A stretch of 64,000 bases of DNA from Chitinophagaceae bacterium UBA3961 (GTDB lineage: Bacteria; Bacteroidota; Bacteroidia; Chitinophagales; Chitinophagaceae), in contig DGDD01000145.1 in assembly GCA_002385265.1 (NCBI GenBank), positions 1 through 64,000 of the forward strand, in the 5' to 3' direction. The stretch's first letter is position 1. Each line of letters opens with the position of its first letter. Below are positions 1 through 64,000 of this stretch, in pieces. A program made the translations under genes and the position numbers. Below the pieces are notes generated by a model, which searched no databases, was not told the origin of the DNA, and saw only the letters and a list, made by a program, of their open reading frames with translations.

Positions 1-239
1 CCTCTTTCCATCATTCAACGCGATAAATCGCGTTGCTACAAATACCCTTTTATTTAACTCCGCCGCGATAAATCGACGGCGTACCTTAGCTACAATCATC
101 CCTTCTATTCATAAATATCTTCAAGGCTGTATTTCCTCGCTTCCTCGTCTCCTCGCTTCCTCCCTCCTGAATTCCCCCCTGTTCTTTCTTTGTATTTCCT
201 CGCTTCCTCGTCTCCTCTTATCCTCTCTCCTGTATTTCC
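1..239. repeat. Intergenic repeat block 1: palindromes plus polypyrimidine module C
   Basis: No gene is seen here. Positions 16-35 are a perfect 9-2-9 palindrome around 'gcgataaatcgc'. Positions 61-81 hold a related imperfect palindrome (cgccgcgat/atcgacggcg), and a third copy lies at 49884-49910. From about 124 to 239 the + strand is polypyrimidine with repeated words such as 'tcctcgcttcctcgtctcc' and 'cccccctgttcttt'. I call this module C; it recurs in most large gaps of the window. Confidence 0.7.
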
Positions 240-247
240 TATCTTTG
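240..247 (+). promoter_or_regulatory. Bacteroidota-type -7 box (TATCTTTG) for the first lipoprotein gene
   Basis: TATCTTTG matches the Bacteroidota sigma -7 consensus TAnnTTTG. It ends 15 nt before the ATG at 263 and so argues against the upstream in-frame TTG at 245, which lies inside the box. No convincing -33 TTG was identified in the pyrimidine-rich repeat upstream. Confidence 0.5.
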
Positions 248-262
248 CACAAATATTATCCA

Positions 263-883
263 ATGCGACTCTATTTGATAGCCCTAGCAGGATTTTTAGC
301 GTTTCAGTCCTGCTCCGTAAGTCCGGTGAAAAATGATGATACGGTGGCTGATACCACCGCTGCAGCCAAAGAAGAAAGCGAGCCTAGCCCCTACTTTCCG
401 GTTTTGGATTTGTTGAAAAGTGATGTCATTAAAGTGGACTCCTTTGCAGCAGGAATCATGAGCAAAAGAATCTATGACGGTAAAAAAGATTCTACTTTTA
501 TCAACATTGATTCTTTCAAAAATTTGACGAAACAGTTCATCATCCCCGAACTCGATTTCAATTATTTCCAAGAACATTTTACGGAGAAATCCATCATGGA
601 AACCAGTACCGATCAGTTAACGGTGATCTATACGCCCAAAGAAAATATCGGCACTATCAAACAAGTGACCGTTTATATCAGTCAAACTGCTTCGGGTAAT
701 AAAGTAGACATGCTCTACATCGATAAAGTGATCAATGATGCTTCCGGTTCTTCCAATGAAAAATTACTTTGGAAAACAGGGCATTATTTTACCATCACCA
801 AAGACATCATTGACGCGAATAAAAAATCGCATCAGGAAATCCGCCACATAATTTGGGATCCTGAATATTTCAATAGACTCTAA
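263..883 (+). CDS. Hypothetical lipoprotein
   Basis: A protein of about 206 aa with an N-terminal hydrophobic stretch ending in a lipobox (LAFQSC), so it is probably a lipid-anchored periplasmic or outer-membrane lipoprotein. After a short Ser/Thr/Glu-rich linker the body is an alpha/beta-like sequence with no catalytic motif I recognise. I chose ATG 263 because it starts just before the signal peptide and follows a -7 box at 240-247; a TTG at 245 in the same frame lies within that box. The stop codon is 6 nt before uvrC on the same strand, so the two are probably cotranscribed. The function is unknown, and the uvrC neighbourhood alone does not reveal it. Confidence 0.75.
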   Translation: MRLYLIALAGFLAFQSCSVSPVKNDDTVADTTAAAKEESEPSPYFPVLDLLKSDVIKVDSFAAGIMSKRIYDGKKDSTFINIDSFKNLTKQFIIPELDFNYFQEHFTEKSIMETSTDQLTVIYTPKENIGTIKQVTVYISQTASGNKVDMLYIDKVINDASGSSNEKLLWKTGHYFTITKDIIDANKKSHQEIRHIIWDPEYFNRL

Positions 884-889
884 GCATTC

Positions 890-2719
890 ATGGAGCAATC
901 GGCCTTTCAACAAATTTCACATACCATTCCGCTGGAGCCGGGTATTTACAAATACTTCGACAGCGAGGGAGAACTATTGTATGTAGGAAAGGCAAAGAGT
1001 TTGCGCAAGCGAGTAAGCTCCTATTTCAATAAGAATTACAGTAGTTGGAAAACCGCTGAATTGGTAAAGCGGATCGATCGCATTGAATTTACGATTGTGA
1101 ATTCGGAGCAGGATGCGTTGTTCTTGGAGAATGCACTTATTAAGCAGCACCAGCCCAAATTCAATATTGATCTCAAAGACGATAAAACCTATCCCTATAT
1201 CATTATTAAGAAAGAACCCTTTTCGCGGATCTTTCTGACACGGATGAAGATCAATGATGGCTCTGAATACCTAGGACCCTTCACTTCGGTGGGCAAGGTT
1301 CGTGAATTGTTAGAATTCATCCGCAGCACGATCCCACTTCGTACCTGCAAATTGGCACTAACGGCACCGAATATCCAAAAAGGAAAATTCAAAGTGTGCT
1401 TGGAATATCATTTGGGCAATTGCAAAGGACCTTGTGAGGGATTGCAAAGCGAACAAGACTATGCCGAAAGCCTGGTACAGGTTAGAAACATGTTGAAGGG
1501 CAACCTGCAGCCGGTGATTCAACATTTCACCGACCAAATGAAAAGTCTTGCAGAGAACCTGGAATTTGAAAAAGCGGCGCAAGTAAAAAAGAAGATTGAT
1601 TATTTAGAGAATTATAGCGCGAAATCGGTGATCGTAAACCATCGCTTTATGAACTGCGATGTATTCACGTTGTTGCGCGATGGGAACATGGCTTATGTGA
1701 ACTATTTGATGGTGCAAAACGGTACCATTGTTCAAACTCATACCATTCCCTTGGAGCCGCATTTGGAAGAACCCGATGAAGAGATCCTGAGTTTTGCCAT
1801 TGTGAATTTGCGTACCAATTTCGAGAGCAAGGCCCCTGAAATTGTAGTGCCCTTCCCGATCGAATATCCGGAAGAAGGGGTTACCATCACCGTTCCAAAG
1901 AGTGGAGATAAAAAGCAATTGCTAGACCTCTCGGCCAAGAACGTAAACTATTTCCTCGACGATCTAAGAAAGAAGAAAATGTTGAGATTGGAGGGCAAAG
2001 ACGATGCCGCCATCAAGCAGGTGCTCTATGGTTTGCAGGAGGACCTGGGACTGCCTTTTGCCCCCTTACATATTGAATGTTTTGATAACTCAAACTTCCA
2101 AGGAGCTTACCCTGTAAGTGCCATGGTATGCTTCAAAAACGGCCTGCCTTCTAAAGCCGATTACAGGCATTACAATGTAAAAACGGTTCAGGGCATCAAC
2201 GACTTTGCGACGATGAAAGAAGTGGTTTACAGGCGCTATAAACGGCTTTTAGACGAACAGTCGCCCTTGCCGCAGCTCGTGATCATCGACGGGGGAAAAG
2301 GGCAATTAGGGGCTGCCATGGAAAGTATTTTAGAATTAGGGTTGGCGGGACGGATGACGGTGATGGGATTGGCCAAAAACGAGGAAGAATTGTTCTTCCC
2401 GGGCGATAGTGAGAGTGTGAAATTGGGGTATAACAGTGAAAGTTTGAAATTGATCAGGAGGATCCGGGATGAAGTGCACCGTTTCGGGATCACGTTTCAC
2501 CGCAATAAACGGAGTGCAGGCACTTTTAAAAACGAATTAGAGGGCATAAAAGGCATTGGAAAAGAAACGGCGAATGCTTTGTTGCGAAGTTTTAAGAGCG
2601 TGAGAAGGGTAAAAGAAGCGGATAAAGAGGCCTTGGTGAAGGTAGTGGGGTTGTCGAAAGCGCAGATCGTGTATCAGTATTTCCATGGTGGAGCGGAGCA
2701 GGAGCAAGGAAAGGACTAA
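890..2719 (+). CDS. uvrC: UvrC, excinuclease ABC subunit C
   Basis: A 609-aa cytoplasmic nuclease subunit of nucleotide excision repair, which makes the 3' and 5' incisions in the UvrB-DNA complex. The N-terminus carries the GIY-YIG nuclease signature (PGIYKYFD ... LLYVGKAKSLRKR, residues about 17-45). A UVR region follows around residues 200-235 (FEKAAQVKKKIDYLE). The RNase H-like C-terminal nuclease part contains ECFDNSNFQG and LVIIDGGKGQL, and the end is a helix-hairpin-helix region (GIKGIGKETANALL). Length and domain order are normal for UvrC. The gene follows a lipoprotein gene by 6 nt and is followed by a hairpin terminator at about 2723-2760. Confidence 0.97.
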   Translation: MEQSAFQQISHTIPLEPGIYKYFDSEGELLYVGKAKSLRKRVSSYFNKNYSSWKTAELVKRIDRIEFTIVNSEQDALFLENALIKQHQPKFNIDLKDDKTYPYIIIKKEPFSRIFLTRMKINDGSEYLGPFTSVGKVRELLEFIRSTIPLRTCKLALTAPNIQKGKFKVCLEYHLGNCKGPCEGLQSEQDYAESLVQVRNMLKGNLQPVIQHFTDQMKSLAENLEFEKAAQVKKKIDYLENYSAKSVIVNHRFMNCDVFTLLRDGNMAYVNYLMVQNGTIVQTHTIPLEPHLEEPDEEILSFAIVNLRTNFESKAPEIVVPFPIEYPEEGVTITVPKSGDKKQLLDLSAKNVNYFLDDLRKKKMLRLEGKDDAAIKQVLYGLQEDLGLPFAPLHIECFDNSNFQGAYPVSAMVCFKNGLPSKADYRHYNVKTVQGINDFATMKEVVYRRYKRLLDEQSPLPQLVIIDGGKGQLGAAMESILELGLAGRMTVMGLAKNEEELFFPGDSESVKLGYNSESLKLIRRIRDEVHRFGITFHRNKRSAGTFKNELEGIKGIGKETANALLRSFKSVRRVKEADKEALVKVVGLSKAQIVYQYFHGGAEQEQGKD

Positions 2720-2722
2720 AAT

Positions 2723-2760
2723 AAAAAAGGGGCCCGGATGAAAATCCAGCCCCGTTTTTA
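2723..2760 (+). terminator. Rho-independent terminator after uvrC
   Basis: Just after the uvrC stop codon, an AAAAAGGGGC arm pairs with GCCCCGTTTTT, with a one-base bulge and a loop rich in ccggatgaaaat, and it ends in a T run. Position and shape fit an intrinsic terminator for uvrC. Confidence 0.7.
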
Positions 2761-2819
2761 AAATCCAATATCCTATGAAAAACCGTGGTAAAAATAGTAA
2801 TAAGAACTCAATAAACAAT

Positions 2820-3335
2820 ACCTCATGTAGGGTATTTTTAAAAAAGTTTTAATATTCTGAAATGCAGTGAGATTGCGTATTTCTACGCAATTTGTGGAAG
2901 GTTTTAGCGTTGCGCGTGAGAGGGTAAAATGAGGGATATAGATATGGGGTCTTTTTCTTTTTTTGAACCAGTATGATAAGCGACTTAACTATACTTTATT
3001 CTTGATTTTTTACCGCAGCGGCGCAGCGATCGCGGCGTTTTCGCAGCGACTTATCTATCTCTTGTTTTTGATTTTTGACCACAGATTATTCAGATTAAAA
3101 CAGATTCGCACAGATTAGCACCCGTTGGTCAATCAGTCTGATTTTTTATTTTCAACCGCAGCGGCGCAGAGAACGCAGCGTTTTCGCAGCGCTGGCAGTC
3201 TTTCTGTATTCCCCCCTGTTCGTCCCCCTCTTCTTTCTTTGTATTTCCTCTATCCTCGTCTCCTCGCATCCTCGTTCCTGTATTCCCCCTGCTCTTGCCC
3301 CTCCTTCTGTATTTCCTCCCTCCTTACAACAAACA
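2820..3335. repeat. Intergenic repeat block 2: modules B-D-B-C
   Basis: The gap between uvrC and gldN holds no credible gene. From about 3012 it contains module B (ccgcagcggcgcagcg ... ttttcgcagcg), then module D (gaccacagatt ... cagattcgcacagatt, about 3077-3120), a second B copy (about 3155-3200), then module C polypyrimidine to about 3330. Short reading frames across it are translations of the repeats. Confidence 0.75.
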
Positions 3336-3366
3336 AAACGGCTGCCCCTATTCGGAACAGCCGTTT
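3336..3366 (-). terminator. Terminator of the gldKLMN operon
   Basis: A perfect 9-bp inverted repeat, AAACGGCTG (3336-3344) and CAGCCGTTT (3358-3366), with a 13-nt loop. On the minus strand it is followed by a T-rich run (GTTTTGTTTG). It lies 23 nt past the gldN stop. The arm contains 'gaacagccg', the same core as the dispersed module A. Confidence 0.8.
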
Positions 3367-3389
3367 GTGAATAATGAAAACTTATCTGA

Positions 3390-4424
3390 TTAGTACGACC
3401 AAAGATCTTGCTCGTAGTTAAACATTTTTTCTTTGATGTTCTCGCCTTCTAAAAGTGCTAAGATTGGATCTTTCACGTAAGAAGAGATGAACAAATCGTT
3501 GGGGTTATTGATGGTACTTTTGATGATTCGGCTACCGAACATGCGGCTTTCGAACAATTCTTCCCAGCTCATGCGTGCTCCGTAGTTTTTACCATTGTAC
3601 ACTTCATAACGAGCCAACATTGGGCGTAAGTCGGGGTAGTACACCCAGAAAGCAGGCAATACAGCGCGGAAAGATCCGTCTTCATTGTTTACTGTTTTCA
3701 AAGGAGCGATACCGAGGATACGTACATACATACGTGAACTTTCTTTATCGAACACCCAGTCTTCCTTCAACCAGTAACGTTCTACCGTTGCATCGGGGTT
3801 GAATTCAGAGATGATCACCGAATCTTTGAACAATCCTTTCGAACCGTCGGGGTCATTCACCCAGTCTGGTACAGGCTTTACTTTTGGTTTTTCTACCAAA
3901 ATTTCAGCGATGTCTTTGAAAGTGATTGGAGTAGTGAAACGGTCGTCGCCACCAGCTGCGCTGAAAGCGGTTACTTCACCTTTTTTAATGGCGTTCAACA
4001 GAATCATGATAAACCGTTGGTTACCTGCATCGCCTTCTGCTTTGTATACGAAAGGAAGGTTGATCTTCTCATGAACATCAATTTCTCTCCATACACGTTG
4101 CACATAAGTGGCATCGTCTTCGCGAATGTGCTCGTATTGCAAAGGAGTTCTTTCCTTTACGAGGTTACGCTCGAAGGCGTAGTCATTGCGCATTGAAGGA
4201 CGGGGAGCTTCCAGTTTGATGTCTGCATCCGGCATTACTACCTTGGGTACAGTATCTTTTGGAGGAGCTACAGCGCCACCTGCGTTGTTATTGTTTTTAG
4301 CGGCAGTTTTGCCTGTCGTCTTTTTTTGAGCAGGGCGCTTAGGTTTTGCCTGAGCCATGGCGGCTTCAGAACCCAGTGCTAACACTGCGGCGAGTAAGCA
4401 AATTTTAACGAAACGGTTTCTCAT
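3390..4424 (-). CDS. gldN: GldN, gliding motility / type IX secretion system protein
   Basis: A 344-aa periplasmic protein with an N-terminal signal peptide (LLAAVLALGSEAAMAQA) and a Lys/Pro/Asn-rich linker, then the conserved GldN/PorN body. In known systems GldN/PorN forms periplasmic rings with GldK/PorK under the outer membrane as part of the T9SS trans-envelope machine. Assignment rests on the body sequence (for example KINLPFVYKAEGDAGNQRF and VLPAFWVYYPDLRPMLARYE) and on its position as last gene of the K-L-M-N operon, 29 nt after gldM. A strong terminator follows at 3336-3366. The length is close to that of characterised homologues. Confidence 0.93.
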   Translation of the reverse strand: MRNRFVKICLLAAVLALGSEAAMAQAKPKRPAQKKTTGKTAAKNNNNAGGAVAPPKDTVPKVVMPDADIKLEAPRPSMRNDYAFERNLVKERTPLQYEHIREDDATYVQRVWREIDVHEKINLPFVYKAEGDAGNQRFIMILLNAIKKGEVTAFSAAGGDDRFTTPITFKDIAEILVEKPKVKPVPDWVNDPDGSKGLFKDSVIISEFNPDATVERYWLKEDWVFDKESSRMYVRILGIAPLKTVNNEDGSFRAVLPAFWVYYPDLRPMLARYEVYNGKNYGARMSWEELFESRMFGSRIIKSTINNPNDLFISSYVKDPILALLEGENIKEKMFNYEQDLWSY

Positions 4425-4453
4425 TATTCACGATTTTATAAAGAAGTATACAA

Positions 4454-6034
4454 TTATTTAAGCATGAAAGTCATTGGCGGGAGGTCTCTCACTTTCCCTT
4501 CTGGGCCTATCACTTTAATTTGGTCAAAGTAGATGGTAGTTCCGGGTTTTGCATCGTTTACCAACTTAGCAGCTGCACCATTCCAACGGTTTCCTTCGTT
4601 GTTTGCCATTTGGTAGGTTGGATAATTTCCTCCTTGTGCGCCTAAGGTATAACTAATTACTTTGAATGGAGCTTCGAAATCCGAATCCAATAATTTCGCT
4701 ACCACGCCACCCATGGCCTTGAAGTCAGCGGTTGGCATGCTACCACCACGCTTAGGACCTACGAAGGTACCAGGATCAGGCAAAGGCTTCACACGGAATT
4801 TCACCGGAGTAGATTTACCTTCCACAATTACGTTTACATTGTGTTCACCCTGAGTTTTTGGAATTGCAATCCAATTACTTCCAGCTTCTCTTCTAATTTC
4901 ACCACCGGTAAATGTAGCATTGATTTTTTCGCTACCTACACCTGCAGTGATCGTTAAAGGATTCGGAACACCGATATAAAGAACGTTCATTTTTGTTGGA
5001 GATACGGCTACACCTGCAGGCGCTGCTACTTCGTATTCGATTTTCTTCGATACTCTTTCTTTAGTACCATCAGGTTTAGCGAATTCGATCACAACGTCTA
5101 CTACTTTCTTACCAACGCCATTGGCAGTTGTTTTCCAAAGAGCAGCACCATCGGCACCCAAAGGTACGTTTTGACCACCAATAGTGATCGTAGGTCTTGC
5201 AGCTTCAGAGAAGGCACCCACACCGGCAGTGATTTGAATTTCATCACCAGGGAATGCGTAAGAAGTATTTGCAGAGGCAATAGCTTGGAATTTATCGTAC
5301 ACGATGGCTACTTCACCTACTTTAGAGTGGAAATAGTCTACGAGTTGAGATTCGGCATTTTTCACATCGTTCTGGAACTTACTCAAAATCGTCAAAGAGG
5401 CGATTGTTGGAGTCATGTGGAAATAGCTTTGAATCCATCCTTCAGCATTGTTAGGATATTCTTTGCCTTCCTGTCCTTTAGGAACATTCTGGTTGATTGG
5501 CAAAGAACGGTCGAAATCGGCCTTCGCTTTTTTGATGTTTTCAGCGATGTTTGGCTCGTTGGCAAATTCGGCTGGATCTAATAGTGCCAACACTTGCTTT
5601 TTATAATCGCCTAACATGTTGTAAAGCTTAGGACCTTCGCCTCTTTTGTCCATCAAACGAACCGAAGCATCGAGGTTTGACTCTGCGAATGTTTCGTGAC
5701 CGTCGCGAATTTCGAGGCCTGATTCTTTTTTCAATTCAAGTTTCAGGTTTTCGATATAGGCAACGAGTTTGCTGGAGAGGTCTTTTACTTTATCAGCTTT
5801 AGGTTTCCATTTCGCTGTTTTTTCAGCGGTTTGGGGATCCTTAGCTTTTGCTTCGAATGATTTATAAGTGAGGTCGTTCTTTGAATCGATCACTTTATTG
5901 GAGTTAGCAATACTCGCGTCTACCGTTTTGAAAGCGTTCAACACTTCCGCTGATACGTTCATCGCCAGAAGGGCGGTGAGTACCAGGTACATCATGTTGA
6001 TCATTTTCTGCCGGGGCTCTTTAGGTAAAGCCAT
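4454..6034 (-). CDS. gldM: GldM, T9SS inner-membrane motor/periplasmic shaft protein
   Basis: A 526-aa protein with one N-terminal transmembrane helix (MMYLVLTALLAMNVSAEVL) preceded by a basic segment (PKEPRQKMIN). A long helical periplasmic domain follows (about residues 35-220), then beta-rich repeats (for example PGDEIQITAGVGAF and PLTITAGVGSEKI), as expected for the D1-D4 domains of GldM/PorM. In known systems GldM forms a dimer that couples the GldL proton-driven motor to the GldK/N ring. The gene lies between gldL (82 nt away) and gldN (29 nt away), in the standard order. Nothing is truncated or unusual. Confidence 0.95.
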   Translation of the reverse strand: MALPKEPRQKMINMMYLVLTALLAMNVSAEVLNAFKTVDASIANSNKVIDSKNDLTYKSFEAKAKDPQTAEKTAKWKPKADKVKDLSSKLVAYIENLKLELKKESGLEIRDGHETFAESNLDASVRLMDKRGEGPKLYNMLGDYKKQVLALLDPAEFANEPNIAENIKKAKADFDRSLPINQNVPKGQEGKEYPNNAEGWIQSYFHMTPTIASLTILSKFQNDVKNAESQLVDYFHSKVGEVAIVYDKFQAIASANTSYAFPGDEIQITAGVGAFSEAARPTITIGGQNVPLGADGAALWKTTANGVGKKVVDVVIEFAKPDGTKERVSKKIEYEVAAPAGVAVSPTKMNVLYIGVPNPLTITAGVGSEKINATFTGGEIRREAGSNWIAIPKTQGEHNVNVIVEGKSTPVKFRVKPLPDPGTFVGPKRGGSMPTADFKAMGGVVAKLLDSDFEAPFKVISYTLGAQGGNYPTYQMANNEGNRWNGAAAKLVNDAKPGTTIYFDQIKVIGPEGKVRDLPPMTFMLK

Positions 6035-6116
6035 TGTGATTTAGGTTTTTCGAATGAAACAATTAATTTTCTCAGTCTTGTTTATTGGGGTATACCGGAT
6101 ATGGATCGTACGTTGA

Positions 6117-6890
6117 TTAACGGCCTTGCATGGCGTTCAACATGTTACCATAAATGGTGTTCAAGTTGCTCAAGTTACCCGCCAACTTGTTCATTTGCTC
6201 ATGCGCTTTCTTAGCATCTGTTACGCTGTTCTGCATTGTTTCAGAAGCGGTAACGAGGTTGCTGTAGAAGCTGTTCATAGCTTTCAAGTGGTTGTTGGTA
6301 TCCTGAAGCTCGAGTTCATAAATTGCATTCAGAGAACCTAAGTTTTTAGATAACACTTGTACTTGCTCGTGGAATTGTTTCGTGCTATCAGCAGCAGCAT
6401 TGAAATGACCAATTGTAGTGGTTGCATTTTGATACGCTACTTTCATTCCATCTAAAGCAGCAGTAGCTTCTTGAGTTTTCTTAGAATAGTCGTTCGTAGA
6501 CTTCACTACATCAGAAACTTCTGCAATATTGTTTACAGATGTACCCAACTTCTTGAAGCTTTCGCTTAAGCGATTCAAGTTAGCAGGGGTGATATCTGCT
6601 TCTTGTAACATTTTGTCCATTTTTTCCAAAGCGGGGTTGCCACTTGCTGCCGGAGCAGAATTAGCCAACTTTGGTAGTACTTCTGCAATAGCGTGCATTT
6701 CAGATCCCGGAGGCGGTAAGAATGCATACACGATGAAGATGATTGCCTCGGTGATCAGACCTGCTGTTAAGAAGAAGTCTGCCATCGCTTGGTGCGTAAT
6801 TTTTTGCCAAGCTCCGAAGATTACTACTGCGGAACCCAAGCACACCATTACGTTGATTAGTTTTTCAGTTCTTTTTGATACTCCAGCCAT
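6117..6890 (-). CDS. gldL: GldL, T9SS inner-membrane motor protein
   Basis: A 257-aa protein with two N-terminal transmembrane helices (about residues 12-27 and 36-58) and a long cytoplasmic coiled-coil-like tail rich in Asn/Ala/Lys. The membrane part keeps Lys30 and Glu48 (GLITEAIIFIVYAF). A glutamate in the second helix is the proposed proton-coupling residue of GldL in Flavobacterium johnsoniae. GldL with GldM is the proton-motive-force motor of the T9SS. The gene lies between gldK (134 nt upstream) and gldM (82 nt downstream). The tail is somewhat longer than the minimum needed for the motor and resembles the C-terminal extension common in this family. Confidence 0.95.
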   Translation of the reverse strand: MAGVSKRTEKLINVMVCLGSAVVIFGAWQKITHQAMADFFLTAGLITEAIIFIVYAFLPPPGSEMHAIAEVLPKLANSAPAASGNPALEKMDKMLQEADITPANLNRLSESFKKLGTSVNNIAEVSDVVKSTNDYSKKTQEATAALDGMKVAYQNATTTIGHFNAAADSTKQFHEQVQVLSKNLGSLNAIYELELQDTNNHLKAMNSFYSNLVTASETMQNSVTDAKKAHEQMNKLAGNLSNLNTIYGNMLNAMQGR

Positions 6891-7024
6891 AAAAATTAAA
6901 TTAAAGGTTTAGAAAACGGATTTTAAAGGGTTTTAGACAATATAAGGTCGTTTTGATTTATTATTAAATCAATCAGTTTACAGTAAAATGTTGTTAGAAT
7001 TAATTTCCTATACGCCTGCTTTTA

Positions 7025-8308
7025 TTATTTCATTTGCATAGGTGGTAAATCGATCACACAACGGAAGCCGATGTAAGATTTTGCAGTATCCATGTACTCG
7101 TAGTTACGAGTTGAAGTTTGCAAATAGAATCCTACGTCTTTCCAGCTACCACCACGAATTACCTTACGCTTCATACGGGGAGGATCTGAATCCTTTGCAT
7201 TGAAACGAATGTCAGGGTTCATGTCGTGTTGGAAGTTGTAAGCACCCTCGTAGAACAGTGATGAAGTCCACTCGGCAACGTTACCGGCCATACAGTAGAG
7301 ACCGAAGTCGTTAGGCCAATAAGCATCTGCACGTACAGTGTAGAAACCACCGTCTTCAGGATAGTTACCACGGCCGGGTTTGAAGTTGGCCAATAAGCAA
7401 CCTTTACGGTTTCTTAAGTAGTAGTTACCCCAAGGGAACATTGATTGTGAACGACCACCGCGAGCTGCATATTCCCATTCTGCTTCAGTTGGCAGACGGA
7501 AGTCTGACTCTGTAGTACGTTTCTTAGATTCGAGGAAAGAGTTTAAGTAGTTGGTTCTCCACTCGCAGAAAGCAGTTGCTTGCTTCCAGCTAACCCCTAC
7601 AACCGGATAGTTACCGAAGGCAGGGTGAGAGAAGTAGCGCTTGGTCATTGGTTCGTTGTAACTATAAGTGTAGTCGCGGATCCAAGTAAGCGTATCGGGG
7701 TAAATGGGAATGTCTTTCTTAATAATGAACATTGAGCGAGACTTTCCGGCATTTTCACGACGAGCTGCTTCTTTCAGGTCGAATATTTCTGAGTGGTAGA
7801 TGAATTTATTAGGATCGAGCTCTTTTCTTCCGAAAACACGATTCTCGGGAGAGAGAATCATCGCATCGATTTTTTCAACTGTTGATTTGTCACCGTACTT
7901 GATAGTTGCGGCCTTTTTCCAGTCAATGACAAAGCGTCCATCCACTTCTTTGCCTAACTGCATACGAACGGCTGCAATAGAATCGCGTACCCAGTTTGCG
8001 AACTGGCGGTACTCGTTGTTGGTAATTTCAGTAGCGTCCATCCAGAATCCATTGATAGAGATCTGCTTGTTACGCGCAGTGTACGCGTAGTTCACATCTT
8101 CATCAGATGGTCCCATGTGGAAGGTCCCTGGTGGAATGTACACCATGCCTGGGGGCTTAGTAAACACATATCTACTAGCCGGATTTACGCCATGAAGTTG
8201 GCCATCATTGGGTAAACCTTTGGATGCCTTCTTCCCCAATTTACCACAGCCTGTAAGGGCCAGGACCACCAGCAGGAAAGAAAAGGCGGATAGGTTTTTC
8301 ATTTTCAT
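7025..8308 (-). CDS. gldK: GldK, T9SS ring lipoprotein with formylglycine-generating-enzyme-like fold
   Basis: An outer-membrane-anchored lipoprotein of about 427 aa (lipobox LALTGC). The rest is an FGE-sulfatase-type fold, shown by PPGTFHMGPSDED, WKQATAFCEWR, RLPTEAEWEYAARGG, YCMAGNVAEWTSSL and a GFRCV ending. In T9SS, GldK/PorK lines the periplasmic face of the outer membrane and pairs with GldN. I start it at ATG 8308. The longer frame from 8356 would run through a perfect -7 box at 8328-8335 and would place 16 residues before the signal peptide. It is the first gene of the gldKLMN operon. Confidence 0.94.
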   Translation of the reverse strand: MKMKNLSAFSFLLVVLALTGCGKLGKKASKGLPNDGQLHGVNPASRYVFTKPPGMVYIPPGTFHMGPSDEDVNYAYTARNKQISINGFWMDATEITNNEYRQFANWVRDSIAAVRMQLGKEVDGRFVIDWKKAATIKYGDKSTVEKIDAMILSPENRVFGRKELDPNKFIYHSEIFDLKEAARRENAGKSRSMFIIKKDIPIYPDTLTWIRDYTYSYNEPMTKRYFSHPAFGNYPVVGVSWKQATAFCEWRTNYLNSFLESKKRTTESDFRLPTEAEWEYAARGGRSQSMFPWGNYYLRNRKGCLLANFKPGRGNYPEDGGFYTVRADAYWPNDFGLYCMAGNVAEWTSSLFYEGAYNFQHDMNPDIRFNAKDSDPPRMKRKVIRGGSWKDVGFYLQTSTRNYEYMDTAKSYIGFRCVIDLPPMQMK

Positions 8309-8327
8309 AATTTTAAAGGGTATTGGG

Positions 8328-8358
8328 CAAAAATAATGTTTTACCGACTTCATCACAA
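8328..8358 (-). promoter_or_regulatory. Promoter of gldKLMN (-33 TTG and -7 TATTTTTG)
   Basis: On the minus strand TATTTTTG (8328-8335) matches the Bacteroidota -7 box TAnnTTTG. A TTG lies 20 nt upstream (8356-8358), the usual spacing of the -33 element. The box ends 19 nt before ATG 8308 and fixes that start for gldK. Confidence 0.65.
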
Positions 8359-8456
8359 GTTTAGAATTTTTGTTTAAAAGTGCAATAACTGGGATTCAGC
8401 TTCTTAAATAACGGTGCTTGAAATCAAATTATTGTATCCAAAAAATAATAAAATTT

Positions 8457-10508
8457 TTATAAGTCCTTGAGCATGCGAATCAGCATATCCGTCTGATTTA
8501 CAGGCTCATAACAAACAAAGTGTTTGCACAGGTAGAATTGTGGTGTAGCATTCGAACTTTTTTCGGCTAATAAGGGAAAGCTCCTATTACTCCGGGGTGC
8601 GGACTGGTATACTTTGAGGGGTATAAATGTACGTAGAAATTCCGAATGTAGCTTCTCATGATCTGACCCTACTAAAGCTATTTCCGGAATTCCATAAGTA
8701 ATCCCTTGTAGCAACTGAGCCCATACTCCAAAAGAGCCGGGATAGCTAAGAATTACTTTTTGAAGCCCTCCTACCATCGCAACCGAACGCTCACGCCATT
8801 CACTGTTGTTAAACACGATGCCTAAATAATACAGGTTATGCGCCATCAAGGCATTGCCGGAGGGGGTGGCTCCATCGTATACTTCTTTTTTACGTACAAT
8901 CACATCGCCTTGGTTGGCATGTGTGTAAAAGAAATACCCTGTTTTGGGTTCGCTGAAGTGTTCCACCACCCAGTTGGTGAGATCCCTGGCTTTTACCAAG
9001 TATCCTCCTTCACCGGTGATTTCCTGTAATAAAATATATGACTTAATGACAGCTGCATAGTCGTCTAAGAAGGCCGGAATTTTCGCCGTTCCATTCTTAT
9101 AACTGTGCTTCCATTCATTCTTGTGATCAAATTTGCTTTCCAAAAAGCTCATCAATTCAGTAGCCGCTGTCAAGTATTGCTTTGCTCCAAATGCTGCATA
9201 AGCTTTGGCAAAGGCTTGAACCAGCATGGCATTCCAACCCAACAAGATCTTGTCGTCTAACAAGGGTTTGATGCGCTGTGAACGGATGGCAAGTAATTTC
9301 GCTACCGAAACACCAATGCTTTCCCTAAATGAGGCCTCGTCCAAATTGTGGACTTTGCAAAATTCTCCGGCTTTGAGTGGCGTATTCAGAATAGTCACGC
9401 CTTCCCAATTGCCTTCTTCGGTAATATCGAAATACTCGCAGAATAAAGCCGCATCTGTTCCCAAAGCCGCTTCTACTTCCGCTTTCGTCCACACGTAATA
9501 TTTACCCTCTTCTCCTTCACTGTCGGCATCGTAAGCACTGCAATAGCCACCCTCTGTTGTTTTCCATTCGTGTTGAATGAAGCCTAAGGTTTGTTCTACG
9601 ATGCGCTTGTAGTGATCGTCTTTGGTGATCTGATAGGCATCACACAATACTTGCACGAGCAATGCATTGTCGTACAACATTTTTTCGAAATGCGGTACAA
9701 GCCACGCTGCATCAGTGCTGTAGCGTGCAAAGCCGCCTTGCAATTGGTCGTACAAACCACCGCCGGCCATTTTATCGAGACTCAACAAAGCTTGCTTCAA
9801 TGCAGCTTGATTGCCTGTATGGAAATAATGTTGCAATAAAAAAGTAATCGAGAATGTTTGAGGGAATTTCGGTGCTCTTCCAAATCCACCTTCCTCAGTA
9901 TCGGCCGTCTTAAGCAAATTAGCCGCCATTTCAGCTACCATTTCTTTGGTGAACTGAGCAGGATTACCGGCACCGGTTTGAATACCGAAACTGTTGGATT
10001 GCTCCAAATGACCGGTTAGGTTCGTTGCTTGTGATTCTATTTGTTCGCGGCGTGTTTTGAAACTTTGAGCGATGCCTTCCAATACTTCGGTCCAACTGGC
10101 TCTTCCATGAGCCGGAATGGGTGGGAAATACGTACCACCATAAAAAGGCTTGGCATCGGGAGTGAGGAATACGTTCAAAGGCCAGCCACCGCTTCCGGTC
10201 ATGGCTTGAACTGCGTCCATATAAATATGATCTAAATCGGGGCGTTCTTCGCGGTCGATCTTGATATTAATGAAGTGTTGGTTCATGATGGCGGCAACCG
10301 CTTCATTTTCAAAGCTTTCGTGTTCCATTACATGACACCAGTGACAAGCAGCGTAGCCAATGCTTACCAAAATGGGCTTGTCTTCACTTTTCGCCAAAGC
10401 CAAAGCTTCCTCACCCCAGGGAAACCAGTTCACCGGGTTATGAGCGTGCTGTAACAAGTAAGGACTTGTTTCAGATGCGAGGCGATTTGTGTGTTTTAAT
10501 GATGACAT
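8457..10508 (-). CDS. Thioredoxin-domain protein of the DUF255/YyaL (SSP411) family
   Basis: A 683-aa cytoplasmic protein. The N-terminus is the DUF255 thioredoxin-like domain, with [19 protein letters not shown], the CxxC-type motif [13 protein letters not shown] (Cys55, Cys58) and [11 protein letters not shown]. The rest is an alpha/alpha-barrel resembling glycosidase or epimerase toroids ([48 protein letters not shown]). The length is normal for the family. The cellular role of this widely conserved family is not settled. No signal peptide is visible. It is transcribed alone, with 260 nt of gene-free sequence on its upstream side. Confidence 0.9.
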
Positions 10509-10769
10509 AGCTACGTTCTATCCGAACCGTAGCGGTGAAAATGAACCCTAGCCTATCTTTTAGAGGGACGGCAAAAGGGGGTGGACCAACAGTAGTTCGA
10601 ATAGTGTAGATGTTGTAGCTATACTCGAGCGGTTTTAGTACTTGTAAACTAATAAAGAAGACCCAAAAAATCAATTAAGGTTTAGTGAAATCTTTCCTTT
10701 AACAAAAAATTTAACGTCGGTTAAATAAAAATGTTGTGATAAAGAGGCGGTTAAATAAATTATAGGGGT

Positions 10770-11570
10770 TTATTTTTTCTTCAAAACCGATGATAAATAG
10801 GCGTCTAAAGCTGCAACCATGGAAGGGGAACTTGGTAAAGGCGCTTTGATATCGAGGGTTAGTCCGGCATCTTCCACTGCTTTTCCGGTATTTCCACCGA
10901 AAGCACCAATTCGGGTGCTTTTTTGGTCGAAACCGGGCATATTATCAAATAAGCTCTTAACGCCACTAGGAGTAAAGAAACAAATGATATCGAAATGGTT
11001 TTTGCTGAGAAGGTCTTTTACGTCGGCGCTAATGGTACGGTACATAAACGGTGTTACGTATTCGCATTTGTTGGTTTTTAACCAGCCAACGATCTCATTG
11101 TCTTGTTGGTTTTCAGAGCAGGGGTACAAGAACTTCTCGTTCTCTTTGTGCTTGTTGATCACATCGAACATGCTCTTATTGGTACCATCGGCACCATAAA
11201 AAACCTTGCGCTTTCTATAGAGAATGAATTTCTGCAAATACAGTGCTACTGCTTCTGTGATGCAGAAGTACTTCGTGTCTTGAGAGATGGCCAATTTCAT
11301 TTCTTCGCAAGTGCGGAAGAAGTGATCGATGGCGTTGCGACTGGTGAATATGACCGCTGTATAGGCAGCGATGTCAATCTTTTGTTTTCTGAATTCTTTT
11401 GCAGGAATGCCTTCTAGTTTGATGAAGGGCTGGAATGCCAGTTCTACCCCATATTTTCGGCCAAGCTCGAAATAGGGAGATTTATCGGTTTCCGGTCTAG
11501 GTTGCGTAATCAGAATCTTTTTGATTGATACGCCGGATGTTGATCCTGTGGTAGCCCCGTTTTTCACCAT
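10770..11570 (-). CDS. hemD: Uroporphyrinogen-III synthase (HemD)
   Basis: A cytoplasmic enzyme of about 266 aa that cyclises hydroxymethylbilane to uroporphyrinogen III in haem synthesis. It has the two-domain HemD fold pattern, with KKILITQPRPETDKSPY at the start, YTAVIFTSRNAIDHFF, FDIICFFTPSGVKSLFDNMP and TRIGAFGGNTGKAVEDAGL. I start it at ATG 11570. The same frame extends to a TTG at 11609 inside the neighbouring gene, which would add 13 residues without family resemblance. It lies 19 nt downstream of the DUF4271 gene on the same strand, so the two probably share a transcript. Confidence 0.9.
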   Translation of the reverse strand: MVKNGATTGSTSGVSIKKILITQPRPETDKSPYFELGRKYGVELAFQPFIKLEGIPAKEFRKQKIDIAAYTAVIFTSRNAIDHFFRTCEEMKLAISQDTKYFCITEAVALYLQKFILYRKRKVFYGADGTNKSMFDVINKHKENEKFLYPCSENQQDNEIVGWLKTNKCEYVTPFMYRTISADVKDLLSKNHFDIICFFTPSGVKSLFDNMPGFDQKSTRIGAFGGNTGKAVEDAGLTLDIKAPLPSSPSMVAALDAYLSSVLKKK

Positions 11571-11589
11571 ACTGTTCAGATGTCGAAAG

Positions 11590-12558
11590 TTAATTGTTTC
11601 GTTCCACAATTGTTGTCAAAAACTTAAACAAAAGCAATAGTGGAGCGATTTCGAAGGCGCAAAGGTAAAGAAAAAAATGGAATGGATTTACTTTTATTTC
11701 ACCCCGCACGGCTCTATAGGAAAGCCAAAAACGGTACACAAAGAGGCCTACCACAAGTGCTAAGGAGAGCACCACCACGGCATGAATAATGGCATCTGTT
11801 GGAAAAGCCATGAGCATAATGATGGGTATGAGGAAAATTCCCAATACTTTATTTATCATGAAAACCACGAAGATATAGGCATCTGCAGCCTTGTCTGCAC
11901 GCAGAATCCAACCAATAATCTTCATCACTATAAACTTGCCTGTGTAGAGAACTAGCAGTCCACCGGCACTGTAAAGAAACACTTCCCAAAAGTCCCAGTT
12001 GCTGAGTAGTTGGTAGTATTTTGCCAAAAAGCTTGTGTACAAGGAGGCCGAGAACAGAAACAACGCATTCAGCATGAGGGAAGGCGCGGGTGTCTGTGTT
12101 AATTGGTCGCGCAATTGCTGTTGACGCAGAGTGGCCCTAAAGAATAAGGCCATCAAATTGTTGTGATACTTGATGAATACCGATCGCACGAGGCCATAAA
12201 AGAACAATAAGGCGATAATGATATAGAATACCGGCTCGTCGCCCGTAACCCTGCGTTCTTGCATGGTGAGCAATACCGGCTCTTTATAAATGGGCAAAAT
12301 GGTCAGTTCTTTGAACCATTTCATTGTGGCAGCGGTATTGTTGGTGCTATCGGGTGAATTGAGATAAGCCGTTACCTTTTTCTGCAAACTATCGTTGCGC
12401 TGTTGATCCCACACCTGTTTTAAACTATCAATGTTTACCGGAGACACTGCCAATGGAGTTACGGTACCGGCCCCTTTTTGAAGGGTATCCGTTTGAGCGT
12501 TTGCAGCCGTTCCGAAACACAACAAGAGGCAGCTAAAAAGAAAGTGGTAAAACTTCAT
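11590..12558 (-). CDS. DUF4271 family inner-membrane protein
   Basis: A 322-aa protein with a signal-peptide-like N-terminus (FLFSCLLLCFGTAANAQ), a polar region to about residue 100, then about six transmembrane helices (for example YIIIALLFFYGLV, FLIPIIMLMAF and ALVVGLFVYRFWL). I assign it to the Bacteroidota-specific DUF4271 family from its layout and its position directly before hemD, where that family is typically found. The biochemical role is unknown. Cotranscription with hemD is likely from the 19-nt spacing. A -7 box (TATTTTTG) lies at 12576-12583, 17 nt before the ATG. Confidence 0.8.
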   Translation of the reverse strand: MKFYHFLFSCLLLCFGTAANAQTDTLQKGAGTVTPLAVSPVNIDSLKQVWDQQRNDSLQKKVTAYLNSPDSTNNTAATMKWFKELTILPIYKEPVLLTMQERRVTGDEPVFYIIIALLFFYGLVRSVFIKYHNNLMALFFRATLRQQQLRDQLTQTPAPSLMLNALFLFSASLYTSFLAKYYQLLSNWDFWEVFLYSAGGLLVLYTGKFIVMKIIGWILRADKAADAYIFVVFMINKVLGIFLIPIIMLMAFPTDAIIHAVVVLSLALVVGLFVYRFWLSYRAVRGEIKVNPFHFFLYLCAFEIAPLLLLFKFLTTIVERNN

Positions 12559-12575
12559 TGATTTAATTGGGTTGG

Positions 12576-12583
12576 CAAAAATA
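12576..12583 (-). promoter_or_regulatory. -7 box (TATTTTTG) for the DUF4271-hemD unit
   Basis: A perfect TAnnTTTG match on the minus strand, 17 nt upstream of ATG 12558 in the gap after the Omp85 gene. No clear -33 TTG is at the expected spacing. Confidence 0.5.
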
Positions 12584-12600
12584 AGTAAGAGTTCTTAGGT

Positions 12601-14427
12601 TTAAAAGAAGTTTACATATCCTAGGTGAATCTTCGACTGTCGCAAGCTGAAGTCGAGGTCATTTCTCTTCCCTGCAGCAAAAGAAATATTGAACATACCT
12701 GCTTTGGTTTCCAAAGACAAGCCCGCTCCTGCTCCAATAAATTGATTGTTACGTTTGGCACCGTCCGCTGCGTTCTGGGTAAGGGCCGCATCTACAAAAC
12801 TGAACAGGTAGGAGTTACGGCCAATCAGGTACCGATACTCTGCCGTAAATACAGCATACCTCGAAGCATAAATGCTTTCTTCATCAAAACCTCTTAACAA
12901 TTTATAGCCTCCAATTTGAAACAGTTCGTTTCGAAAAATAGAAGCACTTTCGATCCAACCAATACTAGCCCCTGCTTTAATAGTAGATACCGGTGTAAGC
13001 TTGAAATAGTGGGCTCCTTGCGCTTTCACACGAAACTGATAGGATTTTAATTGAAAGGTATCGTACAACCGATCAAACTTATAAGTGGGATCTGCATTGT
13101 CAGTTAAACTTAGGATCACATTGTTTTTCTTGATCGTTTTTGTTCCTACTGTAATGGTACCGGTCCATTCGTTCCCTGAAGTAGGGTTGTATCGGTAATT
13201 TGTAGTGTACCCATCGTATTTGAAACCAAAACTGATGATGCGCAAATCGAGTTCTTGCGGCAGGGTTTTGGTGGCTTTCACCACATTGGTGTCGACGGTT
13301 AGCAGGTTCGATTGCTGACTTTGAATGAAAAGGGTCCCGGTTTGATTGAGGTTGATATCATAGGTTGTTCCGAGCTGCATGTTGATGTTGATGAAGCTGG
13401 AATCTTTTTTAAACAAATCGAATGAACTGGTAATTCCAAAAGCCGAACCGGCGAGGTAAGGGTATTGAAAGAGCAGGTTAAGCCTTGGCGATTTCAACTG
13501 TAATTGTTGCCAGTTCAACCCAATGGTTTCTCCCCCACCCAATGCATTCTTCAAATTAACGGTGGCTTCACCGGTAAACTGCATTTTGGTTCTCGGCGCT
13601 TCGTAAATATTGTTGGCGGCTTCTGTGGCAGGCAGTAATCCAACGAGCACATTGATTTGACTGCTCTTACGAGGCGCCAAGTATAAGTTGAGAATGGAAC
13701 CGGTACCCAAGCGGGTCAAACTCCAAGGTTGTTGTTCTTGCAGAAAGGGCAGCTCATCGATTCGTCTCGATACTTTCATGAGCGTCGACTTCTTAAAATA
13801 AGACCCATTCATAATTCCTAAGTACCGTTGTAAGAATTTGGGATTGATGACGGCCGTTCCCATGTTTCGAATGCTGTCGATTTTATAGAGCGGTCCTTTT
13901 TGCAAACTCATTTGCGCTTCCAATCCATCGGCGCCTTCTTTGATGTTAACAAGTTTGAGCGTAGCGAAGGGATAGCCATTGTTGTCGAGGTAGTTGAGAA
14001 TGCCTTCTTGCAATTGCTTAATGGCCGTAAAGTTCACAAAGTTTTTTTCGAATAGTTGTTCCTGATAGCCTACTGCGTCAAGGATCTTTTTATCGATGGA
14101 ATCGGTATAGAATTTATTCCATACATAGCGTTCTCCGATGTAAAGATTGAGATAGGTAGCGGCTGTATCGGTGTGAACACTGTCGATTGAAGCAGCAATA
14201 TATCCTTTGGTATGAAGGAGGTTGGGAAGTCGGTTGATGTAGAGTAAAGCCAACTGAGGATCTTCAAAATCGGTGTTGAGTTTGAGGCTGTCTTTTGCGA
14301 AGGCAGCGGGTTTATCGGATAGTTGGTAGTGAACTTTATGGGTGGTTTGAGCATAGGAAGAGGCGAACAGGAGGAATCCTGTCACTAAAAAAAGTGATTT
14401 CAGTATGGATCGTGTTAACTTTGCCAT
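12601..14427 (-). CDS. Omp85/BamA-TamA family outer-membrane protein
   Basis: A 608-aa protein with a signal peptide (LFLVTGFLLFASSYAQ). Residues about 30-250 have the short alpha/beta units of POTRA domains, for example NFTAIKQLQEGILNYLDNNGYPFA. The C-terminal beta-barrel carries the Omp85 signature GGYKLLRGFDEESI (the LRGF motif) and ends in an aromatic residue (GYVNFF). Family members insert or translocate outer-membrane proteins. It is shorter than BamA and closer to TamA-like proteins. It ends 42 nt before the DUF4271 ATG, so it may head the same operon, and it is divergent from hemW. Confidence 0.85.
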   Translation of the reverse strand: MAKLTRSILKSLFLVTGFLLFASSYAQTTHKVHYQLSDKPAAFAKDSLKLNTDFEDPQLALLYINRLPNLLHTKGYIAASIDSVHTDTAATYLNLYIGERYVWNKFYTDSIDKKILDAVGYQEQLFEKNFVNFTAIKQLQEGILNYLDNNGYPFATLKLVNIKEGADGLEAQMSLQKGPLYKIDSIRNMGTAVINPKFLQRYLGIMNGSYFKKSTLMKVSRRIDELPFLQEQQPWSLTRLGTGSILNLYLAPRKSSQINVLVGLLPATEAANNIYEAPRTKMQFTGEATVNLKNALGGGETIGLNWQQLQLKSPRLNLLFQYPYLAGSAFGITSSFDLFKKDSSFININMQLGTTYDINLNQTGTLFIQSQQSNLLTVDTNVVKATKTLPQELDLRIISFGFKYDGYTTNYRYNPTSGNEWTGTITVGTKTIKKNNVILSLTDNADPTYKFDRLYDTFQLKSYQFRVKAQGAHYFKLTPVSTIKAGASIGWIESASIFRNELFQIGGYKLLRGFDEESIYASRYAVFTAEYRYLIGRNSYLFSFVDAALTQNAADGAKRNNQFIGAGAGLSLETKAGMFNISFAAGKRNDLDFSLRQSKIHLGYVNFF

Positions 14428-14477
14428 TCTCCCATTCAGTAAGCGGATGTAATTTCCGATAAAATTGTAGCATTTGT

Positions 14478-15605
14478 ATGGCCGGAATTTATATACATAT
14501 ACCCTATTGCAAGAAAGCCTGCCATTACTGCAATTTTCATTTCTCTACATCGCTGCAATCCAAAAACGATTTTGTACCGGCTTTATTGAATGAAATAGCG
14601 CTCAGGGACAATTATTTGGGTGAAAATCCAAGAATCGAAACCATCTATTTTGGTGGGGGCACTCCTTCCCTACTCAGCGATGAAGAATTGGGTCAAATTA
14701 TTACCGCCATAAAAGAGCGGTTTGAGGTAGCCCCAGATGCCGAGCTTACACTGGAAACCAATCCGGATGATATTACTGTAGAACGATTGAAGGGTTGGCA
14801 AGCAATTGGCGTAAACCGGCTCAGCATTGGTGTTCAGAGTTTTCAAGAGAAGGAATTAGAATGGATGAATAGGGCTCACAATGTGCAGCAAGCAATTGAA
14901 AGTATTGAAACCGGATTAAAGTATTTCCCGAATAGCAGTATTGACTTGATCTATGGAGGTCCGGATTTAACGGACGAACAGTGGAAAGACCATGTAGATC
15001 GGGTGATTGCGTGGAAAGTGCCGCATGTGAGTTGTTATGCATTAACGGTGGAGCCGCAAACGGCTTTGGATCATTTCATCAAAAAGAAACAAAGCAAACC
15101 GGTAGATGCGGAGGCACAGGCACGACAGTTTTTATTGCTAATGCAATGGCTTCGTGAAGCAGGATATGAACACTATGAGATCAGCAATTTTGCATTGCCG
15201 GGATTTCGTAGCAGGCATAATAGTTCGTACTGGAGGGGATTGCCCTATTTGGGATTGGGACCGAGTGCGCATTCGTACGACGGGAAGAGCAGGCAATGGA
15301 ATGTAGCGAACAATGCACTGTATATTCAGAGTTTGAAAAACAATACGGTGCCTTTTGAGCAAGAAGTGTTGAGCGAGAAGGATCGGTACAATGAGTTTGT
15401 GATGATTAGTTTGAGAACGATGGAAGGAGTGAGCAAGGCAAAGTTAGAAGCGGAATTCGAGCGTAGTATTGTTGATACTTTTCAGAAAGAAGTGAAGCGG
15501 TTTATTGATAGTGGATGGGTAGTGGAAGATGCGGTATCGTTTCGGTTGAGTGATGAGGGGAGGCTGAGAGCGGATGGAGTGGCGGCGGAGTTGTTTGTGG
15601 GTTAG
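14478..15605 (+). CDS. hemW: HemW, radical SAM haem chaperone (formerly HemN-like)
   Basis: A 375-aa cytoplasmic radical SAM protein. The [4Fe-4S] cluster motif is at the very N-terminus (YCKKACHYCNF; Cys11, Cys15, Cys18), followed by ETIYFGGGTPSLL and GVNRLSIGVQSFQ. The C-terminal HemN-like domain has NSSYWRGLPYLGLGPSAHSY. HemW proteins bind haem and act as chaperones rather than as the true coproporphyrinogen oxidase; that assignment rests on length and family, not on assay. The gene diverges from the Omp85 gene. Its TAG stop is embedded in the start of the dispersed repeat module E ('gttaggtgttaggc'). Confidence 0.93.
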   Translation: MAGIYIHIPYCKKACHYCNFHFSTSLQSKNDFVPALLNEIALRDNYLGENPRIETIYFGGGTPSLLSDEELGQIITAIKERFEVAPDAELTLETNPDDITVERLKGWQAIGVNRLSIGVQSFQEKELEWMNRAHNVQQAIESIETGLKYFPNSSIDLIYGGPDLTDEQWKDHVDRVIAWKVPHVSCYALTVEPQTALDHFIKKKQSKPVDAEAQARQFLLLMQWLREAGYEHYEISNFALPGFRSRHNSSYWRGLPYLGLGPSAHSYDGKSRQWNVANNALYIQSLKNNTVPFEQEVLSEKDRYNEFVMISLRTMEGVSKAKLEAEFERSIVDTFQKEVKRFIDSGWVVEDAVSFRLSDEGRLRADGVAAELFVG

Positions 15606-16115
15606 GTGTTAGGTGTTAGGCTTTAGGCATTAGGCATTGGGCGTTAGGCATTAGGCTTTAGGCTTTAGGTTCACCGCAGCGGCCGCGAAGAGCGCAAAGT
15701 AGTCGCGAAGAGTGGTTGCTTTTTTTCATTGTGGCGATGCAGCGTTCTTCGACTAGCCCGTCGGCAGCTGAGTAAATGCTCGCAGCTAAAAACGTTGCGA
15801 ACCTTTGCGTTCTTTGTTTCGTTGCGGTAGAGGGAAATAATCGAGGATTTTGATGACTGAAAACAATAAGGGCGCTTCTGTTTTTTCACCACGGATAGCA
15901 CAAATTAATACAGATTCTCACAGATTAGAGCCCGGAATTATATCAGTCTCTTAACTAAATATTCTTTTCACCGCAGCGGCGCAGCGTCCTTCGGCTCGCT
16001 CAGGACAAGCTCGCAGCGTTTTCGCAGCGCTGGCAGTCTGTATGTATTTCCCCCCTCCTATTCCTTGTCTGACTTTCCTCGATCCTCGTTTCCTCGCTCC
16101 TGTATTCCCGCTGTT
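15603..16115. repeat. Intergenic repeat block 3: modules E-B-D-B-C with a nested insert
   Basis: No gene is seen between hemW and gpsA. The order is E (ttaggtgttaggctttagg, about 15603-15670), degenerate B (about 15671-15836), D (accacggatagcac ... cacagattagagcc, about 15894-15952), B (from about 15970) and C (about 16041-16115). The second B copy is interrupted at 15987-16011 by a 'tccttcggctcgctcaggac' unit flanked on both sides by 'gcagcg'-type words. Confidence 0.75.
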
Positions 16116-16206
16116 TTATTGTTAATTAATACTTTCCTTTCGCTCTAAACTAATCAACTCAAATCTCAAACACCTAACTCTCCTTGTTATTTGCCAAATT
16201 TTCCCT

Positions 16207-16214
16207 CAATTTTG
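16207..16214 (+). promoter_or_regulatory. -7-like box (CAATTTTG) for gpsA
   Basis: CAATTTTG differs from TAnnTTTG at one position and ends 17 nt before ATG 16232. It argues against the upstream in-frame start at 16184. Confidence 0.4.
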
Positions 16215-16231
16215 ACGAAAATGAACACACT

Positions 16232-17239
16232 ATGATGCGTTGGGGCATATTAGGCAGCGGCAGTTGGGCAACCGCATTAGCAAAACTTCTCACTGATAAT
16301 GGCCAATCCATTAACTGGTGGATCCGTAACGAAGAAAGCATTGCATATCTCAAAAAACGCAAGCACAATCCGCATTACCTCACTTCGGTCTATTTCGATA
16401 CCAATCTGATCTCCATGAATTCAGATGTGGCTGCCATTGCCGCCGCTTCCGATATACTCTTGGTAGCCGTTCCTTCTGCCTATGTTTTGGAAACTCTCCA
16501 AAAGATTCCAAAAGAAGTACTCCGCACTAAAAAATTACTATCTGCAGTTAAAGGGATCTTGCCTGAACAAGATATCTTGTTAAATCACTTCTTAGTAAAA
16601 GAATGGCAATTTGATGCTGCCAATTATTATACTGTGATGGGGCCTTGCCACGCCGAAGAAGTAGCTGCGGAAAAATTATCATATTTAACTTTTTCAGGTG
16701 AATCGGCTTCCGATACTGCCGATATAGCCGCCTGTTTTCATACGCCCTATTTAAATACTGTAGTCAATGCCGATGTATGTGGTGTTCAATACGCAGCAGT
16801 GCTGAAAAATATTTATGCATTGGGCGCCGGTATTGCTCACGGTTTGGAATATGGCGACAATTTCCTCAGTGTGTTCATCGCTAATTGCGCCGATGAAATG
16901 GCCGGGTTCTTGCGAACTGTTCAAAAAGCAGAACAGCCCGATTGCGACAAACAAAACTATTCTGCTTCAGTATATTTAGGTGATCTTCTAGTAACCTGCT
17001 ATTCACTCTTCAGTAGAAACAGAACCTTCGGTAACATGATCGGCAAGGGCTATTCCGTAAAAGCAGCCCAACTCGAAATGAACATGGTAGCCGAAGGATT
17101 CAACGCCAGCAAATGCATCTACAACATCAATCAACAGGTACAATACCCCATGCCCATCGCTTCCACCATCTACCAAATTCTCTGGAAGGGACTAAAACCT
17201 TCGGAAGGGTTTAAGATGATTGAGGAAAAACTGAAATAA
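16232..17239 (+). CDS. gpsA: Glycerol-3-phosphate dehydrogenase [NAD(P)+]
   Basis: A cytoplasmic enzyme of about 335 aa that reduces dihydroxyacetone phosphate to sn-glycerol-3-phosphate for phospholipid synthesis. The NAD-binding start is WGILGSGSWATALAKLL (GxGxxA type). The substrate-binding part includes AAVLKNIYALGAGIAHGLEYGDN, with the conserved lysine in LKNIYALG, and RNRTFGNMIGKGYS. I start at ATG 16232 (a second ATG follows at 16235), because the frame upstream to 16184 passes through a -7-like box and lacks homology. The stop codon is followed at once by repeat module A (taattaataattaacaatt). Confidence 0.95.
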   Translation: MMRWGILGSGSWATALAKLLTDNGQSINWWIRNEESIAYLKKRKHNPHYLTSVYFDTNLISMNSDVAAIAAASDILLVAVPSAYVLETLQKIPKEVLRTKKLLSAVKGILPEQDILLNHFLVKEWQFDAANYYTVMGPCHAEEVAAEKLSYLTFSGESASDTADIAACFHTPYLNTVVNADVCGVQYAAVLKNIYALGAGIAHGLEYGDNFLSVFIANCADEMAGFLRTVQKAEQPDCDKQNYSASVYLGDLLVTCYSLFSRNRTFGNMIGKGYSVKAAQLEMNMVAEGFNASKCIYNINQQVQYPMPIASTIYQILWKGLKPSEGFKMIEEKLK

Positions 17240-17465
17240 TTAATAATTAACAATTAATAATTAATAATTGAACAGCCGGAGCCAATTAATAATTAATAAG
17301 TAATAATTAATAATTGAACAGCGGAGTACAGGAACGAGGAGACGAGGAAAGAGGGAGATGAATGAAAAACAGAGAGACTATCTGCGCCGCGAAAACGCTG
17401 CGTTCGCTGCGCCGCTGCGGTTAACCTAAAGCCTAATACCTAAGGCCTAATGCCTAAAACTTAAC
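17237..17465. repeat. Intergenic repeat block 4: modules A-A-C-B-E, beginning at the gpsA stop
   Basis: Directly from the gpsA stop codon: module A twice (AT-rich 'aattaataattaacaatt', each ending in gaacagccgg or gaacagcgg, to about 17322), module C in reverse (ggaacgaggagacgagg), module B in reverse (gcgaaaacgctgcgttcg, about 17383-17422), and module E (cctaaagcctaatacc, about 17424-17460). Confidence 0.75.
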
Positions 17466-17474
17466 CCTTAATCG

Positions 17475-17504
17475 AAAGAGGCCCCGAATTCTCGGAGCCT
17501 CTTT
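17475..17504 (-). terminator. Hairpin terminator between gpsA and the HlyD/TolC operon
   Basis: AAAGAGGC pairs with GCCTCTTT, and additional CCG/CGG pairing lies inside the loop. It is 30 nt beyond the HlyD stop on the minus strand. It could also serve gpsA from the other side. Confidence 0.6.
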
Positions 17505-17534
17505 ACTAATTTCCAAATTATCTAATTCTCAAAT

Positions 17535-18920
17535 CTATTTCTTCTTCGCATCGAATAGTTGATCTTTTGAAACTACTTTCACAAGTTGACCGTCTTTCAG
17601 CAATTTACTTACAGTATTGTAAGGCGCCACTACCACCTCATCTTCTTTGGTTAATCCGCTGGTGATTTCGATGTAGTTGATGTCTTGAATATCTGTTTTC
17701 ACTTTTACTTTTTTCACTTTGCCATCTTTCTGAATAATGAACACTACTTCATCTAAATCGGCGCCCAAACTTTCTTTAGCAGCAGGTGCGCTTGCTTCGT
17801 CTGAACCCGGCGCTTTGTCGTCTTTCTTACCCGCTACATTATCAGTTCCTTTTTCACGAGTGGTAACAGCGTTGATCGGAACAGAGAGCACATCTTTTTT
17901 CGTTTTTGTTTGAATATCGGCGCTTGCATTCATTCCCGGGCGGAAAGGGAATTTCTTTTTAGCACCCGGCTCAAGCAAATCTTTGTAAGATTCAGGCAAC
18001 AAACGGATGTGTACTTTAAAGTTGGTAACATCGTTGGTGCTCAATGCAGAAGCTGCAGCTGATGCACTTCCGGTGCTAGAAGCAGCGATCTTTGTTACAA
18101 TGCCTTTGAATTTACGGTTATTGTATGCATCGATCTCTACTAAAGCAGAGTCACCAATTTTTACTTTTGGAATATCGTTCTCGCCAACGTCTACACGAAC
18201 TTCAATGATTCCCATATCGGCGATGCGCATCATTTCGGTACCTGCCATCATTGAGTTACCAACCACGCGTTCGCCTTTCTTTACGTTCAACAAAGAAACC
18301 ACGCCATCCATGGGGGCTACAACTGCCGTACGACTTAAATCTTTGTTCGCTCTTGCCAAACTGGCTTCTGCGCTCGATACTCCGGCTTGTCCGCTACGAA
18401 TACCTTGCAAAGCAGCATTGTAATTTGCTTTGGCAGCATTGAAGCTGTTTTCTGCTTGTTCGAATTCTGCTTTGGAAATTACTTTATCGTTTAGCAATTG
18501 CTTTTGACGCTCGTAGGTTTTTTGAGCCAATTCCAAAGCTGATTTCAAGCTTTCGAGTTGGGCCTTGCTGTTGTCAACGGCAGCTTGCTGTTGGTTTACT
18601 ACTGCAGAAGCCTGATCGCGTTGAGTGGTGTAGATATCGGCATAAATTTTTGCCAACACCTGACCTTTGCGTACGCTATCGCCTTCTTCTACTTGCAAGT
18701 CGATGATTTCACCGGAAATATCGGGACTTACTTTTACTTCAATTTCGGGATATACTTTACCACTGGCATTCACTGTTTCAATGATGGTGCGGATGGCTGC
18801 TTTTTCAATTGCCACTTTTGTACCTTCTTCTTTACCGATCACGCCGGCTGCTTTCAATCCGATCAAGGCAACAACAATGATCAGCAGTATAACAATGATC
18901 CAGACTAATTTCTTTTTCAT
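17535..18920 (-). CDS. HlyD/RND-type periplasmic adaptor (membrane fusion protein)
   Basis: A 461-aa protein with one N-terminal transmembrane helix (LVWIIVILLIIVVALIGLKA). The split lipoyl/beta-barrel adaptor domains include VNASGKVYPEIEVKVSPDIS and VEEGDSVRKGQVLAKI. A long alpha-helical hairpin (about residues 95-200) is rich in Gln/Ala/Ser, with TAVVAPMDGVVSLLNVKKGE at the return. Such adaptors bridge an inner-membrane pump to a TolC channel. It resembles MacA-type proteins. The TolC-family gene lies 29 nt upstream and is probably cotranscribed, but no MacB, RND or ABC pump is beside it. The C-terminus has a Lys/Asp/Ala-rich insertion around residue 370. The substrate is unknown. Confidence 0.9.
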   Translation of the reverse strand: MKKKLVWIIVILLIIVVALIGLKAAGVIGKEEGTKVAIEKAAIRTIIETVNASGKVYPEIEVKVSPDISGEIIDLQVEEGDSVRKGQVLAKIYADIYTTQRDQASAVVNQQQAAVDNSKAQLESLKSALELAQKTYERQKQLLNDKVISKAEFEQAENSFNAAKANYNAALQGIRSGQAGVSSAEASLARANKDLSRTAVVAPMDGVVSLLNVKKGERVVGNSMMAGTEMMRIADMGIIEVRVDVGENDIPKVKIGDSALVEIDAYNNRKFKGIVTKIAASSTGSASAAASALSTNDVTNFKVHIRLLPESYKDLLEPGAKKKFPFRPGMNASADIQTKTKKDVLSVPINAVTTREKGTDNVAGKKDDKAPGSDEASAPAAKESLGADLDEVVFIIQKDGKVKKVKVKTDIQDINYIEITSGLTKEDEVVVAPYNTVSKLLKDGQLVKVVSKDQLFDAKKK

Positions 18921-18949
18921 ACGATTTAAAATCGGTTTTATGGTGTTGG

Positions 18950-20386
18950 TTATAGTTTCAGTCCTTGTCCTTTATAGAACTCTAATAATTTCATTCGGAA
19001 CACGTAGTCTACTTGTGCGGAAGCTCTTTCCAATTTGGCACGCGTAAGGTTGTTCTGATTGGTAATATAATCGATGGTTGTAAGCAAGCCAAGATCATAG
19101 CGTTTTTGAGCAAACGAAAATGCTTTTTCTGCTGTTTCAACCGATTTGATGGTTGCGTAATAACGTTGTAAAGAGTTGGTAGCATTATTATAAGCCGCGT
19201 AGATATCTTGCTTCAAGGTTCTGTCTACTTGTTCTTTCGTTAGCTGCAAACTTTTTACTGTCAATTGATTTCTTTGATAGTTCAATTTAGCGGCTCCATT
19301 ATTAAAGATGGGAACGTTCAACTGAATACCTACGTTTTGACGGAAGTTATCAGAAATCTGAACTCCATAAGCAGTACGGCTAGTAGTGATGGATGTGTTT
19401 ACTTCCGGAGTGAGTACACTATAATCGGTTCCACTAACATTTACTTTTGCTGCTGTTGGAATATAATTACCAGTTGCGATAGAGGTTACTTTTGGAATCT
19501 TATTATTGGCATAGTTACTACCCAATGTTCCGAACATGCCGATAGAAGGATACATGGCGCTCTTAGTAGCGGCCAGGTACTTATTTGCGGCTTTGATACG
19601 GAGGTCGTTGATTTTTTGTTGAGGCAAATTGGTCAAGGCCAAGCTAAATACCACTTCAGGCTGAAGATCGTTTAGTGATTCCACCGGAATTTGATCGAGA
19701 GGTGGCATGGATACTTGAAAGGCTTGAGCAGCGTCGAGGTTGAGAACGGCTTTGAGGTTCAAGATATTGGTTTGAACAGTTGCCAAGGAGCTGATATAGG
19801 TGGCACTGTCGCGAGCTACTTGCGCTTCTGTTTCGGCAAGGTTTAATTCAGGTAGCGCGCCGGCATCAACTCGCTTTTTGGTGTTCATGTAGTTTTGTTG
19901 GCTTTGTTGCAAGGCCACTCGGCTTATATTGGCTTGTTCTTGAGAAACCAATATTTGGAGGTAGGCTACGGCTACATTCAAAGCAATGTCATTCTTCACT
20001 TTATCAATATTGGCAGACGCTGCCTGTGCATCGAAGCCGGCACCCGCAATATTGTTTTTTATTGAAAACCAGTTAAAAAGGGTAACCCCCGACTGCAAAC
20101 TGATACCTGAAGACAGGAGCTGTTGCTGGGTGAACTGGTTGGTAGTAGGGTCAATGGAACGACCGCTGTTTACACCACCGGAAACACTAAAGGTTAGAGA
20201 GGGGTATTGATTATACTGATTGGCTTTGAGCGTTAATTGGGCTCTACGGGCGTCAATGTCGGCTTGTTTTACCGAAATGTTGTTGGCAATGGCGTAGTCA
20301 ACGCAAGTTTTGAGGTCCCAAACTTCTTGTGCTTTGGCAAACGAAGCAATTAGTATAAGGTTTAGGCAGAATACAAAGTATTTCAT
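18950..20386 (-). CDS. TolC family outer-membrane efflux protein
   Basis: A 478-aa protein with a signal peptide (VFCLNLILIASFAKAQ) and the two OEP repeats typical of TolC: long helical segments (NISVKQADIDARRAQLTLK and AQKRYDLGLLTTIDYITNQN) separated by beta segments. It would form the trimeric outer-membrane channel of a tripartite exporter with the HlyD adaptor encoded 29 nt downstream. The ATG at 20386 is preceded by TACTTTTG at 20391-20398, so the transcript may start very near the start codon. The inner-membrane pump is not in the window. Confidence 0.92.
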   Translation of the reverse strand: MKYFVFCLNLILIASFAKAQEVWDLKTCVDYAIANNISVKQADIDARRAQLTLKANQYNQYPSLTFSVSGGVNSGRSIDPTTNQFTQQQLLSSGISLQSGVTLFNWFSIKNNIAGAGFDAQAASANIDKVKNDIALNVAVAYLQILVSQEQANISRVALQQSQQNYMNTKKRVDAGALPELNLAETEAQVARDSATYISSLATVQTNILNLKAVLNLDAAQAFQVSMPPLDQIPVESLNDLQPEVVFSLALTNLPQQKINDLRIKAANKYLAATKSAMYPSIGMFGTLGSNYANNKIPKVTSIATGNYIPTAAKVNVSGTDYSVLTPEVNTSITTSRTAYGVQISDNFRQNVGIQLNVPIFNNGAAKLNYQRNQLTVKSLQLTKEQVDRTLKQDIYAAYNNATNSLQRYYATIKSVETAEKAFSFAQKRYDLGLLTTIDYITNQNNLTRAKLERASAQVDYVFRMKLLEFYKGQGLKL

Positions 20387-20390
20387 AAAA

Positions 20391-20398
20391 CAAAAGTA
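20391..20398 (-). promoter_or_regulatory. -7 box (TACTTTTG) close to the tolC-like ATG
   Basis: A perfect TAnnTTTG match on the minus strand, only 4 nt upstream of ATG 20386. If used, the message would be leaderless or nearly so. Confidence 0.4.
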
Positions 20399-20458
20399 AT
20401 TCTAATACGAGCCTGCAGTCTTGAATTATGATAAACGGTCATAAAAATGTCACAAAAG

Positions 20459-21661
20459 TTAGCCTAGGTTGGCTTTGGCGAACGCTTGTTCCAGGTCTTG
20501 AATGAGGTAGTGGGGATCTTCTAGTCCTACATAAATTCTCACCATCTGATGTTCCCTATTACCCGGATCAAATTCATGATCGAATAATCCGGCGCATTTG
20601 GGGATGGCGAGGCTTTCATGACCACCCCAACTGACAGCCATCAATATATGACGCAAACTTTCGCAAAACGTTACAATTTGGGCGCGAGTTTTTGCTTTTA
20701 AAATGATGGTGATAAGCCCACAGGCGCCCGTCATTTGCTTTTTAGCCAGTTCGAACTGAGGAAAAGAGGCGTCAAAGGGAAAAATGAGTTCTGAAACGGC
20801 CGGGTGTTGTTTCAGTGAATCGAGTACGGTAAGGGTGGATGTGGTGATCCGCTCGAAGCGGGAAACGATGGTTCTAAGGCCACGAAGCATGAGGAAGGCA
20901 TTGAAGGGCTGCATGCCCGCTCCTGCTGTGTTGTATTCGCTGTCGAATATCTTTTTCATCATCGCTTTAGTGCCGGTGAGCACTCCGCCCAGGGTATCGC
21001 TGTGGCCGCTGATGTACTTGGTAGCGGTTTGCATGGCGAGGTCGATGCCCAGGGAAATGGGCTTTTGAAAAAGGGGCGAACAGTGGCTGTTGTCGATCAG
21101 TGTTACAATTCCACGTTCACGCGCAAATTGAGCAATTTCCTCCAGCGGCTGGAGGGTGAAATTCCAGCTATTGGGCGATTCGAGGTAGAAAAAAGTAGTG
21201 TTGGGGCGAGTGGCTGCCTTCCATTCTTCTATTGTTAGACCCGGAATATAGGATGTTGTAACTCCGAAACGAGGTAAGATGTTTTCGAACATTTTAAAGG
21301 CCCATGTATAGGGCTTTTGTACCGATACAATATGATCGCCGGCTTTTACATTGGCCAGCACACCGGCAAATACAGCAGCGGCCCCGTTGTTAAAAACAAG
21401 TGCATCCTCGGCTTCATCAAGGGCGGCGAGTTTCTTGCGAAGTATATCGACCGTGGGGTTGATACCACGCGAATAGAGGTAGGTGCTCATTTCATCTTGA
21501 AAAGCGGCCCGCAGTTCGTCCACTTTTTTAAAAGCGAAATTGCTGGTTTGAATGATGGGTGGAGCCACCGCATTGAAATAGTTTTCACGGTCTTCACCAA
21601 GTTCGTTGATGATGAAGGAGAGCGTGGCGGGGTTGTGGGTGAAAGGAAACACTGGAGTCAT
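20459..21661 (-). CDS. Cys/Met metabolism PLP-dependent enzyme (cystathionine gamma-synthase/lyase family)
   Basis: A 400-aa cytoplasmic fold-type I PLP enzyme. Seen are VAPPIIQTSNFAF, YLYSRGINPTVDILRKKLAALD, TLIDNSHCSPLFQKPISLGIDL and the PLP-lysine motif ATKYISGHSDTLGGVLTG (Lys215). The family catalyses beta/gamma-elimination or replacement on sulfur amino acids (cystathionine gamma-lyase, gamma-synthase or methionine gamma-lyase); sequence alone does not let me choose. An APC permease gene lies upstream on the same strand, but a module A repeat (21662-21702) separates the two, so cotranscription is uncertain. The ATG codon abuts that repeat. Confidence 0.88.
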   Translation of the reverse strand: MTPVFPFTHNPATLSFIINELGEDRENYFNAVAPPIIQTSNFAFKKVDELRAAFQDEMSTYLYSRGINPTVDILRKKLAALDEAEDALVFNNGAAAVFAGVLANVKAGDHIVSVQKPYTWAFKMFENILPRFGVTTSYIPGLTIEEWKAATRPNTTFFYLESPNSWNFTLQPLEEIAQFARERGIVTLIDNSHCSPLFQKPISLGIDLAMQTATKYISGHSDTLGGVLTGTKAMMKKIFDSEYNTAGAGMQPFNAFLMLRGLRTIVSRFERITTSTLTVLDSLKQHPAVSELIFPFDASFPQFELAKKQMTGACGLITIILKAKTRAQIVTFCESLRHILMAVSWGGHESLAIPKCAGLFDHEFDPGNREHQMVRIYVGLEDPHYLIQDLEQAFAKANLG

Positions 21662-21702
21662 TAATAATTAAGAATTAATAATTAATAATGGAACAGCCGG
21701 GT
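21662..21702. repeat. Single module A repeat at the start codon of the PLP enzyme gene
   Basis: The AT-rich 'taataattaagaattaataa' run followed by 'tggaacagccggg' lies in the 74-nt gap between the APC permease and the PLP enzyme gene, directly upstream of the latter's ATG. Confidence 0.7.
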
Positions 21703-21735
21703 TTTGTACGGTAAATTGAATGTAAAACATAAGAG

Positions 21736-23058
21736 TTATTTTCTTTTCTGAATTACTAAAAAATACAGGGCGAGGAATGCTAGAAAGACCACGGTTCCTA
21801 CGAGGGCCAAGTTCGGATTACTGAATGCGATAACGGTTCCAACAAACAAATAATTCACGATAAAAATGATGGGCATGATGGGATACCACTTCATTTTATA
21901 GATACCGGTATTATCGAGGTGTTGGGTTCTTTTTCTCAAGACGAAAATGGTAGCGGCGGAAGTGGCCATTCCGATAGAATCGAGGAAAATGCTAAAGCTT
22001 AGAATTTTATCGAAGGTGTCGGCGAAGAATAATACGATGATACAAATGCCGGCAAATACAGAGAGACTCACCGTAAGCACATCTTTCGTCGTATCTTTTT
22101 TCATGAAGGCTTTTGGAAGGATTCCGTCTTCACTCATGGCATACATCACTCTTGGGTTGCTCAGCAACAATACATTTACATAGGCCAATACTGCTACAAA
22201 CAGTAAAATTGAGGCTACGTAGCGTCCGGTTGGACCAAACATTTTTTCGGCAATAATGGCCGCAATTCCGGAAGTGCTTTTTAATTCTTCAAATCCAATG
22301 ATTTTGAAATAGGCGTAGGAGGCCGACATGTACAATCCAATGATCACCAATATTCCAATGAAGATGGCTCTTGGAACTGTTTTAGCAGGCTGATCAATTT
22401 CATCACCAAAATTGATCGACTGTTGATAGCCGCCGTAGGTAAAGGAGGTGGCTTTCAAGGCAATTCCAAACGAATATAAAATAGCAGACCATTGAACCGT
22501 TTCCAAAGATTTTGTAGGAAGCGGTGCTTGGTTGTAAAGTTCCGGAAAGAAGATCGAAGCAATGATCACCACCAACATCGAAATCTTGATCACCATTAAA
22601 ACGTTTTGGGTGCGTGAACTCATTCTAAGTCCCATGAGGTTTACTCCATAGAACAAGAGTACGGCACCCATAGCAATGAAAGACTTGGTGGTATCGCTTA
22701 CCCCTCCTTCCAATAATAAAGGTGAAATATATTCAGCACCAATAAGGGCCACACCCGAAAGGGAGGCGGCATTGGAAATAAGAATCACGCAATTAATCGC
22801 GAATGCGATGGAGGGATGGTATGCTGTTGAGAATATTTTGTAATAGCCGCCTGTAACCGGATATCGAGACCCAATTTCAGCATAAGTAAGCGCTCCGCAG
22901 AATGCTACAAATCCGCCCACGGCCCATGCTGCAAAAAAGATAGAGGGGCTAATAGCTGCTACGGCTGCATCTTTGGAAGTACGAAAGATTCCCATACCAA
23001 TCACCAGTCCAATTACGATCATGGTGAGGTCGAATAATTTGAGCTTGTTGGAATTCAT
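21736..23058 (-). CDS. APC superfamily amino acid permease
   Basis: A 440-aa inner-membrane transporter with about twelve hydrophobic helices. The first helix has the APC signature GLVIGMGIFRTSKDAA, and helix 2-3 has GALTYAEIGSRYPVTGGYY. Further segments such as YGGYQQSINFGDEIDQPAKTV match amino-acid permeases of the APC/LAT type. The cytoplasmic ends are short. The substrate cannot be told from sequence. The gene lies upstream of a sulfur-amino-acid PLP enzyme on the same strand, so uptake of an amino acid used by that enzyme is a possibility only. Confidence 0.9.
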   Translation of the reverse strand: MNSNKLKLFDLTMIVIGLVIGMGIFRTSKDAAVAAISPSIFFAAWAVGGFVAFCGALTYAEIGSRYPVTGGYYKIFSTAYHPSIAFAINCVILISNAASLSGVALIGAEYISPLLLEGGVSDTTKSFIAMGAVLLFYGVNLMGLRMSSRTQNVLMVIKISMLVVIIASIFFPELYNQAPLPTKSLETVQWSAILYSFGIALKATSFTYGGYQQSINFGDEIDQPAKTVPRAIFIGILVIIGLYMSASYAYFKIIGFEELKSTSGIAAIIAEKMFGPTGRYVASILLFVAVLAYVNVLLLSNPRVMYAMSEDGILPKAFMKKDTTKDVLTVSLSVFAGICIIVLFFADTFDKILSFSIFLDSIGMATSAATIFVLRKRTQHLDNTGIYKMKWYPIMPIIFIVNYLFVGTVIAFSNPNLALVGTVVFLAFLALYFLVIQKRK

Positions 23059-23069
23059 TTGGGGAAGAT

Positions 23070-23165
23070 AAATAATTTAATAATTAAGAATTAATAATTA
23101 ATAATGGAGGAGGTGAATAGCGAGGATAAGAGGAAGCGCTGCATTTACGCTGCGCCACTGCGGTA
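23070..23165. repeat. Repeat block: modules A-C-B (short)
   Basis: Between the permease and the TonB receptor gene: module A (taataattaagaattaataa), a short C-like 'gaggataagagg', and a reverse B ('tacgctgcgccactgcggta'). The usual gaacagccgg tail of A is replaced here by 'ggaggagg'. Confidence 0.55.
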
Positions 23166-23210
23166 AATATGACTTTGTGTATACGGTAATAATATTCCCT
23201 TGCTTTGAAC

Positions 23211-23218
23211 TAACTTTG
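23211..23218 (+). promoter_or_regulatory. -7 box (TAACTTTG) for the TonB-dependent receptor
   Basis: A perfect TAnnTTTG match ending 23 nt before ATG 23242. No -33 TTG at the expected spacing was found. Confidence 0.55.
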
Positions 23219-23241
23219 CCTTCCCAAAATGTAATTGACAA

Positions 23242-25284
23242 ATGAAGAAGATTGTAGTTGCCACGATAATGACGATGATGGCCGGTTCGGTGAGTGCACA
23301 ATTGAGTAGTTCAGATTCGGCACAGTCGTTAGACAAAGTAACCGTTACTGCCTTTGAACAAAACAGAAGATTGGTGGAAATACCCGCTTCTATTGCTCTT
23401 ATAAATAAAACACAATTGCAACGCTTCGCACCATTTAATGTGTTGCAAGCCTTCAATAGCTTACCGGGAGTACGAATGGAAGAGCGTTCGCCGGGTAGTT
23501 ACCGCATGAATATTCGAGGAAGTTCGCTTCGTTCTCCATTTGGCGTTCGCAATGTAAAAATCTATTACAACGATTTACCGTATACCACACCCGGAGGTGA
23601 TAGCTATTTTAATCAATTAGGATTCTACAATTTCAATACTGTTGAAATCATCAAAGGACCGGGCAGCAGCTTGTACGGTGCAGGAACCGGTGGCGTAATG
23701 CTGATCCGAAGTGATGATAAAATTGTAGGCAACAGTGTAACCTTAAGTGCCGCTGTTGGAAGCTATGGTACAAAGAATTTTCATTTGCAAGCCAAACTGG
23801 CTTCCGGAAATACACAACAAACCATCGATTATCAATCGCAGTATTCTGATGGCTACCGAGATCATACGGCCATGAACAGAGATGTGTTGAGTTGGCAATT
23901 GAAGCAAACAGGTGAGAAAGGACAATTCAATGCGCAGTTCTTATACAGCAATTTATACTATCAAACTCCGGGTGGATTGAATAAAAGAGAATTTGATTCG
24001 GCTTCAAAAATGGCTCGCCCAAATGCAGGTTTCATTCCCGGTGCAGAAACAGCAAAAGCAGCCATCTACCAAAAGACTTTTTATAGTGGCATGAGCTACA
24101 CTTATAAATTCAGTGAGTTGTTTCAACAAACAACAGCAATGTATGGCGCTTATACTCAGTTAAACAATCCGGGGATTTTCGCGTACAGCAGAGCCATTGA
24201 ACCACATTTTGGAGGAAGAACGGTTTTTCAATTTAAGCAAAAGGGATTCTCCGTGCATTTAGGTGCCGAAGTTCAACAAGGCTATTCAAATGCGAAAGCT
24301 TATTTGAACAATGCGGGCAACCCCACTACCCTTCAAACCGATGATGATATTGTGAACAGAACAGGCTTTGTTTTTGCACAAGCTACTGTTGATTTGAGCG
24401 AAGGATTGAGCATTACTGCGGGCGCCAGTTTGAATCAGTTGAAATTAAGTGTAACAAGACTGAGCACTAATCCCATTACTATAAAATCGAGAAAGTATTC
24501 GAATGAGTTTGCGCCGAGAATTGCGCTAATACAGAAATTTGGCTCCAACAGCATTTATGCGAGCGTTTCGAAGGGCTTCTCCCCTCCTACCAGTTCAGAA
24601 GTTTTACCATCGAGTGGTGTTATTAGTACAGATTTGGAAGCAGAAGAGGGTCTTAATTTTGAACTTGGAACGAAGGGTACTTATTTGCAAGATCGACTTT
24701 ATGTTGATGCGAGTGTGTTCTATTATAAATTGAAGAACGCTATTGTGGTAAGACGAGATACGCAGGGCAGAGACTATTTTGTAAACGCAGGAGCAACCAA
24801 TCAAAAGGGTCTTGAACTCTATAGTTCTTATGAGTTGTATAGAAATGTGAGCAAAACATCGGTTTTGAAAGTATGGACCACTTATCAATATTACCATTTC
24901 AAGTACAAAGACTTTGTAAAAGGTTCGGTTGACTATTCGGGTAAGTTTTTGCCGAGTGTTCCAAAACACAATCTATTAATTGGATTGGATGGCAACATGA
25001 AGAATGGTTTGTATGGTAATTTAACGTACCAATATATAGATACCATTCCGGTGAATGATGCGAACAGTGAAAAAGCGGCTGCTACTCATTTGATGAGTCT
25101 GAGAGCGGGGCTTCGCAAGAATCTTGGTAAGAGTTTGCGCATTGATTTTTATGTTGCGGGAGAGAATTTAACGGATAGCAAGTATTGCTTGGGATTTGAT
25201 TTGAATGCGAATGGAGGAAGGTATTATAATACGGCACCGGGGAGAATGTTGGTGGTTGGAGTGGAAATACGAATTAAGAATTAA
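23242..25284 (+). CDS. TonB-dependent outer-membrane receptor
   Basis: A 680-aa protein with a signal peptide (MTMMAGSVSAQ). The plug domain (about residues 35-150) shows VLQAFNSLPGVRMEER, MNIRGSSLRSPFGVRNVKIY and VEIIKGPGSSLYGAGTGGVML. A long beta-barrel follows, ending in the TonB-barrel style (AGENLTDSKYCLGFDLNANG ... GVEIRIKN). There is no N-terminal carboxypeptidase-like domain and no SusD partner, so it is a siderophore, metal or vitamin-type receptor rather than a polysaccharide SusC. Substrate unknown. The last codons and TAA are contributed by a repeat ('cgaattaagaattaag'). Confidence 0.92.
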   Translation: MKKIVVATIMTMMAGSVSAQLSSSDSAQSLDKVTVTAFEQNRRLVEIPASIALINKTQLQRFAPFNVLQAFNSLPGVRMEERSPGSYRMNIRGSSLRSPFGVRNVKIYYNDLPYTTPGGDSYFNQLGFYNFNTVEIIKGPGSSLYGAGTGGVMLIRSDDKIVGNSVTLSAAVGSYGTKNFHLQAKLASGNTQQTIDYQSQYSDGYRDHTAMNRDVLSWQLKQTGEKGQFNAQFLYSNLYYQTPGGLNKREFDSASKMARPNAGFIPGAETAKAAIYQKTFYSGMSYTYKFSELFQQTTAMYGAYTQLNNPGIFAYSRAIEPHFGGRTVFQFKQKGFSVHLGAEVQQGYSNAKAYLNNAGNPTTLQTDDDIVNRTGFVFAQATVDLSEGLSITAGASLNQLKLSVTRLSTNPITIKSRKYSNEFAPRIALIQKFGSNSIYASVSKGFSPPTSSEVLPSSGVISTDLEAEEGLNFELGTKGTYLQDRLYVDASVFYYKLKNAIVVRRDTQGRDYFVNAGATNQKGLELYSSYELYRNVSKTSVLKVWTTYQYYHFKYKDFVKGSVDYSGKFLPSVPKHNLLIGLDGNMKNGLYGNLTYQYIDTIPVNDANSEKAAATHLMSLRAGLRKNLGKSLRIDFYVAGENLTDSKYCLGFDLNANGGRYYNTAPGRMLVVGVEIRIKN

Positions 25285-25545
25285 GAGTTAAGAATTCACC
25301 GCAGGGGGCGCAAAGAGCGTGGAGTATTCGCGAAGATTGTTTGTTTTCTTTTACCGCGGCGGCGCAGCGAACGCAGCGTTAACACAGCGAATCCTTGCCC
25401 GAAGAATCTCCGCGGTGAATTATTTCACCACAGATATCCCAGATTAAAGCAGATTAACACAAATTAGCCCTTGATATTCAATCAACCTGACTGCCGGCTG
25501 TTTCATTATTAATTATTAATTCTTAATTATTAATTATTCGCTCCG
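25268..25545. repeat. Intergenic repeat block: modules A-B-B-D-A shared by two converging stop codons
   Basis: The block lies between the converging TonB receptor and cytochrome-like lipoprotein genes. It begins inside the receptor's last codons (attaagaattaag) and ends in a reverse module A (ctgccggctgtttcattatt, then attaattattaattc). That reverse A supplies the TAA stop of the gene at 25530. In between are B-type words (ccgcggcggcgcagcg, about 25353) and D (accacagatatccc ... agcagattaacac, about 25428-25470). Confidence 0.75.
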
Positions 25546-25889
25546 CCTTGCGAAACCCAGCACACGATTGCTTGTTTTTGGGATGCTGTTAAACTACTGC
25601 CTTTGGGCATTGAACCATTTGCTACGGCTGAGCTTATAGAGCCTTTGGCGGCACTAATTTGAGCATAGGTTGTAAGAGCGCCAGGTCCGTTGCTACTTCC
25701 AGAAGCATGACATCCTGCAATGGCGCAGCTTGCACTAATAATAGGACTCACTGTTGCAGAAAATGAAATGGTTGCACTGCAATCTGCTGGCGATGGAGTA
25801 GTCGTACTATTGGTGGTACTTGATGACTTACTACAAGCGAATAAAACTGTAAGCAACAACAAAGTGCTGCCAATGAAGAGCCTTTTCAT
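25530..25889 (-). CDS. Small c-type cytochrome-like lipoprotein
   Basis: A 119-aa protein with a lipobox (TVLFAC), a Ser/Thr-rich linker, and a C-terminal domain with SASCAIAGCHASG (a CxxxCH haem-binding-like motif) and a downstream MPKGSSLT that could give the distal Met ligand. It ends with QKQAIVCWVSQGG. Many Bacteroidota encode such lipoproteins with a CxxxCH rather than the standard CxxCH motif. Whether haem is bound is not shown here. The stop codon lies in repeat module A. It is followed by an outer-membrane protein gene on its upstream side, with no clear functional link. Confidence 0.7.
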   Translation of the reverse strand: MKRLFIGSTLLLLTVLFACSKSSSTTNSTTTPSPADCSATISFSATVSPIISASCAIAGCHASGSSNGPGALTTYAQISAAKGSISSAVANGSMPKGSSLTASQKQAIVCWVSQGGANN

Positions 25890-25949
25890 TTGGATGTATT
25901 TAGCGTTTGAATAATGTACGTTTACACAATCAAAAAGGTTTCCTTGCTA

Positions 25950-26696
25950 TTAAAATTTAGGGCATTTTATTCCTTTGGAACCAATGAAGCGGTATACAAT
26001 GCCGATAGATGTTGAATGATAGTAATCTTTCTGTCCGGAATTAGCGGCATCACTAAATCCGTCTAAATAATCTGTTACGGTAATTCGATAAGAAGTTTCT
26101 ACGGTAGCAGCCCATCGATCGTTGATTGAGTAACGCAGTCCCACTCCTATTGGAACAACAGGCAGTACACTTGGAGTTCGGTGAGTGGTATCTGTGGCGA
26201 GTCCGGATATAACAGTTGAGGATTCACCGAAATAAGAAGTATTGACACCTGACCAGTCGCGCTTAATATTAAGAAATGCGAGTGAAACTCCGGCGGTTAT
26301 GTATGGTGTTAGACGTGGTCGTTCAGAAGGTCGTAAGTTGGTTCCAAAAACATTGTATACCACCGAAGCTCCGAGTTCCCATACAGGTGTTGAAAATTTA
26401 AAATTTCTTTGTTGACGGTACTCGGGATGCGAATACAAAGATTCGTTTCCAACCAAACGCCCGTAACTGATATTGGCTCTTACAGAAAAAACATCGCTTA
26501 AGAGGCGGGCGCCGGAAAGACTAAAGCCTGGTCTAATTGTTTTTAAGGAACCAAAGCGGCCGGGCGTTAAATCGCCCTGATACACATAGCCTCCAACACT
26601 CAACCCTATTTCGTACTTAGGTATGGAAAATTGTGCAAATGATTGGCTACTAATTACGGACAAGAATACTACGGTAATTGGAAGGATTGTCTTCAT
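25950..26696 (-). CDS. Outer-membrane beta-barrel protein (OmpA-like barrel)
   Basis: A 248-aa protein with a signal peptide (VVFLSVISSQSFAQ) and alternating beta strands typical of an 8-stranded barrel: YEIGLSVGGYVYQGDLTPG, VWELGASVVYNVFGT, PYITAGVSLAFLNI, LPVVPIGVGLRYSI and SIGIVYRFIG. It resembles the DUF6089-type outer-membrane proteins of Bacteroidota and lacks the OmpA peptidoglycan-binding domain. The function is probably structural or unknown. It is transcribed alone or with the lipoprotein gene 60 nt downstream. Confidence 0.75.
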   Translation of the reverse strand: MKTILPITVVFLSVISSQSFAQFSIPKYEIGLSVGGYVYQGDLTPGRFGSLKTIRPGFSLSGARLLSDVFSVRANISYGRLVGNESLYSHPEYRQQRNFKFSTPVWELGASVVYNVFGTNLRPSERPRLTPYITAGVSLAFLNIKRDWSGVNTSYFGESSTVISGLATDTTHRTPSVLPVVPIGVGLRYSINDRWAATVETSYRITVTDYLDGFSDAANSGQKDYYHSTSIGIVYRFIGSKGIKCPKF

Positions 26697-26755
26697 ACTT
26701 ATTGGTTATGAGCGTTTAGTTCAAGCAATCCATTTTTTTCGTTCTATGTAAAAAA

Positions 26756-26805
26756 GAAGACTTCATCTGATACATCGAAGTGAGCGAGGTATCGGCGAAG
26801 TCTTC
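26756..26805. other. Long imperfect inverted repeat upstream of the beta-barrel gene
   Basis: GAAGACTTC (26756-26764) pairs with GAAGTCTTC (26797-26805), and internal GATAC/GTATC pairs extend the stem. It lies in the 340-nt gap between the beta-barrel gene (26696) and the LytTR gene (27037), 60 nt upstream of the barrel ATG. It could be a transcript hairpin or a protein site. The rest of the gap shows only a short AT-rich 'taagaattaagaattaatag' run and a hairpin at 27004-27018. Confidence 0.5.
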
Positions 26806-27003
26806 CGGTAATTTCTTGGATATCAGACTTCATTCGGACATAAAGGAACACAGAACGGAATTTAAAAACGGAGCTTGTGAGTAGAAATGATGAATAAGTA
26901 TGAAGTATTTAGTTGTGAGTAGGACAGTTCGTGATTTGAAAAGTTTATTAATGAGATGTCGTTTAACAAACTATTAGAGAAATTAAGAATTAAGAATTAA
27001 TAG

Positions 27004-27018
27004 GGTTGCTTCGCAACC
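27004..27018 (-). terminator. Small hairpin after the LytTR regulator gene
   Basis: GGTTGC/GCAACC with a 3-nt loop, 19 nt past the LytTR stop. On the minus strand it is followed by 'ctattaattcttaattc', which is AT-rich but not a pure T run, so it is a weak terminator candidate. Confidence 0.45.
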
Positions 27019-27036
27019 GTTGAAAATAAAGACATC

Positions 27037-27738
27037 TTATTTAGAATGGTTGGCGAGCCATTCTTTGGTGAAATCAATATAGGTGTCGCTAACGGGTAGT
27101 TCTGTACCATTAGACAATTTCACTTTACGAGATGTAACTCCTTTTATTTCATTTTTTGAAATAATGAAGCTTCGGTGTATCCGTTGAAATATAGTGGTAG
27201 GAAGTTTTTCTACCATTGATTTCAAAGTAGATAAGGTTAAGATCGGCTTTTCGGATTTTAGGTGAATTCGAACATAATCTTCAAGGCTTTCCAAGTACAC
27301 AATTTCTTTCAACAAGATCTTTACGTTCCTATATTCTACGTTCACCATAATATAGTTATCGTCTTCATTGGGTTGGAACAAGGTTTCCAATTTTGCCACG
27401 GCTTTTGCAAAGCGATCGGGTGAAATGGGTTTGAGCAGGTAATCGACAGCGTTTAAGTCGAACCCATCAACCGCATGTTCTCGATGCGCTGTCGTAAACA
27501 CAAGCGCAGGTGGCTTTTCAAGTGATTTGAGTAGTTCCAATCCGTTGATATCGGGCATATTGATATCAAGGAACAGGAGGTCTACTTCATTGTTGTTCAA
27601 CCAGTTTTTGGCAGCCACGGCATCATCGAAAGTGTTCACGCAGTTCAATGATGCGTGTTGCCTGATATAATCCACCAGTATTTGAATAGCAAGGGGTTCA
27701 TCGTCGATAACGACGCATTTGATCAAGGTTGAGTTCAT
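27037..27738 (-). CDS. LytTR-family response regulator
   Basis: A 233-aa cytoplasmic regulator with an N-terminal receiver domain (KCVVIDDEPLAIQIL, phospho-acceptor Asp58 in LLFLDINMPDINGLEL, FTTAHREHAVDGF with the conserved Lys in DYLLKPIS) and a C-terminal LytTR DNA-binding domain (VKILLKEIVYLESLEDYVRIH ... FQRIHRSFIISKNEI). It overlaps the sensor kinase gene by 4 nt, so the two are translationally coupled. LytTR regulators act as DNA-binding transcription factors; targets are unknown here. Confidence 0.95.
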   Translation of the reverse strand: MNSTLIKCVVIDDEPLAIQILVDYIRQHASLNCVNTFDDAVAAKNWLNNNEVDLLFLDINMPDINGLELLKSLEKPPALVFTTAHREHAVDGFDLNAVDYLLKPISPDRFAKAVAKLETLFQPNEDDNYIMVNVEYRNVKILLKEIVYLESLEDYVRIHLKSEKPILTLSTLKSMVEKLPTTIFQRIHRSFIISKNEIKGVTSRKVKLSNGTELPVSDTYIDFTKEWLANHSK

Positions 27739-28820
27739 GTTGCAACAGTTGCTTCGATCGTTAGATCTACGGTAAATGAATTGGGGGTGTTGGTAATCGA
27801 CAACTGATGTTTTCCGGGATAAAGCAATTCCAGTCTTTTTTGGATATTGGAAATACCGGTACCGGTGCGTTCTGAACTCGACCGCAAATTGAATCTACGG
27901 TTACTAGTATGAAAGCGAATATCGTGCCCATTTCGTGTTAAAGAGATGATAATATTGGAGGATTCATGGTTGCTCACACCGTGTTTGAAAAGGTTTTCCA
28001 CAAAAGGAACGAAAATTAGCGGGGCGATTTGGATGTTTTCAAAGTCTCCTTCGATATTGAAATTGATAGTAGTGAGTTTGTTCAATCGTAATTTTTGCAA
28101 ATCAATGATATTTTGAATGCATTCTATTTCACGTTCTACCGGAACGGTTGGCTTTCCCATTTCGTCATTGATATAGCGCATGAGATTGGAGAGTTGCAAA
28201 ATAGCAGGAGCAGCTTTCTCCGATTTAGTGGAGGTGAGTGCGTATAAATTATTGAGCGTATTAAAGAGGAAATGCGGATTCACTTGCATTTTAAAGAAGG
28301 CCAATTCGGCGGCTGATTTTTCAGCGGCGGCTTGAAGTAAGCGACGTTCTGTTTGTTGCAATCTTCTAAAAATGGCAATGGCAGAGGAAGCTGTCCAAAT
28401 ACATATAAATAATATTAAACTCACAATATCGAGTTGTGGTTTGCCTCTTGGCATTGGTCCATTTGGAGGAGGAGGTACTTTGAATTGATTGGGTGATATA
28501 GGCGGAAAATTATTAGGATCTGCCCCCTGTTGCATTAAATGATCGAATGGTGTAGTATATAAAATGATCGATAAGAAAGCGCCGATACACAGCAAATAAA
28601 CTAAGATCAGCTTGGAAAGAAGTAGCCGAGGAAACAACAGCTCCAGATTGACATAGAATAACCCACAGTAGATGATGAAAAAAATCAAGAAGTGTACACT
28701 GAGCAAGTGCCTCCATTCAAAATGAGCGTTGCTATTTCCATAAATGAACAACTGTATCAAACTGAACAGCAGTAACCAGCCTAGTATGTGGAGCACCCAA
28801 ATAATCCGTTTAGAGAACAT
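27735..28820 (-). CDS. LytS-like sensor histidine kinase
   Basis: A 361-aa membrane kinase with four transmembrane helices (for example ILGWLLLFSLIQLFIYG, FLIFFIIYCGLFYVNLELL, LVYLLCIGAFLSIILYT and VSLILFICIWTASSAIAIF). The loop before the last helix is Pro-rich. The His_kinase domain follows, with phospho-acceptor motif FFKMQVNPHFLFNTLNNLYA and an ATPase part with PLIFVPFVENLFKHGV and GTGISNIQKRLELLY. Its partner is the LytTR regulator overlapping by 4 nt. There is no recognisable extracellular sensing domain, so the signal is probably sensed in or near the membrane. Confidence 0.94.
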   Translation of the reverse strand: MFSKRIIWVLHILGWLLLFSLIQLFIYGNSNAHFEWRHLLSVHFLIFFIIYCGLFYVNLELLFPRLLLSKLILVYLLCIGAFLSIILYTTPFDHLMQQGADPNNFPPISPNQFKVPPPPNGPMPRGKPQLDIVSLILFICIWTASSAIAIFRRLQQTERRLLQAAAEKSAAELAFFKMQVNPHFLFNTLNNLYALTSTKSEKAAPAILQLSNLMRYINDEMGKPTVPVEREIECIQNIIDLQKLRLNKLTTINFNIEGDFENIQIAPLIFVPFVENLFKHGVSNHESSNIIISLTRNGHDIRFHTSNRRFNLRSSSERTGTGISNIQKRLELLYPGKHQLSITNTPNSFTVDLTIEATVAT

Positions 28821-28974
28821 AAGGGAAGGTACGGAAAAATGAGAATGCAGTACCTGTCTGCAGTAAAATGTAAGGCTTTTACTTAACCAACGAAATCATA
28901 AAAGGCAACCTGCAGAAAAGCAATTTTTCAATAGATTAGATCTTGATAATCACTCCATGACTAAAAAACAGCTA

Positions 28975-29020
28975 TTGTGATTACAATCACAATCGAATCA
29001 ACAAAGATTGGCTAACTTCA
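28975..29020 (+). promoter_or_regulatory. Crp/Fnr-type operator plus -7 box for the MFS gene
   Basis: A perfect palindrome TTGTGATTACAATCACAA (28975-28992) contains GTGA-N6-TCAC (28977-28990). Exactly 22 nt downstream is TAACTTCA (29013-29020), a partial TAnnTTTG box. It has the same layout as five other sites in the sulfur island. The box ends 5 nt before ATG 29026, so the message would be nearly leaderless. Confidence 0.65.
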
Positions 29021-29025
29021 TATTA

Positions 29026-30246
29026 ATGCAAGGATTGAGAGAAAATAAAGTCCAGTTTTGGCTGCTTGTTGCTGCTAACCTTTTTGTTGGTGCCGTACTC
29101 GGATCGGAAAGAGGCATTATGGGAGAAGTGGGCCTAAAGTGGTATGGAATTGAAAGTATTGTAGCTATTTCTAGTTTTGTAATGGCCTTTGGAATTTCAA
29201 AAGCAGTAGCGAATTTATTGGTGGGTAAGCTATTGCAGGTGTTTACCAGAAAAAAAGTGTTGCTAGTGGGGTGGGTGCTGGGTTTCCCCGTTCCTCTTTT
29301 ATTAATATACGCACCCAATTGGAATTGGGTTATTGTTGCTAATGTTCTATTAGGATTGAATCAGGGTATTGCATGGTCTAGCACAGTAATCATGAAAATT
29401 GATCTTGTTGGCACTAAAAATAGAGGTTTTGCGATGGGGCTTAATGAATTTGCCGGCTATCTGGCAATCGGTGTTTCAGCATATCTTTCAATGCTCTTGT
29501 TACATCAAACCAATTCACCATTTTGGAGCTTTCTACCTTCTCTTCTTGCTGTGTTATTGGGAATAACCCTAAGTACAGTATTCATTAAAGATACTCAGCA
29601 CCATGTAACTTACGAAGCTCGGAGTTCAAAAATTGCCTACTTGCGAAATGTATGGATTGATACAAGTTGGAAACATCAAAATATTGGTAGCACTACCATT
29701 AATGGCTTTTTGAATAATTTAAATGATGGTGCAATGTGGGTATTGGCTCCAACTATTCTGCTACAAAAAATGATCAGTAGCGAAGAAACTGCACTTGTAA
29801 TTGCACTTTATCCAATGGTTTGGGGAATATCGCAGCTTTTTACCGGAATGATTGGCGACCGATATTGCAAAAAACAATTGATTACTGCCGGAATGTTGCT
29901 ACAGTCTGCAGCACTCTTACTCTTTCTTTCAGTCAATGCATTCTGGTTATTACTTATTTCTGCAGTGTTACTGGGCTTAGGGACCGCGTTGGTTTATCCA
30001 AGTTTCCTCTCAACTATTGCAGAAAATACACATCCAGATCAAAGAGCTCAGGTGATGAGTATATTCAGATTTTGGCGCGATAGTGGCTACATTGCAGGAG
30101 CGGTAATGGTTGCTTTATTGATTCATTTCCTGAGCGCCGGCTATACACTTTTTATTATAGCCCTCTTAACGGGATTAGGAGGTGTAATAGCACAGCTAAG
30201 AATGTGTTGTACCATGAAAGTGCTTTGGAAGTCTGAGATCTGCTAA
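29026..30246 (+). CDS. MFS transporter (sulfur regulon member)
   Basis: An inner-membrane transporter of about 406 aa with some twelve helices and MFS loop signatures (KLLQVFTRKKVLLVGW between helices 2 and 3; DRYCKKQLI in the second half). The substrate is unknown. I start at ATG 29026; an upstream in-frame TTG (29008) lies between the operator and the -7 box and is unlikely. It is tied to the neighbouring sulfur genes by the same operator/promoter layout (28975-29020), not by cotranscription, since its strand is opposite. It may import or export a sulfur compound or metal under the same signal. Confidence 0.8.
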   Translation: MQGLRENKVQFWLLVAANLFVGAVLGSERGIMGEVGLKWYGIESIVAISSFVMAFGISKAVANLLVGKLLQVFTRKKVLLVGWVLGFPVPLLLIYAPNWNWVIVANVLLGLNQGIAWSSTVIMKIDLVGTKNRGFAMGLNEFAGYLAIGVSAYLSMLLLHQTNSPFWSFLPSLLAVLLGITLSTVFIKDTQHHVTYEARSSKIAYLRNVWIDTSWKHQNIGSTTINGFLNNLNDGAMWVLAPTILLQKMISSEETALVIALYPMVWGISQLFTGMIGDRYCKKQLITAGMLLQSAALLLFLSVNAFWLLLISAVLLGLGTALVYPSFLSTIAENTHPDQRAQVMSIFRFWRDSGYIAGAVMVALLIHFLSAGYTLFIIALLTGLGGVIAQLRMCCTMKVLWKSEIC

Positions 30247-30429
30247 TTTATTTTATTAGTTAGAAAATCGAAGAAAGGCCTTTTGATTTAGTTCTCATCA
30301 TGGTTAAAAACATGCACTTATCAACTTATTTCCAGTCGGACACGTTTGATAGATACAATATCGGAAGTAAGCACAAATCGACACATTTTAAAAGCAAAAC
30401 TATAGGGTACGGATTCGATAAGCTTGCAA

Positions 30430-32133
30430 CTAAGTAAACGAATAGTCAACGCCTGTTACTTGTGTTAGCAATGTTTGAGGCGCGTCCAAAATTTTTGCCG
30501 CCCTGGGTGGCGTTGGGGTAACGGGCGAATTGGAGGCAAGGTAATCACGCATTACTTGGTGCAGGGTATAAGTAGTGTTTTTTGCATTCTTCACGCCTTT
30601 GATTCGACAGAGCATATCGGCAGGGTCGCCATCGCGTTCGCAGGCACATACGCGGTAGGTTCTATCGAGGTTCAATGCTTCGCCACCCACTTTCACTTCT
30701 TGTACCCTTTTACCTTTTTCACCGAAGGCATTGAAGCTAATTTCCATTCCTTTGAACTTGATCAACCATCCACCAAATCGTTCGGATGCATTCGCGGCAA
30801 AAACATTGTTCAATTCTTTTTCCAACCATTCCCACAACTGTTTCCCAGTGATTTCTGCCGTTCTAACGGTGCTGTCTACAGGAAGCATATCGTAGATAAA
30901 TCCTTCAGTTATGGGAATATTTCCGGTACTATCGGGTGTTGTTCGGGGAGGGCAAAAGCGGAATCCATTTGAAAGTACAATGTCTACATCTTTCATTTGC
31001 CATTTCAGTGCATTCAAAATCATAGTGTCAATTGGATTCTCGACCACAAAATATCGGTACAATGGAATGGTACTATAGCCTACTATTTTGTGAATCGATT
31101 CGGCAAAAGGCGCTTCATTTTGAGCAATGAGTTCTTTCATTGCCTTGTCCTCTTTGTATTTCGATGCATCTATTTCAATCAATTCATAATCATCTTTTAC
31201 TACTTTGCCATTCTCCACAATAAGTTTCAGCTTTCCAACAAAGGAACCAAAAGCGCCTGGTTCTACAACTTTACAATACTTGCAAACAATGGGTTTACGC
31301 ACCCGTTCGTGTGTATCGCCTCCCAATATATAGTCTACTCCCGCTGTTTCAGACAAATTGGCCAAGTGAATTTGTTGCGACAGACCTAAATGCGCAATAA
31401 CCATAATGTATTCGCATTGTTCCTGATTTTTCAACACATCGATATAGTAAGCAATGTTTTCTTCCGGCTTTGTATAAATAATTCCTTTACTATAGTTCGG
31501 TGATTGTCGTAAAGGAACAAGATGATCTGTGTATCCAATAAAGCCAATTTTTACCCCTTTCACATTCCATATATGATAGGGTTGAAAAACAAGTTCCCCT
31601 TTTCTTCCTTCACCCAGATCGTGGTACATATTTGCACAAATTTTAGGTGCATGGAGTGACCCCAGAAGCTGTTGCATTGATTTCTTGCCATACACTACTT
31701 CCCAATTTCCCGGCAGGTAAAGATCGTACTGCAATTGATTCAAAATGGGTAACATGGCCTTGCCCGTAGTTTTTACGGAGAGCTCACTGCCTTGAAACAT
31801 ATCACCGGTATCGATTACAAAGGTATGGGCATTGTTCTTGCGTTCTTTATTGAGATAGGTGGCGAGATGTGCGTAGCCGCCTGTTTTCCTAAACACTGCT
31901 TGATTGTTTTCCCAGAAGAGTTCATCGTGCGGGTGAAGTTGACAGTGAATATCGGTTGTTTGTAGAATGGTCAATTCAAAATTTCCGCCAGTATGGATTG
32001 AATCATCTAAGTGACTCGAACTATCATTTTCCGTATTCGTTAAGTTGGCTGCACGGGTATCGAAACCCAAACCGAGTGCAGCAGAAAGCGTTCCTGCTTT
32101 GCGCAGAAAATCGCGTCTATTATTCGTTGGCAT
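30430..32133 (-). CDS. SoxB-like / 5'-nucleotidase family metallophosphoesterase with Tat signal
   Basis: A protein of about 567 aa with a twin-arginine signal (NNRRDFLRKAG). The metallophosphoesterase domain has TDIHCQLHPHDE, VIDTGDMFQGSEL, LPGNWEVVYG, VIAHLGLSQQ and LGGDTHERVRKP. A 5'-nucleotidase C-terminal domain follows (VLSNGFRFCPPRTT, ITGKQLWEWLE). The usual GNHE motif is GNWE. SoxB thiosulfohydrolases likewise carry WE here, which with the sulfur-gene setting favours SoxB-like over nucleotidase. The start is ATG 32133; the frame extends upstream into the next gene. It lies 13 nt after the TsdA-like cytochrome gene. No soxXA, soxYZ or soxCD is nearby. Confidence 0.8.
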   Translation of the reverse strand: MPTNNRRDFLRKAGTLSAALGLGFDTRAANLTNTENDSSSHLDDSIHTGGNFELTILQTTDIHCQLHPHDELFWENNQAVFRKTGGYAHLATYLNKERKNNAHTFVIDTGDMFQGSELSVKTTGKAMLPILNQLQYDLYLPGNWEVVYGKKSMQQLLGSLHAPKICANMYHDLGEGRKGELVFQPYHIWNVKGVKIGFIGYTDHLVPLRQSPNYSKGIIYTKPEENIAYYIDVLKNQEQCEYIMVIAHLGLSQQIHLANLSETAGVDYILGGDTHERVRKPIVCKYCKVVEPGAFGSFVGKLKLIVENGKVVKDDYELIEIDASKYKEDKAMKELIAQNEAPFAESIHKIVGYSTIPLYRYFVVENPIDTMILNALKWQMKDVDIVLSNGFRFCPPRTTPDSTGNIPITEGFIYDMLPVDSTVRTAEITGKQLWEWLEKELNNVFAANASERFGGWLIKFKGMEISFNAFGEKGKRVQEVKVGGEALNLDRTYRVCACERDGDPADMLCRIKGVKNAKNTTYTLHQVMRDYLASNSPVTPTPPRAAKILDAPQTLLTQVTGVDYSFT

Positions 32134-32146
32134 AGCAATCTTCGTT

Positions 32147-33142
32147 TTATTTTTTGGCTTGGGCTTTTCTTGCGTCGGCGATGGGTTGAAAAGGACCAAA
32201 CTTGTGTTGCGCTTCGTTGAATCCATCTGCATAAGGGCCAAATGGATGATCTATTGGTTTTTTAGAGATATCGGGCCAGTCTTTACTTAGATCTTTTGAA
32301 GGACGAGGTTGTGAATTTACAAATGCTGCGATGTTCCACGCGTCTTCATCTGAAAGAGAAGGGTTGTCGTGTGTTGCTTGTTGATAAGGCATATTGTCTT
32401 TAATATAGCCTGCCAAACGTGAGAGTCGAAAAAGCCCGGCTCCTGAATTGTAACTATGTTCACCCCATAATGGTGGATAGGTATAGGCGTTACCTGCTTC
32501 GTTTAGCATGCCTTGTCCATTTGCTCCGTGACAGGATTGGCATTTTTCAGCATAAGCCTGTCTCCCTTTAGTAGGGTCTGCTGCTACACTCAAGTATTTT
32601 AATTCACGAATACCTGTACCCTTTGGCTTGGTTCCTTTTGGCACTTCCTTTCCTAACCACTTCATATAAGTGAGTATGGCTGTCATCTCATTGCTATTGG
32701 TATCAATGGCTTGTCCATTCAAACTTCTTTCAAAGCAATCGTTCACGCGCTTCGACATCGATTCAACCGTTCCACTTCGATCTCTGAATTTGGGGTAGGT
32801 AGAAGCAACGGCTCCGTAATTGTTGCCCCAAGGTTGATTGCCTGCGGAGAGATGGCAATTTTGACAATTCATACCATTGGTAATTGCTGCAATGGTTCCC
32901 TTAGGACCGAAGTAATAAGAAGTATTGGCGATGAGGTCTTGACCATAAATAATCTGGGCTCTTTCTTCTTTTGTGAGACTATTGTCGAAGGATAGATCCG
33001 GTCCTATCCAATACTTTGAAGAAGTAGTATCTGCTGCAATTCTGTTTAGTACGTTTTTTGAAGGACGATTCATTACTTCAAACGAGCCCACTATTATTAA
33101 CAGCAATACAATATAGAGCGGCCAGTTTTCTTTCCATTTCAT
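32147..33142 (-). CDS. TsdA-like dihaem c-type cytochrome (thiosulfate dehydrogenase family)
   Basis: A 331-aa membrane-anchored periplasmic cytochrome with an N-terminal helix (PLYIVLLLIIVGSFEVM). Haem motifs are CQNCH (Cys93, Cys96, His97) and CQSCH (Cys200, Cys203, His204). Between them TVESMSKRVNDCFERSLNG matches the conserved TsdA segment. Cys135 there is the likely equivalent of the unusual cysteine haem ligand of thiosulfate dehydrogenases, though I rely on memory of the family for that. TsdA oxidises thiosulfate to tetrathionate or runs the reverse reaction. It is first in a two-gene unit with the SoxB-like gene, behind an operator/promoter at 33171-33213. Confidence 0.85.
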   Translation of the reverse strand: MKWKENWPLYIVLLLIIVGSFEVMNRPSKNVLNRIAADTTSSKYWIGPDLSFDNSLTKEERAQIIYGQDLIANTSYYFGPKGTIAAITNGMNCQNCHLSAGNQPWGNNYGAVASTYPKFRDRSGTVESMSKRVNDCFERSLNGQAIDTNSNEMTAILTYMKWLGKEVPKGTKPKGTGIRELKYLSVAADPTKGRQAYAEKCQSCHGANGQGMLNEAGNAYTYPPLWGEHSYNSGAGLFRLSRLAGYIKDNMPYQQATHDNPSLSDEDAWNIAAFVNSQPRPSKDLSKDWPDISKKPIDHPFGPYADGFNEAQHKFGPFQPIADARKAQAKK

Positions 33143-33170
33143 GTGAATAGCAATTTGAGTGAAGTGATGT

Positions 33171-33213
33171 AAAAATTACGAAATAATTTGTGAATGATGG
33201 TGACTGAAGTCAC
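33171..33213 (-). promoter_or_regulatory. Crp/Fnr-type operator plus -7 box for tsdA-soxB-like unit
   Basis: GTGACTGAAGTCAC (33200-33213) is a perfect palindrome of the form GTGA-N6-TCAC. On the minus strand TAATTTTT (33171-33178) lies 21 nt downstream and matches TAnnTTT. The ATG at 33142 is 28 nt further on. Confidence 0.7.
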
Positions 33214-33227
33214 TGATGTGAGAGGGA

Positions 33228-33460
33228 GGAGGGAGATAATTAAGAATTAATAATTAATAATGGAACAGCCGAAAACAGGAACGAGGATGAGAGGAGACGA
33301 GGATAGAGGAAATACAGAGAAAGTAGAGGGAGAAGAACAGGGGGATAAAGAATTAAGAAGTAATAATTAATAATGGAACAGCCGGAATACAGGAGGGAGG
33401 AGACGAGGAAGATGAATACTTTGCGGCTTCTTGGCGGGCTTTGCGCATTTTGCGGTGAAT
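33228..33460. repeat. Intergenic repeat block: A-C-A-C and degenerate B
   Basis: Between the TsdA-like gene and the YeeE/YedE pair: module A (taattaagaattaataatta ... ggaacagccg), reversed C (ggaacgaggatgagaggagac), a second A (33350-33382), more C, then a B-like 'tttgcggcttcttggcgggc'. No gene is seen. Confidence 0.7.
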
Positions 33461-33477
33461 AAAAGCACAATAAAAAA

Positions 33478-33493
33478 GGCCGAGGAATCGGCC
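33478..33493 (-). terminator. Terminator after the YeeE/YedE transporter pair
   Basis: GGCCGA (33478-33483), loop GGAA, TCGGCC (33488-33493). On the minus strand the stem is followed by TTTTTT. It lies 69 nt past the stop of the gene ending at 33563. Confidence 0.8.
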
Positions 33494-33562
33494 CTAATGA
33501 ATACACTAAACATTAATGAAAATGCACATGTACAAACACCATAGATATGAACTATAAAAATT

Positions 33563-34087
33563 TTAATGGGGCAGTTTATCGCGGAAATAACCGTAGGTCC
33601 AAGTACCGGCGATGGCACTGAGCACTACTACAGAAATTACCAAGGCACCAGTTCCAATTTGTGCAAAGAGTGGGCCGGGGCAAGCGCCTGTCACAGCCCA
33701 GCCAAGGCCAAACAATAAGCCTCCGTATATTTGGCCCTTATTGAACTTCTTTGGGTGAAATTCAATGGCTTCACCGTGTATGGTTTTTACCTTGAATTTT
33801 TTGATCAGCCATACTGAAATGATTCCTACTACTACAGCTGTTCCGATAACTCCATACATGTGAAAACTTTGCAAACGGAACATTTCTTGAATACGAAACC
33901 AAGAGATGATCTCTGCCTTTACAAAAACTACTCCGAAGATCAATCCTACGGCTGCATATTTGAAATTATACCACCAAGGGTGATGCATGTGTGATTCGTT
34001 CACACACATGGTATCGAGGGAGCGTACTTCAAAATCTAGTGCCTCTTGTTGAGGTGTGATGGTTGTTATGTTTACTTGAGTACTCAT
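33563..34087 (-). CDS. YeeE/YedE-type (DUF6691) half-transporter, second subunit
   Basis: A 174-aa membrane protein with about four helices (YAAVGLIFGVVFVKAEI, YGVIGTAVVVGIISVWLI, GGLLFGLGWAVTGACPGPLF and GALVISVVVLSAIAGTWTYG). The GACPGP motif with its cysteine is typical of the YeeE/YedE sulfur-transport superfamily, which includes the thiosulfate transporter TsuA. The N-terminal 40 residues are soluble. It follows the first half-transporter gene by 6 nt; a pair of short YeeE-like genes replacing one full-length protein is common in Bacteroidota and Proteobacteria. The likely cargo is thiosulfate or another sulfane-sulfur compound, by inference from family and context. Confidence 0.85.
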   Translation of the reverse strand: MSTQVNITTITPQQEALDFEVRSLDTMCVNESHMHHPWWYNFKYAAVGLIFGVVFVKAEIISWFRIQEMFRLQSFHMYGVIGTAVVVGIISVWLIKKFKVKTIHGEAIEFHPKKFNKGQIYGGLLFGLGWAVTGACPGPLFAQIGTGALVISVVVLSAIAGTWTYGYFRDKLPH

Positions 34088-34093
34088 GATAAA

Positions 34094-34663
34094 TTAAATG
34101 GTTAGTTTTAAAATAGAGGGAAGGATGAAATTGGCCATTGCAAAACCTCCAACCATGAACATGATTGTTGCAACTAAAGAAGGCCATTGCAAATCGCTTA
34201 GGCCCATAATAGCATGTCCGGAAGTACAACCTCCTGCATAACGCGCTCCAAATCCAACCAAGAAGCCACCACCTACCAGCATGATCAGCCCACGAATACT
34301 GAACAAGCTTTGCAAAGAGAACAATTCAGCGGGGAGCAAATTGGAGTTGTCGGTAATGCCATACGATTTCAGTTCAGCAGCCAACTCAGGATGCACAACC
34401 ACCGGATCAGGGTTTGCTAATAATTGCGCGGCAATGATTGCACCTGCAAAAATTCCACCCACAAAGAAGAAGTTCCAGATTTCTTTCTTCCAATCGTACT
34501 TGAAAAACTTGATGTTTGAGGGGAAACAAGCAGCACAGGCATGTCTGAGATTTGCAGAAATGCCAAAGTGTTTGTTACCGAGTAAAAGAAGCGCGGGTAC
34601 AATGAGTCCAATAATAGCACCGGCCACATACCAAGGCCAGGGTTGCTTGAGCATCTCGATCAT
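34094..34663 (-). CDS. YeeE/YedE thiosulfate/sulfur half-transporter, first subunit
   Basis: A membrane protein of about 189 aa with some five helices (YVAGAIIGLIVPALLLLG, FFVGGIFAGAIIAAQLL, GLIMLVGGGFLVGFGARYAGGC and LVATIMFMVGGFAMANFI). The conserved ARYAGGCTSGHAIMG carries the key cysteine of the family. I start at ATG 34663; an upstream in-frame TTG at 34687 lies inside the -7 box. It is the first gene of a two-gene unit with the DUF6691-type partner, and is driven from the Crp/Fnr-type promoter at 34685-34728. Confidence 0.88.
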   Translation of the reverse strand: MIEMLKQPWPWYVAGAIIGLIVPALLLLGNKHFGISANLRHACAACFPSNIKFFKYDWKKEIWNFFFVGGIFAGAIIAAQLLANPDPVVVHPELAAELKSYGITDNSNLLPAELFSLQSLFSIRGLIMLVGGGFLVGFGARYAGGCTSGHAIMGLSDLQWPSLVATIMFMVGGFAMANFILPSILKLTI

Positions 34664-34684
34664 AGCTAAATTGAGTTTAGAATA

Positions 34685-34728
34685 CAAATATGAGGGGATG
34701 GCAGGAGCTTATCGGTGATGATAGTCAC
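34685..34728 (-). promoter_or_regulatory. Crp/Fnr-type operator plus -7 box for the YeeE/YedE pair
   Basis: GTGATGATAGTCAC (34715-34728) fits GTGA-N6-TCAC. On the minus strand CATATTTG (34685-34692), a one-mismatch TAnnTTTG, lies exactly 22 nt downstream. ATG 34663 follows 21 nt later. Confidence 0.75.
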
Positions 34729-34789
34729 TTTGGTGCGATAAGGCGAATTATTAATTGGAAGCTGGGAAAATAATTTGTGAAGGTGGAAA

Positions 34790-34940
34790 TGAAATACAGA
34801 GAAAGAACAGGAGGAGGAAGAGGGGGAGGAATTAATAATTAATAATTAATAAGTACTAATTAAACAACCGGAATACGGGAAGGAGGATAAAGGGAATACT
34901 TTGCGAAACCTTTGCGGACTCTGCGGGCTTTGCGGTGAGT
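34790..34940. repeat. Intergenic repeat block: C-A-C-B
   Basis: Reversed C (tacagagaaagaacaggagg), module A (attaataattaataattaat ... aaacaaccgg), C again, then a B-like 'tttgcggactctgcgggc'. It lies downstream of the porin gene. Confidence 0.65.
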
Positions 34941-34945
34941 AAGCA

Positions 34946-36373
34946 CTAATAATGAAAATTCAATACCAAGTTCCACTGATCCATGTTCACCTTGTTGATC
35001 ACGTATTTATTGTTGTTATGAGTATGACCCTGACTTTCCTTGTTCACATACAATACTTGCAGATCCCAGCCTTTGAAGAAACCTTGCAATTCATAACGTA
35101 AGTCGATGTTTAGTTGCGAATACGAAGGCATTCCATATTTATTCAATTCAAAATTGGTAGGATCGGGCAGTTGGTAATAGCCCCAAGCAGCTTGTATCTT
35201 CAATGGTTGTTTTGGGATTGCATATCCTCCTTTTACAACGTAAGCATGTACATTGCCTAAACCTTCGTTTCTCTCACGTGGAAGAAAAGTAAAGAAGGGA
35301 TCTCTCCCCCACTCTCTTGGCATCAAGTACCTTCCATGTTTTGTAATTCTATTGTAGTTAGCAGAAAACTGCCAGCGCTTGTTCTCCCAACCAAATTTAG
35401 CACCGTAGGTGTGCGATGAGGCGCCTTTTTGAAAGTAGGTCTTCGTTGGATCCTCGTTACCACCGTGATGAATAATTTGTTGATGGATGGTTTGAAAACC
35501 TGCGATGAGCTTTGATTTATTCTTCAAAACACGAGAGTAATCAGCCTGAAAAAACACAGAATTGAAAATATTCTCTGTGAATTGGTTCCACAATTGAAGT
35601 TTGATTTCCTTCCCCACTTCTTGTGAAATGCCTCCTAAAAGAATTCCTTTCGACTCAAGATTACCTTTGTATTGCGATTTTGTTCCATCTTGGTTAACTC
35701 CGGATGGATAGAGCCCTATTGATTCACCAATATTGTACCACTCAACAGTGCTTCTTGGAGAGAGTTGATAGATATAGGCCGCTTCAATTTTTGTCTTCCT
35801 TTTCTTGTAAATACCATCTACTCCTTCTATTTCGGTGGGGCGCATTCTTCCGTCTTGCAGGTTAATGAACGGTGTATTCATAAGCTGCCGTCCAACAGTA
35901 AGGGTGATATTGTATTTGGAATATCGTATGAAAAGTTCTTCGAGACGATCAATGTTCTTTGTATTTGAAGGATCAGTAATGTCGTAAAGGCCTATTTCGT
36001 AGCGATTCAGTTGCTTTGTACTTGAATCGGGAATGGTTAAATTAGAAGACCCCACGTTAAAAACAAAGAAGCCACTAACGCCAAATTGGAATCCATGAAA
36101 AAGAGCCGTATGGTATTGAAGTCCGCCTCCTGCTGCTTGAGCATGGTAATCACTCAGGCCTTTTTCATTGTTCGTATTCATATAAAAATATCGAAAATGG
36201 CCGGTGAACTTTCCTCGACTAAAGGCCGACAGAAACGAGGTGGTATCTTGTGATAGCGTTTTCTCTCCATTCCAAGTTTTGGGATGTTCGTTAAGTTCTT
36301 GATGTTGCGCATGCGAGTAAAGGGCAATAAAAAGTAAGGCCCCTGTACTCACTAGTTTTCTAATGAAATACAT
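34946..36373 (-). CDS. OprD-like outer-membrane porin
   Basis: A 475-aa protein with a signal peptide (ALLFIALYSHAQ). A large beta-barrel has FTGHFRYFYMNTNNEKGLSD near the start, VTVGRQ-like 'LTVGRQLMNTPFINLQDGRM', and strands such as KIEAAYIYQLSPRSTVEWYN and WQFSANYNRITKHGRYLMP. It ends in a phenylalanine/His/Tyr barrel terminus (LVLNFHY). The layout fits the OprD/OprB-like porin group. The gene lies in the sulfur island 33 nt after a small membrane protein and the rhodanese gene, so it may admit thiosulfate or another sulfur anion; this is inference from position. Confidence 0.8.
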   Translation of the reverse strand: MYFIRKLVSTGALLFIALYSHAQHQELNEHPKTWNGEKTLSQDTTSFLSAFSRGKFTGHFRYFYMNTNNEKGLSDYHAQAAGGGLQYHTALFHGFQFGVSGFFVFNVGSSNLTIPDSSTKQLNRYEIGLYDITDPSNTKNIDRLEELFIRYSKYNITLTVGRQLMNTPFINLQDGRMRPTEIEGVDGIYKKRKTKIEAAYIYQLSPRSTVEWYNIGESIGLYPSGVNQDGTKSQYKGNLESKGILLGGISQEVGKEIKLQLWNQFTENIFNSVFFQADYSRVLKNKSKLIAGFQTIHQQIIHHGGNEDPTKTYFQKGASSHTYGAKFGWENKRWQFSANYNRITKHGRYLMPREWGRDPFFTFLPRERNEGLGNVHAYVVKGGYAIPKQPLKIQAAWGYYQLPDPTNFELNKYGMPSYSQLNIDLRYELQGFFKGWDLQVLYVNKESQGHTHNNNKYVINKVNMDQWNLVLNFHY

Positions 36374-36405
36374 AGCAATGAAATAAAAAAATAAAAGCAG
36401 TTGTG

Positions 36406-36594
36406 TTACTTTCTGAATAAACTGAAAACCAGGTACCCCATTACTCCGAAATAAACGGTACTATTTAGGGGCTTAGAAGTGATCATACAAGTGCCGGAAC
36501 TACAGCCTATGAATTTCCAATAGAAAAACCCTGCAATCATGCCTACACCTGCCCCAATGAGGGGTATTTTATTTTTGAGAAGTACTTGTTTCAT
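36406..36594 (-). CDS. Small DUF6132-like membrane protein with a CSSGTC motif
   Basis: A 62-aa protein with two predicted helices (IPLIGAGVGMIAGFFYWKFIG and VYFGVMGYLVFSLF). Between them is GCSSGTCMITSKP, a cysteine pair in a loop. Small proteins with this CxxxxC loop occur near rhodanese genes in Bacteroidota; I assign DUF6132 from length and motif with moderate confidence. It sits 5 nt after the rhodanese gene and 33 nt before the porin gene, so all three are probably one transcript. It could be a sulfane-sulfur relay or a membrane anchor, but nothing in the sequence proves a function. Confidence 0.7.
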   Translation of the reverse strand: MKQVLLKNKIPLIGAGVGMIAGFFYWKFIGCSSGTCMITSKPLNSTVYFGVMGYLVFSLFRK

Positions 36595-36599
36595 GAATA

Positions 36600-36881
36600 C
36601 TAGTTGAGGTAAAAAGCCACGTCATCAATGCCGCCTCCATTGTAAATATTCTCTATCCTCAATATGCGCAAATAAGCGATGGCTTGTCCGCTTCTGTTGC
36701 CACTTCTGCAATAGAATACAACATTCTTCGATCCAAGTCCGGGGATCTCACTATAGCGATAAGGAATTTGATCAAGTGGAATATTGATGGCGCCTTCAAT
36801 ATGACCCATTTGGTATTCGGGCGGTGTTCTCACATCAACAAGCAATGTATCGGGACTTTTAAGTATTTCTGAAATTGTCAT
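36600..36881 (-). CDS. Single-domain rhodanese (sulfurtransferase)
   Basis: A 93-aa cytoplasmic rhodanese domain. Seen are DTLLVDVRTPPEYQMGHIEG, the active-site loop FYCRSGNRSGQA (catalytic Cys in CRSGNRS) and a short C-terminus. Rhodaneses of this type carry a persulfide on the active cysteine and pass sulfane sulfur to acceptors. It is encoded in a row with the DUF6132-like protein (5 nt) and the porin. It lies just downstream of the CstB-like gene, from which it is separated by a strong hairpin terminator at 36901-36920. No separate promoter with the regulon operator was seen for it. Confidence 0.92.
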   Translation of the reverse strand: MTISEILKSPDTLLVDVRTPPEYQMGHIEGAINIPLDQIPYRYSEIPGLGSKNVVFYCRSGNRSGQAIAYLRILRIENIYNGGGIDDVAFYLN

Positions 36882-36900
36882 AAGAATATTTTTAAAAAAA

Positions 36901-36920
36901 GGGAAGACGGCTGTCTTCCC
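36901..36920 (-). terminator. Terminator after the CstB-like gene
   Basis: GGGAAGAC, loop GGCT, GTCTTCCC: an 8-bp perfect stem followed on the minus strand by a long T run. It lies 35 nt past the stop of the gene ending at 36955 and would limit readthrough into the rhodanese-DUF6132-porin row. Confidence 0.8.
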
Positions 36921-36954
36921 TCTTAACCTATATACCTTAACCTGAAACTAATTT

Positions 36955-38376
36955 TTACAACATGGTAGAGGGGCAAACATAATCCGTAACAGTAAATTTA
37001 CCCGACTCTTTAATGGCTTTGAAGCCGCCTTTTACATCAATCAAATTATCGAAACCACGAGCTTTCAAAATAGATGTAAAGATCATTGAACGATAGCCAC
37101 CCGCGCAATGCACGTAGTAGGTTTTGTCTATGTTAATTTGCGCCATGGCGTCGTTGATGAAATCGAGTGGCGCATTTTCTGCAGAAACGATGTGTTCGCT
37201 GAAGTATTCGCTTTTCTTTCTCACATCTAACACATTTGCTTGTGGATTTGTATCCATGATTGCAGCAAGTTCTTCAGCTGAAATACTCTTGATAGAGTCT
37301 ACTTCTTTGTCGGCATTTTTCCAGGCATCAAATCCGCCCTCTAAATATCCGATCACATAGTCGTAGCCTACTCTACTCAAACGCGTTACCACTTCTTCTT
37401 CGGTACCCGGCTCGCAGATGAGTAATATTTCTTGTTTGATATCCGGAATCATTGCACCCACCCAAGGGGCAAAATTTCCTTCTAAACCAATATTAATTGA
37501 ATTGGGCACAAAACCTTGGGCAAATTTCTGAGCAGCACGAACATCCAACATCAGAGCGCCTGTTTCATTGGCTGCTGTTTCAAAAGCGTTGGGGCTCATG
37601 GCATGGAGACCACGTTCCAATACTTTATCGATGCTATCATATCCTTGAATATTCATCATCACGTTCAAAGGGAAATAAGCCGGAGGAGCAACCAATCCGG
37701 TTGTTACTTCTTTGATGAACTCTTCCTTCGTCATATCGGCACGGAGTGCATAGTTCACTTGCTTTTGATGCCCGAGTAGATCTGTTGTTTCCTTACTCAT
37801 GTTTTTACCACAGGCCGAACCGGCTCCGTGAGCGGGATATACAACGATATCGTTAGACAAAGGCATGATCTTATTTCTCAAAGAATCGAAGAGATGGCCT
37901 GCTAAAATTTCCTGTGTAAGGTCTGCTTTTACTTTCTGAGCAAGATCGGGACGACCTACATCACCAATAAAGAGGGTATCGCCACTAAACAATCCAACCT
38001 CTTTGCCTGTTTCATCACTCAATAAATAACAAGTACTTTCCATTGTATGTCCTGGAGTATGCAACACTTTAATGGTAGCATTTCCTACTTTTAAAATCTC
38101 ACCGTCTTTAGCGGAATGAAATTCAAAATTGGGTTTTGCATTCGGGCCGTAAACAATAGGAGCCCCTGTTTTTTTAGAAAGATCGAGGTGACCTGAAACG
38201 AAATCGGCGTGAAAATGCGTCTCCAATACGTACTTGATCTTTGCATTGTTTTTTGCAGCGCGATCAATGTACGGTTGCACTTCTCTTAATGGATCGATGA
38301 TCACTGCTTCACCATTGCTTTCGATATAATAAGCTCCTTGAGCTAAACATCCGGTATAAATCTGTTCTATTTTCAT
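36955..38376 (-). CDS. CstB-like persulfide dioxygenase-rhodanese fusion
   Basis: A protein of about 473 aa. The N-terminal metallo-beta-lactamase fold (about residues 1-230) has the ETHE1-type motif ETHFHADFVSGH (His54, His56, Asp58) with His110, Asp133 and His183 as further candidate ligands. Two rhodanese-like domains follow. The first has Cys321 in LLICEPGTEEE, and the second has active-site Cys424 in YYVHCAGGYRS. Cys189 (HGAGSACGKNMS) sits where CstB has a conserved extra thiol. CstB-type enzymes oxidise persulfides to sulfite and thiosulfate. ATG 38376 is used; a TTG at 38397 lies inside the -7 box. Confidence 0.9.
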   Translation of the reverse strand: MKIEQIYTGCLAQGAYYIESNGEAVIIDPLREVQPYIDRAAKNNAKIKYVLETHFHADFVSGHLDLSKKTGAPIVYGPNAKPNFEFHSAKDGEILKVGNATIKVLHTPGHTMESTCYLLSDETGKEVGLFSGDTLFIGDVGRPDLAQKVKADLTQEILAGHLFDSLRNKIMPLSNDIVVYPAHGAGSACGKNMSKETTDLLGHQKQVNYALRADMTKEEFIKEVTTGLVAPPAYFPLNVMMNIQGYDSIDKVLERGLHAMSPNAFETAANETGALMLDVRAAQKFAQGFVPNSINIGLEGNFAPWVGAMIPDIKQEILLICEPGTEEEVVTRLSRVGYDYVIGYLEGGFDAWKNADKEVDSIKSISAEELAAIMDTNPQANVLDVRKKSEYFSEHIVSAENAPLDFINDAMAQINIDKTYYVHCAGGYRSMIFTSILKARGFDNLIDVKGGFKAIKESGKFTVTDYVCPSTML

Positions 38377-38394
38377 TTCTGATATTTTATAAAT

Positions 38395-38438
38395 CAAAGT
38401 TGAGAGAATATTAATATTGCATCAATGACAAAAGTCAC
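38395..38438 (-). promoter_or_regulatory. Crp/Fnr-type operator plus -7 box for the CstB-like gene
   Basis: ATGACAAAAGTCAC (38425-38438) is a one-mismatch GTGA-N6-TCAC. On the minus strand CAACTTTG (38395-38402) is a one-mismatch TAnnTTTG exactly 22 nt downstream. ATG 38376 follows after 18 nt. Confidence 0.7.
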
Positions 38439-38442
38439 ACAG

Positions 38443-39252
38443 TTAATGTCCGCCTGAAGGGAACATCAATTCTTTTATGATGATGTAGATTCCCATCACT
38501 AACACAAACCACCCAAAGCCCTTTTTCAATCCATCGGCAGACACTTTTTTACTCATGGCATTGCCAATAAAAATTCCAAGAACTGCTAGTGCTGTAACAC
38601 TTAGTAAGAGTGTCCAGTCCATGGTTTGCTTTCCAAGATCTCCTGTGAAGCCGATAAGCGATTTGGCTGCGATAATAAGTAAGGATGTTCCTACTGCTTG
38701 TTTCATTGGAAGTTTACTCAATAATACGAGTGCGGGAATAATCAAGAAACCGCCACCTGCTCCTACTAATCCCGTTAGTGTACCCACAACCAGTCCTTCC
38801 AATAAAATCAAAGGATAATTAAATGTTTGCACCGTACTTTCTGCTTCTTCTTGCTTCTTTTTTGATCGTATCATAGAAACAGATGCGAACACCATGAGAA
38901 TGGCAAAAAGCAACATCATAAGCAGGCCTTTGGTAATAGCAATACCGGCGATATGTCCCATTTCTTGGGGGATAGCCGGTACAATAAAGGCGCGCGTCGC
39001 AAAAACAGCGGCGATTGAAGGAACTCCAAAAATCAAGGCTGTTTTTAGGTTTACCTCACCGGATTTGTATTTCGGCAAGGCTCCCACTAAACTGGTGGCA
39101 CCAACAATAAACAGAGAATAAGCTGTTGCAATTACCGGATTCACTCCAAACAAGTACACCAATACCGGAACAGTAAGAATAGAGCCTCCCCCGCCAATCA
39201 AACCAAGCGAAACACCAATAATCAACGATGCTAAGTAACCAACTATGACCAT
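38443..39252 (-). CDS. TauE/SafE family sulfite/anion exporter
   Basis: An inner-membrane protein of about 269 aa with some eight helices. It shows the two-fold repeated glycine-rich starts typical of TauE/SafE: LIIGVSLGLIGGGGSILTVP in the first half and GTLTGLVGAGGGFLIIPALV in the second. Family members export sulfite or sulfoacetate-type organosulfur anions, and tauE accompanies cstB and sqr in Staphylococcus aureus. That supports export of sulfite made by the CstB-like enzyme. I start at ATG 39252, because the upstream TTG 39273 lies in the -7 box. It is driven from the operator/promoter at 39271-39314, and the next gene downstream (CstB-like) has its own. Confidence 0.88.
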   Translation of the reverse strand: MVIVGYLASLIIGVSLGLIGGGGSILTVPVLVYLFGVNPVIATAYSLFIVGATSLVGALPKYKSGEVNLKTALIFGVPSIAAVFATRAFIVPAIPQEMGHIAGIAITKGLLMMLLFAILMVFASVSMIRSKKKQEEAESTVQTFNYPLILLEGLVVGTLTGLVGAGGGFLIIPALVLLSKLPMKQAVGTSLLIIAAKSLIGFTGDLGKQTMDWTLLLSVTALAVLGIFIGNAMSKKVSADGLKKGFGWFVLVMGIYIIIKELMFPSGGH

Positions 39253-39270
39253 TTCTATAAGTTTAGGATG

Positions 39271-39314
39271 CAAATCTGACTAAAAATTACGCGGAATTCT
39301 GTGACGATTATCAC
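39271..39314 (-). promoter_or_regulatory. Crp/Fnr-type operator plus -7 box for tauE
   Basis: GTGACGATTATCAC (39301-39314) fits GTGA-N6-TCAC. On the minus strand CAGATTTG (39271-39278) is a one-mismatch TAnnTTTG box exactly 22 nt downstream. The site lies 11 nt beyond the stop of the Crp/Fnr regulator gene. Confidence 0.75.
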
Positions 39315-39325
39315 TAAGGTCGGAA

Positions 39326-39967
39326 TTATTCCGGTCTTACCCATTCAAAGGAGTTTCGATGGATAACGATCCATCCATTTCGCTCCATTTTCTTCATTAA
39401 TCGACTTATGACTTCGCGAGAAGAATTCAAATCGTTGGCGATGTCTTGGTGCGTTAATTTGACGGTTTTACCAAACTGCTTCACTTGATTTTTTAGGTAG
39501 AATTCCAATCGCTCGTCCATGTTCTTAAAAGCGATTTCGTTGACGGTGCGAATGAGTTCATCGTATCGCGCACGGTAGGTACGAATTACGAAATAGTGCC
39601 AGCTTTTGTAGGCGCCGAGCCATTTATCCATAAAAGAAAGCGGAATAGTCAATACCGTGATGTCGGTTAGGGCCTTTGCAATAACTTGGCTTGTTTCCAG
39701 TTGAAATGAACACACCATTGAAACGGCGCAAGCTTGTCCGGGTTGGATGTTGTAAAGAAAATATTCATTACCATCATTGTCTTCTTGATACAATTTCACG
39801 ATGCCTTCCATCACTAAAACCGTTGACCGAATGGCTTGACCTATACGAAGAATGGTAGTACCTGCTTCGTATTGTTTTATTTCTCCGTGTTCTAATAGTT
39901 CTTCATAAAGTGCTAATTCAAGTCCGGGAAACAGTTCCTGTAGCGAATTCTCATTGATATTTTGCAT
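39326..39967 (-). CDS. Crp/Fnr family transcriptional regulator, likely activator of the sulfur regulon
   Basis: A protein of about 213 aa with an N-terminal cyclic-nucleotide-binding-like beta barrel, a long dimer helix and a C-terminal winged helix (KLTHQDIANDLNSSREVISR). The recognition helix has Arg184, Glu185 and Arg189 (REVISR), the RExxxR pattern by which CRP reads GTGA half-sites. That agrees with the GTGA-N6-TCAC sites around it. Two cysteines (Cys80, Cys86 in ACAVSMVC) could sense persulfide or redox state, which is speculation. ATG 39967 is used rather than TTG 39991. It is divergent from the SQR gene. Confidence 0.88.
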   Translation of the reverse strand: MQNINENSLQELFPGLELALYEELLEHGEIKQYEAGTTILRIGQAIRSTVLVMEGIVKLYQEDNDGNEYFLYNIQPGQACAVSMVCSFQLETSQVIAKALTDITVLTIPLSFMDKWLGAYKSWHYFVIRTYRARYDELIRTVNEIAFKNMDERLEFYLKNQVKQFGKTVKLTHQDIANDLNSSREVISRLMKKMERNGWIVIHRNSFEWVRPE

Positions 39968-40018
39968 GATAGGTAATTGATCAAAAAACAAATATTTGAT
40001 TTATAAAAAAGATACTCT

Positions 40019-40062
40019 GTGATAATAGTCACCGCCGGTTGTTAAAATCTTGCCTAACTGTG
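40019..40062 (+). promoter_or_regulatory. Crp/Fnr-type operator plus -7 box for the SQR gene
   Basis: GTGATAATAGTCAC (40019-40032) fits GTGA-N6-TCAC. TAACTGTG (40055-40062), a one-mismatch TAnnTTTG, lies exactly 22 nt downstream, and ATG 40079 follows after 16 nt. The site also sits 51 nt upstream of the divergent Crp/Fnr gene and could autoregulate it. Confidence 0.75.
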
Positions 40063-40078
40063 TATAAAATTTATTGCT

Positions 40079-41275
40079 ATGCCTACATCACATCAAATCC
40101 TAATTATAGGTGGCGGAAATGCCGGAGCTTCGGTTGCTGCCAAGCTTCTACTTCAAAACAAATCGTTAGACATTGCCATTGTAGATCCTGCTGATAAGCA
40201 TTTCTATCAACCTGCCTGGACATTGGTTGGATCGGGAGTTTTTGATATTCGCAAAACCATGCGAAATGAAGCGGATGTTATTCCGAAAGGATGCAAATGG
40301 ATCAAAGAAAAAGTGATCGGTTTTCAACCCGAGCAAAATCGAGTAACATTGGCTACAGGCGATACTATACAGTATCAATACTTGGTGGTAGCTGCAGGTA
40401 TTCAATTGAATTGGGATGAGATCAAAGGATTGAAAGAAACCTTGGGCAAAAACAATGTTTGTTCGAACTATAGTTATGATCATGCACCTTATACTTTCGA
40501 ATGTATCAAGAACTTTAAAGGCGGAAAAGCCATTTTCCACAATCCAACAACGCCTGTAAAATGCGGTGGTGCCCCACATAAAATAATGTACATGGCAGCC
40601 GATTATTTCCGCAGACATGGGGTATTGAAGAATTCAAACATTCAATATTGGAGTGGCGCTGCGAAATTGTTTGCGGTAGCTAAATATGAAAAAACGCTTT
40701 TAAAAGTGTGTGAACGGGCGAATATTGATTTGAATTTCAATGTAAAATTGGTGGCGGTAGATGGCCCTGCGAAGAAAGCAACTTTTATAGGAGTGGGCGA
40801 ATCGAACAAAGATCAGGAGTATGTGGTTGATTTCGATATGATACATGTAACCCCACCACAGGGGGCACCAGACTTTATCAAACAAAGTCCGCTTGCCAAT
40901 GCAGCCGGATGGGTAGACGTAGACAAGTACAGTTTGCAACACAATAAGTACCCCAATGTATTTTCACTAGGAGATGCTGCAGCTTTGCCCACTAGTAAAA
41001 CCGGTGCGGCCATTCGCAAGCAAGCTCCGGTGGTAGTAGGAAATTTACTGGAAGCAATTCAAAACCAAGCCCTCACTCATAAATACGACGGGTACACGAG
41101 TTGCCCATTGGTAACAGGTTACGGTAAACTCGTGCTCGCAGAATTTGACTATGAAAACAAACCCAAAGAAACCTTTCCATTCGACCAAAGCAAGGAACGT
41201 TGGAGTATGTACATTTTGAAGCGTTATATTTTGCCTTGGATGTATTGGGGAAGGATTCTGCCGGGGAAAGCGTGA
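40079..41275 (+). CDS. Sulfide:quinone oxidoreductase, SQOR type
   Basis: A 398-aa membrane-associated flavoprotein that oxidises sulfide and passes electrons to quinone. The FAD-binding start is QILIIGGGNAGASVAAKLL. The two redox cysteines appear as Cys162 in PVKCGGAPHKIMYMA and Cys342 in YDGYTSCPLVTGYGKLVLAE. Both segments closely resemble mitochondrial-type SQOR (type II). The C-terminus is short and amphipathic (RYILPWMYWGRILPGKA), fitting monotopic membrane binding. The product would be a low-molecular-weight persulfide, the substrate of the CstB-like enzyme. It is behind a Crp/Fnr-type operator at 40019. Repeat module A begins a few nt past the stop. Confidence 0.92.
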   Translation: MPTSHQILIIGGGNAGASVAAKLLLQNKSLDIAIVDPADKHFYQPAWTLVGSGVFDIRKTMRNEADVIPKGCKWIKEKVIGFQPEQNRVTLATGDTIQYQYLVVAAGIQLNWDEIKGLKETLGKNNVCSNYSYDHAPYTFECIKNFKGGKAIFHNPTTPVKCGGAPHKIMYMAADYFRRHGVLKNSNIQYWSGAAKLFAVAKYEKTLLKVCERANIDLNFNVKLVAVDGPAKKATFIGVGESNKDQEYVVDFDMIHVTPPQGAPDFIKQSPLANAAGWVDVDKYSLQHNKYPNVFSLGDAAALPTSKTGAAIRKQAPVVVGNLLEAIQNQALTHKYDGYTSCPLVTGYGKLVLAEFDYENKPKETFPFDQSKERWSMYILKRYILPWMYWGRILPGKA

Positions 41276-41281
41276 GGAGAA

Positions 41282-41645
41282 ATAATAATTAAGAATTAAG
41301 AATTAAGAATTAAACAGCCGGAGCCAATTAATAATTAAGAAGTAATAATTAATAATGAAACAGCCGGCAGTCAGGTTGATTGAATATCGGAGACTAATCT
41401 GTGCTATTTGTTGTTTCAAAATACTTAGCGAATTCTCTGCGCTCTTGGCGCTCTCTGCGGTGAACAAATATTTATTTGACCACAGATTCGCACAAATTAT
41501 AACGGATTACCACAGATTAGAGGCTGTAATTGAATCATTCTAACCAACTACTCAACCACTAATCTGTGCCAATCTGTAAAAATCCGTGATATCCGTGGTC
41601 AAAAAAAGCCTAACACCTAAAGCCCAACAACCTAACATTCAATAC
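41282..41645. repeat. Intergenic repeat block: A-A-B-D(palindrome)-E
   Basis: After SQR come two module A copies (ending near 41316 and 41363), then the conserved 'cagtcaggttgattgaatat' tail, B-like words ('tctctgcgctcttggcgctc'), a large D palindrome (41477-41600), and module E (cctaacacctaaagcccaac) up to the stop of the oxidoreductase gene at 41648. No gene is seen. Confidence 0.75.
41477..41600. repeat. Module D arranged as a long imperfect inverted repeat
   Basis: The left arm (about 41477-41521, starting 'tgaccacagattcgcac') and right arm (about 41557-41600, ending 'gatatccgtggtc') are imperfect reverse complements of each other with a loop of about 35 nt. A similar arrangement lies at 55862-55987. 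Confidence 0.6.
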
Positions 41646-41647
41646 CT

Positions 41648-42637
41648 CTAATCCACTTCATACACAATCCCAGCCTTTCTTCTCACCTCATCCATCACTT
41701 CCATCAACTCCACACTGTCTTTCCAGGTCATCACCGGACTTTCCACTAGCCCCGCTCTCAAACAGTCATTCACATGCGCAATTTCATACGAATATCCCCA
41801 ACCAATACTCTTCTCAATAGGAATGATGGTTTCACTGTCTACTCTCCCCGGATAATACGCAAAAGTGGTAGAAGGCTCATAGAATCTTGTCTTCAATCGA
41901 ATACGCCCTTGTGTACCTGAAATATCCGCCTCAGTAGCTAAATTGGTAGAGAAGGAACTCAGTAGTTGCGCGATCGCTCCTTTTTTATACTTGAATACCA
42001 TCGAACATTGCTCATCCACACCCGTACTCGCAGCTGTCATGCTCGCTTCAATGGTATCGGGCTTTCCAAGTACCGACATTGCAAAAAAGATATTATAGAT
42101 CCCTATGTCTAACAAGCTGCCTCCGCCTAATTTCGGATCGTACATGCGTGCAGGCGTGGGTACCGGTGTCGCAAAACCGAAATTGATGAGCACGTTTTTC
42201 AACTCACCCAATTTTCCTTCTCTTATAAATTCCATCAACTTCTTATAGTGAGGCAGAAACTTCGACCACAAGGCTTCCATCAAAAACACTTTTTCTTCTT
42301 TCGCTACTTCAATCATTTCCTTTACCTGACGCGTATTCAACGCAAAGGCTTTTTCGCACAACACATGCTTCCCATGTTTCATGCATAAGATCGCATGCTC
42401 GTGGTGAAATCCATGCGGTGTGGCTATATAAATTACATCCACTTCAGGATGCGATACCAAGGCCTCATAACTGCCCAATATGTGTTTGGAAGGGAATTCC
42501 GCAGCAAAAGCAGCTGCCGTTGCGTAGTCGCGCGAGGCCACTGCCGTTAATTCCGATCCCGATACCAATGCCAAGTCGGCTGCAAATTTTCGCGCTATCT
42601 TACCGCAGCCCAATATGCCCCATCGAATGGTCTTCAT
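41648..42637 (-). CDS. Gfo/Idh/MocA family NAD(P)-dependent oxidoreductase
   Basis: A 329-aa cytoplasmic oxidoreductase. The Rossmann start is RWGILGCGKIARKFAADLA. The family signatures are DVIYIATPHGFHHEHAILCM and HVLCEKAFALNTRQVKEM, where the lysine of CEKA is the usual catalytic-site Lys of the EKP motif. The C-terminal GFO domain has GGGSLLDIGIYNIFFAM. Such enzymes oxidise sugars or inositols, or act as dimeric dihydrodiol or xylose dehydrogenases; the overall look is closest to the trans-1,2-dihydrobenzene-diol dehydrogenase-like subgroup. The substrate is not decidable from sequence. No signal peptide. It is transcribed alone and its stop abuts repeat module E. Confidence 0.9.
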   Translation of the reverse strand: MKTIRWGILGCGKIARKFAADLALVSGSELTAVASRDYATAAAFAAEFPSKHILGSYEALVSHPEVDVIYIATPHGFHHEHAILCMKHGKHVLCEKAFALNTRQVKEMIEVAKEEKVFLMEALWSKFLPHYKKLMEFIREGKLGELKNVLINFGFATPVPTPARMYDPKLGGGSLLDIGIYNIFFAMSVLGKPDTIEASMTAASTGVDEQCSMVFKYKKGAIAQLLSSFSTNLATEADISGTQGRIRLKTRFYEPSTTFAYYPGRVDSETIIPIEKSIGWGYSYEIAHVNDCLRAGLVESPVMTWKDSVELMEVMDEVRRKAGIVYEVD

Positions 42638-42775
42638 ACTATTTTTTTAGAAAGATACAACCTTCTCAAATTACCTCCTCGTCTACTCGAAATAGAAGCG
42701 GTTCATTTCAGGCAAGCGCGCTGCAATATTTTCTTGAAATGGCACGTTTTTAGCTGAATTTCAGCGACTTCACCT

Positions 42776-42783
42776 TAATTTTG
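42776..42783 (+). promoter_or_regulatory. -7 box (TAATTTTG) for the lipoprotein gene at 42813
   Basis: A perfect TAnnTTTG match ending 29 nt before the ATG. It is followed by 'cacacct', as in typical Bacteroidota starts. Confidence 0.55.
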
Positions 42784-42812
42784 CACACCTAAAAAGTCGA
42801 AACAGATATCAA

Positions 42813-43865
42813 ATGAAGCAAACCATCGCCAGCGCAGCCATTACCTGCGTTCTTACCGCCAGCAGCTTACTTTCTTTTAGCTGCAACAATGCCAACGAAA
42901 CCGCAAAAGACCTTACCGCAAAAAAAGACACTGTGCCTACCGCAGCACCGGCAACCGCTAATCCGGCTGTTGGAACCCTTACTCCGGTTGACACAGCGAA
43001 GTACACGCAATTACAAAAGTATTTGGCCAACGGCGATTCTTCCGGTCGCTGGCCCGTTAAACATGAGTTTCCCGCAGCAGGTGCCATTCTTCCTTTCAAC
43101 AGAATTGTAGCCTACTATGGTAACCTCTATTCAACCCGCATGGGTGTTTTGGGCGAATACGCAGAACCCAAAATGTTGGAAATGCTTCAAGGTGAAGTAA
43201 AGAAATGGCAAGCCGCCGATACTACCGTGAAAGTGATTCCTGCCTTGCATTATATTGCCGTAACCGCTCAGGGTAGTCCGGGCGATGGTGGCAAATACCG
43301 TTTGCGCATGCCGGCCAAGGAGATCGATAAAGTGTTGAAAATGGCCGAAAAAATCAATGCCCTCGTATTCATCGATATTCAAGTGGGATTGAGCACCCTC
43401 GAACAAGAAGTGCCTTTATTGGAGAAATACCTCAAAATGCCAAACGTGCATTTCGGAATCGACCCCGAGTTTTCTATGAAAGGCGGTCAAGCTCCCGGTA
43501 AAGTAGTGGGTACTTTTGATGCTGCCGATATTAACTACGTAGCCGATTATCTCGCTAAATTGGTGAAGGCAAACAACCTTCCTCCTAAAATTCTAGTGGT
43601 GCACCGCTTCACACGTAAAATGGTGACCAATTCTCAAAGCATCAAATTGCGTCCGGAAGTACAAATTGTTATGGACATGGATGGTTGGGGCCACCAAGCG
43701 CGTAAGATCAATACCTACCGACAATTCATTTACCCCGAACCAGTTCAGTTCACCGGTTTCAAACTCTTCTACAAAAACGATTTAAAAGAAGCAAACAGTC
43801 ACGTGATGAGTCCGGAAGAAGTGTTGAAACTGAAACCGAAGCCGATTTATATTCAGTATCAGTAG
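42813..43865 (+). CDS. Hypothetical lipoprotein, alpha/beta body
   Basis: A 350-aa protein with a lipobox-like signal (SSLLSFSC, Cys at about residue 24) and an Ala/Thr/Pro linker. The body has alternating strands and helices (ALHYIAVTAQGSPGDGGKY, INALVFIDIQVGLSTLEQE, NVHFGIDPEFSMK, PPKILVVHRFTRKM and VQIVMDMDGWG). The spacing of the strands, with acidic residues at strand ends, suggests a TIM-barrel-like fold such as a glycosidase-type protein. No family could be named. It is monocistronic, with a -7 box upstream and a terminator at 43937-43988. Confidence 0.75.
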   Translation: MKQTIASAAITCVLTASSLLSFSCNNANETAKDLTAKKDTVPTAAPATANPAVGTLTPVDTAKYTQLQKYLANGDSSGRWPVKHEFPAAGAILPFNRIVAYYGNLYSTRMGVLGEYAEPKMLEMLQGEVKKWQAADTTVKVIPALHYIAVTAQGSPGDGGKYRLRMPAKEIDKVLKMAEKINALVFIDIQVGLSTLEQEVPLLEKYLKMPNVHFGIDPEFSMKGGQAPGKVVGTFDAADINYVADYLAKLVKANNLPPKILVVHRFTRKMVTNSQSIKLRPEVQIVMDMDGWGHQARKINTYRQFIYPEPVQFTGFKLFYKNDLKEANSHVMSPEEVLKLKPKPIYIQYQ

Positions 43866-43905
43866 GGATTAGGTTTTTAGGCCTTAGGTTATTAGGCCTT
43901 AGCTA
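43866..43905. repeat. Module E in the 3' UTR of the lipoprotein gene
   Basis: The stop TAG is followed at once by 'gattaggtttttaggcctta' and further 'ttaggcc' words, the reverse form of module E. It lies between the stop codon and the terminator at 43937. Confidence 0.6.
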
Positions 43906-43936
43906 TCGGCTATAAAATGATTAAATCATTAAGTAC

Positions 43937-43988
43937 ATGAGTTATTCAGGTTGTATTATTTACTTCTTGAATAGCTCATTATTTTTTA
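43937..43988 (+). terminator. Rho-independent terminator after the lipoprotein gene
   Basis: ATGAGTTATTCA (43937-43948) pairs with TGAATAGCTCAT (43968-43979) over 12 bp with one G-U pair, followed by TATTTTTT. Confidence 0.7.
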
Positions 43989-44074
43989 ACTTTAAAATGA
44001 AGCAAACGAAGAAAGGATAAAATGCAGTCAAGTGTAAATAACTTGCTTTAAAAAAAAGTTGGACTCACAAAGGG

Positions 44075-44172
44075 TTCCTAAGGCCTAACACCCTAAAGCC
44101 TAATGCCCAACAACCTAAAGCCTAACAACCTAAAGCCTAAGGCCCAACGCCTAAGGCCTAACGCCTAACACC
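44075..44172. repeat. Module E tandem array at the stop of the anti-sigma-like gene
   Basis: About ten imperfect copies of a 9-11-nt word of the form 'cctaaagcctaac' or 'cctaaggcccaac' run up to the stop codon (CTA on the + strand) of the minus-strand gene at 44173. Confidence 0.7.
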
Positions 44173-44529
44173 CTATTTGGCTTTCTGTACCAAAAAATAC
44201 CCCACCAAACACAGCACCACCACCAACACAATTGCAATAATAGCGAGGGTATTGTCGGGGAGTTTGCGTTTTTCGCGGCGTGATTTTTTGGATTGGATGT
44301 ATTTGCCAAGGTCTTTGTGGAGATCGGTTACATATTGTTCCATATTGCGGGTGTTCTCGAATTGCTCGAGACCCTCCATGGCATCGTTGGCAAACTCATT
44401 GTCGGCCATCCAACGTTCCACTTCATGCTTCTCCGACTCGGGCAATTTTCCGCTCAAATAATCCATGAGCTTCTGATTGTCGATGTCTTTGTTGCTATTG
44501 GATAATATGTTTAATAAGTCCTTGTTCAT
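44173..44529 (-). CDS. Small membrane-anchored protein, probable anti-sigma factor
   Basis: A 118-aa protein with a soluble N-terminal helical part (IDNQKLMDYLSGKLPESEKH and EVERWMADNEFANDAMEG) resembling the start of zinc-less anti-sigma domains. A basic linker (KKSRREKRK) and one C-terminal transmembrane helix (LAIIAIVLVVVLCLVGYFLV) follow. It starts 6 nt downstream of an ECF sigma factor gene on the same strand, the usual arrangement for an anti-sigma partner. No HxxxCxxC zinc motif is present. Anti-sigma function is inferred from position and topology. Confidence 0.7.
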   Translation of the reverse strand: MNKDLLNILSNSNKDIDNQKLMDYLSGKLPESEKHEVERWMADNEFANDAMEGLEQFENTRNMEQYVTDLHKDLGKYIQSKKSRREKRKLPDNTLAIIAIVLVVVLCLVGYFLVQKAK

Positions 44530-44535
44530 GGTCTT

Positions 44536-45108
44536 TTAGCGACCGGCTAATTTTTTCTCTAATAATAATTTCAAATTTCGTTTGCCATTCTGAATATGGC
44601 TTTTTACCTGCATCATCGAGAAGCCGGTGGTTTCGGCTACTTCTTGATACGATTTCTTCTCCAGATAGAACAAAGTTACGCATTGTTGCTGCTCCGGATT
44701 CAGTTCTTTTAAACTGGCTTCCATCAGCTCAAGCTGACGGTCTTTCTCCACATGCAACTGCTTATTGGCTTCTTCCTCCGGAACCTCATTCATGTGATCC
44801 TTCCATTCGGTAGCGATCTTGCCTTGTCGGTCGCGAATTTTCATCAAGCAATGATTCTTCGCTACCATGTATACCCAGCTCTTGAAATAGTCTACTTTGT
44901 ACTTGTGCAGTTCGGTGATGCATTTCAAAAACACTTGCTGCACACAGTCTGTCGCCTCTTCTTCGTTCTTCATATACTTCATACAAACCCCCAATAGAAG
45001 CAGGGTATAGCGATGAAGCAAATGCCCCAGCCATTGGTTGTCTTTTGAAGCATAAAACTTCTCCAGCAGTTCCTGATCGGTTATATGTGAAAGATGATCG
45101 GGCTTCAC
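44536..45108 (-). CDS. ECF RNA polymerase sigma factor
   Basis: A 190-aa sigma-70 family protein with region 2 (LLLGVCMKYMKNEEEATDCV, then QQVFLKCITELHKYKVDYF and WVYMVAKNHCLMKIRD) and region 4 (LNPEQQQCVTLFYLEKKSYQ, then EVAETTGFSMMQVKSHIQNG). It lacks regions 1.1 and 3, as expected for extracytoplasmic-function sigma factors. The start at 45108 is a GTG codon. It is followed 6 nt later by a small membrane protein gene, the likely anti-sigma factor. Targets are unknown, and no SusCD or FecR-type partner is nearby. Confidence 0.93.
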   Translation of the reverse strand: MKPDHLSHITDQELLEKFYASKDNQWLGHLLHRYTLLLLGVCMKYMKNEEEATDCVQQVFLKCITELHKYKVDYFKSWVYMVAKNHCLMKIRDRQGKIATEWKDHMNEVPEEEANKQLHVEKDRQLELMEASLKELNPEQQQCVTLFYLEKKSYQEVAETTGFSMMQVKSHIQNGKRNLKLLLEKKLAGR

Positions 45109-45209
45109 GTTTTAGAGTAACTGTTTCAATGCTAAGATGCAAAAAGGGGAAAATTGCACAGATTTCACCACACTATTTTCCCCGATTAATAAGGTAATTG
45201 GTTACTCAT

Positions 45210-45752
45210 TTAATGACGGAAATTCTCTTTGTACAAAGCAATTGCGTCTTCAATAATTTTAAACGCTACTCCTTTGTCTTGAAAATTATCGATCTCAACT
45301 TTTTTATTCTCCAATACTTTGTACTGCTCAAAATAGTTGCGCAATTCATTGATGAAATGCGGAGGTAAATCGTCAACCGAAGTCATGTGATTTACTGATG
45401 GATCGTGAGTGGCTACTGCAATGATCTTATCATCCATTTGACCGCTGTCGATCATCTGCATGTTCCCGATCACTGTTGCTTCAACCAAACAAAGTGGTTG
45501 AATGGATTGAGAACAAAATACGAGGATGTCAAGCGGATCACCGTCTTGCCCCAATGTTTGCGGAATGAAACCGTAGTTGATAGGGTAGTGGAAAGAAGAA
45601 TAGATCACGCGGTCGAGTTTCAATAAACCGGTGGTTTTGTCTACTTCATATTTAGCGCGACTTCCTTGCGGAATTTCAATAACGGCGGTTACTTCTTTTG
45701 GAGCGGCGGCACCGTAATGAGCGCCATGCCAGGGGTGTAATACTGTAATCAT
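45210..45752 (-). CDS. ppa: Inorganic pyrophosphatase (soluble, family I)
   Basis: A cytoplasmic enzyme of about 180 aa that hydrolyses pyrophosphate to two phosphates. The motifs are VIEIPQGSRAKYEVDKTTG, FHYPINYGFIPQT and DGDPLDILVF (the Asp-rich Mg2+-binding signature), followed by KIIAVATHDP. I start at ATG 45752 (MITVLHPWHGAHYG), as the frame upstream has no family resemblance. The length is normal for bacterial family I enzymes. It follows a small lipoprotein gene by 35 nt on the same strand. Confidence 0.94.
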   Translation of the reverse strand: MITVLHPWHGAHYGAAAPKEVTAVIEIPQGSRAKYEVDKTTGLLKLDRVIYSSFHYPINYGFIPQTLGQDGDPLDILVFCSQSIQPLCLVEATVIGNMQMIDSGQMDDKIIAVATHDPSVNHMTSVDDLPPHFINELRNYFEQYKVLENKKVEIDNFQDKGVAFKIIEDAIALYKENFRH

Positions 45753-45787
45753 TTTAATAGAATAATTCGGTTTATGAAACGGTGAGC

Positions 45788-46189
45788 TTACATTTTTATT
45801 ACAGACTTGAGGTCTACCAGCCATTGTCCTTCTTTTTTCACAATGCGAAGGGTAGTGGTGTCTTTCGCATTCGCGCTTTGATAATAGCGGAATGTAGAAG
45901 TGCTATCATCGAGTGTCTTGCGTTCGATGATGCGGATGCTGGCTTCTTTATATTCGGAGCGAACACCTGCCGGTTGGTTGCGGTAGTTTTGCTCTTGTTG
46001 TTTGATGAGTAGTTCGTTGGTGGAGTCTTTGAGTAGGAAGAAATTGGCTTTCTCGAAATCGCCGTCCAAGGCTGCTCTCACAAATTCTCTCCCGGCGTCT
46101 AAGTCGTTTTCCGCAGGCACCAATGCGTGCTTTCCTTCTCCACAGGCGGCAAAGCTTGCCAATAAAGCGATGTATATGATTTTTTTCAT
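45788..46189 (-). CDS. Small lipoprotein, DUF4878-like
   Basis: A 133-aa lipoprotein (lipobox ALLASFAAC) with a body of one alpha/beta unit: AGREFVRAALDGDFEKANFF, EYKEASIRIIERKTLDDSTS and TLRIVKKEGQWLVDLKSVIK. This helix-then-sheet pattern resembles the cystatin/NTF2-like DUF4878 lipoproteins. Function unknown. A TACTTTTG -7 box lies at 46204-46211, 14 nt before the ATG. The pyrophosphatase gene follows 35 nt downstream and may be cotranscribed. Confidence 0.75.
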   Translation of the reverse strand: MKKIIYIALLASFAACGEGKHALVPAENDLDAGREFVRAALDGDFEKANFFLLKDSTNELLIKQQEQNYRNQPAGVRSEYKEASIRIIERKTLDDSTSTFRYYQSANAKDTTTLRIVKKEGQWLVDLKSVIKM

Positions 46190-46203
46190 GCTTATAATTT
46201 AAG

Positions 46204-46211
46204 CAAAAGTA
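46204..46211 (-). promoter_or_regulatory. -7 box (TACTTTTG) for the DUF4878-like lipoprotein gene
   Basis: A perfect TAnnTTTG match on the minus strand, 14 nt upstream of ATG 46189. Confidence 0.5.
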
Positions 46212-46354
46212 CGTGTTAATGAGGATTTTGCAGGTAAAGCTGGTATTACTTTATAAAACCCTTGTGATAATTGCGTTTTTACAAGATCTCTAAAATTCAA
46301 ATAGGTTACTCTACAGCAACGGAGCAACGGTCGCAACGTTTTCGCAACGAAAAA

Positions 46355-46372
46355 GTCCCGCTTTGGCGGGAC
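46355..46372 (-). terminator. Terminator after phoH
   Basis: GTCCCGC (46355-46361), loop TTTG, GCGGGAC (46366-46372): a perfect 7-bp stem followed on the minus strand by TTTTTCG. It lies 43 nt past the phoH stop. Confidence 0.8.
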
Positions 46373-46415
46373 TCTGTATACATTTGACTAATCAATAAAT
46401 TCACCAATCAACTAA

Positions 46416-47375
46416 TTAACCAGCGTCTTTGTCTCTATCATACGCCTTGATAATCGCTTTTACCAATCGGTGGCGCACTACGTCTTCTTCGTTTAATTCA
46501 ATGTGCGCGATGCCGTCGATGTTGCGGAGGATGCGGGTTGCTTTGTCCAAGCCACTGCGTTGGTTTTTGGGTAAGTCTACCTGCGTTAAGTCACCGGTGA
46601 TGATGGCTTTCGCATTTGCACCAATACGGGTCAAAAACATTTTGATTTGGAGATCGGTGGCGTTTTGCGCTTCATCCAAGATGATGAAGGCATTGTCCAA
46701 GGTTCTACCACGCATGTAGGCCAGCGGCGCAATTTCAATTACGCGCGTGCTCATGTAGTAGCCCAGTTTATCGGCCGGAATCATATCATCCAAGGCATCG
46801 TAAAGCGGACGTAAATAGGGATCGATCTTTTCCTTCAAATCGCCCGGTAAGAAACCCAAGCTCTCGCCGGCTTCTACTGCAGGACGGGTTAAGATGATCT
46901 TTTTTACGGCCTTGTTCTTCAAAGCGCGTACCGCCAATGCAACGGCTGTATAGGTTTTACCGGTACCGGCAGGACCTATGGCGAATACGATATCGTTCTT
47001 GTCGGCTTTGCTCACCAATAATTTTTGGTTTGCAGTGCGCGCACGAACAGTTTTGCCATTGGGACCGAATACGAGTATTTCATTTGGATTGCGTTCTACA
47101 AAGTTGTCGACAGTTTCTGCATCATCGCCGCCGAGAATTTGTTCGAAGTAATTTTCACTCATGTGGCCATTGCGCTGCAGGTATTGAACAATCAGTTCAA
47201 TTTTTTCCCGGGCTGTACCAATTTGTTCGGGTGAACCACTTAATTTGAGTTGAGTTCCTCGAGAGAGAATTTTTAACAGAGGGAATTTTTTCTTGAGGAT
47301 GTCGAGTTTGCCATTGTTAACGCCGAAAAATTCGATGGGGTTAACGGTTTCAAGGTTGATAATTGTTTCAGTCAA
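46416..47375 (-). CDS. phoH: PhoH family ATPase (PhoH-like protein)
   Basis: A 319-aa cytoplasmic P-loop ATPase. An N-terminal KH-like segment (residues about 10-75) precedes the ATPase domain with Walker A IVFAIGPAGTGKTYTAVALA and the Walker B-type FIILDEAQNATDLQIK, followed by ITGDLTQVDLPKNQRSGL. Family members are linked to RNA metabolism (the ybeZ/PhoL group). The start at 47375 is a TTG codon; the sequence right after it (TETIINLETVNPIEFFGV) looks conserved in Bacteroidota relatives, so I keep it. No ybeY gene is adjacent in this window. Confidence 0.93.
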   Translation of the reverse strand: MTETIINLETVNPIEFFGVNNGKLDILKKKFPLLKILSRGTQLKLSGSPEQIGTAREKIELIVQYLQRNGHMSENYFEQILGGDDAETVDNFVERNPNEILVFGPNGKTVRARTANQKLLVSKADKNDIVFAIGPAGTGKTYTAVALAVRALKNKAVKKIILTRPAVEAGESLGFLPGDLKEKIDPYLRPLYDALDDMIPADKLGYYMSTRVIEIAPLAYMRGRTLDNAFIILDEAQNATDLQIKMFLTRIGANAKAIITGDLTQVDLPKNQRSGLDKATRILRNIDGIAHIELNEEDVVRHRLVKAIIKAYDRDKDAG

Positions 47376-47519
47376 ATCACAAGGTTTTTATTTCACAAAT
47401 AGCTTACTGACTAAATGACGAGCAAAGGACCGAAATGTTTGCTAAAGCAATATTAAATCGGTGTTAACCAAATTTAAATTTTCGTTTTTGGAATGCAAGG
47501 GGTGTTTTTTCCACAAGTT

Positions 47520-47940
47520 GTGGGAAAGAGGCAGAAAGAACAGGAAGAAGAACAGGGGGGGACATGAGGCGAGGATGAGAGGAGACGAGGAGCGAGGAGA
47601 GTAGGAAAAATACTCGGCCCGCTCAGGAGAACTCCTCAGCGGTTTCGCAGCGACAAAAGCAGGAATTCATGCGTTCTTTTTTTTTGACCACAGATTCTGT
47701 AGATTACTACAGATTCCCACAGATTAGCCTCCGATATTCAATCAAGCTGACTGCCGGCTGTTCAATTATTAATTATTTCTTACCGCGGCGGCGCAGCGGT
47801 CGCAGCGGTTTCGCAGCGCTTGCAGGTTCTCTGTGTTTCCTCCCTCCTACATTCCTACAGATTAGCCTCTATAATTCATTCAACCTGACTGCCGGCCGTT
47901 CAATTGTTAATTATTAACTGTTAATTATTAATTATTGCTG
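47520..47940. repeat. Intergenic repeat block: C-B-D-A-B-C-D-A, ending at the stop of the T9SS cargo gene
   Basis: The order is reversed C (gaggatgagaggagacgagg), a chimeric 'cccgctcaggagaactcctc' plus B (about 47620-47660), D (from 47685), reverse A (47752-47776), B (ccgcggcggcgcagcgg, about 47782), C, a partial D, and a second reverse A (about 47885-47936) whose 'taattattaattattg' contains the stop codon of the gene at 47932. The D-A part (47685-47776) is almost identical to the reverse complement of 53611-53702. Confidence 0.75.
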
Positions 47941-49221
47941 GGCTATTCGCTGCTGCACACTCTTACTTCCATCTTCATTACTTAGTTTCAATAACATCAA
48001 ACCTTTGCCTGCACCTTCTAATCCGGAGATCGGGATTACTTGATAACCCGATTGCAATTGAACACGTTGTTGTTTTATCAACTGTCCATTTCCGTTATAT
48101 ATTTGAATGAGGCCGGCTTCATTGGTAGTCCAGTTCACAGCCATGTTGAATCCACCCGAGAACGGATTGGGATACGCAGTTACTTTTATTTGTGCCGACA
48201 AATCCGAACTAATTCGAATGATTCTCGAATAGAATACAACACCAGCACTGGTAGTTTCTTTTAAGCGATAAAAGGAAGTTCCTGAATAGGGACTTGCATC
48301 AACAGCTTTGTAAGTGGCGCGCGTGTCAATTGTAAAAGGAGCAATACCCGGAACAGCACTCCAATTTCTACCGTTATTGCTGCGCTCTACTGCTACAGTG
48401 CCTGTATTGGGAGCAGCGGCTGTTTGCCATTGCAATTGAACTTGGTTTTGTTGGTAGGTTCCACTAAAGGCTGTAAAGCTCAACGGCAAACTGATGGCAC
48501 GTTGAAAAGAGATATTGCCAATTGCAATTGCTTGTAGTCGGGGATTGTTACGAACATTGGCAGAGTTTACGTTGCCATAGGTAATAACAACCGAGGTTAC
48601 AATATTGGATCCGAAATCAACAATTACGGTTCCATTTTGAGCCGGACTCCCTTGTGCTAAACTGCTTACATTACCCCCTCCTGAACCTGAATTGGCAGTT
48701 GCTGTATTTCCGGTAATGTTTACGATGGAAGCAGCCGGATTCCATTCAGTTAATGTGGGTACAAGGGCGCCGGAAGGGCCTACACCGGTTACGGTTACTT
48801 GGTCTTGATAATCGTAAGGAGTACCACCGCCCGGAAAATCGATGTCGGCAATCGAAAAAGTTAAATTGGTAACAGACGATGAGAAGGTAAACGTAGTAAC
48901 CGAAGACGAGGTTTTGTTTCCCAAATCTTGGTCAATTTCAATTGCGTCTGTTGATCCCTGTACCTGGAAATCGGCGCCGTTGCTATTGTTGTTGTTTACT
49001 CGGGGATAGGGCGACTGAAGTGATCCCGATCCTGAGATCGCAATCGAAAAAGTGAAATTGACGATGGATCCCCCCACACCAAGGGCTGTTGCACCGGTGG
49101 TAGGAGCTGAAAGGACAGGAGAGAAAGAACTTCCCCAGTCCATAGTATAGGTTTGAGCTGTTGCACTGCCTGCAAGAAAAAGGGCCAATGACAGACAAAA
49201 TGAGTAGAAATAGCGCTTCAT
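47932..49221 (-). CDS. Secreted protein with T9SS type A C-terminal sorting domain
   Basis: A 429-aa protein with a signal peptide (LSLALFLAGSATAQ). The N-terminal region (about 25-245) is Ser/Thr/Gly/Asn-rich and beta-structured, as in adhesin-like or surface proteins. Around residues 245-345 is a fibronectin-like segment (SFTAFSGTYQQNQVQLQWQT ... FYRLKETTSAG). The last ~80 residues are a type A sorting domain (KVTAYPNPFSGGFNM, LIQIYNGNGQLIKQQ, KGLMLLKLSNEDGSK, ending in a basic stretch and QQ). It is therefore a likely cargo of the GldKLMN system. The stop codon is in repeat module A. Confidence 0.85.
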   Translation of the reverse strand: MKRYFYSFCLSLALFLAGSATAQTYTMDWGSSFSPVLSAPTTGATALGVGGSIVNFTFSIAISGSGSLQSPYPRVNNNNSNGADFQVQGSTDAIEIDQDLGNKTSSSVTTFTFSSSVTNLTFSIADIDFPGGGTPYDYQDQVTVTGVGPSGALVPTLTEWNPAASIVNITGNTATANSGSGGGNVSSLAQGSPAQNGTVIVDFGSNIVTSVVITYGNVNSANVRNNPRLQAIAIGNISFQRAISLPLSFTAFSGTYQQNQVQLQWQTAAAPNTGTVAVERSNNGRNWSAVPGIAPFTIDTRATYKAVDASPYSGTSFYRLKETTSAGVVFYSRIIRISSDLSAQIKVTAYPNPFSGGFNMAVNWTTNEAGLIQIYNGNGQLIKQQRVQLQSGYQVIPISGLEGAGKGLMLLKLSNEDGSKSVQQRIAQQ

Positions 49222-49401
49222 AAGATTCTTGTTTATCTAAATTCCGGTATAAGTGGAATTATGTACGGATAGATAAACTAAAAACCCTATGTGTTTAGTA
49301 TGTATAAAAGGATGAAATCCTTTGTTAATAAGCGATTTAACCCATTTTTAAGGTCTGATCCAGTGGTTTTTGGGTAGAATCCTTTGGATTATTGTGCCTT
49401 A

Positions 49402-49683
49402 TCAAGAATCTTGATCAGGCTCAATAACATGCGCTTCGATGATCTGGTGAAATTGTGATTCCTGTTTTAGCACCCAATTGGGAACGGTCTCCGGATTTGA
49501 AATTTTCCATTCGCCGTCTTTTTCCACTTTCATCATAATTCGATTGCCTTTATCGTCGCTCACATCTACTGTATAGGTTGGTAAGATTCCGTTGCCTACT
49601 CTTCTGAAGTTGAATTCTTTTAACCGTCCGTCTACTTTCAACAAACGTGTGAATTGCACGTTTCTTTGATATTGAATTTGCAT
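49402..49683 (-). CDS. Conserved hypothetical protein
   Basis: A 93-aa soluble protein of beta-rich, charged composition (FTRLLKVDGRLKEFNFRRVG, PTYTVDVSDDKGNRIMMKV, EWKISNPETVPNWVLKQES). No signal peptide, membrane helix or known motif. It appears as a stand-alone gene 180 nt upstream of the T9SS cargo gene on the same strand. I cannot assign a function. Coding status is supported by normal amino-acid composition, an ATG start and the lack of any competing frame. Confidence 0.65.
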   Translation of the reverse strand: MQIQYQRNVQFTRLLKVDGRLKEFNFRRVGNGILPTYTVDVSDDKGNRIMMKVEKDGEWKISNPETVPNWVLKQESQFHQIIEAHVIEPDQDS

Positions 49684-49768
49684 ATGTACCCCTTTGCTTT
49701 TCTACTATCAATTTTGATGCTAAACTTTAGAAATCAGGGATTTGTTGAAAAAAAATGAAGACGATGAA

Positions 49769-50200
49769 TAATTAATAATTAACAATTAATAATTAATAAT
49801 GAAACAGCCATGGCGAAGGAACGAGGATGCGAGGAATTAAAGAAAAAGTATGTTTACCAATACCCGAAATGATTGTGACTAAGTAGCGCCGTCGATTTAT
49901 CGCGTTGAATGAAAAGGAAACACGTAGTAAGAACAAAGAGACGGGGTAACGCTGCGTTGCCGCTGCGTTCGCTGCGCCGCTGCGGTAAGACTAATGTAAC
50001 TAAATTGCGAATATATCTTTCCTCGCCTCCTCGTTCCTTACCTCCTCCCTGTTCTTCCTCCTGTTCTTTCTCTGTATTTCCTCGCTCCTCGTCTCCTCTC
50101 ATCCGCGCCTCCTGTACCCCCTGTTCTTCCTCCTGTTCTTTCTCTGTATTTTCCACGTTCCTCTTCTCCTCGTTTCCTCCTCTTATTTCCTTATCTTCAA
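49769..50200. repeat. Intergenic repeat block: A-C-palindrome-B-C
   Basis: Module A (aattaataattaacaatta ... gaaacagcc, 49769-49810), reversed C, the 'tagcgccgtcgatttatcgc' palindrome copy (49884-49910), reverse B (cgctgcgttcgctgcgccgc, about 49962-49986), then two long copies of module C (50020-50185) up to the sialate esterase gene. No gene is seen. Confidence 0.75.
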
Positions 50201-50219
50201 CCTCCTTAATCAAACACAC

Positions 50220-51623
50220 ATGACAACCCAATTACGATTGAAAGCCCTGACAATTTGCCTACTTCTTTTTACCTCAATTGGCAGCGCTTCTGCCCAACTT
50301 CGACTGCCAGCATTGTTTGCCGATGGAATGGTGCTGCAACAAAAAGATTCCGTTCAATTTTGGGGATGGGCCGGCCCTGGTGAAACCGTTACTATTAAGC
50401 CGTCCTGGACTTCGCAGGTGTATACTGCTAAATCTTCTTACATGTCGCAGTGGATTACAAAAGTTAAAACACCTGAAGCCGGAGGACCTTATACTATTGA
50501 AATCAATAGTCGCAACACAATTATTTTAAAAGATGTATTGATTGGAGAAGTGTGGGTTTGTTCCGGTCAATCAAATATGGAATGGAGTTATTACAATGGA
50601 GTTTCAGATATGAACGATCAATTCGCTCTTCCTCCTAATAAAAACATCCGCTTGTTTCACATCAACAAAGTGGGTTCTAATACGCCTCAAGATGATGTGA
50701 AAGCTTCTTGGACCATCACCGATTCAAACACTATGAAGGGATTTAGTGCTGTAGGATATTTCTTCGGTAAGAAATTGCAAGAGCAATTGAATGTGCCCAT
50801 TGGATTGATCGGATCTGCTTGGGGCGGTACTCCTGCAGATACTTGGACGCCTTCCCCCATAATAGAAAATAACCCGGTTTTCAAAGCCGATAACGACAAA
50901 TTGAATCAGTTGGATTGGTGGCCTGTTCGTCCGGCACAAGCGTACAATGGAATGATCGCACCCATTTCAAAGTATGGCATTGCCGGAGTTATTTGGTATC
51001 AAGGTGAAAGCAATGTAGGCAATCATGCCAATTACCGCCAATTGTTCACTACCATGATTGATGCATGGAGAACTTCATTCAAAAACGAAATGCCTTTTTA
51101 CTTTGTGCAAATAGCGCCGTTTAATTATGGACCGGGAGAAGATGCTGCGCATTTACGTCAAGCACAAACAGCCTCTATGACTCATCCAAAAACAGGGATG
51201 GTAGTAGTAAACGATTTGGTAGATACGGTGAGCGATATACATCCGAAGCGCAAACGTCCGGTAGGGGAGCGCCTTGCGGCTTGGGCTTTGGCGAATACCT
51301 ATGGAAAGCAGGGGATTGTATTTAGAAGTCCGGAGTTTAAATCGGCTTCAAAGCTCAAAGGAAAAGTAACAGTGGAATTTGATTTTATTGGGTCGGGTAT
51401 CCAATCTTCTACTCCAAAAATTACCGGTTTTTATTTAGCAGGAGCTGATGGCGTTTGGCAACCCGCCGATGCAGTGATCAAAGACAATAAAGTAATTCTT
51501 AGCTCTAAACTGGTTAAAGAACCAACACAAGTTCATTATTTGTATGGAAATGCTTTATTAGGTTCTGTGCAGTCGAAAGATGGATTGCCCTTGAATGCAT
51601 TTAAAGCTTTGATCTCGAATTAG
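50220..51623 (+). CDS. Sialate O-acetylesterase-like SGNH hydrolase
   Basis: A 467-aa exported enzyme with a signal peptide (ICLLLFTSIGSASAQ). The SGNH-type start VWVCSGQSNMEWSYYNG carries the nucleophile Ser in GQSNM. Further conserved parts are GLIGSAWGGTPADTWTP, YGIAGVIWYQGESNVGN and the C-terminal SDIHPKRKRPVGERLA with the catalytic Asp/His pair (DIH). Family members remove O-acetyl groups from sialic acids or plant polysaccharides (CE3/CE6-like). No SusCD pair or glycosidase is adjacent, so the substrate is open. A strong terminator follows at 51646-51677. Confidence 0.88.
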   Translation: MTTQLRLKALTICLLLFTSIGSASAQLRLPALFADGMVLQQKDSVQFWGWAGPGETVTIKPSWTSQVYTAKSSYMSQWITKVKTPEAGGPYTIEINSRNTIILKDVLIGEVWVCSGQSNMEWSYYNGVSDMNDQFALPPNKNIRLFHINKVGSNTPQDDVKASWTITDSNTMKGFSAVGYFFGKKLQEQLNVPIGLIGSAWGGTPADTWTPSPIIENNPVFKADNDKLNQLDWWPVRPAQAYNGMIAPISKYGIAGVIWYQGESNVGNHANYRQLFTTMIDAWRTSFKNEMPFYFVQIAPFNYGPGEDAAHLRQAQTASMTHPKTGMVVVNDLVDTVSDIHPKRKRPVGERLAAWALANTYGKQGIVFRSPEFKSASKLKGKVTVEFDFIGSGIQSSTPKITGFYLAGADGVWQPADAVIKDNKVILSSKLVKEPTQVHYLYGNALLGSVQSKDGLPLNAFKALISN

Positions 51624-51645
51624 AATATTAGAATAAGTTTTTCTG

Positions 51646-51677
51646 CGGCGCTATGAAATTCATGGCGCCGTTTTTTG
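51646..51677 (+). terminator. Terminator after the sialate esterase gene
   Basis: CGGCGCTATGAA (51646-51657) pairs with TTCATGGCGCCG (51659-51670), with one G-U pair, followed by TTTTTTG. It lies 22 nt past the stop. Confidence 0.85.
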
Positions 51678-51699
51678 TTTTTTGAGAGTATAAAAAATG

Positions 51700-52132
51700 A
51701 AGTGTTTACTTTACCGCAAAGAAACAAAGAACGCAAAGGTACGCAACGAAATACCTCTGCGCTTCTTCTACCTCCGCGACTAAAAAACTCTCTCTGCGTT
51801 CCTCTGCGTCTCAGTCTCCTCTGCGTCTAAAAAAATACCTCTGCGACTTCCTCCAAAAAAAAGCGTGATGAAATATTCACCACGCTCTCTATCTATGATC
51901 CGTTCGCGAAAATTAGCATTGTATTTTTACCTCAGCGCTCCCCCCTGTTCTTTCTCTGTATTTCCTCTTCGCCTACATCTCGGTTGGCTCATTTTTATTA
52001 TAAATGCATTTTTACCGCAGCTGCGCAGCGTACGCAGCGTTTTCGCAGCGCTTTCTCCTCTTCTTCGCATCCTCGTCTCCTCCCTCCTGTATTCGGCTGT
52101 TTCATTATTAATTATTAATTTTTAATTCTTAA
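51700..52132. repeat. Intergenic repeat block: degenerate B, C, B, C, reverse A
   Basis: Degenerate B-like words (ctctgcgttcctctgcgtct, 51720-51850), module C (cccccctgttctttctctgt, about 51945), B (ccgcagctgcgcagcgtacg, about 52016-52050), C, then reverse A (ggctgtttcattattaatta, from about 52096), which runs into the stop of the gene at 52133. Confidence 0.7.
51862..51886 (-). terminator. Candidate distal terminator for the DUF6600 gene
   Basis: AGCGTG (51862-51867) pairs with CACGCT (51881-51886), with a 13-nt loop. On the minus strand it is followed by a run of eight T. The only minus gene upstream is the DUF6600 gene ending at 52133, so the transcript would include the repeat block 51940-52132 as its 3' UTR. 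Confidence 0.5.
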
Positions 52133-53446
52133 TTAGTTTCCCCCTCTTCCTCTACCTCTTCTTTCTCCCTGATCGTTTCCACCACCGCGTTGTCCTTGGT
52201 CATTACCGCCACCTCTTTGTCCTTGGTTCCAACCACCGTTGTTACCACCACCACGCTGACCTTCAGATCCACCACCTCTCTGGCCACCTTCGAAGCCGCG
52301 TTGGGGGCGTTCTACCGGACCGGCTTCTCTTCCACCACCGAAACTACCGCCGCGTTGTCCTTGTCCCCAACCACCACGTTGACCTTGATCATTGCCGCCT
52401 CTTTGTCCTTGATCATTTCCGCCACCGCGTTGACCTTGGTTCCAGCCGCCATTGTTTCCACCACCACGTTGACCTTGATTCCATCCACCGTTGTTACCAC
52501 CGCCTTCATTTCTTCTTTCATCTCTACCGTCACGTCTTTCAAAATCACGACCATCGCGTCTATCATCGTCACGTCTTTCGTAACCGCGACCTTCTCTTCT
52601 GTCATCGTCTCTGCGGTCATTACCTCTATAGTCTCTTCTATCATTGTTGCCATAGCCTCGGTTACCATATCGATTGTTATTATCGTAACCGCCACCTCGG
52701 TAATCTCTGTTTCCATAAGCGTACCCTCTAGGTTCGTTACGGAAACGGAAATCATTATTTCTGCCTGGACCGTATCTGCGATTATCAAAGTATCTTACTT
52801 CTATCGGGCGACCACAATAACGCTGTGCATCATAACGGTTAGGACCATAGCAATAATTATAAGAGCGATAATTGTAATAGTTGTTTACTACACGCACACC
52901 TCTGAAAATAGAGATATTCAAATTGAAAGGAGCGCAATAGTTACGGAAACTTCTATCGTAGATATAACCACGATTACAGAAGGTCCAGCGATCTGTACCA
53001 ATCATTCCAATACTGATATTGAACGAAGCACCGAACCCTAACGGAGCCCAACCATAATAATCTCCGCCCTCACTCCAGGCCACCCAAGCAGGAGCCCATT
53101 CATAGCCGGGGATCCACATCCATCCACCATAATAAGGGTCGTATTCCCAGCGGCCGTAGTGGAAAGGAGCCCAACCCCAATTGTAATCCGAAACCCATTC
53201 CCAACCGTAATCGGTATAATCCCAATAACCATTGCTATAATAAGGACGGAAATTAGGTTCGTTGTAAATCCACACTTCGCCAAAGCGAGGGTGCATCATC
53301 CACCTACCATAAGGTGAAAGTTCGCTTCGGAACAATCCAATGTTAACCGAAACTTGCTGTGCCTTCGCTTCACTTGTGAAGCCGGCTAGCGATAAAAAGC
53401 TGAACAATCCTAATATCCAAAGTGTAGACCTTTTCATGTGTTTCAT
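52133..53446 (-). CDS. DUF6600-like secreted protein with C-terminal RGG/GQRGG repeats
   Basis: An exported protein of about 437 aa (signal LGLFSFLSLAGFTSEAKAQ). Residues about 30-190 are rich in Tyr/Trp/Gly (YGRWMMHPRFGEVWIYNEP, WGWAPFHYGRWEYDPYYGG, WSEGGDYYGWAPLGFG), like DUF6600 or YXWGXW-type proteins. From about residue 230 it is basic and low-complexity, with Arg/Asp-rich runs and then tandem GGNNGGWNQGQRGG and GGNDQGQRGG units to the end. The RGG character suggests RNA or polysaccharide contact, but it is exported. ATG 53446 is used (TTG 53461 is also in frame). The repeats may vary in number. Confidence 0.75.
   Translation of the reverse strand: MKHMKRSTLWILGLFSFLSLAGFTSEAKAQQVSVNIGLFRSELSPYGRWMMHPRFGEVWIYNEPNFRPYYSNGYWDYTDYGWEWVSDYNWGWAPFHYGRWEYDPYYGGWMWIPGYEWAPAWVAWSEGGDYYGWAPLGFGASFNISIGMIGTDRWTFCNRGYIYDRSFRNYCAPFNLNISIFRGVRVVNNYYNYRSYNYCYGPNRYDAQRYCGRPIEVRYFDNRRYGPGRNNDFRFRNEPRGYAYGNRDYRGGGYDNNNRYGNRGYGNNDRRDYRGNDRRDDDRREGRGYERRDDDRRDGRDFERRDGRDERRNEGGGNNGGWNQGQRGGGNNGGWNQGQRGGGNDQGQRGGNDQGQRGGWGQGQRGGSFGGGREAGPVERPQRGFEGGQRGGGSEGQRGGGNNGGWNQGQRGGGNDQGQRGGGNDQGERRGRGRGGN
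52150..52520 (-). repeat. Coding tandem repeat: GQRGG units in the DUF6600-like gene
   Basis: The DNA coding for GGNNGGWNQGQRGG and GGNDQGQRGG units shows about eight related copies of 'caccacgttgaccttg'-type words on the + strand, interrupted by a segment around 52280-52350. Such direct repeats can change copy number by slippage while keeping frame, since the units are multiples of three. Confidence 0.65.
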
Positions 53447-53529
53447 ATTAAATGTGAACAATCGTGTTTCACTTATTTCTATCCAAATAGACGGCCAATA
53501 ATTGTGAAAGATTGTTAAGGGAGCGTGAA

Positions 53530-53845
53530 AGTGAGAGTAATTAGGAATTAATAATTAACAATTAATAATTAATAATTGAACAGCCTGGATAATTAATAAT
53601 TAACAATTAATAATTAATAATTGAACAGCCGGCAGTCAGGTTGATTGAATATCGGAGGCTAATCTGTGGGAATCTGTTTTAATCTACAGAATCTGTGGTC
53701 AAGAAAGGAACCTATGAAATCATAGTTTCTGTCACCGCGAAAACGCTGCGTACGCTGCGGTGAAATTATAAGAATAAATAAAAGAATTAAGGGTATGGCC
53801 TTCCTCGCTCCTCGCTTCCTCTTATCCTCTTTCCTCATTTCCCTT
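53530..53845. repeat. Intergenic repeat block: A-A-D-B-C
   Basis: Two tandem module A copies (ending near 53585 and 53631), then the conserved 'cagtcaggttgattgaatat' unit with reverse D to 53702, reverse B (gcgaaaacgctgcgtacgct, about 53737-53762), and C (cctcgctcctcgcttcctc, about 53802-53840). Positions 53611-53702 match the reverse complement of 47685-47776 with about three differences. Confidence 0.75.
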
Positions 53846-53852
53846 TTTCCCG

Positions 53853-53860
53853 TAACTTTC
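53853..53860 (+). promoter_or_regulatory. -7-like box (TAACTTTC) next to the ATG of the gamma-glutamyltransferase gene
   Basis: One mismatch to TAnnTTTG and only 4 nt before ATG 53865, so the message would be leaderless or nearly so if this box is used. Confidence 0.35.
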
Positions 53861-53864
53861 CCCT

Positions 53865-55745
53865 ATGAAAAAGATCCAACTACTAACTGCACTTTCTTGC
53901 ATTGCATTGACTGTATTTTCACAGCCAACTCAAAAGCCACCCTTGCACGGAAAGCATTGGATGGCCATTACCGGAAAGCCTTTAGCAGCAACTGCAGGCT
54001 CCATGATTTTTCAAAAAGGAGGCAATGCCGTTGACGCCGCTTGCGCCATGCTCGCATCTACTTGCACCATGTGGGACGTATTGAGCTGGGGCGGAGAAAC
54101 GCAGGCCTTGATCTATAATCCCAAGACGAAAAAAGTAACAGCAATCAACGCTATGGGTGTGGCACCTACCGGCGCTACGGTTGATTTTTTTAAATCGAAA
54201 GGTTACGAATTTCCACCGGAATACGGTCCCTTGGCTGCTACAACGCCCGGTACTCCCGGAGGACTATGTTTCATGCTGGCCCGATACGGTAAACTGAGTT
54301 TGAAAGAAGTATTAGCACCTGCCATGCAACTGGCACAAGGATACCCTATAGAAGCACAAACCGCCAATAGCATGGAACGCGGAAAAGACCGCATTAAGCA
54401 ATGGCCTTATAGCAAAGCTGTTTTTCTTCCGCATTTAGGAGAGAAGAGAGAAGCCCCTGAAGCCGGTGAAATTTTTGTACAAAGCGATTTGTACAACACT
54501 TTGAAGAAAATGGTGGATGCAGAACAAGAAGCACTGAAAAAGGGTAAAACCAGAGAGGCTGCTATTATGGCTGCTTACGACCGATTTTACAAAGGTGATA
54601 TTGCCAAAGAATTTGTGCGGGGTTGCCAAGAACAAGGTGGCTTAATTACTTTACAAGATCTGGCAAATTGGAAGCCCATTGAAGAAGCCCCCATGCAAGT
54701 TAACTACAAAGGCATTGATGTTTATAAGTTGCAACAGTGGACGCAAGGTCCCTCCATGCTGCAAGCCTTGAATATTCTCGAGAATTTTGATTTGAAGAAA
54801 ATGGGCTATAACAGTCCGGAATACATTCACACTGTTTATCAATCGATGAGTTTGGCATTCGCAGACCGCGATTTTTACTACGGCGATTCTTACAAGGCAC
54901 CCGAAGAACCCATGAAAGGATTGCTCAGCAAAGAATACGCAAAACAAAGAGCCGCTTCTGTTTTAAAAGATCAGAATGATCCGAATATCGGTCCGGGTGA
55001 TCCCTATCCATTCGAAGGGAAAACAAATCCTTACATAGAAATTTTACAGAAAAGAGGATTTCAAACAGGAGCGAACAGCCGAAATTTTGTTCCTTCTCAC
55101 GATTCAACCATTGCAAAAATTGATCAAGCTTATATGGAACGTTTGTGGGCAGGCACTACTTCGGTAGAAGCTGCAGACGAAGAAGGTTGGGTGGTTTCAA
55201 TAACTCCGAGTGGTGGTTGGTTACCCGCTTGTATTGCGGGCAGAACGGGAGTAGGAATGAGCCAACGCATGCAAAGTTTTGTTTTGGATGCCAACTTGAA
55301 TCCATTCAATGTAGTAGAGCCCGGAAAACGTCCGCGTGTTACCTTAACTCCATCATTGGCATTGAAAGACGGTAAGCCATTCTTGAGTTTTGCTGTGCAA
55401 GGAGGCGATACGCAAGATCAAAACTTATTGCAATTCTTTTTAAACATCGTTGAATTCGGGATGACGGTTCAACAAGCAACAGAAGCCGCCAATATCAATA
55501 CCAATCAATTGTGGTTAAGTTTGGGTGGTTCCAAAGCTGCCGATCGAATGCCAAGAGCCGGACAATTGCTTTTATCATCCAAAACACCGGAAGCTACTCG
55601 GGAAGCATTGAAGAAGATGGGATATAAATTGAGTTTTGAAGAAAGAACAAGTGGTCCTATCAATGCTATTTATTTCGATTGGAAACATGGAAGTTTTTGG
55701 GGCGGTAGTTCGAATCATGGGGAAGATTATGGAATTGGATGGTAG
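53865..55745 (+). CDS. Gamma-glutamyltransferase family protein
   Basis: A 626-aa exported Ntn-hydrolase (signal LLTALSCIALTVFSQ). The large-subunit part has MIFQKGGNAVDAACAMLAS, then PLAATTPGTPGGLCFMLARY. The autoprocessing site is at Thr431 (LWAGTTSVEAADEEGWVVSI), and the small-subunit part contains RPRVTLTPSLALKDGKP and GGDTQDQNLLQFFLNIVEFG. Gamma-glutamyltransferases cleave glutathione or other gamma-glutamyl compounds; this sequence is closer to the broader Ggt-like group than to E. coli Ggt, so the substrate is uncertain. It is monocistronic, and its ATG is very close to a -7-like box. Confidence 0.9.
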   Translation: MKKIQLLTALSCIALTVFSQPTQKPPLHGKHWMAITGKPLAATAGSMIFQKGGNAVDAACAMLASTCTMWDVLSWGGETQALIYNPKTKKVTAINAMGVAPTGATVDFFKSKGYEFPPEYGPLAATTPGTPGGLCFMLARYGKLSLKEVLAPAMQLAQGYPIEAQTANSMERGKDRIKQWPYSKAVFLPHLGEKREAPEAGEIFVQSDLYNTLKKMVDAEQEALKKGKTREAAIMAAYDRFYKGDIAKEFVRGCQEQGGLITLQDLANWKPIEEAPMQVNYKGIDVYKLQQWTQGPSMLQALNILENFDLKKMGYNSPEYIHTVYQSMSLAFADRDFYYGDSYKAPEEPMKGLLSKEYAKQRAASVLKDQNDPNIGPGDPYPFEGKTNPYIEILQKRGFQTGANSRNFVPSHDSTIAKIDQAYMERLWAGTTSVEAADEEGWVVSITPSGGWLPACIAGRTGVGMSQRMQSFVLDANLNPFNVVEPGKRPRVTLTPSLALKDGKPFLSFAVQGGDTQDQNLLQFFLNIVEFGMTVQQATEAANINTNQLWLSLGGSKAADRMPRAGQLLLSSKTPEATREALKKMGYKLSFEERTSGPINAIYFDWKHGSFWGGSSNHGEDYGIGW

Positions 55746-56150
55746 ATTTAGAGTTTTAAGTTATTTAGTTTTGAGTTTTTGAGTTTTGCGCAGCTTCGCT
55801 GCTTGGCGAGTTCACCGCGGAGACCGCCAAGAGCGCGGAGATGTCGCGAAGGTTTTTTGAAACCACAGATAACTTCAGATTTTAAATATAGATACCACAG
55901 ATTAGAGTCTGTTATTCGTAGTGTATAACAGAATACTCAGCCCCTAATCTGTGGTAAATCTGTCATAATTTGTGCGGATCCGTGGTCAAAAAAAATATTC
56001 CCCGCAAACATAGGAGCGCGCAGAGACCGCGGAGAAGTCGCAGCGTTTTTCGTTGCGAACCGTTGTGACCTTTGATTCTTTGCGGTAATGGGAAAAGAAG
56101 GGGAGGGAGTTGTGAGTTATTAAGTTTTAAGTTTTTTAGTTTTGGGTTTT
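55746..56150. repeat. Intergenic repeat block: AT-rich 'gttttgagttt' runs, B, D palindrome, B
   Basis: Direct repeats of 'gttttaagttatttagtttt' type flank both ends (55753-55790 and 56115-56155). Between them are B-like words (accgcggagaccgccaagag), a D inverted repeat (arms about 55862-55907 and 55943-55987, with an inner tctgttat/ataacaga pair), and a second B-like stretch. No gene is seen. Confidence 0.65.
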
Positions 56151-56216
56151 TGAGTTATCTGTTTTAAAATGATCCTTCGGTAAACAACAATTAATCAATC
56201 AGTGTAACAAACGAAA

Positions 56217-56939
56217 ATGAATATACACCGACTTTCGAATCCTTATTCACTGGCTTGGACGGCACAAGAGGCAATTGATGAATGGATGGGCCAGAGATCG
56301 AACCCGTTGATATGTGTGGCATCGGGTTCCTCGCCCGAGGCCTTGTACCAGCGTTGGGTAGATGCCTATAGAAACGGCGAACAACGGTATCAAAAATGGA
56401 ATTATGTTGGTTTGGACGAATGGTGGGGTTTGGGAAAAGATGATGCCGGCAGCTGCGCCGATTTCTTATTAGAAAAAGTTTTCAGTCCGCTTCAACTCAA
56501 CACCGATCAATACACGTATTTTAATGGCAAAGCCACGGATCCAAATGAAGAGTGTGCCAGAATAGAACAATATGTGAAAGCGAAAGGAGGAATTCATCTG
56601 GCGGTACTGGGGTTGGGAATGAACGGCCATATTGGTTTGAACGAACCGGGATCTACCATTACCGATCGAACACGCACCACCGCCCTCTCACAAACTACAA
56701 TAGATGTAGCACAGAAATACTTCACCATTCCTACAATGCTTTCTACCGGAATAACACTCGGCATAGCCAATTTATTGGAAGCAGAACACCTTGTTATTCT
56801 GGTTCAAGGAAAGCACAAAGCACCGATCGTAAAAGAATGGCTTACGGGTGCATTTAATGAAAACCTTCCTGCTAGCCTACTTATGCATCATGAAAATTTA
56901 CATGTGTTTTTAGATCAAGAAGCTGCATCGTTGATTTAA
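56217..56939 (+). CDS. Glucosamine-6-phosphate deaminase-like protein (NagB / 6-phosphogluconolactonase fold)
   Basis: A 240-aa cytoplasmic protein with the NagB fold. Seen are LICVASGSSPEALYQRWV, NYVGLDEWWGLGKDDAGSCA (catalytic Asp region) and the NagB signature LGLGMNGHIGLNEPGS with the general-base His. The family interconverts glucosamine-6-phosphate and fructose-6-phosphate plus ammonia. It is slightly shorter than typical NagB and could act on a different sugar phosphate. VanZ follows 20 nt downstream and may be cotranscribed. No nagA or other amino-sugar gene is in the window. Confidence 0.85.
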   Translation: MNIHRLSNPYSLAWTAQEAIDEWMGQRSNPLICVASGSSPEALYQRWVDAYRNGEQRYQKWNYVGLDEWWGLGKDDAGSCADFLLEKVFSPLQLNTDQYTYFNGKATDPNEECARIEQYVKAKGGIHLAVLGLGMNGHIGLNEPGSTITDRTRTTALSQTTIDVAQKYFTIPTMLSTGITLGIANLLEAEHLVILVQGKHKAPIVKEWLTGAFNENLPASLLMHHENLHVFLDQEAASLI

Positions 56940-56959
56940 AATATGCCTTAACTTTAGTT

Positions 56960-57466
56960 ATGGCGAAGCCGGAAAATAAGAAGTGGATTTGGGTGGTATT
57001 GGCAATCTTTTTGCTGATATTAACCAGGTTCATACTTTTTAAAAAATCGCCCGGTTATTACAAAGCTTATTTTTCCAATGAGTATTCTATTAAAACATTG
57101 AAAGAAGGCTGGCGTCAAGCAAATGTAAAACCATTTGCTACACTTACTTTGTTGGCAAAAAGCAAGCGTTTGACCACTTCTTACAAGATCGATAATATAG
57201 CGGGTAATGTGTTGGGATTTGTGCCGGTAGCTTTTTTGCTTTCCTTGCTCTTTAGCGGCAGGGGCCTCGCTTTGCGCGTTATTGGTATTACTTTTCTGAT
57301 TAGTCTCTTTTTTGAATTGATTCAATTGTTTTCAGGTTTGGGCTCTTTTGATGTAGATGATTTGTTTTTGAATTCCATCGGAGGAGCGCTTGGCGCATGG
57401 ATCTATTATGTATTCACGCCTAGTGAAAATCAAACCATTTCTTATTCTTCGATGTCTGTTCAATGA
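56960..57466 (+). CDS. VanZ family membrane protein
   Basis: A 168-aa protein with about four transmembrane helices: WVVLAIFLLILTRFILF, NIAGNVLGFVPVAFLLSLLF, RVIGITFLISLFFELIQLFS and LNSIGGALGAWIYYVFT. The segment SLFFELIQLFSGLGSFDVDD followed by a glycine-rich helix is the VanZ-like hallmark. VanZ gave low-level teicoplanin resistance in its original setting, but most chromosomal members have no known role. It lies 20 nt after the nagB-like gene. Confidence 0.85.
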   Translation: MAKPENKKWIWVVLAIFLLILTRFILFKKSPGYYKAYFSNEYSIKTLKEGWRQANVKPFATLTLLAKSKRLTTSYKIDNIAGNVLGFVPVAFLLSLLFSGRGLALRVIGITFLISLFFELIQLFSGLGSFDVDDLFLNSIGGALGAWIYYVFTPSENQTISYSSMSVQ

Positions 57467-57800
57467 TTACTTGAATGGGTTATATTTTCGGTTAAAGCTC
57501 CGCGTTATATAGTGTCTTTGGCTGCTCCTTTTGAGTTGCCGGGTAGTAGTTTATTATAGCAAGTTTCATTTTTTAGGGGTCTTATTCTACTTGATCGAAA
57601 TCAAGTCTAAACTAAATACCTACAAGGAACCCATTATTTTATTCAGAAGTATTTGTATTTCATTGATGTATAGAGATAGGATTGGTGTGTTAATCAGTAC
57701 TTTTTAATATTATTGTTAGGTAGTCTTATGAAGAAGATTATCTTTTTAAAGTTTTCAATAATGGAATTTTGATGTTGAAACAAAGAGATAGGAGTAAGCT
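57467..57800. other. Gene-free AT-rich region with a small hairpin, upstream of the PAS kinase
   Basis: Unlike most other gaps, this one lacks repeat modules A-E. The only structure I see is a hairpin at 57589-57606 (ACTTGAT, loop CGAA, ATCAAGT). It may hold the promoter of the kinase gene; no perfect TAnnTTTG box is visible. Confidence 0.5.
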
Positions 57801-60377
57801 ATGAAAAAGTCCATGACGATCAATGCCAGCAAATTAGGTCGATCTTTCGATTCTAATCTGATTGCCTCCTTTGATGGAACGGTGAGCTATCTAAGCAAAT
57901 CGGCTAAAGACTTATTTGAAAAATTAGCCATCACCGGTCTTCATTCACTCGGTGCAATTTTCAAACAAGTGGTTGATGAAGACGGAAGGGAATTGAAAGA
58001 AGCTGACTTACCTCATCATCAAATTATTTCGGGCAAAGAAAAAAAAGCACAGAAACTAATTGGATTTTCCTGTACTGGAAAAGAGATTCAATGGTTCAAT
58101 GTTCAAGCGGAAGCTCGCTATTCGAAATTGGGATTGCCACCATCGCTTACACTTTATTTTATAAAGGATGAGAATTATCGCTTACCTGTTGCCAATTTTC
58201 CGGGCATTACCCAGGCTGATTTCTTGGAATACATCGATGAAGGCTATATTCTGGTAGATCAAGAATGGTGCGTTCAATATTTCAACCGCAAGGCAAGCGA
58301 ATTCGCTTTTTCTGTTCTTAAAACCTATTTTAAAAGCGGTGTTTGCATTCTCGATTACACACCTCCGGAATTGCACAATGACCTACTTGAGCGTTTAAAA
58401 GCAGCTTTAAAAGGAGAAACCATACACAGTCAAAGTAAGATCAAACTCGATGATCAAACAATTTACTACGATTTATCGTACATGCCTTACTTCACCAATG
58501 GAAAGGCTACCGGTGTGATCATTCGGATGAAAGACGTTACCCAACATGCGCTCTTGAAAAAGGAATTGGATGAATCGAACGAACGGTTTTTGGCCGCAGC
58601 AGTAGCCAGTTACGATCTGATCTGGGAACGCGATTTTGAAGAGGATAAATATCATTTTCCCAGTGGTCATTCAAAAATATTTGGATATGATGTTTCTGAA
58701 GTAGATCGTGTTGAAATATTCTTAAATAAAGTAATTCATCCCGACGATAGAGTGATGCTTGTTGAGTTTTTAAAGACTTGTTACGAAAAAAAGACACAAG
58801 AAATCAACTATCCATTGTTACGGTATGTAACAAAAGAGGGTGAAACTCGGTATGTAAAGGCTCGATCATTTATCAACTATAACAGAGCCGGAAAACCCAA
58901 AAAAAGTATTGGATTCTTGCATGATATTACTGATTCCTATGTAGCAGAAAAAGAATTAAGAACCAGTAACGAACGATATGAGTTAGCCACAAAGGCAAGT
59001 TTGGATGTGATTTTTGAATTGGATTTTAAAACAGATCTGTTCACTTTCAGCGAAGCATTTAGTCGTTTGTTTGGGTACAATCATTTAGAGAAATGGTCAC
59101 GCGAACGATTCTTTACCGAAGTCATTCATCACGACGATCGAATGAAAGTACGTCAGTTTTCCCAGTCTTGTTTTGATCAGCAACGGGTAATGTTTCAATA
59201 TATTCCACATCGGTATTGGAAAATAAACGGCGACATAAGTTATGTTCAAGTGCATGCGTATGTTACCTACGATGCGGATGGACAAACTCAAAAGATGGTA
59301 GGTATCGTTCGTGATATTACAGAACAACACCTTCTTACCCTCTACCTGCAGAAAGCCATCGAGCGGTACGATTTGGTTGCAAAAGCTACTTCTGACATAC
59401 TTTGGGAATGGGAACTGGAGAACGATAAGATCAAATTCTGGAACGAAGAATTGGGAAAACGATTTGGATATTCCGATTATTCAGAAGTGAGCCCCGATTG
59501 GTATTTTGAAAAAGTACACCCCGATGATATTGATCGGTTGCGGAAATCTATTGACCGCTCATTGTACAACATGCTAGAAAGCCATACCTGCCAATACAGA
59601 TTACGCGACGCCAGCGGACGTTACCGAGAAGTACTCGACCGATCGTATGTTGTGTACAACGAAAATGGCGAACCTGCTCGTATAGCCGGTGCCATTCAAG
59701 ACATCAGCGAAATCAAGTTGCTTGAGCAAAGAATTATAGAGGAAACTTTGACCTATCAGAAGAAGCTGAATGAGATAGCTATTTATACCCAGGAAAAAGA
59801 GCGTGAAACCTTTGGTAAAGAGCTGCACGATAATATCAATCAGTTGCTGGCGATTTCATTGTTGTACTTATCGATGGGAAAATCAGATGAAGGGCAGCGC
59901 CTCGAAATGATCGACAAAACAACAGAAACCATAAAGAACGTGATACAAGAGATCCGTAATTTATCGAAACGAATGATCTCGCCGGTATTGGATGTAGGAT
60001 TGGAAGAAGCCTTGCAATCGCTCTGCACCGATACTTCTACATTAACCCGAATCCCGGTTCGATTCTCAAAAGATCATTTTGAATACAAAGGATTGCCGGC
60101 CGATATGCAACTCATGTTGTACAGAGTTTTGCAAGAGCAAATCAATAATATCATTAAACACGCGCACGCTTCTGAAGTAAACGTGAAATTAGGAGTAGCC
60201 AATAACACCTTGCATCTTTCAATTCATGATAATGGACGAGGCTTCAATATTGATAATAAGTCGAAAGGCGTGGGAATGCGAAACATGAAAAGCAGGGTTG
60301 AAGCGTATCAGGGTTGTTTTGAGGTAAAATCTTCAGTAGGTAAAGGAACTGAGGTAGTAATTAAGATACCGGTGTGA
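57801..60377 (+). CDS. Multi-PAS sensor histidine kinase (NarX/HisKA_3 type), orphan
   Basis: A cytoplasmic kinase of 858 aa with no transmembrane helix. About four to five PAS/PAC units are visible: residues about 150-250 (ITQADFLEYIDEGYILVDQE), about 260-390 (FLAAAVASYDLIWERDFEED), about 395-515 (YELATKASLDVIFELDFKTD) and about 520-640 (YDLVAKATSDILWEWELEND), plus a weaker first one. The HisKA_3 box is KERETFGKELHDNINQLLA (phospho-His in ELHDN), followed by an ATPase with EQINNIIKHAHASEV and DNGRGFNIDN. No response regulator is adjacent. The gene is followed directly by repeat modules C and A. Confidence 0.92.
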   Translation: MKKSMTINASKLGRSFDSNLIASFDGTVSYLSKSAKDLFEKLAITGLHSLGAIFKQVVDEDGRELKEADLPHHQIISGKEKKAQKLIGFSCTGKEIQWFNVQAEARYSKLGLPPSLTLYFIKDENYRLPVANFPGITQADFLEYIDEGYILVDQEWCVQYFNRKASEFAFSVLKTYFKSGVCILDYTPPELHNDLLERLKAALKGETIHSQSKIKLDDQTIYYDLSYMPYFTNGKATGVIIRMKDVTQHALLKKELDESNERFLAAAVASYDLIWERDFEEDKYHFPSGHSKIFGYDVSEVDRVEIFLNKVIHPDDRVMLVEFLKTCYEKKTQEINYPLLRYVTKEGETRYVKARSFINYNRAGKPKKSIGFLHDITDSYVAEKELRTSNERYELATKASLDVIFELDFKTDLFTFSEAFSRLFGYNHLEKWSRERFFTEVIHHDDRMKVRQFSQSCFDQQRVMFQYIPHRYWKINGDISYVQVHAYVTYDADGQTQKMVGIVRDITEQHLLTLYLQKAIERYDLVAKATSDILWEWELENDKIKFWNEELGKRFGYSDYSEVSPDWYFEKVHPDDIDRLRKSIDRSLYNMLESHTCQYRLRDASGRYREVLDRSYVVYNENGEPARIAGAIQDISEIKLLEQRIIEETLTYQKKLNEIAIYTQEKERETFGKELHDNINQLLAISLLYLSMGKSDEGQRLEMIDKTTETIKNVIQEIRNLSKRMISPVLDVGLEEALQSLCTDTSTLTRIPVRFSKDHFEYKGLPADMQLMLYRVLQEQINNIIKHAHASEVNVKLGVANNTLHLSIHDNGRGFNIDNKSKGVGMRNMKSRVEAYQGCFEVKSSVGKGTEVVIKIPV

Positions 60378-60681
60378 GTACAGGAACGAGGAGACGAGGA
60401 TGAGAGGAAAGACAGAGAAAGAAGAGGGGGAGGAGCAGGGGGGGATGGTTAATAATTAAGAAGTAATAATTAATAATGGAACAGCCAGGGTAATTAATAA
60501 TTAATAATTAATAATGAAACAGCAGGAATACAGGAACGAGGAGACGAGGAAACACAGAAACGCCGCGTTATCGCTGCGACCGCAGCGCCGCCGCGGTAAA
60601 AAACCTTAAGCCCAACGCCTTAAGCCTAACATCTAAATCCTAAAGCCTAACACCTAAAGCCTAACGCCTAACACCCAACAC
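60378..60681. repeat. Intergenic repeat block: C-A-A-C-B-E
   Basis: Right after the kinase stop: reversed C (acaggaacgaggagacgagg), two module A copies (ending near 60487 and 60528), C again, reverse B (cgccgcgttatcgctgcgac, about 60560-60597), and module E (cctaaagcctaacgcctaac, about 60603-60682) up to the stop of the ferredoxin-like gene. This is the fullest example of the preferred module order in one gap. Confidence 0.75.
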
Positions 60682-60900
60682 CTAATTCTTAATCGACAAC
60701 GCTCCCGACGGGCATTTCGCCACCGTAGCCTTGATCTCTTCAGTACTTCCGCCATCCATTGTAATCCAAGGACTTTCTTTCGGCTTGAAAACCGTTGGTA
60801 AGTTGCGCACGCAATTGCCGGAGTGAATGCATTTGCCCGATTGCCATACCACCGTGATCTCTCCGTTGGTATATTCTTTAACGATGTTTTTCTTGTCCAT
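60682..60900 (-). CDS. Small divergent 4Fe-4S mono-cluster ferredoxin-like protein
   Basis: A 72-aa protein with WQSGKCIHSGNCVRNLP and a later VAKCPSGALSIKN. The two cysteines of the first motif and the CPSGAL motif match the divergent single-cluster ferredoxin-like family (Fer4_19), which binds one iron-sulfur cluster. The first motif has the pattern CxxxxxC. Small proteins like this often sit beside GNAT and OsmC genes, as here: the GNAT gene is 50 nt upstream on the same strand. Electron carrier or sensor role is unproven. Confidence 0.8.
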   Translation of the reverse strand: MDKKNIVKEYTNGEITVVWQSGKCIHSGNCVRNLPTVFKPKESPWITMDGGSTEEIKATVAKCPSGALSIKN

Positions 60901-60950
60901 ACCTACAATTTACTGTTTTTAATTCACTAATCAACAAATTCACCAATCAA

Positions 60951-61232
60951 CTAATTAACCACGTCTTGCCATTCTTTCATTCTCTTGAAAGTAGCATTGG
61001 CAAAGGGACAAAGCGGTACAATTTTCAGTCCTTTTTCTCTCGCCATCATCACGGCTTTTTCAACCAATTGTTTCCCTACACCCAAACCCTTCAATGATTC
61101 ATCCACTTCCGTATGATCAATAATGATTTTGGTAGCACCGGCCCACACATAAGTCATTTCGGCTACTTGTATTCCATGCTGCTCCACATAGAAAGCACCT
61201 TTTTTGCCATCGTCTTTATGCAAGATTTCCAT
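60951..61232 (-). CDS. GNAT-fold N-acetyltransferase (YjdJ-like)
   Basis: A protein of about 93 aa with the compact GNAT fold of the YjdJ/Gcn5-like small acetyltransferases: AFYVEQHGIQVAEMTYVWAG, IIIDHTEVDESLKGLGVGKQ, LVEKAVMMAREKGLKIVPLC and FANATFKRMKEWQDV. The LGVGKQLVEKA segment is the acetyl-CoA loop. I start at ATG 61232; the frame extends to 61298 inside the OsmC gene, but the added residues are not GNAT-like. It overlaps the end of the OsmC gene by 17 nt. Substrate unknown. Confidence 0.85.
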   Translation of the reverse strand: MEILHKDDGKKGAFYVEQHGIQVAEMTYVWAGATKIIIDHTEVDESLKGLGVGKQLVEKAVMMAREKGLKIVPLCPFANATFKRMKEWQDVVN

Positions 61233-61638
61233 AATTCGCGTCGGTTGGTATGAGAATTTTGTTTTCGAGAATTTTTGATACCGGACATTTACCGGCAATC
61301 ACGAGCAGTCGGTCGCGTGTTTCTGCATTTACTTCTCCAAAATCAATATGTCGCTCAATGGTAGTGGTAATGGCACCGCTCACATTTGATTGTTCCATAT
61401 TCAATCGCACTTTTATAGTGGGGATATTCCATCCTTTTCGATCGATGTACATGCGCAAGGTCGAAAGGGTACAACCCGCCAATGCCGCCAACAGTGTGGT
61501 ATAGGGGTCGGGTCCGCGATCCTTTCCATTGATGTCTGTAGGCTCATCCATAATTAAAGTACCCGCTCTCCACTGAATGCTGCAGAGATAAAGATCTGTT
61601 CCAATTGAACCGGTAATGTCTTCTTTGAGTAGATTCAT
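61216..61638 (-). CDS. OsmC/Ohr family peroxiredoxin-like protein
   Basis: A 140-aa cytoplasmic protein of the OsmC family. Seen are the N-terminal beta region (LLKEDITGSIGTDLYLCSIQ), the LDEP-type sequence IMDEPTDINGKDRGPDPYTT, LLAALAGCTLSTLRMYIDRK with the first conserved cysteine, and the second in LLVIAGKCPVSKILENKI. These two cysteines are the redox pair for organic hydroperoxide reduction in OsmC/Ohr. It overlaps the GNAT gene downstream by 17 nt, and the ferredoxin-like gene follows; the three are probably one operon. Confidence 0.9.
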   Translation of the reverse strand: MNLLKEDITGSIGTDLYLCSIQWRAGTLIMDEPTDINGKDRGPDPYTTLLAALAGCTLSTLRMYIDRKGWNIPTIKVRLNMEQSNVSGAITTTIERHIDFGEVNAETRDRLLVIAGKCPVSKILENKILIPTDANYGNLA

Positions 61639-61654
61639 AGTACGAAGGTAAGAT

Positions 61655-61800
61655 GAATTAATAATTGAGAATTAATAATTAAGAATGAGACAGCCGGGGT
61701 AATTAATAATTAAGAATTAATAATTAATAATGAAACAGCCGAGAAGTAGGAACGAGGATATGAGGAGGCGAGGAGAGAGGAAATACAGAGACTGCTAGCG
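61655..61800. repeat. Repeat block upstream of osmC: A-A-C
   Basis: Two module A copies (ending near 61695 and 61740: gacagccggg and gaaacagccg) followed by reversed C (ggaacgaggatatgaggagg). The stretch 61800-61980 beyond it shows no gene and no module. Confidence 0.7.
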
Positions 61801-61981
61801 CTGCGGTTCCGCTTGTGCAAAAAAATCAAATACACGCTATTGTAACTATTCGTGTAATGGTAATAGATAGATTTTAAAACATTCGGATTGTTATCTTGAC
61901 TTTGAATACCTAATGCAAACAGCATTACCGCACCTTCCTCCTGTTCTTCTTCCAGTTCTTTCTCTTTCAATTCCCTAAAAC

Positions 61982-62013
61982 AAAAAAAGCCGTCACATCT
62001 CTGTAACGACTTT
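61982..62013 (-). terminator. Terminator after the redoxin gene
   Basis: On the minus strand AAAGTCGTTACA pairs with TGTGACGGCTTT (two G-U pairs), followed by TTTTTTTG. The hairpin lies 80 nt past the stop at 62093. Confidence 0.7.
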
Positions 62014-62092
62014 CTCAATTCTTGTACCCTACGGGTTGGATTTATCGAACTTTATTGATGATTTTCAGGTAATTAGAAACTTACATGCTGTT

Positions 62093-62554
62093 TTACAAAA
62101 TCAATTGTTTTAAATGTAGGTCAATTCGTAAAAGTGCTCTATTCGGATCTGAACCAAATATAGACTCAATAATGATTCCATTTTTATCAACAATAATCCA
62201 ATGTGGGGTTCCACCTGCTTGATAGATGTGAAATGTTTCAGCAAATCCTGCATCCTTATAATAGGGGAATCTAATAAACAATTCAGTTTTAGCGCTTTCA
62301 AGTTCATTCTGAGTTTTTTCAGGGCCTTCGAAGTGAGTGTGAATGCCAATGACGTTTATTTTATCTTCATTCTCATATACAAGTCTGTTAGCAAAGGGAA
62401 TAGCCCTACCAATACAGCCAGGGCAGTGTAATGAAAATAAGAGAATAATAAGCGGTTTACCCCTGAAATCTACAACATTTGGCAAAGCGCATTCAAAAAT
62501 AGGCTCTATTACCCAATCAACAATTTCACTTCCAATATTGAAATCAGTATTCAT
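62093..62554 (-). CDS. TlpA-like redoxin (thioredoxin fold)
   Basis: A 153-aa thioredoxin-fold protein without a signal peptide. The active site is LFSLHCPGCIGRAIPF (CxxC with Pro-Gly between), and the cis-Pro loop is GGTPHWIIVDKNGII. The segment VIGIHTHFEGPEKTQNE resembles AhpC/TSA-type redoxins of the TlpA group. It lies 13 nt after the purF-like gene on the same strand, so cotranscription is likely. Its partner and substrate are unknown. A terminator follows at 61982-62013. Confidence 0.88.
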   Translation of the reverse strand: MNTDFNIGSEIVDWVIEPIFECALPNVVDFRGKPLIILLFSLHCPGCIGRAIPFANRLVYENEDKINVIGIHTHFEGPEKTQNELESAKTELFIRFPYYKDAGFAETFHIYQAGGTPHWIIVDKNGIIIESIFGSDPNRALLRIDLHLKQLIL

Positions 62555-62567
62555 AGTTTATTCTTTT

Positions 62568-64000
62568 TTAGTAAGGTCTTTCTGTTTTTTTCTCAATAAA
62601 ATTCACAAAAGAACGATTTGCTACATTATTTCCGCCTGGTGTGGGATAGTACCCTGTAAAACACCAGTTCCCTTTACTACTTGTGCAGGCATTTTTCAAG
62701 CCATCAATATTCTGAAATATTATTTTCAAATCAGCTTTCATATTATCTGGCTTAAGCATTTGTGATATTTTTCTGGTTATCTCATCCGTATCAAGGTCTT
62801 CATAAATTGCTGAAAGAAGGTTCTCTTGTTGATTTGTTGGTTTCTTTAATTCCATTAAAGCTTTTTCGTATGTACTATCTATCAACTTTTGATTATCATT
62901 CTCTTTATGTAATTCGATAGCTGCTTTAAACGCAATGAAGTTATTAAGAATAGACATATCTACTCCGTAGCAGTCAGGATACCGTATTTGCGGGGCAGAG
63001 GAAACTATAATAATTCTTTGTGGATTCAGACGATCAAGGAGGTTTAATATGTTTTGTTTCAAGGTTGTGCCTCTCACAATGCTATCGTCTAAAACAACCA
63101 AAGTATCATTATTTTTTATATTTGCTCCGTAACATATATCATAAGCGGTGTTTACAAGAGATTCTCTGCCCTCGTCGCCAGCAATGAAAGTTCGTTGCTT
63201 GACTTCTTTCGAAATTACTTTTTTAACACGTGGGCGTTTAGCCAGCAAGTCTTTAATTTCATCAAAACCAAGATGATTAGTTTTTGAATACAGTTCATTG
63301 GCTTTTATCTCATCAAATATTTCATTAATGCCATTTATTAATCCTTCAAAAGCTATTTTTGCCGTGCTAGGAATAAAACTGAATACAGTATTCTCTAAGT
63401 CAAAATTTATGGCTTTTAATACGTTTTTTGCTAAATTTTTTCCAAGACAATGTCTTTCATTATAAATATCTCCATCGTTCCACCTGCTGAAATAAATTCG
63501 TTCAAAAACACAGGATAATTTCTCTTTTGGCTCATTGATAATTACTTCCTCAAAATACCCATTTTGTTTTACTATAGCTGCATGTCCCGGTTTTAATTCG
63601 GACACTTGATTAAAATCAACATCAAAAACGGTTTGGATAACAGGTCGCTCACTGGCAACAACTACAATTTCATCATCTTTATAGTAGTAGGCGGGCCTTA
63701 TGCCATTTGGATCTCTTATTACAAATGAATCTCCATTCCCCGTGATCCCTCCCATTACATAGCCCCCATCCCATTTTTCACTACTATCTTTAAGTACTTT
63801 AACGACGTCAATATTAGTATCAATTAGTTTTAAGATCTCCGTTTTGCTAAGTCCTTCTTTTTCGTATTTCTGAAAAAGTCGTTCATTTTCCCGATCAAGT
63901 GAATAAGCAATGTTCTCCATCACAACAGCAGTGTCTGATTTATCGGATAATTCCCGTTCAGAAGGACCTAGGTGTTCTATTAACTCACCAACATTGGTAA
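62568..64000 (-). CDS. Amidophosphoribosyltransferase-like protein (PurF family), 5' end outside the window
   Basis: At least 477 aa of a cytoplasmic PurF-type protein. The reading frame stays open to the right edge (TNVGELIEHLGPSERELSDK just before the ATG at 63923), so the true start and most of the glutamine amidotransferase domain lie outside. Seen are DSFVIRDPNGIRPAYY, VASERPVIQTVFDV and the PRPP-binding motif TLVVLDDSIVRGTTLKQN. The C-terminus (WCFTGYYPTPGGNNVANRSF) has the Cys-plus-YPTPGG ending. It fits the long second PurF paralogue of Bacteroidota rather than the housekeeping form. Confidence 0.88.
   Translation of the reverse strand, partial: TNVGELIEHLGPSERELSDKSDTAVVMENIAYSLDRENERLFQKYEKEGLSKTEILKLIDTNIDVVKVLKDSSEKWDGGYVMGGITGNGDSFVIRDPNGIRPAYYYKDDEIVVVASERPVIQTVFDVDFNQVSELKPGHAAIVKQNGYFEEVIINEPKEKLSCVFERIYFSRWNDGDIYNERHCLGKNLAKNVLKAINFDLENTVFSFIPSTAKIAFEGLINGINEIFDEIKANELYSKTNHLGFDEIKDLLAKRPRVKKVISKEVKQRTFIAGDEGRESLVNTAYDICYGANIKNNDTLVVLDDSIVRGTTLKQNILNLLDRLNPQRIIIVSSAPQIRYPDCYGVDMSILNNFIAFKAAIELHKENDNQKLIDSTYEKALMELKKPTNQQENLLSAIYEDLDTDEITRKISQMLKPDNMKADLKIIFQNIDGLKNACTSSKGNWCFTGYYPTPGGNNVANRSFVNFIEKKTERPY

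Follow-up and report, generated by a model that had tools for sequence, protein, structure and literature searches.

Which protein governs the genes for sulfide and persulfide oxidation in the Bacteroidota? The question is raised by an island of 11,088 bp in a 64,000 nucleotide stretch of Chitinophagaceae bacterium UBA3961 (contig DGDD01000145.1; hereafter the window), where a Crp/Fnr-type gene lies among predicted sulfur genes. The literature searched offered no description of the control of such genes in Bacteroidota, which is weak evidence of absence as the search wording partly missed 'Crp/Fnr'. An earlier note had read the island as a Crp/Fnr sulfur regulon, and this reading is supported by the sequence comparisons below. 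It is likely that the island brings together the regulator and the main targets of a Bacteroidota sulfide/persulfide-response regulon, the regulator being a class II Crp/Fnr activator that probably senses sulfane sulfur; binding, activation, the start site and the sensing chemistry are what we infer here.

Gene content of the island

The sulfide:quinone oxidoreductase gene (SQR, type III-like; 40079..41275, forward strand) has SQR_III_seleno as its best NCBIfam match, at 260.1 bits against a cut-off of 525, and its product would, by family, convert sulfide to sulfane sulfur. On the reverse strand lies a gene for a CstB or persulfide-dioxygenase-like protein (36955..38376), with a metallo-beta-lactamase (MBL) domain (PF00753, 14–180) followed by two rhodanese stretches (PF00581, the best at 366–457); its predicted activity, again by family, is persulfide to sulfite. 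The TauE/SafE family exporter (38443..39252, reverse; PF01925, E 3.5e-45) would then export sulfite. Also on the reverse strand are genes for a single-domain rhodanese (36600..36881; PF00581), an OprD-like outer-membrane porin (34946..36373; PF03573, E 3.3e-7), a YeeE/YedE half-transporter (34094..34663; PF04143) and its second half (DUF6691, 33563..34087; PF20398 and PF04143), a c-type cytochrome with a SoxA/TsdA domain (32147..33142; PF21342 and PF00034) and, absent from the earlier note, a SoxB-like 5'-nucleotidase-family protein (30430..32130). The best NCBIfam hit of the last is TIGR04486 SoxB, at 235.9 bits and below the equivalog cut-off of 550. The YeeE/YedE proteins and the SoxA/TsdA-like and SoxB-like pair would, to judge by their families, deal with thiosulfate. 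An MFS transporter gene (29026..30246, forward; PF07690) completes the set. A Pfam scan of the 11 island proteins gave no CsoR-type match, consistent with the contrast drawn earlier with the CsoR-type control of the Staphylococcus cst genes.

The regulator

The regulator gene (39326..39967, reverse) encodes 213 aa with a cNMP-binding fold and a Crp HTH (PF00027, PF13545 and PF00325 in Pfam), domains which place the protein in the Crp/Fnr superfamily, and its AF2 model has a mean pLDDT of 93.3. The recognition helix is SSREVISR, confirming the RExxxR pattern for GTGA that had been reported for it, and a SREV[IV][ST]R helix is found in 62/62 proteins of the clade that includes it (clade A). The clade A/B border was set in this analysis, and one genome with 41 percent identity (G144, also L065) counts as clade A in the 147-genome motif count and as clade B in the count of flanks around 83 relatives and in the cysteine count.

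Three assignments were rejected. As a CRP (cAMP receptor) orthologue, the protein scores 51.6 bits against an NCBIfam equivalog cut-off of 266; it shares 21 percent identity with E. coli CRP, and in the alignment G71, E72 and R82, which we take to be the cAMP-contacting residues, correspond to A81, a gap and E91. The [4Fe-4S] cluster of FNR needs four cysteines and the window protein has only two, C80 and C86. Finally, no CsoR match is among its Pfam or NCBIfam hits, so it is not of the CstR/CsoR family. The regulator would, by analogy, act as a dimer, with a CRP-type recognition helix and neither a cAMP nor an FNR-type cofactor signature.

Dyads and -7-like boxes in the window

Dyads had been noted at 28977, 33200, 34715, 38425, 39301 and 40019. 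All six were found there, with exact GTGA-N6-TCAC at each position except 38425, where there is one mismatch. The dyad GTGATAATAGTCAC (40019..40032) lies between the regulator and SQR genes and is positioned for both promoters. The -7-like box of the SQR gene (TAACTGTG, 40055..40062, forward) is 22 nt past it, and that of the regulator gene (ATG at 39967; AATATTTG, 39989..39996, reverse) is also 22 nt from it. The latter is a seventh candidate promoter, absent from the earlier note, and autoregulation through this dyad is a candidate on the basis of sequence. On the reverse strand, the same spacing of 22 separates box and exact dyad upstream of TauE (dyad 39301..39314; box CAGATTTG, 39271..39278), of YeeE/YedE (34715..34728; CATATTTG, 34685..34692) and of the SoxA/TsdA-domain cytochrome gene, followed by the SoxB-like gene (33200..33213; AATTTTTA, 33170..33177), and box and one-mismatch dyad upstream of the CstB-like gene (38425..38438; CAACTTTG, 38395..38402). 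The exact dyad upstream of the MFS gene (28977..28990, forward) also has a box at spacing 22 (TAACTTCA, 29013..29020), which retains 3/5 letters of A/TTTG and is only 5 nt from the ATG. This is the weakest promoter among the seven, and MFS is the weakest member of the regulon. A further exact dyad in the window, the sixth, at 25415, is outside the island, misfits the refined dyad and lacks a good box, and was rejected.

The box had been described as TAnnTTTG, 21–22 nt away. The spacing stood, the TsdA promoter fitting 22 equally with 21, where it has an alternative box, TAATTTTT. As for the box, its first letter in 49 promoters of relatives (below) is C in 27, G in 11, T in nine and A in two, and nAnnTTTG therefore describes these boxes better than TAnnTTTG. 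The regulator is predicted to bind GTGAY-N4-RTCAC centred near -41.5 and to activate as a class II activator, the other conserved promoter element being the nAnnTTTG -7 box 22 nt downstream.

Distribution in the genome

Plain counts weigh against the reading: exact dyads number 58 in the genome against 45 for the reversed control, a weak enrichment, and one-mismatch dyads are not enriched across the window (22 observed, 18.3 expected). The signal resides instead in placement and spacing. Against an expectation of 0.156, the island contains five exact dyads (Poisson P 7e-7, the limits of the island being taken from the finding itself). All five lie outside ORFs of at least 100 aa, against only 13 of 52 elsewhere in the genome (57 of the 58 dyads examined). 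When one mismatch was allowed across dyad and box together, at spacing 22, 17 places were found, six of them in the island, and the reversed pattern gave five.

Though the scan for dyad plus box proposed earlier was thus favourable, plain sulfur or thiol genes lie downstream at only 3/7 of the non-island intergenic places. Four of the 11 non-island places are inside ORFs, and those without a clear sulfur link precede genes for a lipoprotein, a c-type cytochrome, an HMA protein and one uncharacterised protein. Other distal sites are ahead of rhodanese, thioredoxin and YgaP-like genes which, together with the regulator itself, would be further targets. Sites before the rhodanese, thioredoxin, YgaP-like, HMA and DUF983-like genes have counterparts before like genes in other genomes; for the DUF983-like proteins, C186 of this genome and L203 share 54 percent identity across 65 residues, and the former falls slightly below the Pfam cut-off (22.1 versus 22.6). 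Site C112, between genes judged by eye to be hemH-like and hemA-like, agrees with the refined dyad, but neither flank carries a box at spacing 22, and it was discarded.

Conservation of the layout

In the flanks of 83 regulator relatives, TTTG was found 26 nt past TCAC in 49/190 cases, and other offsets average 1.1. These 49 promoters, which were retrieved through the regulator and not through the motif, read GTGAY-N4-RTCAC at the unselected positions (Y and R in 49/49 each), and the A of the box is present in 44/49. They replace a first logo from 79 promoters, dropped as it included clade B loci and loci retrieved by the motif with the box A required. Among 21 loci from other families (non-f1), 22 sites with at least 7/8 dyad letters were found at spacing 22 and none with seven at the other spacings from 16 to 28; half sites there include GTTAC and the spacing is retained. 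Strict GTGA-N6-TCAC occurs at one site in these 21 loci, and the spacing signal needs imperfect half sites to be allowed.

Related loci are non-independent, and the 21 non-f1 loci come mostly from one genus-level group, so chance or shared ancestry has to be weighed as the source of the similarity between promoters. We regard it as having next to no probability, as no spacer position exceeds 0.22 bit in the 49 promoters while dyad and box are fixed, 14 of the other-family promoters average 56 percent identity in the spacer, and the layout recurs at different genes, on both strands and on distal contigs.

Near clade-A regulators, the layout is found at 32/32 tauE promoters. It is less regular elsewhere in clade-A loci (yeeE 11/29, SoxB-like 3/6, tsdA 1/4, MFS 0/2), and the regulator's own promoter carries it in 10/63. 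With the best of spacings 21–23 taken per site, it is present at 14/21 SQR genes and absent from seven, and 13 SQR genes of other genomes have dyad and box at 22. The 29 loci of other genomes contain 32 exact places, eight of which are before genes without a clear link or inside ORFs; gene labels here were assigned by eye on the first 70 residues. A scan of ten of the labelled proteins gave the following: thioredoxin, YgaP-like, HMA and three rhodaneses were over the cut-off, a fourth rhodanese and OsmC were below it, and the DUF983-like and TolC-like labels had no match.

The motif follows the regulator

The layout is present at 35/41 cstB promoters near a clade-A regulator and at 0/29 in genomes without the regulator (a cstB homologue occurs in 37/39 of these genomes; 30 loci were retrieved and 29 had sufficient upstream sequence). 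Across 147 genomes, the exact motif was found 103 times versus 11 for the control in the 57 with clade A, 22 versus four in the 51 with only remoter relatives, and six versus three in the 39 without a regulator match at 1e-30. SQR (E<=1e-80) was found in 21/108 genomes with a regulator match and 0/39 without.

Many Crp/Fnr proteins read GTGA half sites, so that the dyads could be real but read by another protein, the island regulator being a bystander. Three HTH_Crp_2 proteins exceed the Pfam cut-off in the assembly, which is 95.7 percent complete and holds 13 further matches below that cut-off, leaving some room for such a reader. However, the helices of the other two proteins over the cut-off (GTATESLIRTL and GSTRQTVTTML) are not RExxSR, and the motif counts track the presence of the island-type regulator, making a different reader very improbable. 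The layout is conserved in relatives, the motif goes with the regulator, and only one of the three proteins over the cut-off is RExxSR; together these lead us to infer that the island's own regulator reads the dyads.

Activation or repression

It could also be that the regulator represses, the dyad blocking the promoter until sulfur releases it. CstR and BigR are repressors according to the excerpts available. The regulon promoters lack a -33 signal, but 123 comparison TAnnTTTG promoters without the dyad show no TTG peak either, which fits repression and activation alike. We think this improbable, if less so than a different reader: in all seven window promoters the dyad is upstream of the box and never overlaps it, and the near-constant 22 nt spacing is what contact with RNA polymerase requires, whereas repressor sites usually tolerate positional shifts. 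Activation is the reading followed here, and in E. coli CRP class II promoters the dyad is at -41.5, the position predicted here.

Two conserved cysteines

C80 is present in 62/62 and C86 in 61/62 clade-A proteins, and they are the sole cysteines in 56/62. The pair sits in the effector domain, as expected of a thiol-based persulfide sensor, about where CRP carries its phosphate-binding cassette. It is retained in clade B (C80 20/20, C86 19/20), which comprises remoter relatives, many with SRVVISR helices, so that the pair does not go strictly with the RE helix. An alignment reveals the same C-x5-C pair in 3dv8 of Eubacterium rectale. As the two cysteines are six residues apart and C86 is within a helix in the AF2 model, a simple disulfide is implausible unless there is a bridging sulfur or local unfolding. 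The two cysteines may sense reactive sulfur directly. Sulfane sulfur would most likely activate the regulator via C80/C86, and taken alone this cysteine step has, in our estimate, even chances.

The same regulator and regulon could answer to another signal, with the cNMP-type domain sensing O2, NO, a metal, heme or a nucleotide and the cysteines serving as ligands or structural residues. Crp/Fnr proteins are known to respond to many signals, sites are found also at HMA-protein and cytochrome genes, and the occurrence of the pair in clade B and 3dv8 fits here too. On the other hand, exactly two cysteines in 56/62 clade-A proteins are too few for a single chain to form the four-cysteine cluster of FNR, the cAMP-site residues differ from those of CRP, and sulfide or persulfide genes make up many of the targets. 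Another signal is therefore rather unlikely, though it deserves more weight than repression. Under the sulfane-sulfur reading, the regulator might found a class of its own among reactive-sulfur sensors: a Crp/Fnr activator with a C-x5-C dithiol, bridged by persulfides, in place of the cyclic-nucleotide cassette, switching on a sulfide/persulfide/thiosulfate regulon across Bacteroidota, with clade B and 3dv8-like kin possibly alike elsewhere; we put this forward tentatively, with chances a little under even.

Relationship to known systems

The island regulator shares with E. coli CRP at class II promoters the fold, the RExxxR helix, GTGA-N6-TCAC and the arrangement of one dyad placed a set distance ahead of the core promoter. 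It differs in its low identity, the lost cAMP-contacting residues and the cysteine pair in the effector domain, and its promoters differ in the Bacteroidota-type nAnnTTTG box and the sulfur-gene targets. In Staphylococcus, the cst genes encode MBL-rhodanese, TauE and SQR. The island resembles this system in gene set and in the proposed persulfide response via two cysteines, which in the excerpts available is described for CstR (PMC9774590, PMC9918477). CstR, however, is an all-helical tetrameric repressor of the CsoR family (PMC9774590, in part), unrelated to the island's Crp/Fnr protein and predicted activator.

Excerpts also describe sulfide- or sulfane-sulfur-responsive control of sulfur-oxidation genes by SqrR, BigR, SoxR and sHdrR of the ArsR family (PMC5823870, PMC12423496; SqrR in PMC9774590). 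These appear to be ArsR-type repressors, unlike the predicted activator of the island. FisR activates sulfide-oxidising genes, going by a reference title in PMC9918477; it is sigma-54 dependent, and a domain of that kind is absent from the island regulator. Closer by family is a Crp-like protein from Acinetobacter baumannii that shares 50 percent identity with E. coli Crp and is persulfidated on a cysteine in sulfide-treated cells, though the portion of the paper available does not tie it to a sulfur regulon (PMC7315123). The Crp/Fnr genes in the available part of PMC8014003 adjoin denitrification clusters and not sulfur genes. As far as the excerpts go, the persulfide regulators named in the literature searched are of CsoR, ArsR or sigma-54 types, or general ones such as MarR and OxyR.

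In Bacteroidota, transcripts for persulfide dioxygenase and SQR are reported to go up with sulfide (excerpt of PMC12345210). Control of these genes is now directly testable, since the analysis specifies a regulator, the exact rule that its promoters follow, a regulon predicted across the genome and a pair of cysteines for mutation.

Promoter layout in the sulfur gene island

The window is contig C221 of the source assembly (304 contigs, 4.12 Mb), and its island of sulfur genes encodes an MFS transporter, a SoxB-like protein, a SoxA/TsdA-domain cytochrome, two YeeE/YedE halves, an OprD-like porin, a rhodanese, an MBL-rhodanese, TauE, a Crp/Fnr regulator and SQR. The six GTGA-N6-TCAC dyads that the earlier note had placed before these genes were all confirmed, at 28977 (MFS), 33200 (TsdA-like), 34715 (YeeE/YedE), 38425 (CstB-like), 39301 (TauE) and 40019 (SQR); five are exact and one has a single mismatch. 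At a spacing of 22 nt, the six promoters carry the -7-like boxes TAACTTCA, AATTTTTA, CATATTTG, CAACTTTG, CAGATTTG and TAACTGTG, and the dyad at 40019 is also 22 nt from a box facing the regulator gene, AATATTTG. Five exact dyads fall in these 11,088 bp compared to 58 genome-wide (P 7e-7, using island limits taken from the finding itself). All five lie outside ORFs of at least 100 aa, compared to 13 of the 52 other dyads seen.

The SoxB-like gene (30430-32130) follows that for the SoxA/TsdA-like cytochrome, and its best NCBIfam match, TIGR04486, scores 235.9 bits, below the cut-off. Together, the two genes suggest a reduced Sox-type thiosulfate pathway.

Genome-wide distribution of the layout

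When the whole genome was scanned for the dyad and NANNTTTG at spacing 22, allowing at most one mismatch, 17 places were found versus 5 for the reversed pattern, 6 of them in the island and 11 elsewhere. The predicted enrichment was seen, but the predicted restriction to sulfur genes only in part: four of the 11 are inside ORFs (contigs C177, C191, C209 and C256), and only three of the other seven precede plain sulfur or thiol genes, namely those for a rhodanese (C2), a thioredoxin (C11) and a YgaP-like membrane protein (C38). The remaining four precede genes for a c-type cytochrome lipoprotein (C72), a lipoprotein (C118), an unknown protein (C216) and an HMA-domain protein (C23) that by eye looks like a P-type ATPase; at C23 the dyad overlaps a 138-aa ORF that runs the opposite way. 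On C186 another site, at spacing 21, lies ahead of the gene for a DUF983-like protein.

The regulator and its cysteines

Both domains and fold place the island regulator (39326..39967, reverse strand) among the Crp/Fnr proteins; it shares 21 % identity with Escherichia coli CRP. The RExxxR recognition-helix pattern reported earlier is present as SSREVISR and is kept in 62/62 proteins of clade A, the nearer relatives. Three proteins of the assembly exceed the HTH_Crp_2 cut-off, 13 more matching below it, and among the three only the island regulator has this helix; a different regulator reading the dyads is unlikely.

In clade A, C80 is found in 62/62 and C86 in 61/62 proteins, and 56/62 have exactly these two cysteines and no other. 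In clade B, the remoter relatives, C80 is present in 20/20 and C86 in 19/20, with an extra cysteine beside C86 in 18/20. In the structure model C80 lies just ahead of helix 81-89 and C86 within it, roughly at the position of the phosphate-binding cassette in CRP; model confidence is lowest in this block (pLDDT 77). Alignment with 3dv8 (Eubacterium rectale) puts cysteines at both places.

Conservation around relatives of the regulator

Of 14 loci in named genomes that code for close relatives of the regulator, 11 carry Chitinophagales or Chitinophagaceae names (Flavihumibacter, Foetidibacter, Niastella, Chitinophaga, two Terrimonas and five MAGs) and the others are from two 'Bacteroidetes' MAGs and one Sediminibacterium MAG. 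A regulator match at 1e-30 was found in 108/147 genomes of the family, 57 with clade A (at least 41 % identity) and 51 with clade B only, one genome (G144) being on the border and assignable either way.

The surroundings of 83 clade A loci contain 95 different exact dyads, versus 16 for the reversed pattern, and TTTG starts at +26 in 49/190 flanks, other offsets averaging 1.1 each. At positions that were not used in choosing these 49 promoters, dyad position 5 is Y (T30 C19) and position 10 is R (G27 A22) in 49/49, and box position 2 is A in 44/49, while the spacer holds no more than 0.22 bit per position. In 21 loci of other families, mostly one genus-level group and hence fewer than 21 independent observations, GTTAC is a common half site; 24 sites at spacing 22 have at least 6/8 dyad letters, 22 of them at least 7/8, and spacings 16-21 and 23-28 gave none with 7/8. 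Mean spacer identity is 56 % (14 of the 21 loci). That the promoters resemble one another by chance is very unlikely.

Clade B regulators (loci L065-L084; about 30-40 % identity) keep C-x5-C, with the third cysteine in 18/20, and many have an SRVVISR helix. Several of their genes have a rhodanese gene or two next to them, and at some of these loci the dyad-26-TTTG layout recurs.

The motif follows the regulator

Exact copies of the motif at spacing 22 number 103 (control 11) in the 57 clade A genomes, 22 (control 4) in the 51 with clade B only and 6 (control 3) in the 39 without a regulator match. The MBL-rhodanese gene, cstB, is present in 37 of these 39, yet none of the 29 readable cstB promoters has the layout, compared to 35/41 near clade A regulators (Fisher P 4e-14, kinship ignored). 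Near clade A regulators it also precedes tauE (32/32), yeeE (11/29), SQR (3/4), SoxB-like (3/6), tsdA (1/4) and regulator (10/63) genes, and neither of two MFS genes; operon-internal genes may explain some of the lower counts. By the same loose box criterion, 18 other spacings together gave 27 for cstB and 21 for tauE (approximately 1.5 and 1.2 each). An SQR gene is found in 21/108 genomes with the regulator and 0/39 without; in 14 of the 21, the window's included, a dyad with at least 7/8 letters is followed at 22 nt by a box of TA or TTTG type and lies 46-52 nt ahead of the start, while the other seven lack this layout.

In other genomes, 29 loci contain 32 exact places; their targets were labelled by eye, and ten labels and, separately, the DUF983-like pair were checked. 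Eighteen precede tauE (6), rhodanese (5), cstB (2), thioredoxin (2), yeeE, SQR or YgaP-like genes, and others precede OsmC-like (2), TolC-like (2), HMA (1) and DUF983-like (1) genes; in eight, the target has no clear link or the place is inside an ORF. Two genomes (L110 and L206) have this layout before the gene for an HMA-domain protein, probably a copper ATPase, hinting at a copper-sulfide link. The TolC-like gene, so labelled by eye, likewise has it in two (L223 and L224); no Pfam match was obtained with residues 1-70 of the L223 protein.

Proposed mechanism

The observation in the earlier note holds and has been extended, and within the reach of sequence evidence its interpretation is well supported. 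The dyad centre and the box are a near-constant 29.5 nt apart, which fits a regulator touching RNA polymerase from a class II site; by the -7 box convention for Bacteroidota, the dyad centre would lie near -41.5. That the regulator acts as a repressor rather than an activator seems improbable. Judged by family roles, the gene set would convert sulfide to persulfide and then sulfite, with thiosulfate uptake and oxidation alongside, and the cysteine pair may read a sulfane-sulfur signal, which we infer as the most economical way to connect targets of this type with a protein of this type. Response to some other signal is a less likely but still appreciable possibility.

The available parts of PMC9774590, PMC9918477 and PMC7315123 mention CstR, SqrR, BigR and FisR and describe no Crp/Fnr protein controlling sulfide oxidation; in that of PMC7315123 a Crp-like protein is persulfidated, with unknown consequence. 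According to the part of PMC12345210 available, Bacteroidota PDO and SQR transcripts go up with sulfide, and the words 'regulator' and 'crp' are absent from its main text. No account of this system was found in the literature, an absence weakly tested as the spelling 'Crp/Fnr' was partly missed. The novelty would lie in Crp/Fnr class II control, a known type, being applied to persulfide chemistry; the sensor site is possibly new.

Other features of the window

Between the porin and rhodanese genes is a membrane-type ORF of 62 aa (36406-36594, reverse strand) whose two cysteines are in FIGCSSGTC; it was outside the search of relatives. Immediately upstream of the MFS gene, and divergent from it, is a LytTR-like response regulator and histidine kinase pair (27037-28820; labels by eye). 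What looks like an intergenic repeat, AACAGCCGG, occurs in both orientations at 17271, 21692, 25494, 33377, 41313, 41359, 42963, 47754 and 53624; by eye, AT-rich ATTAATAATTAATAATG stretches adjoin several copies, and a dyad site at 25415 is near one of them.
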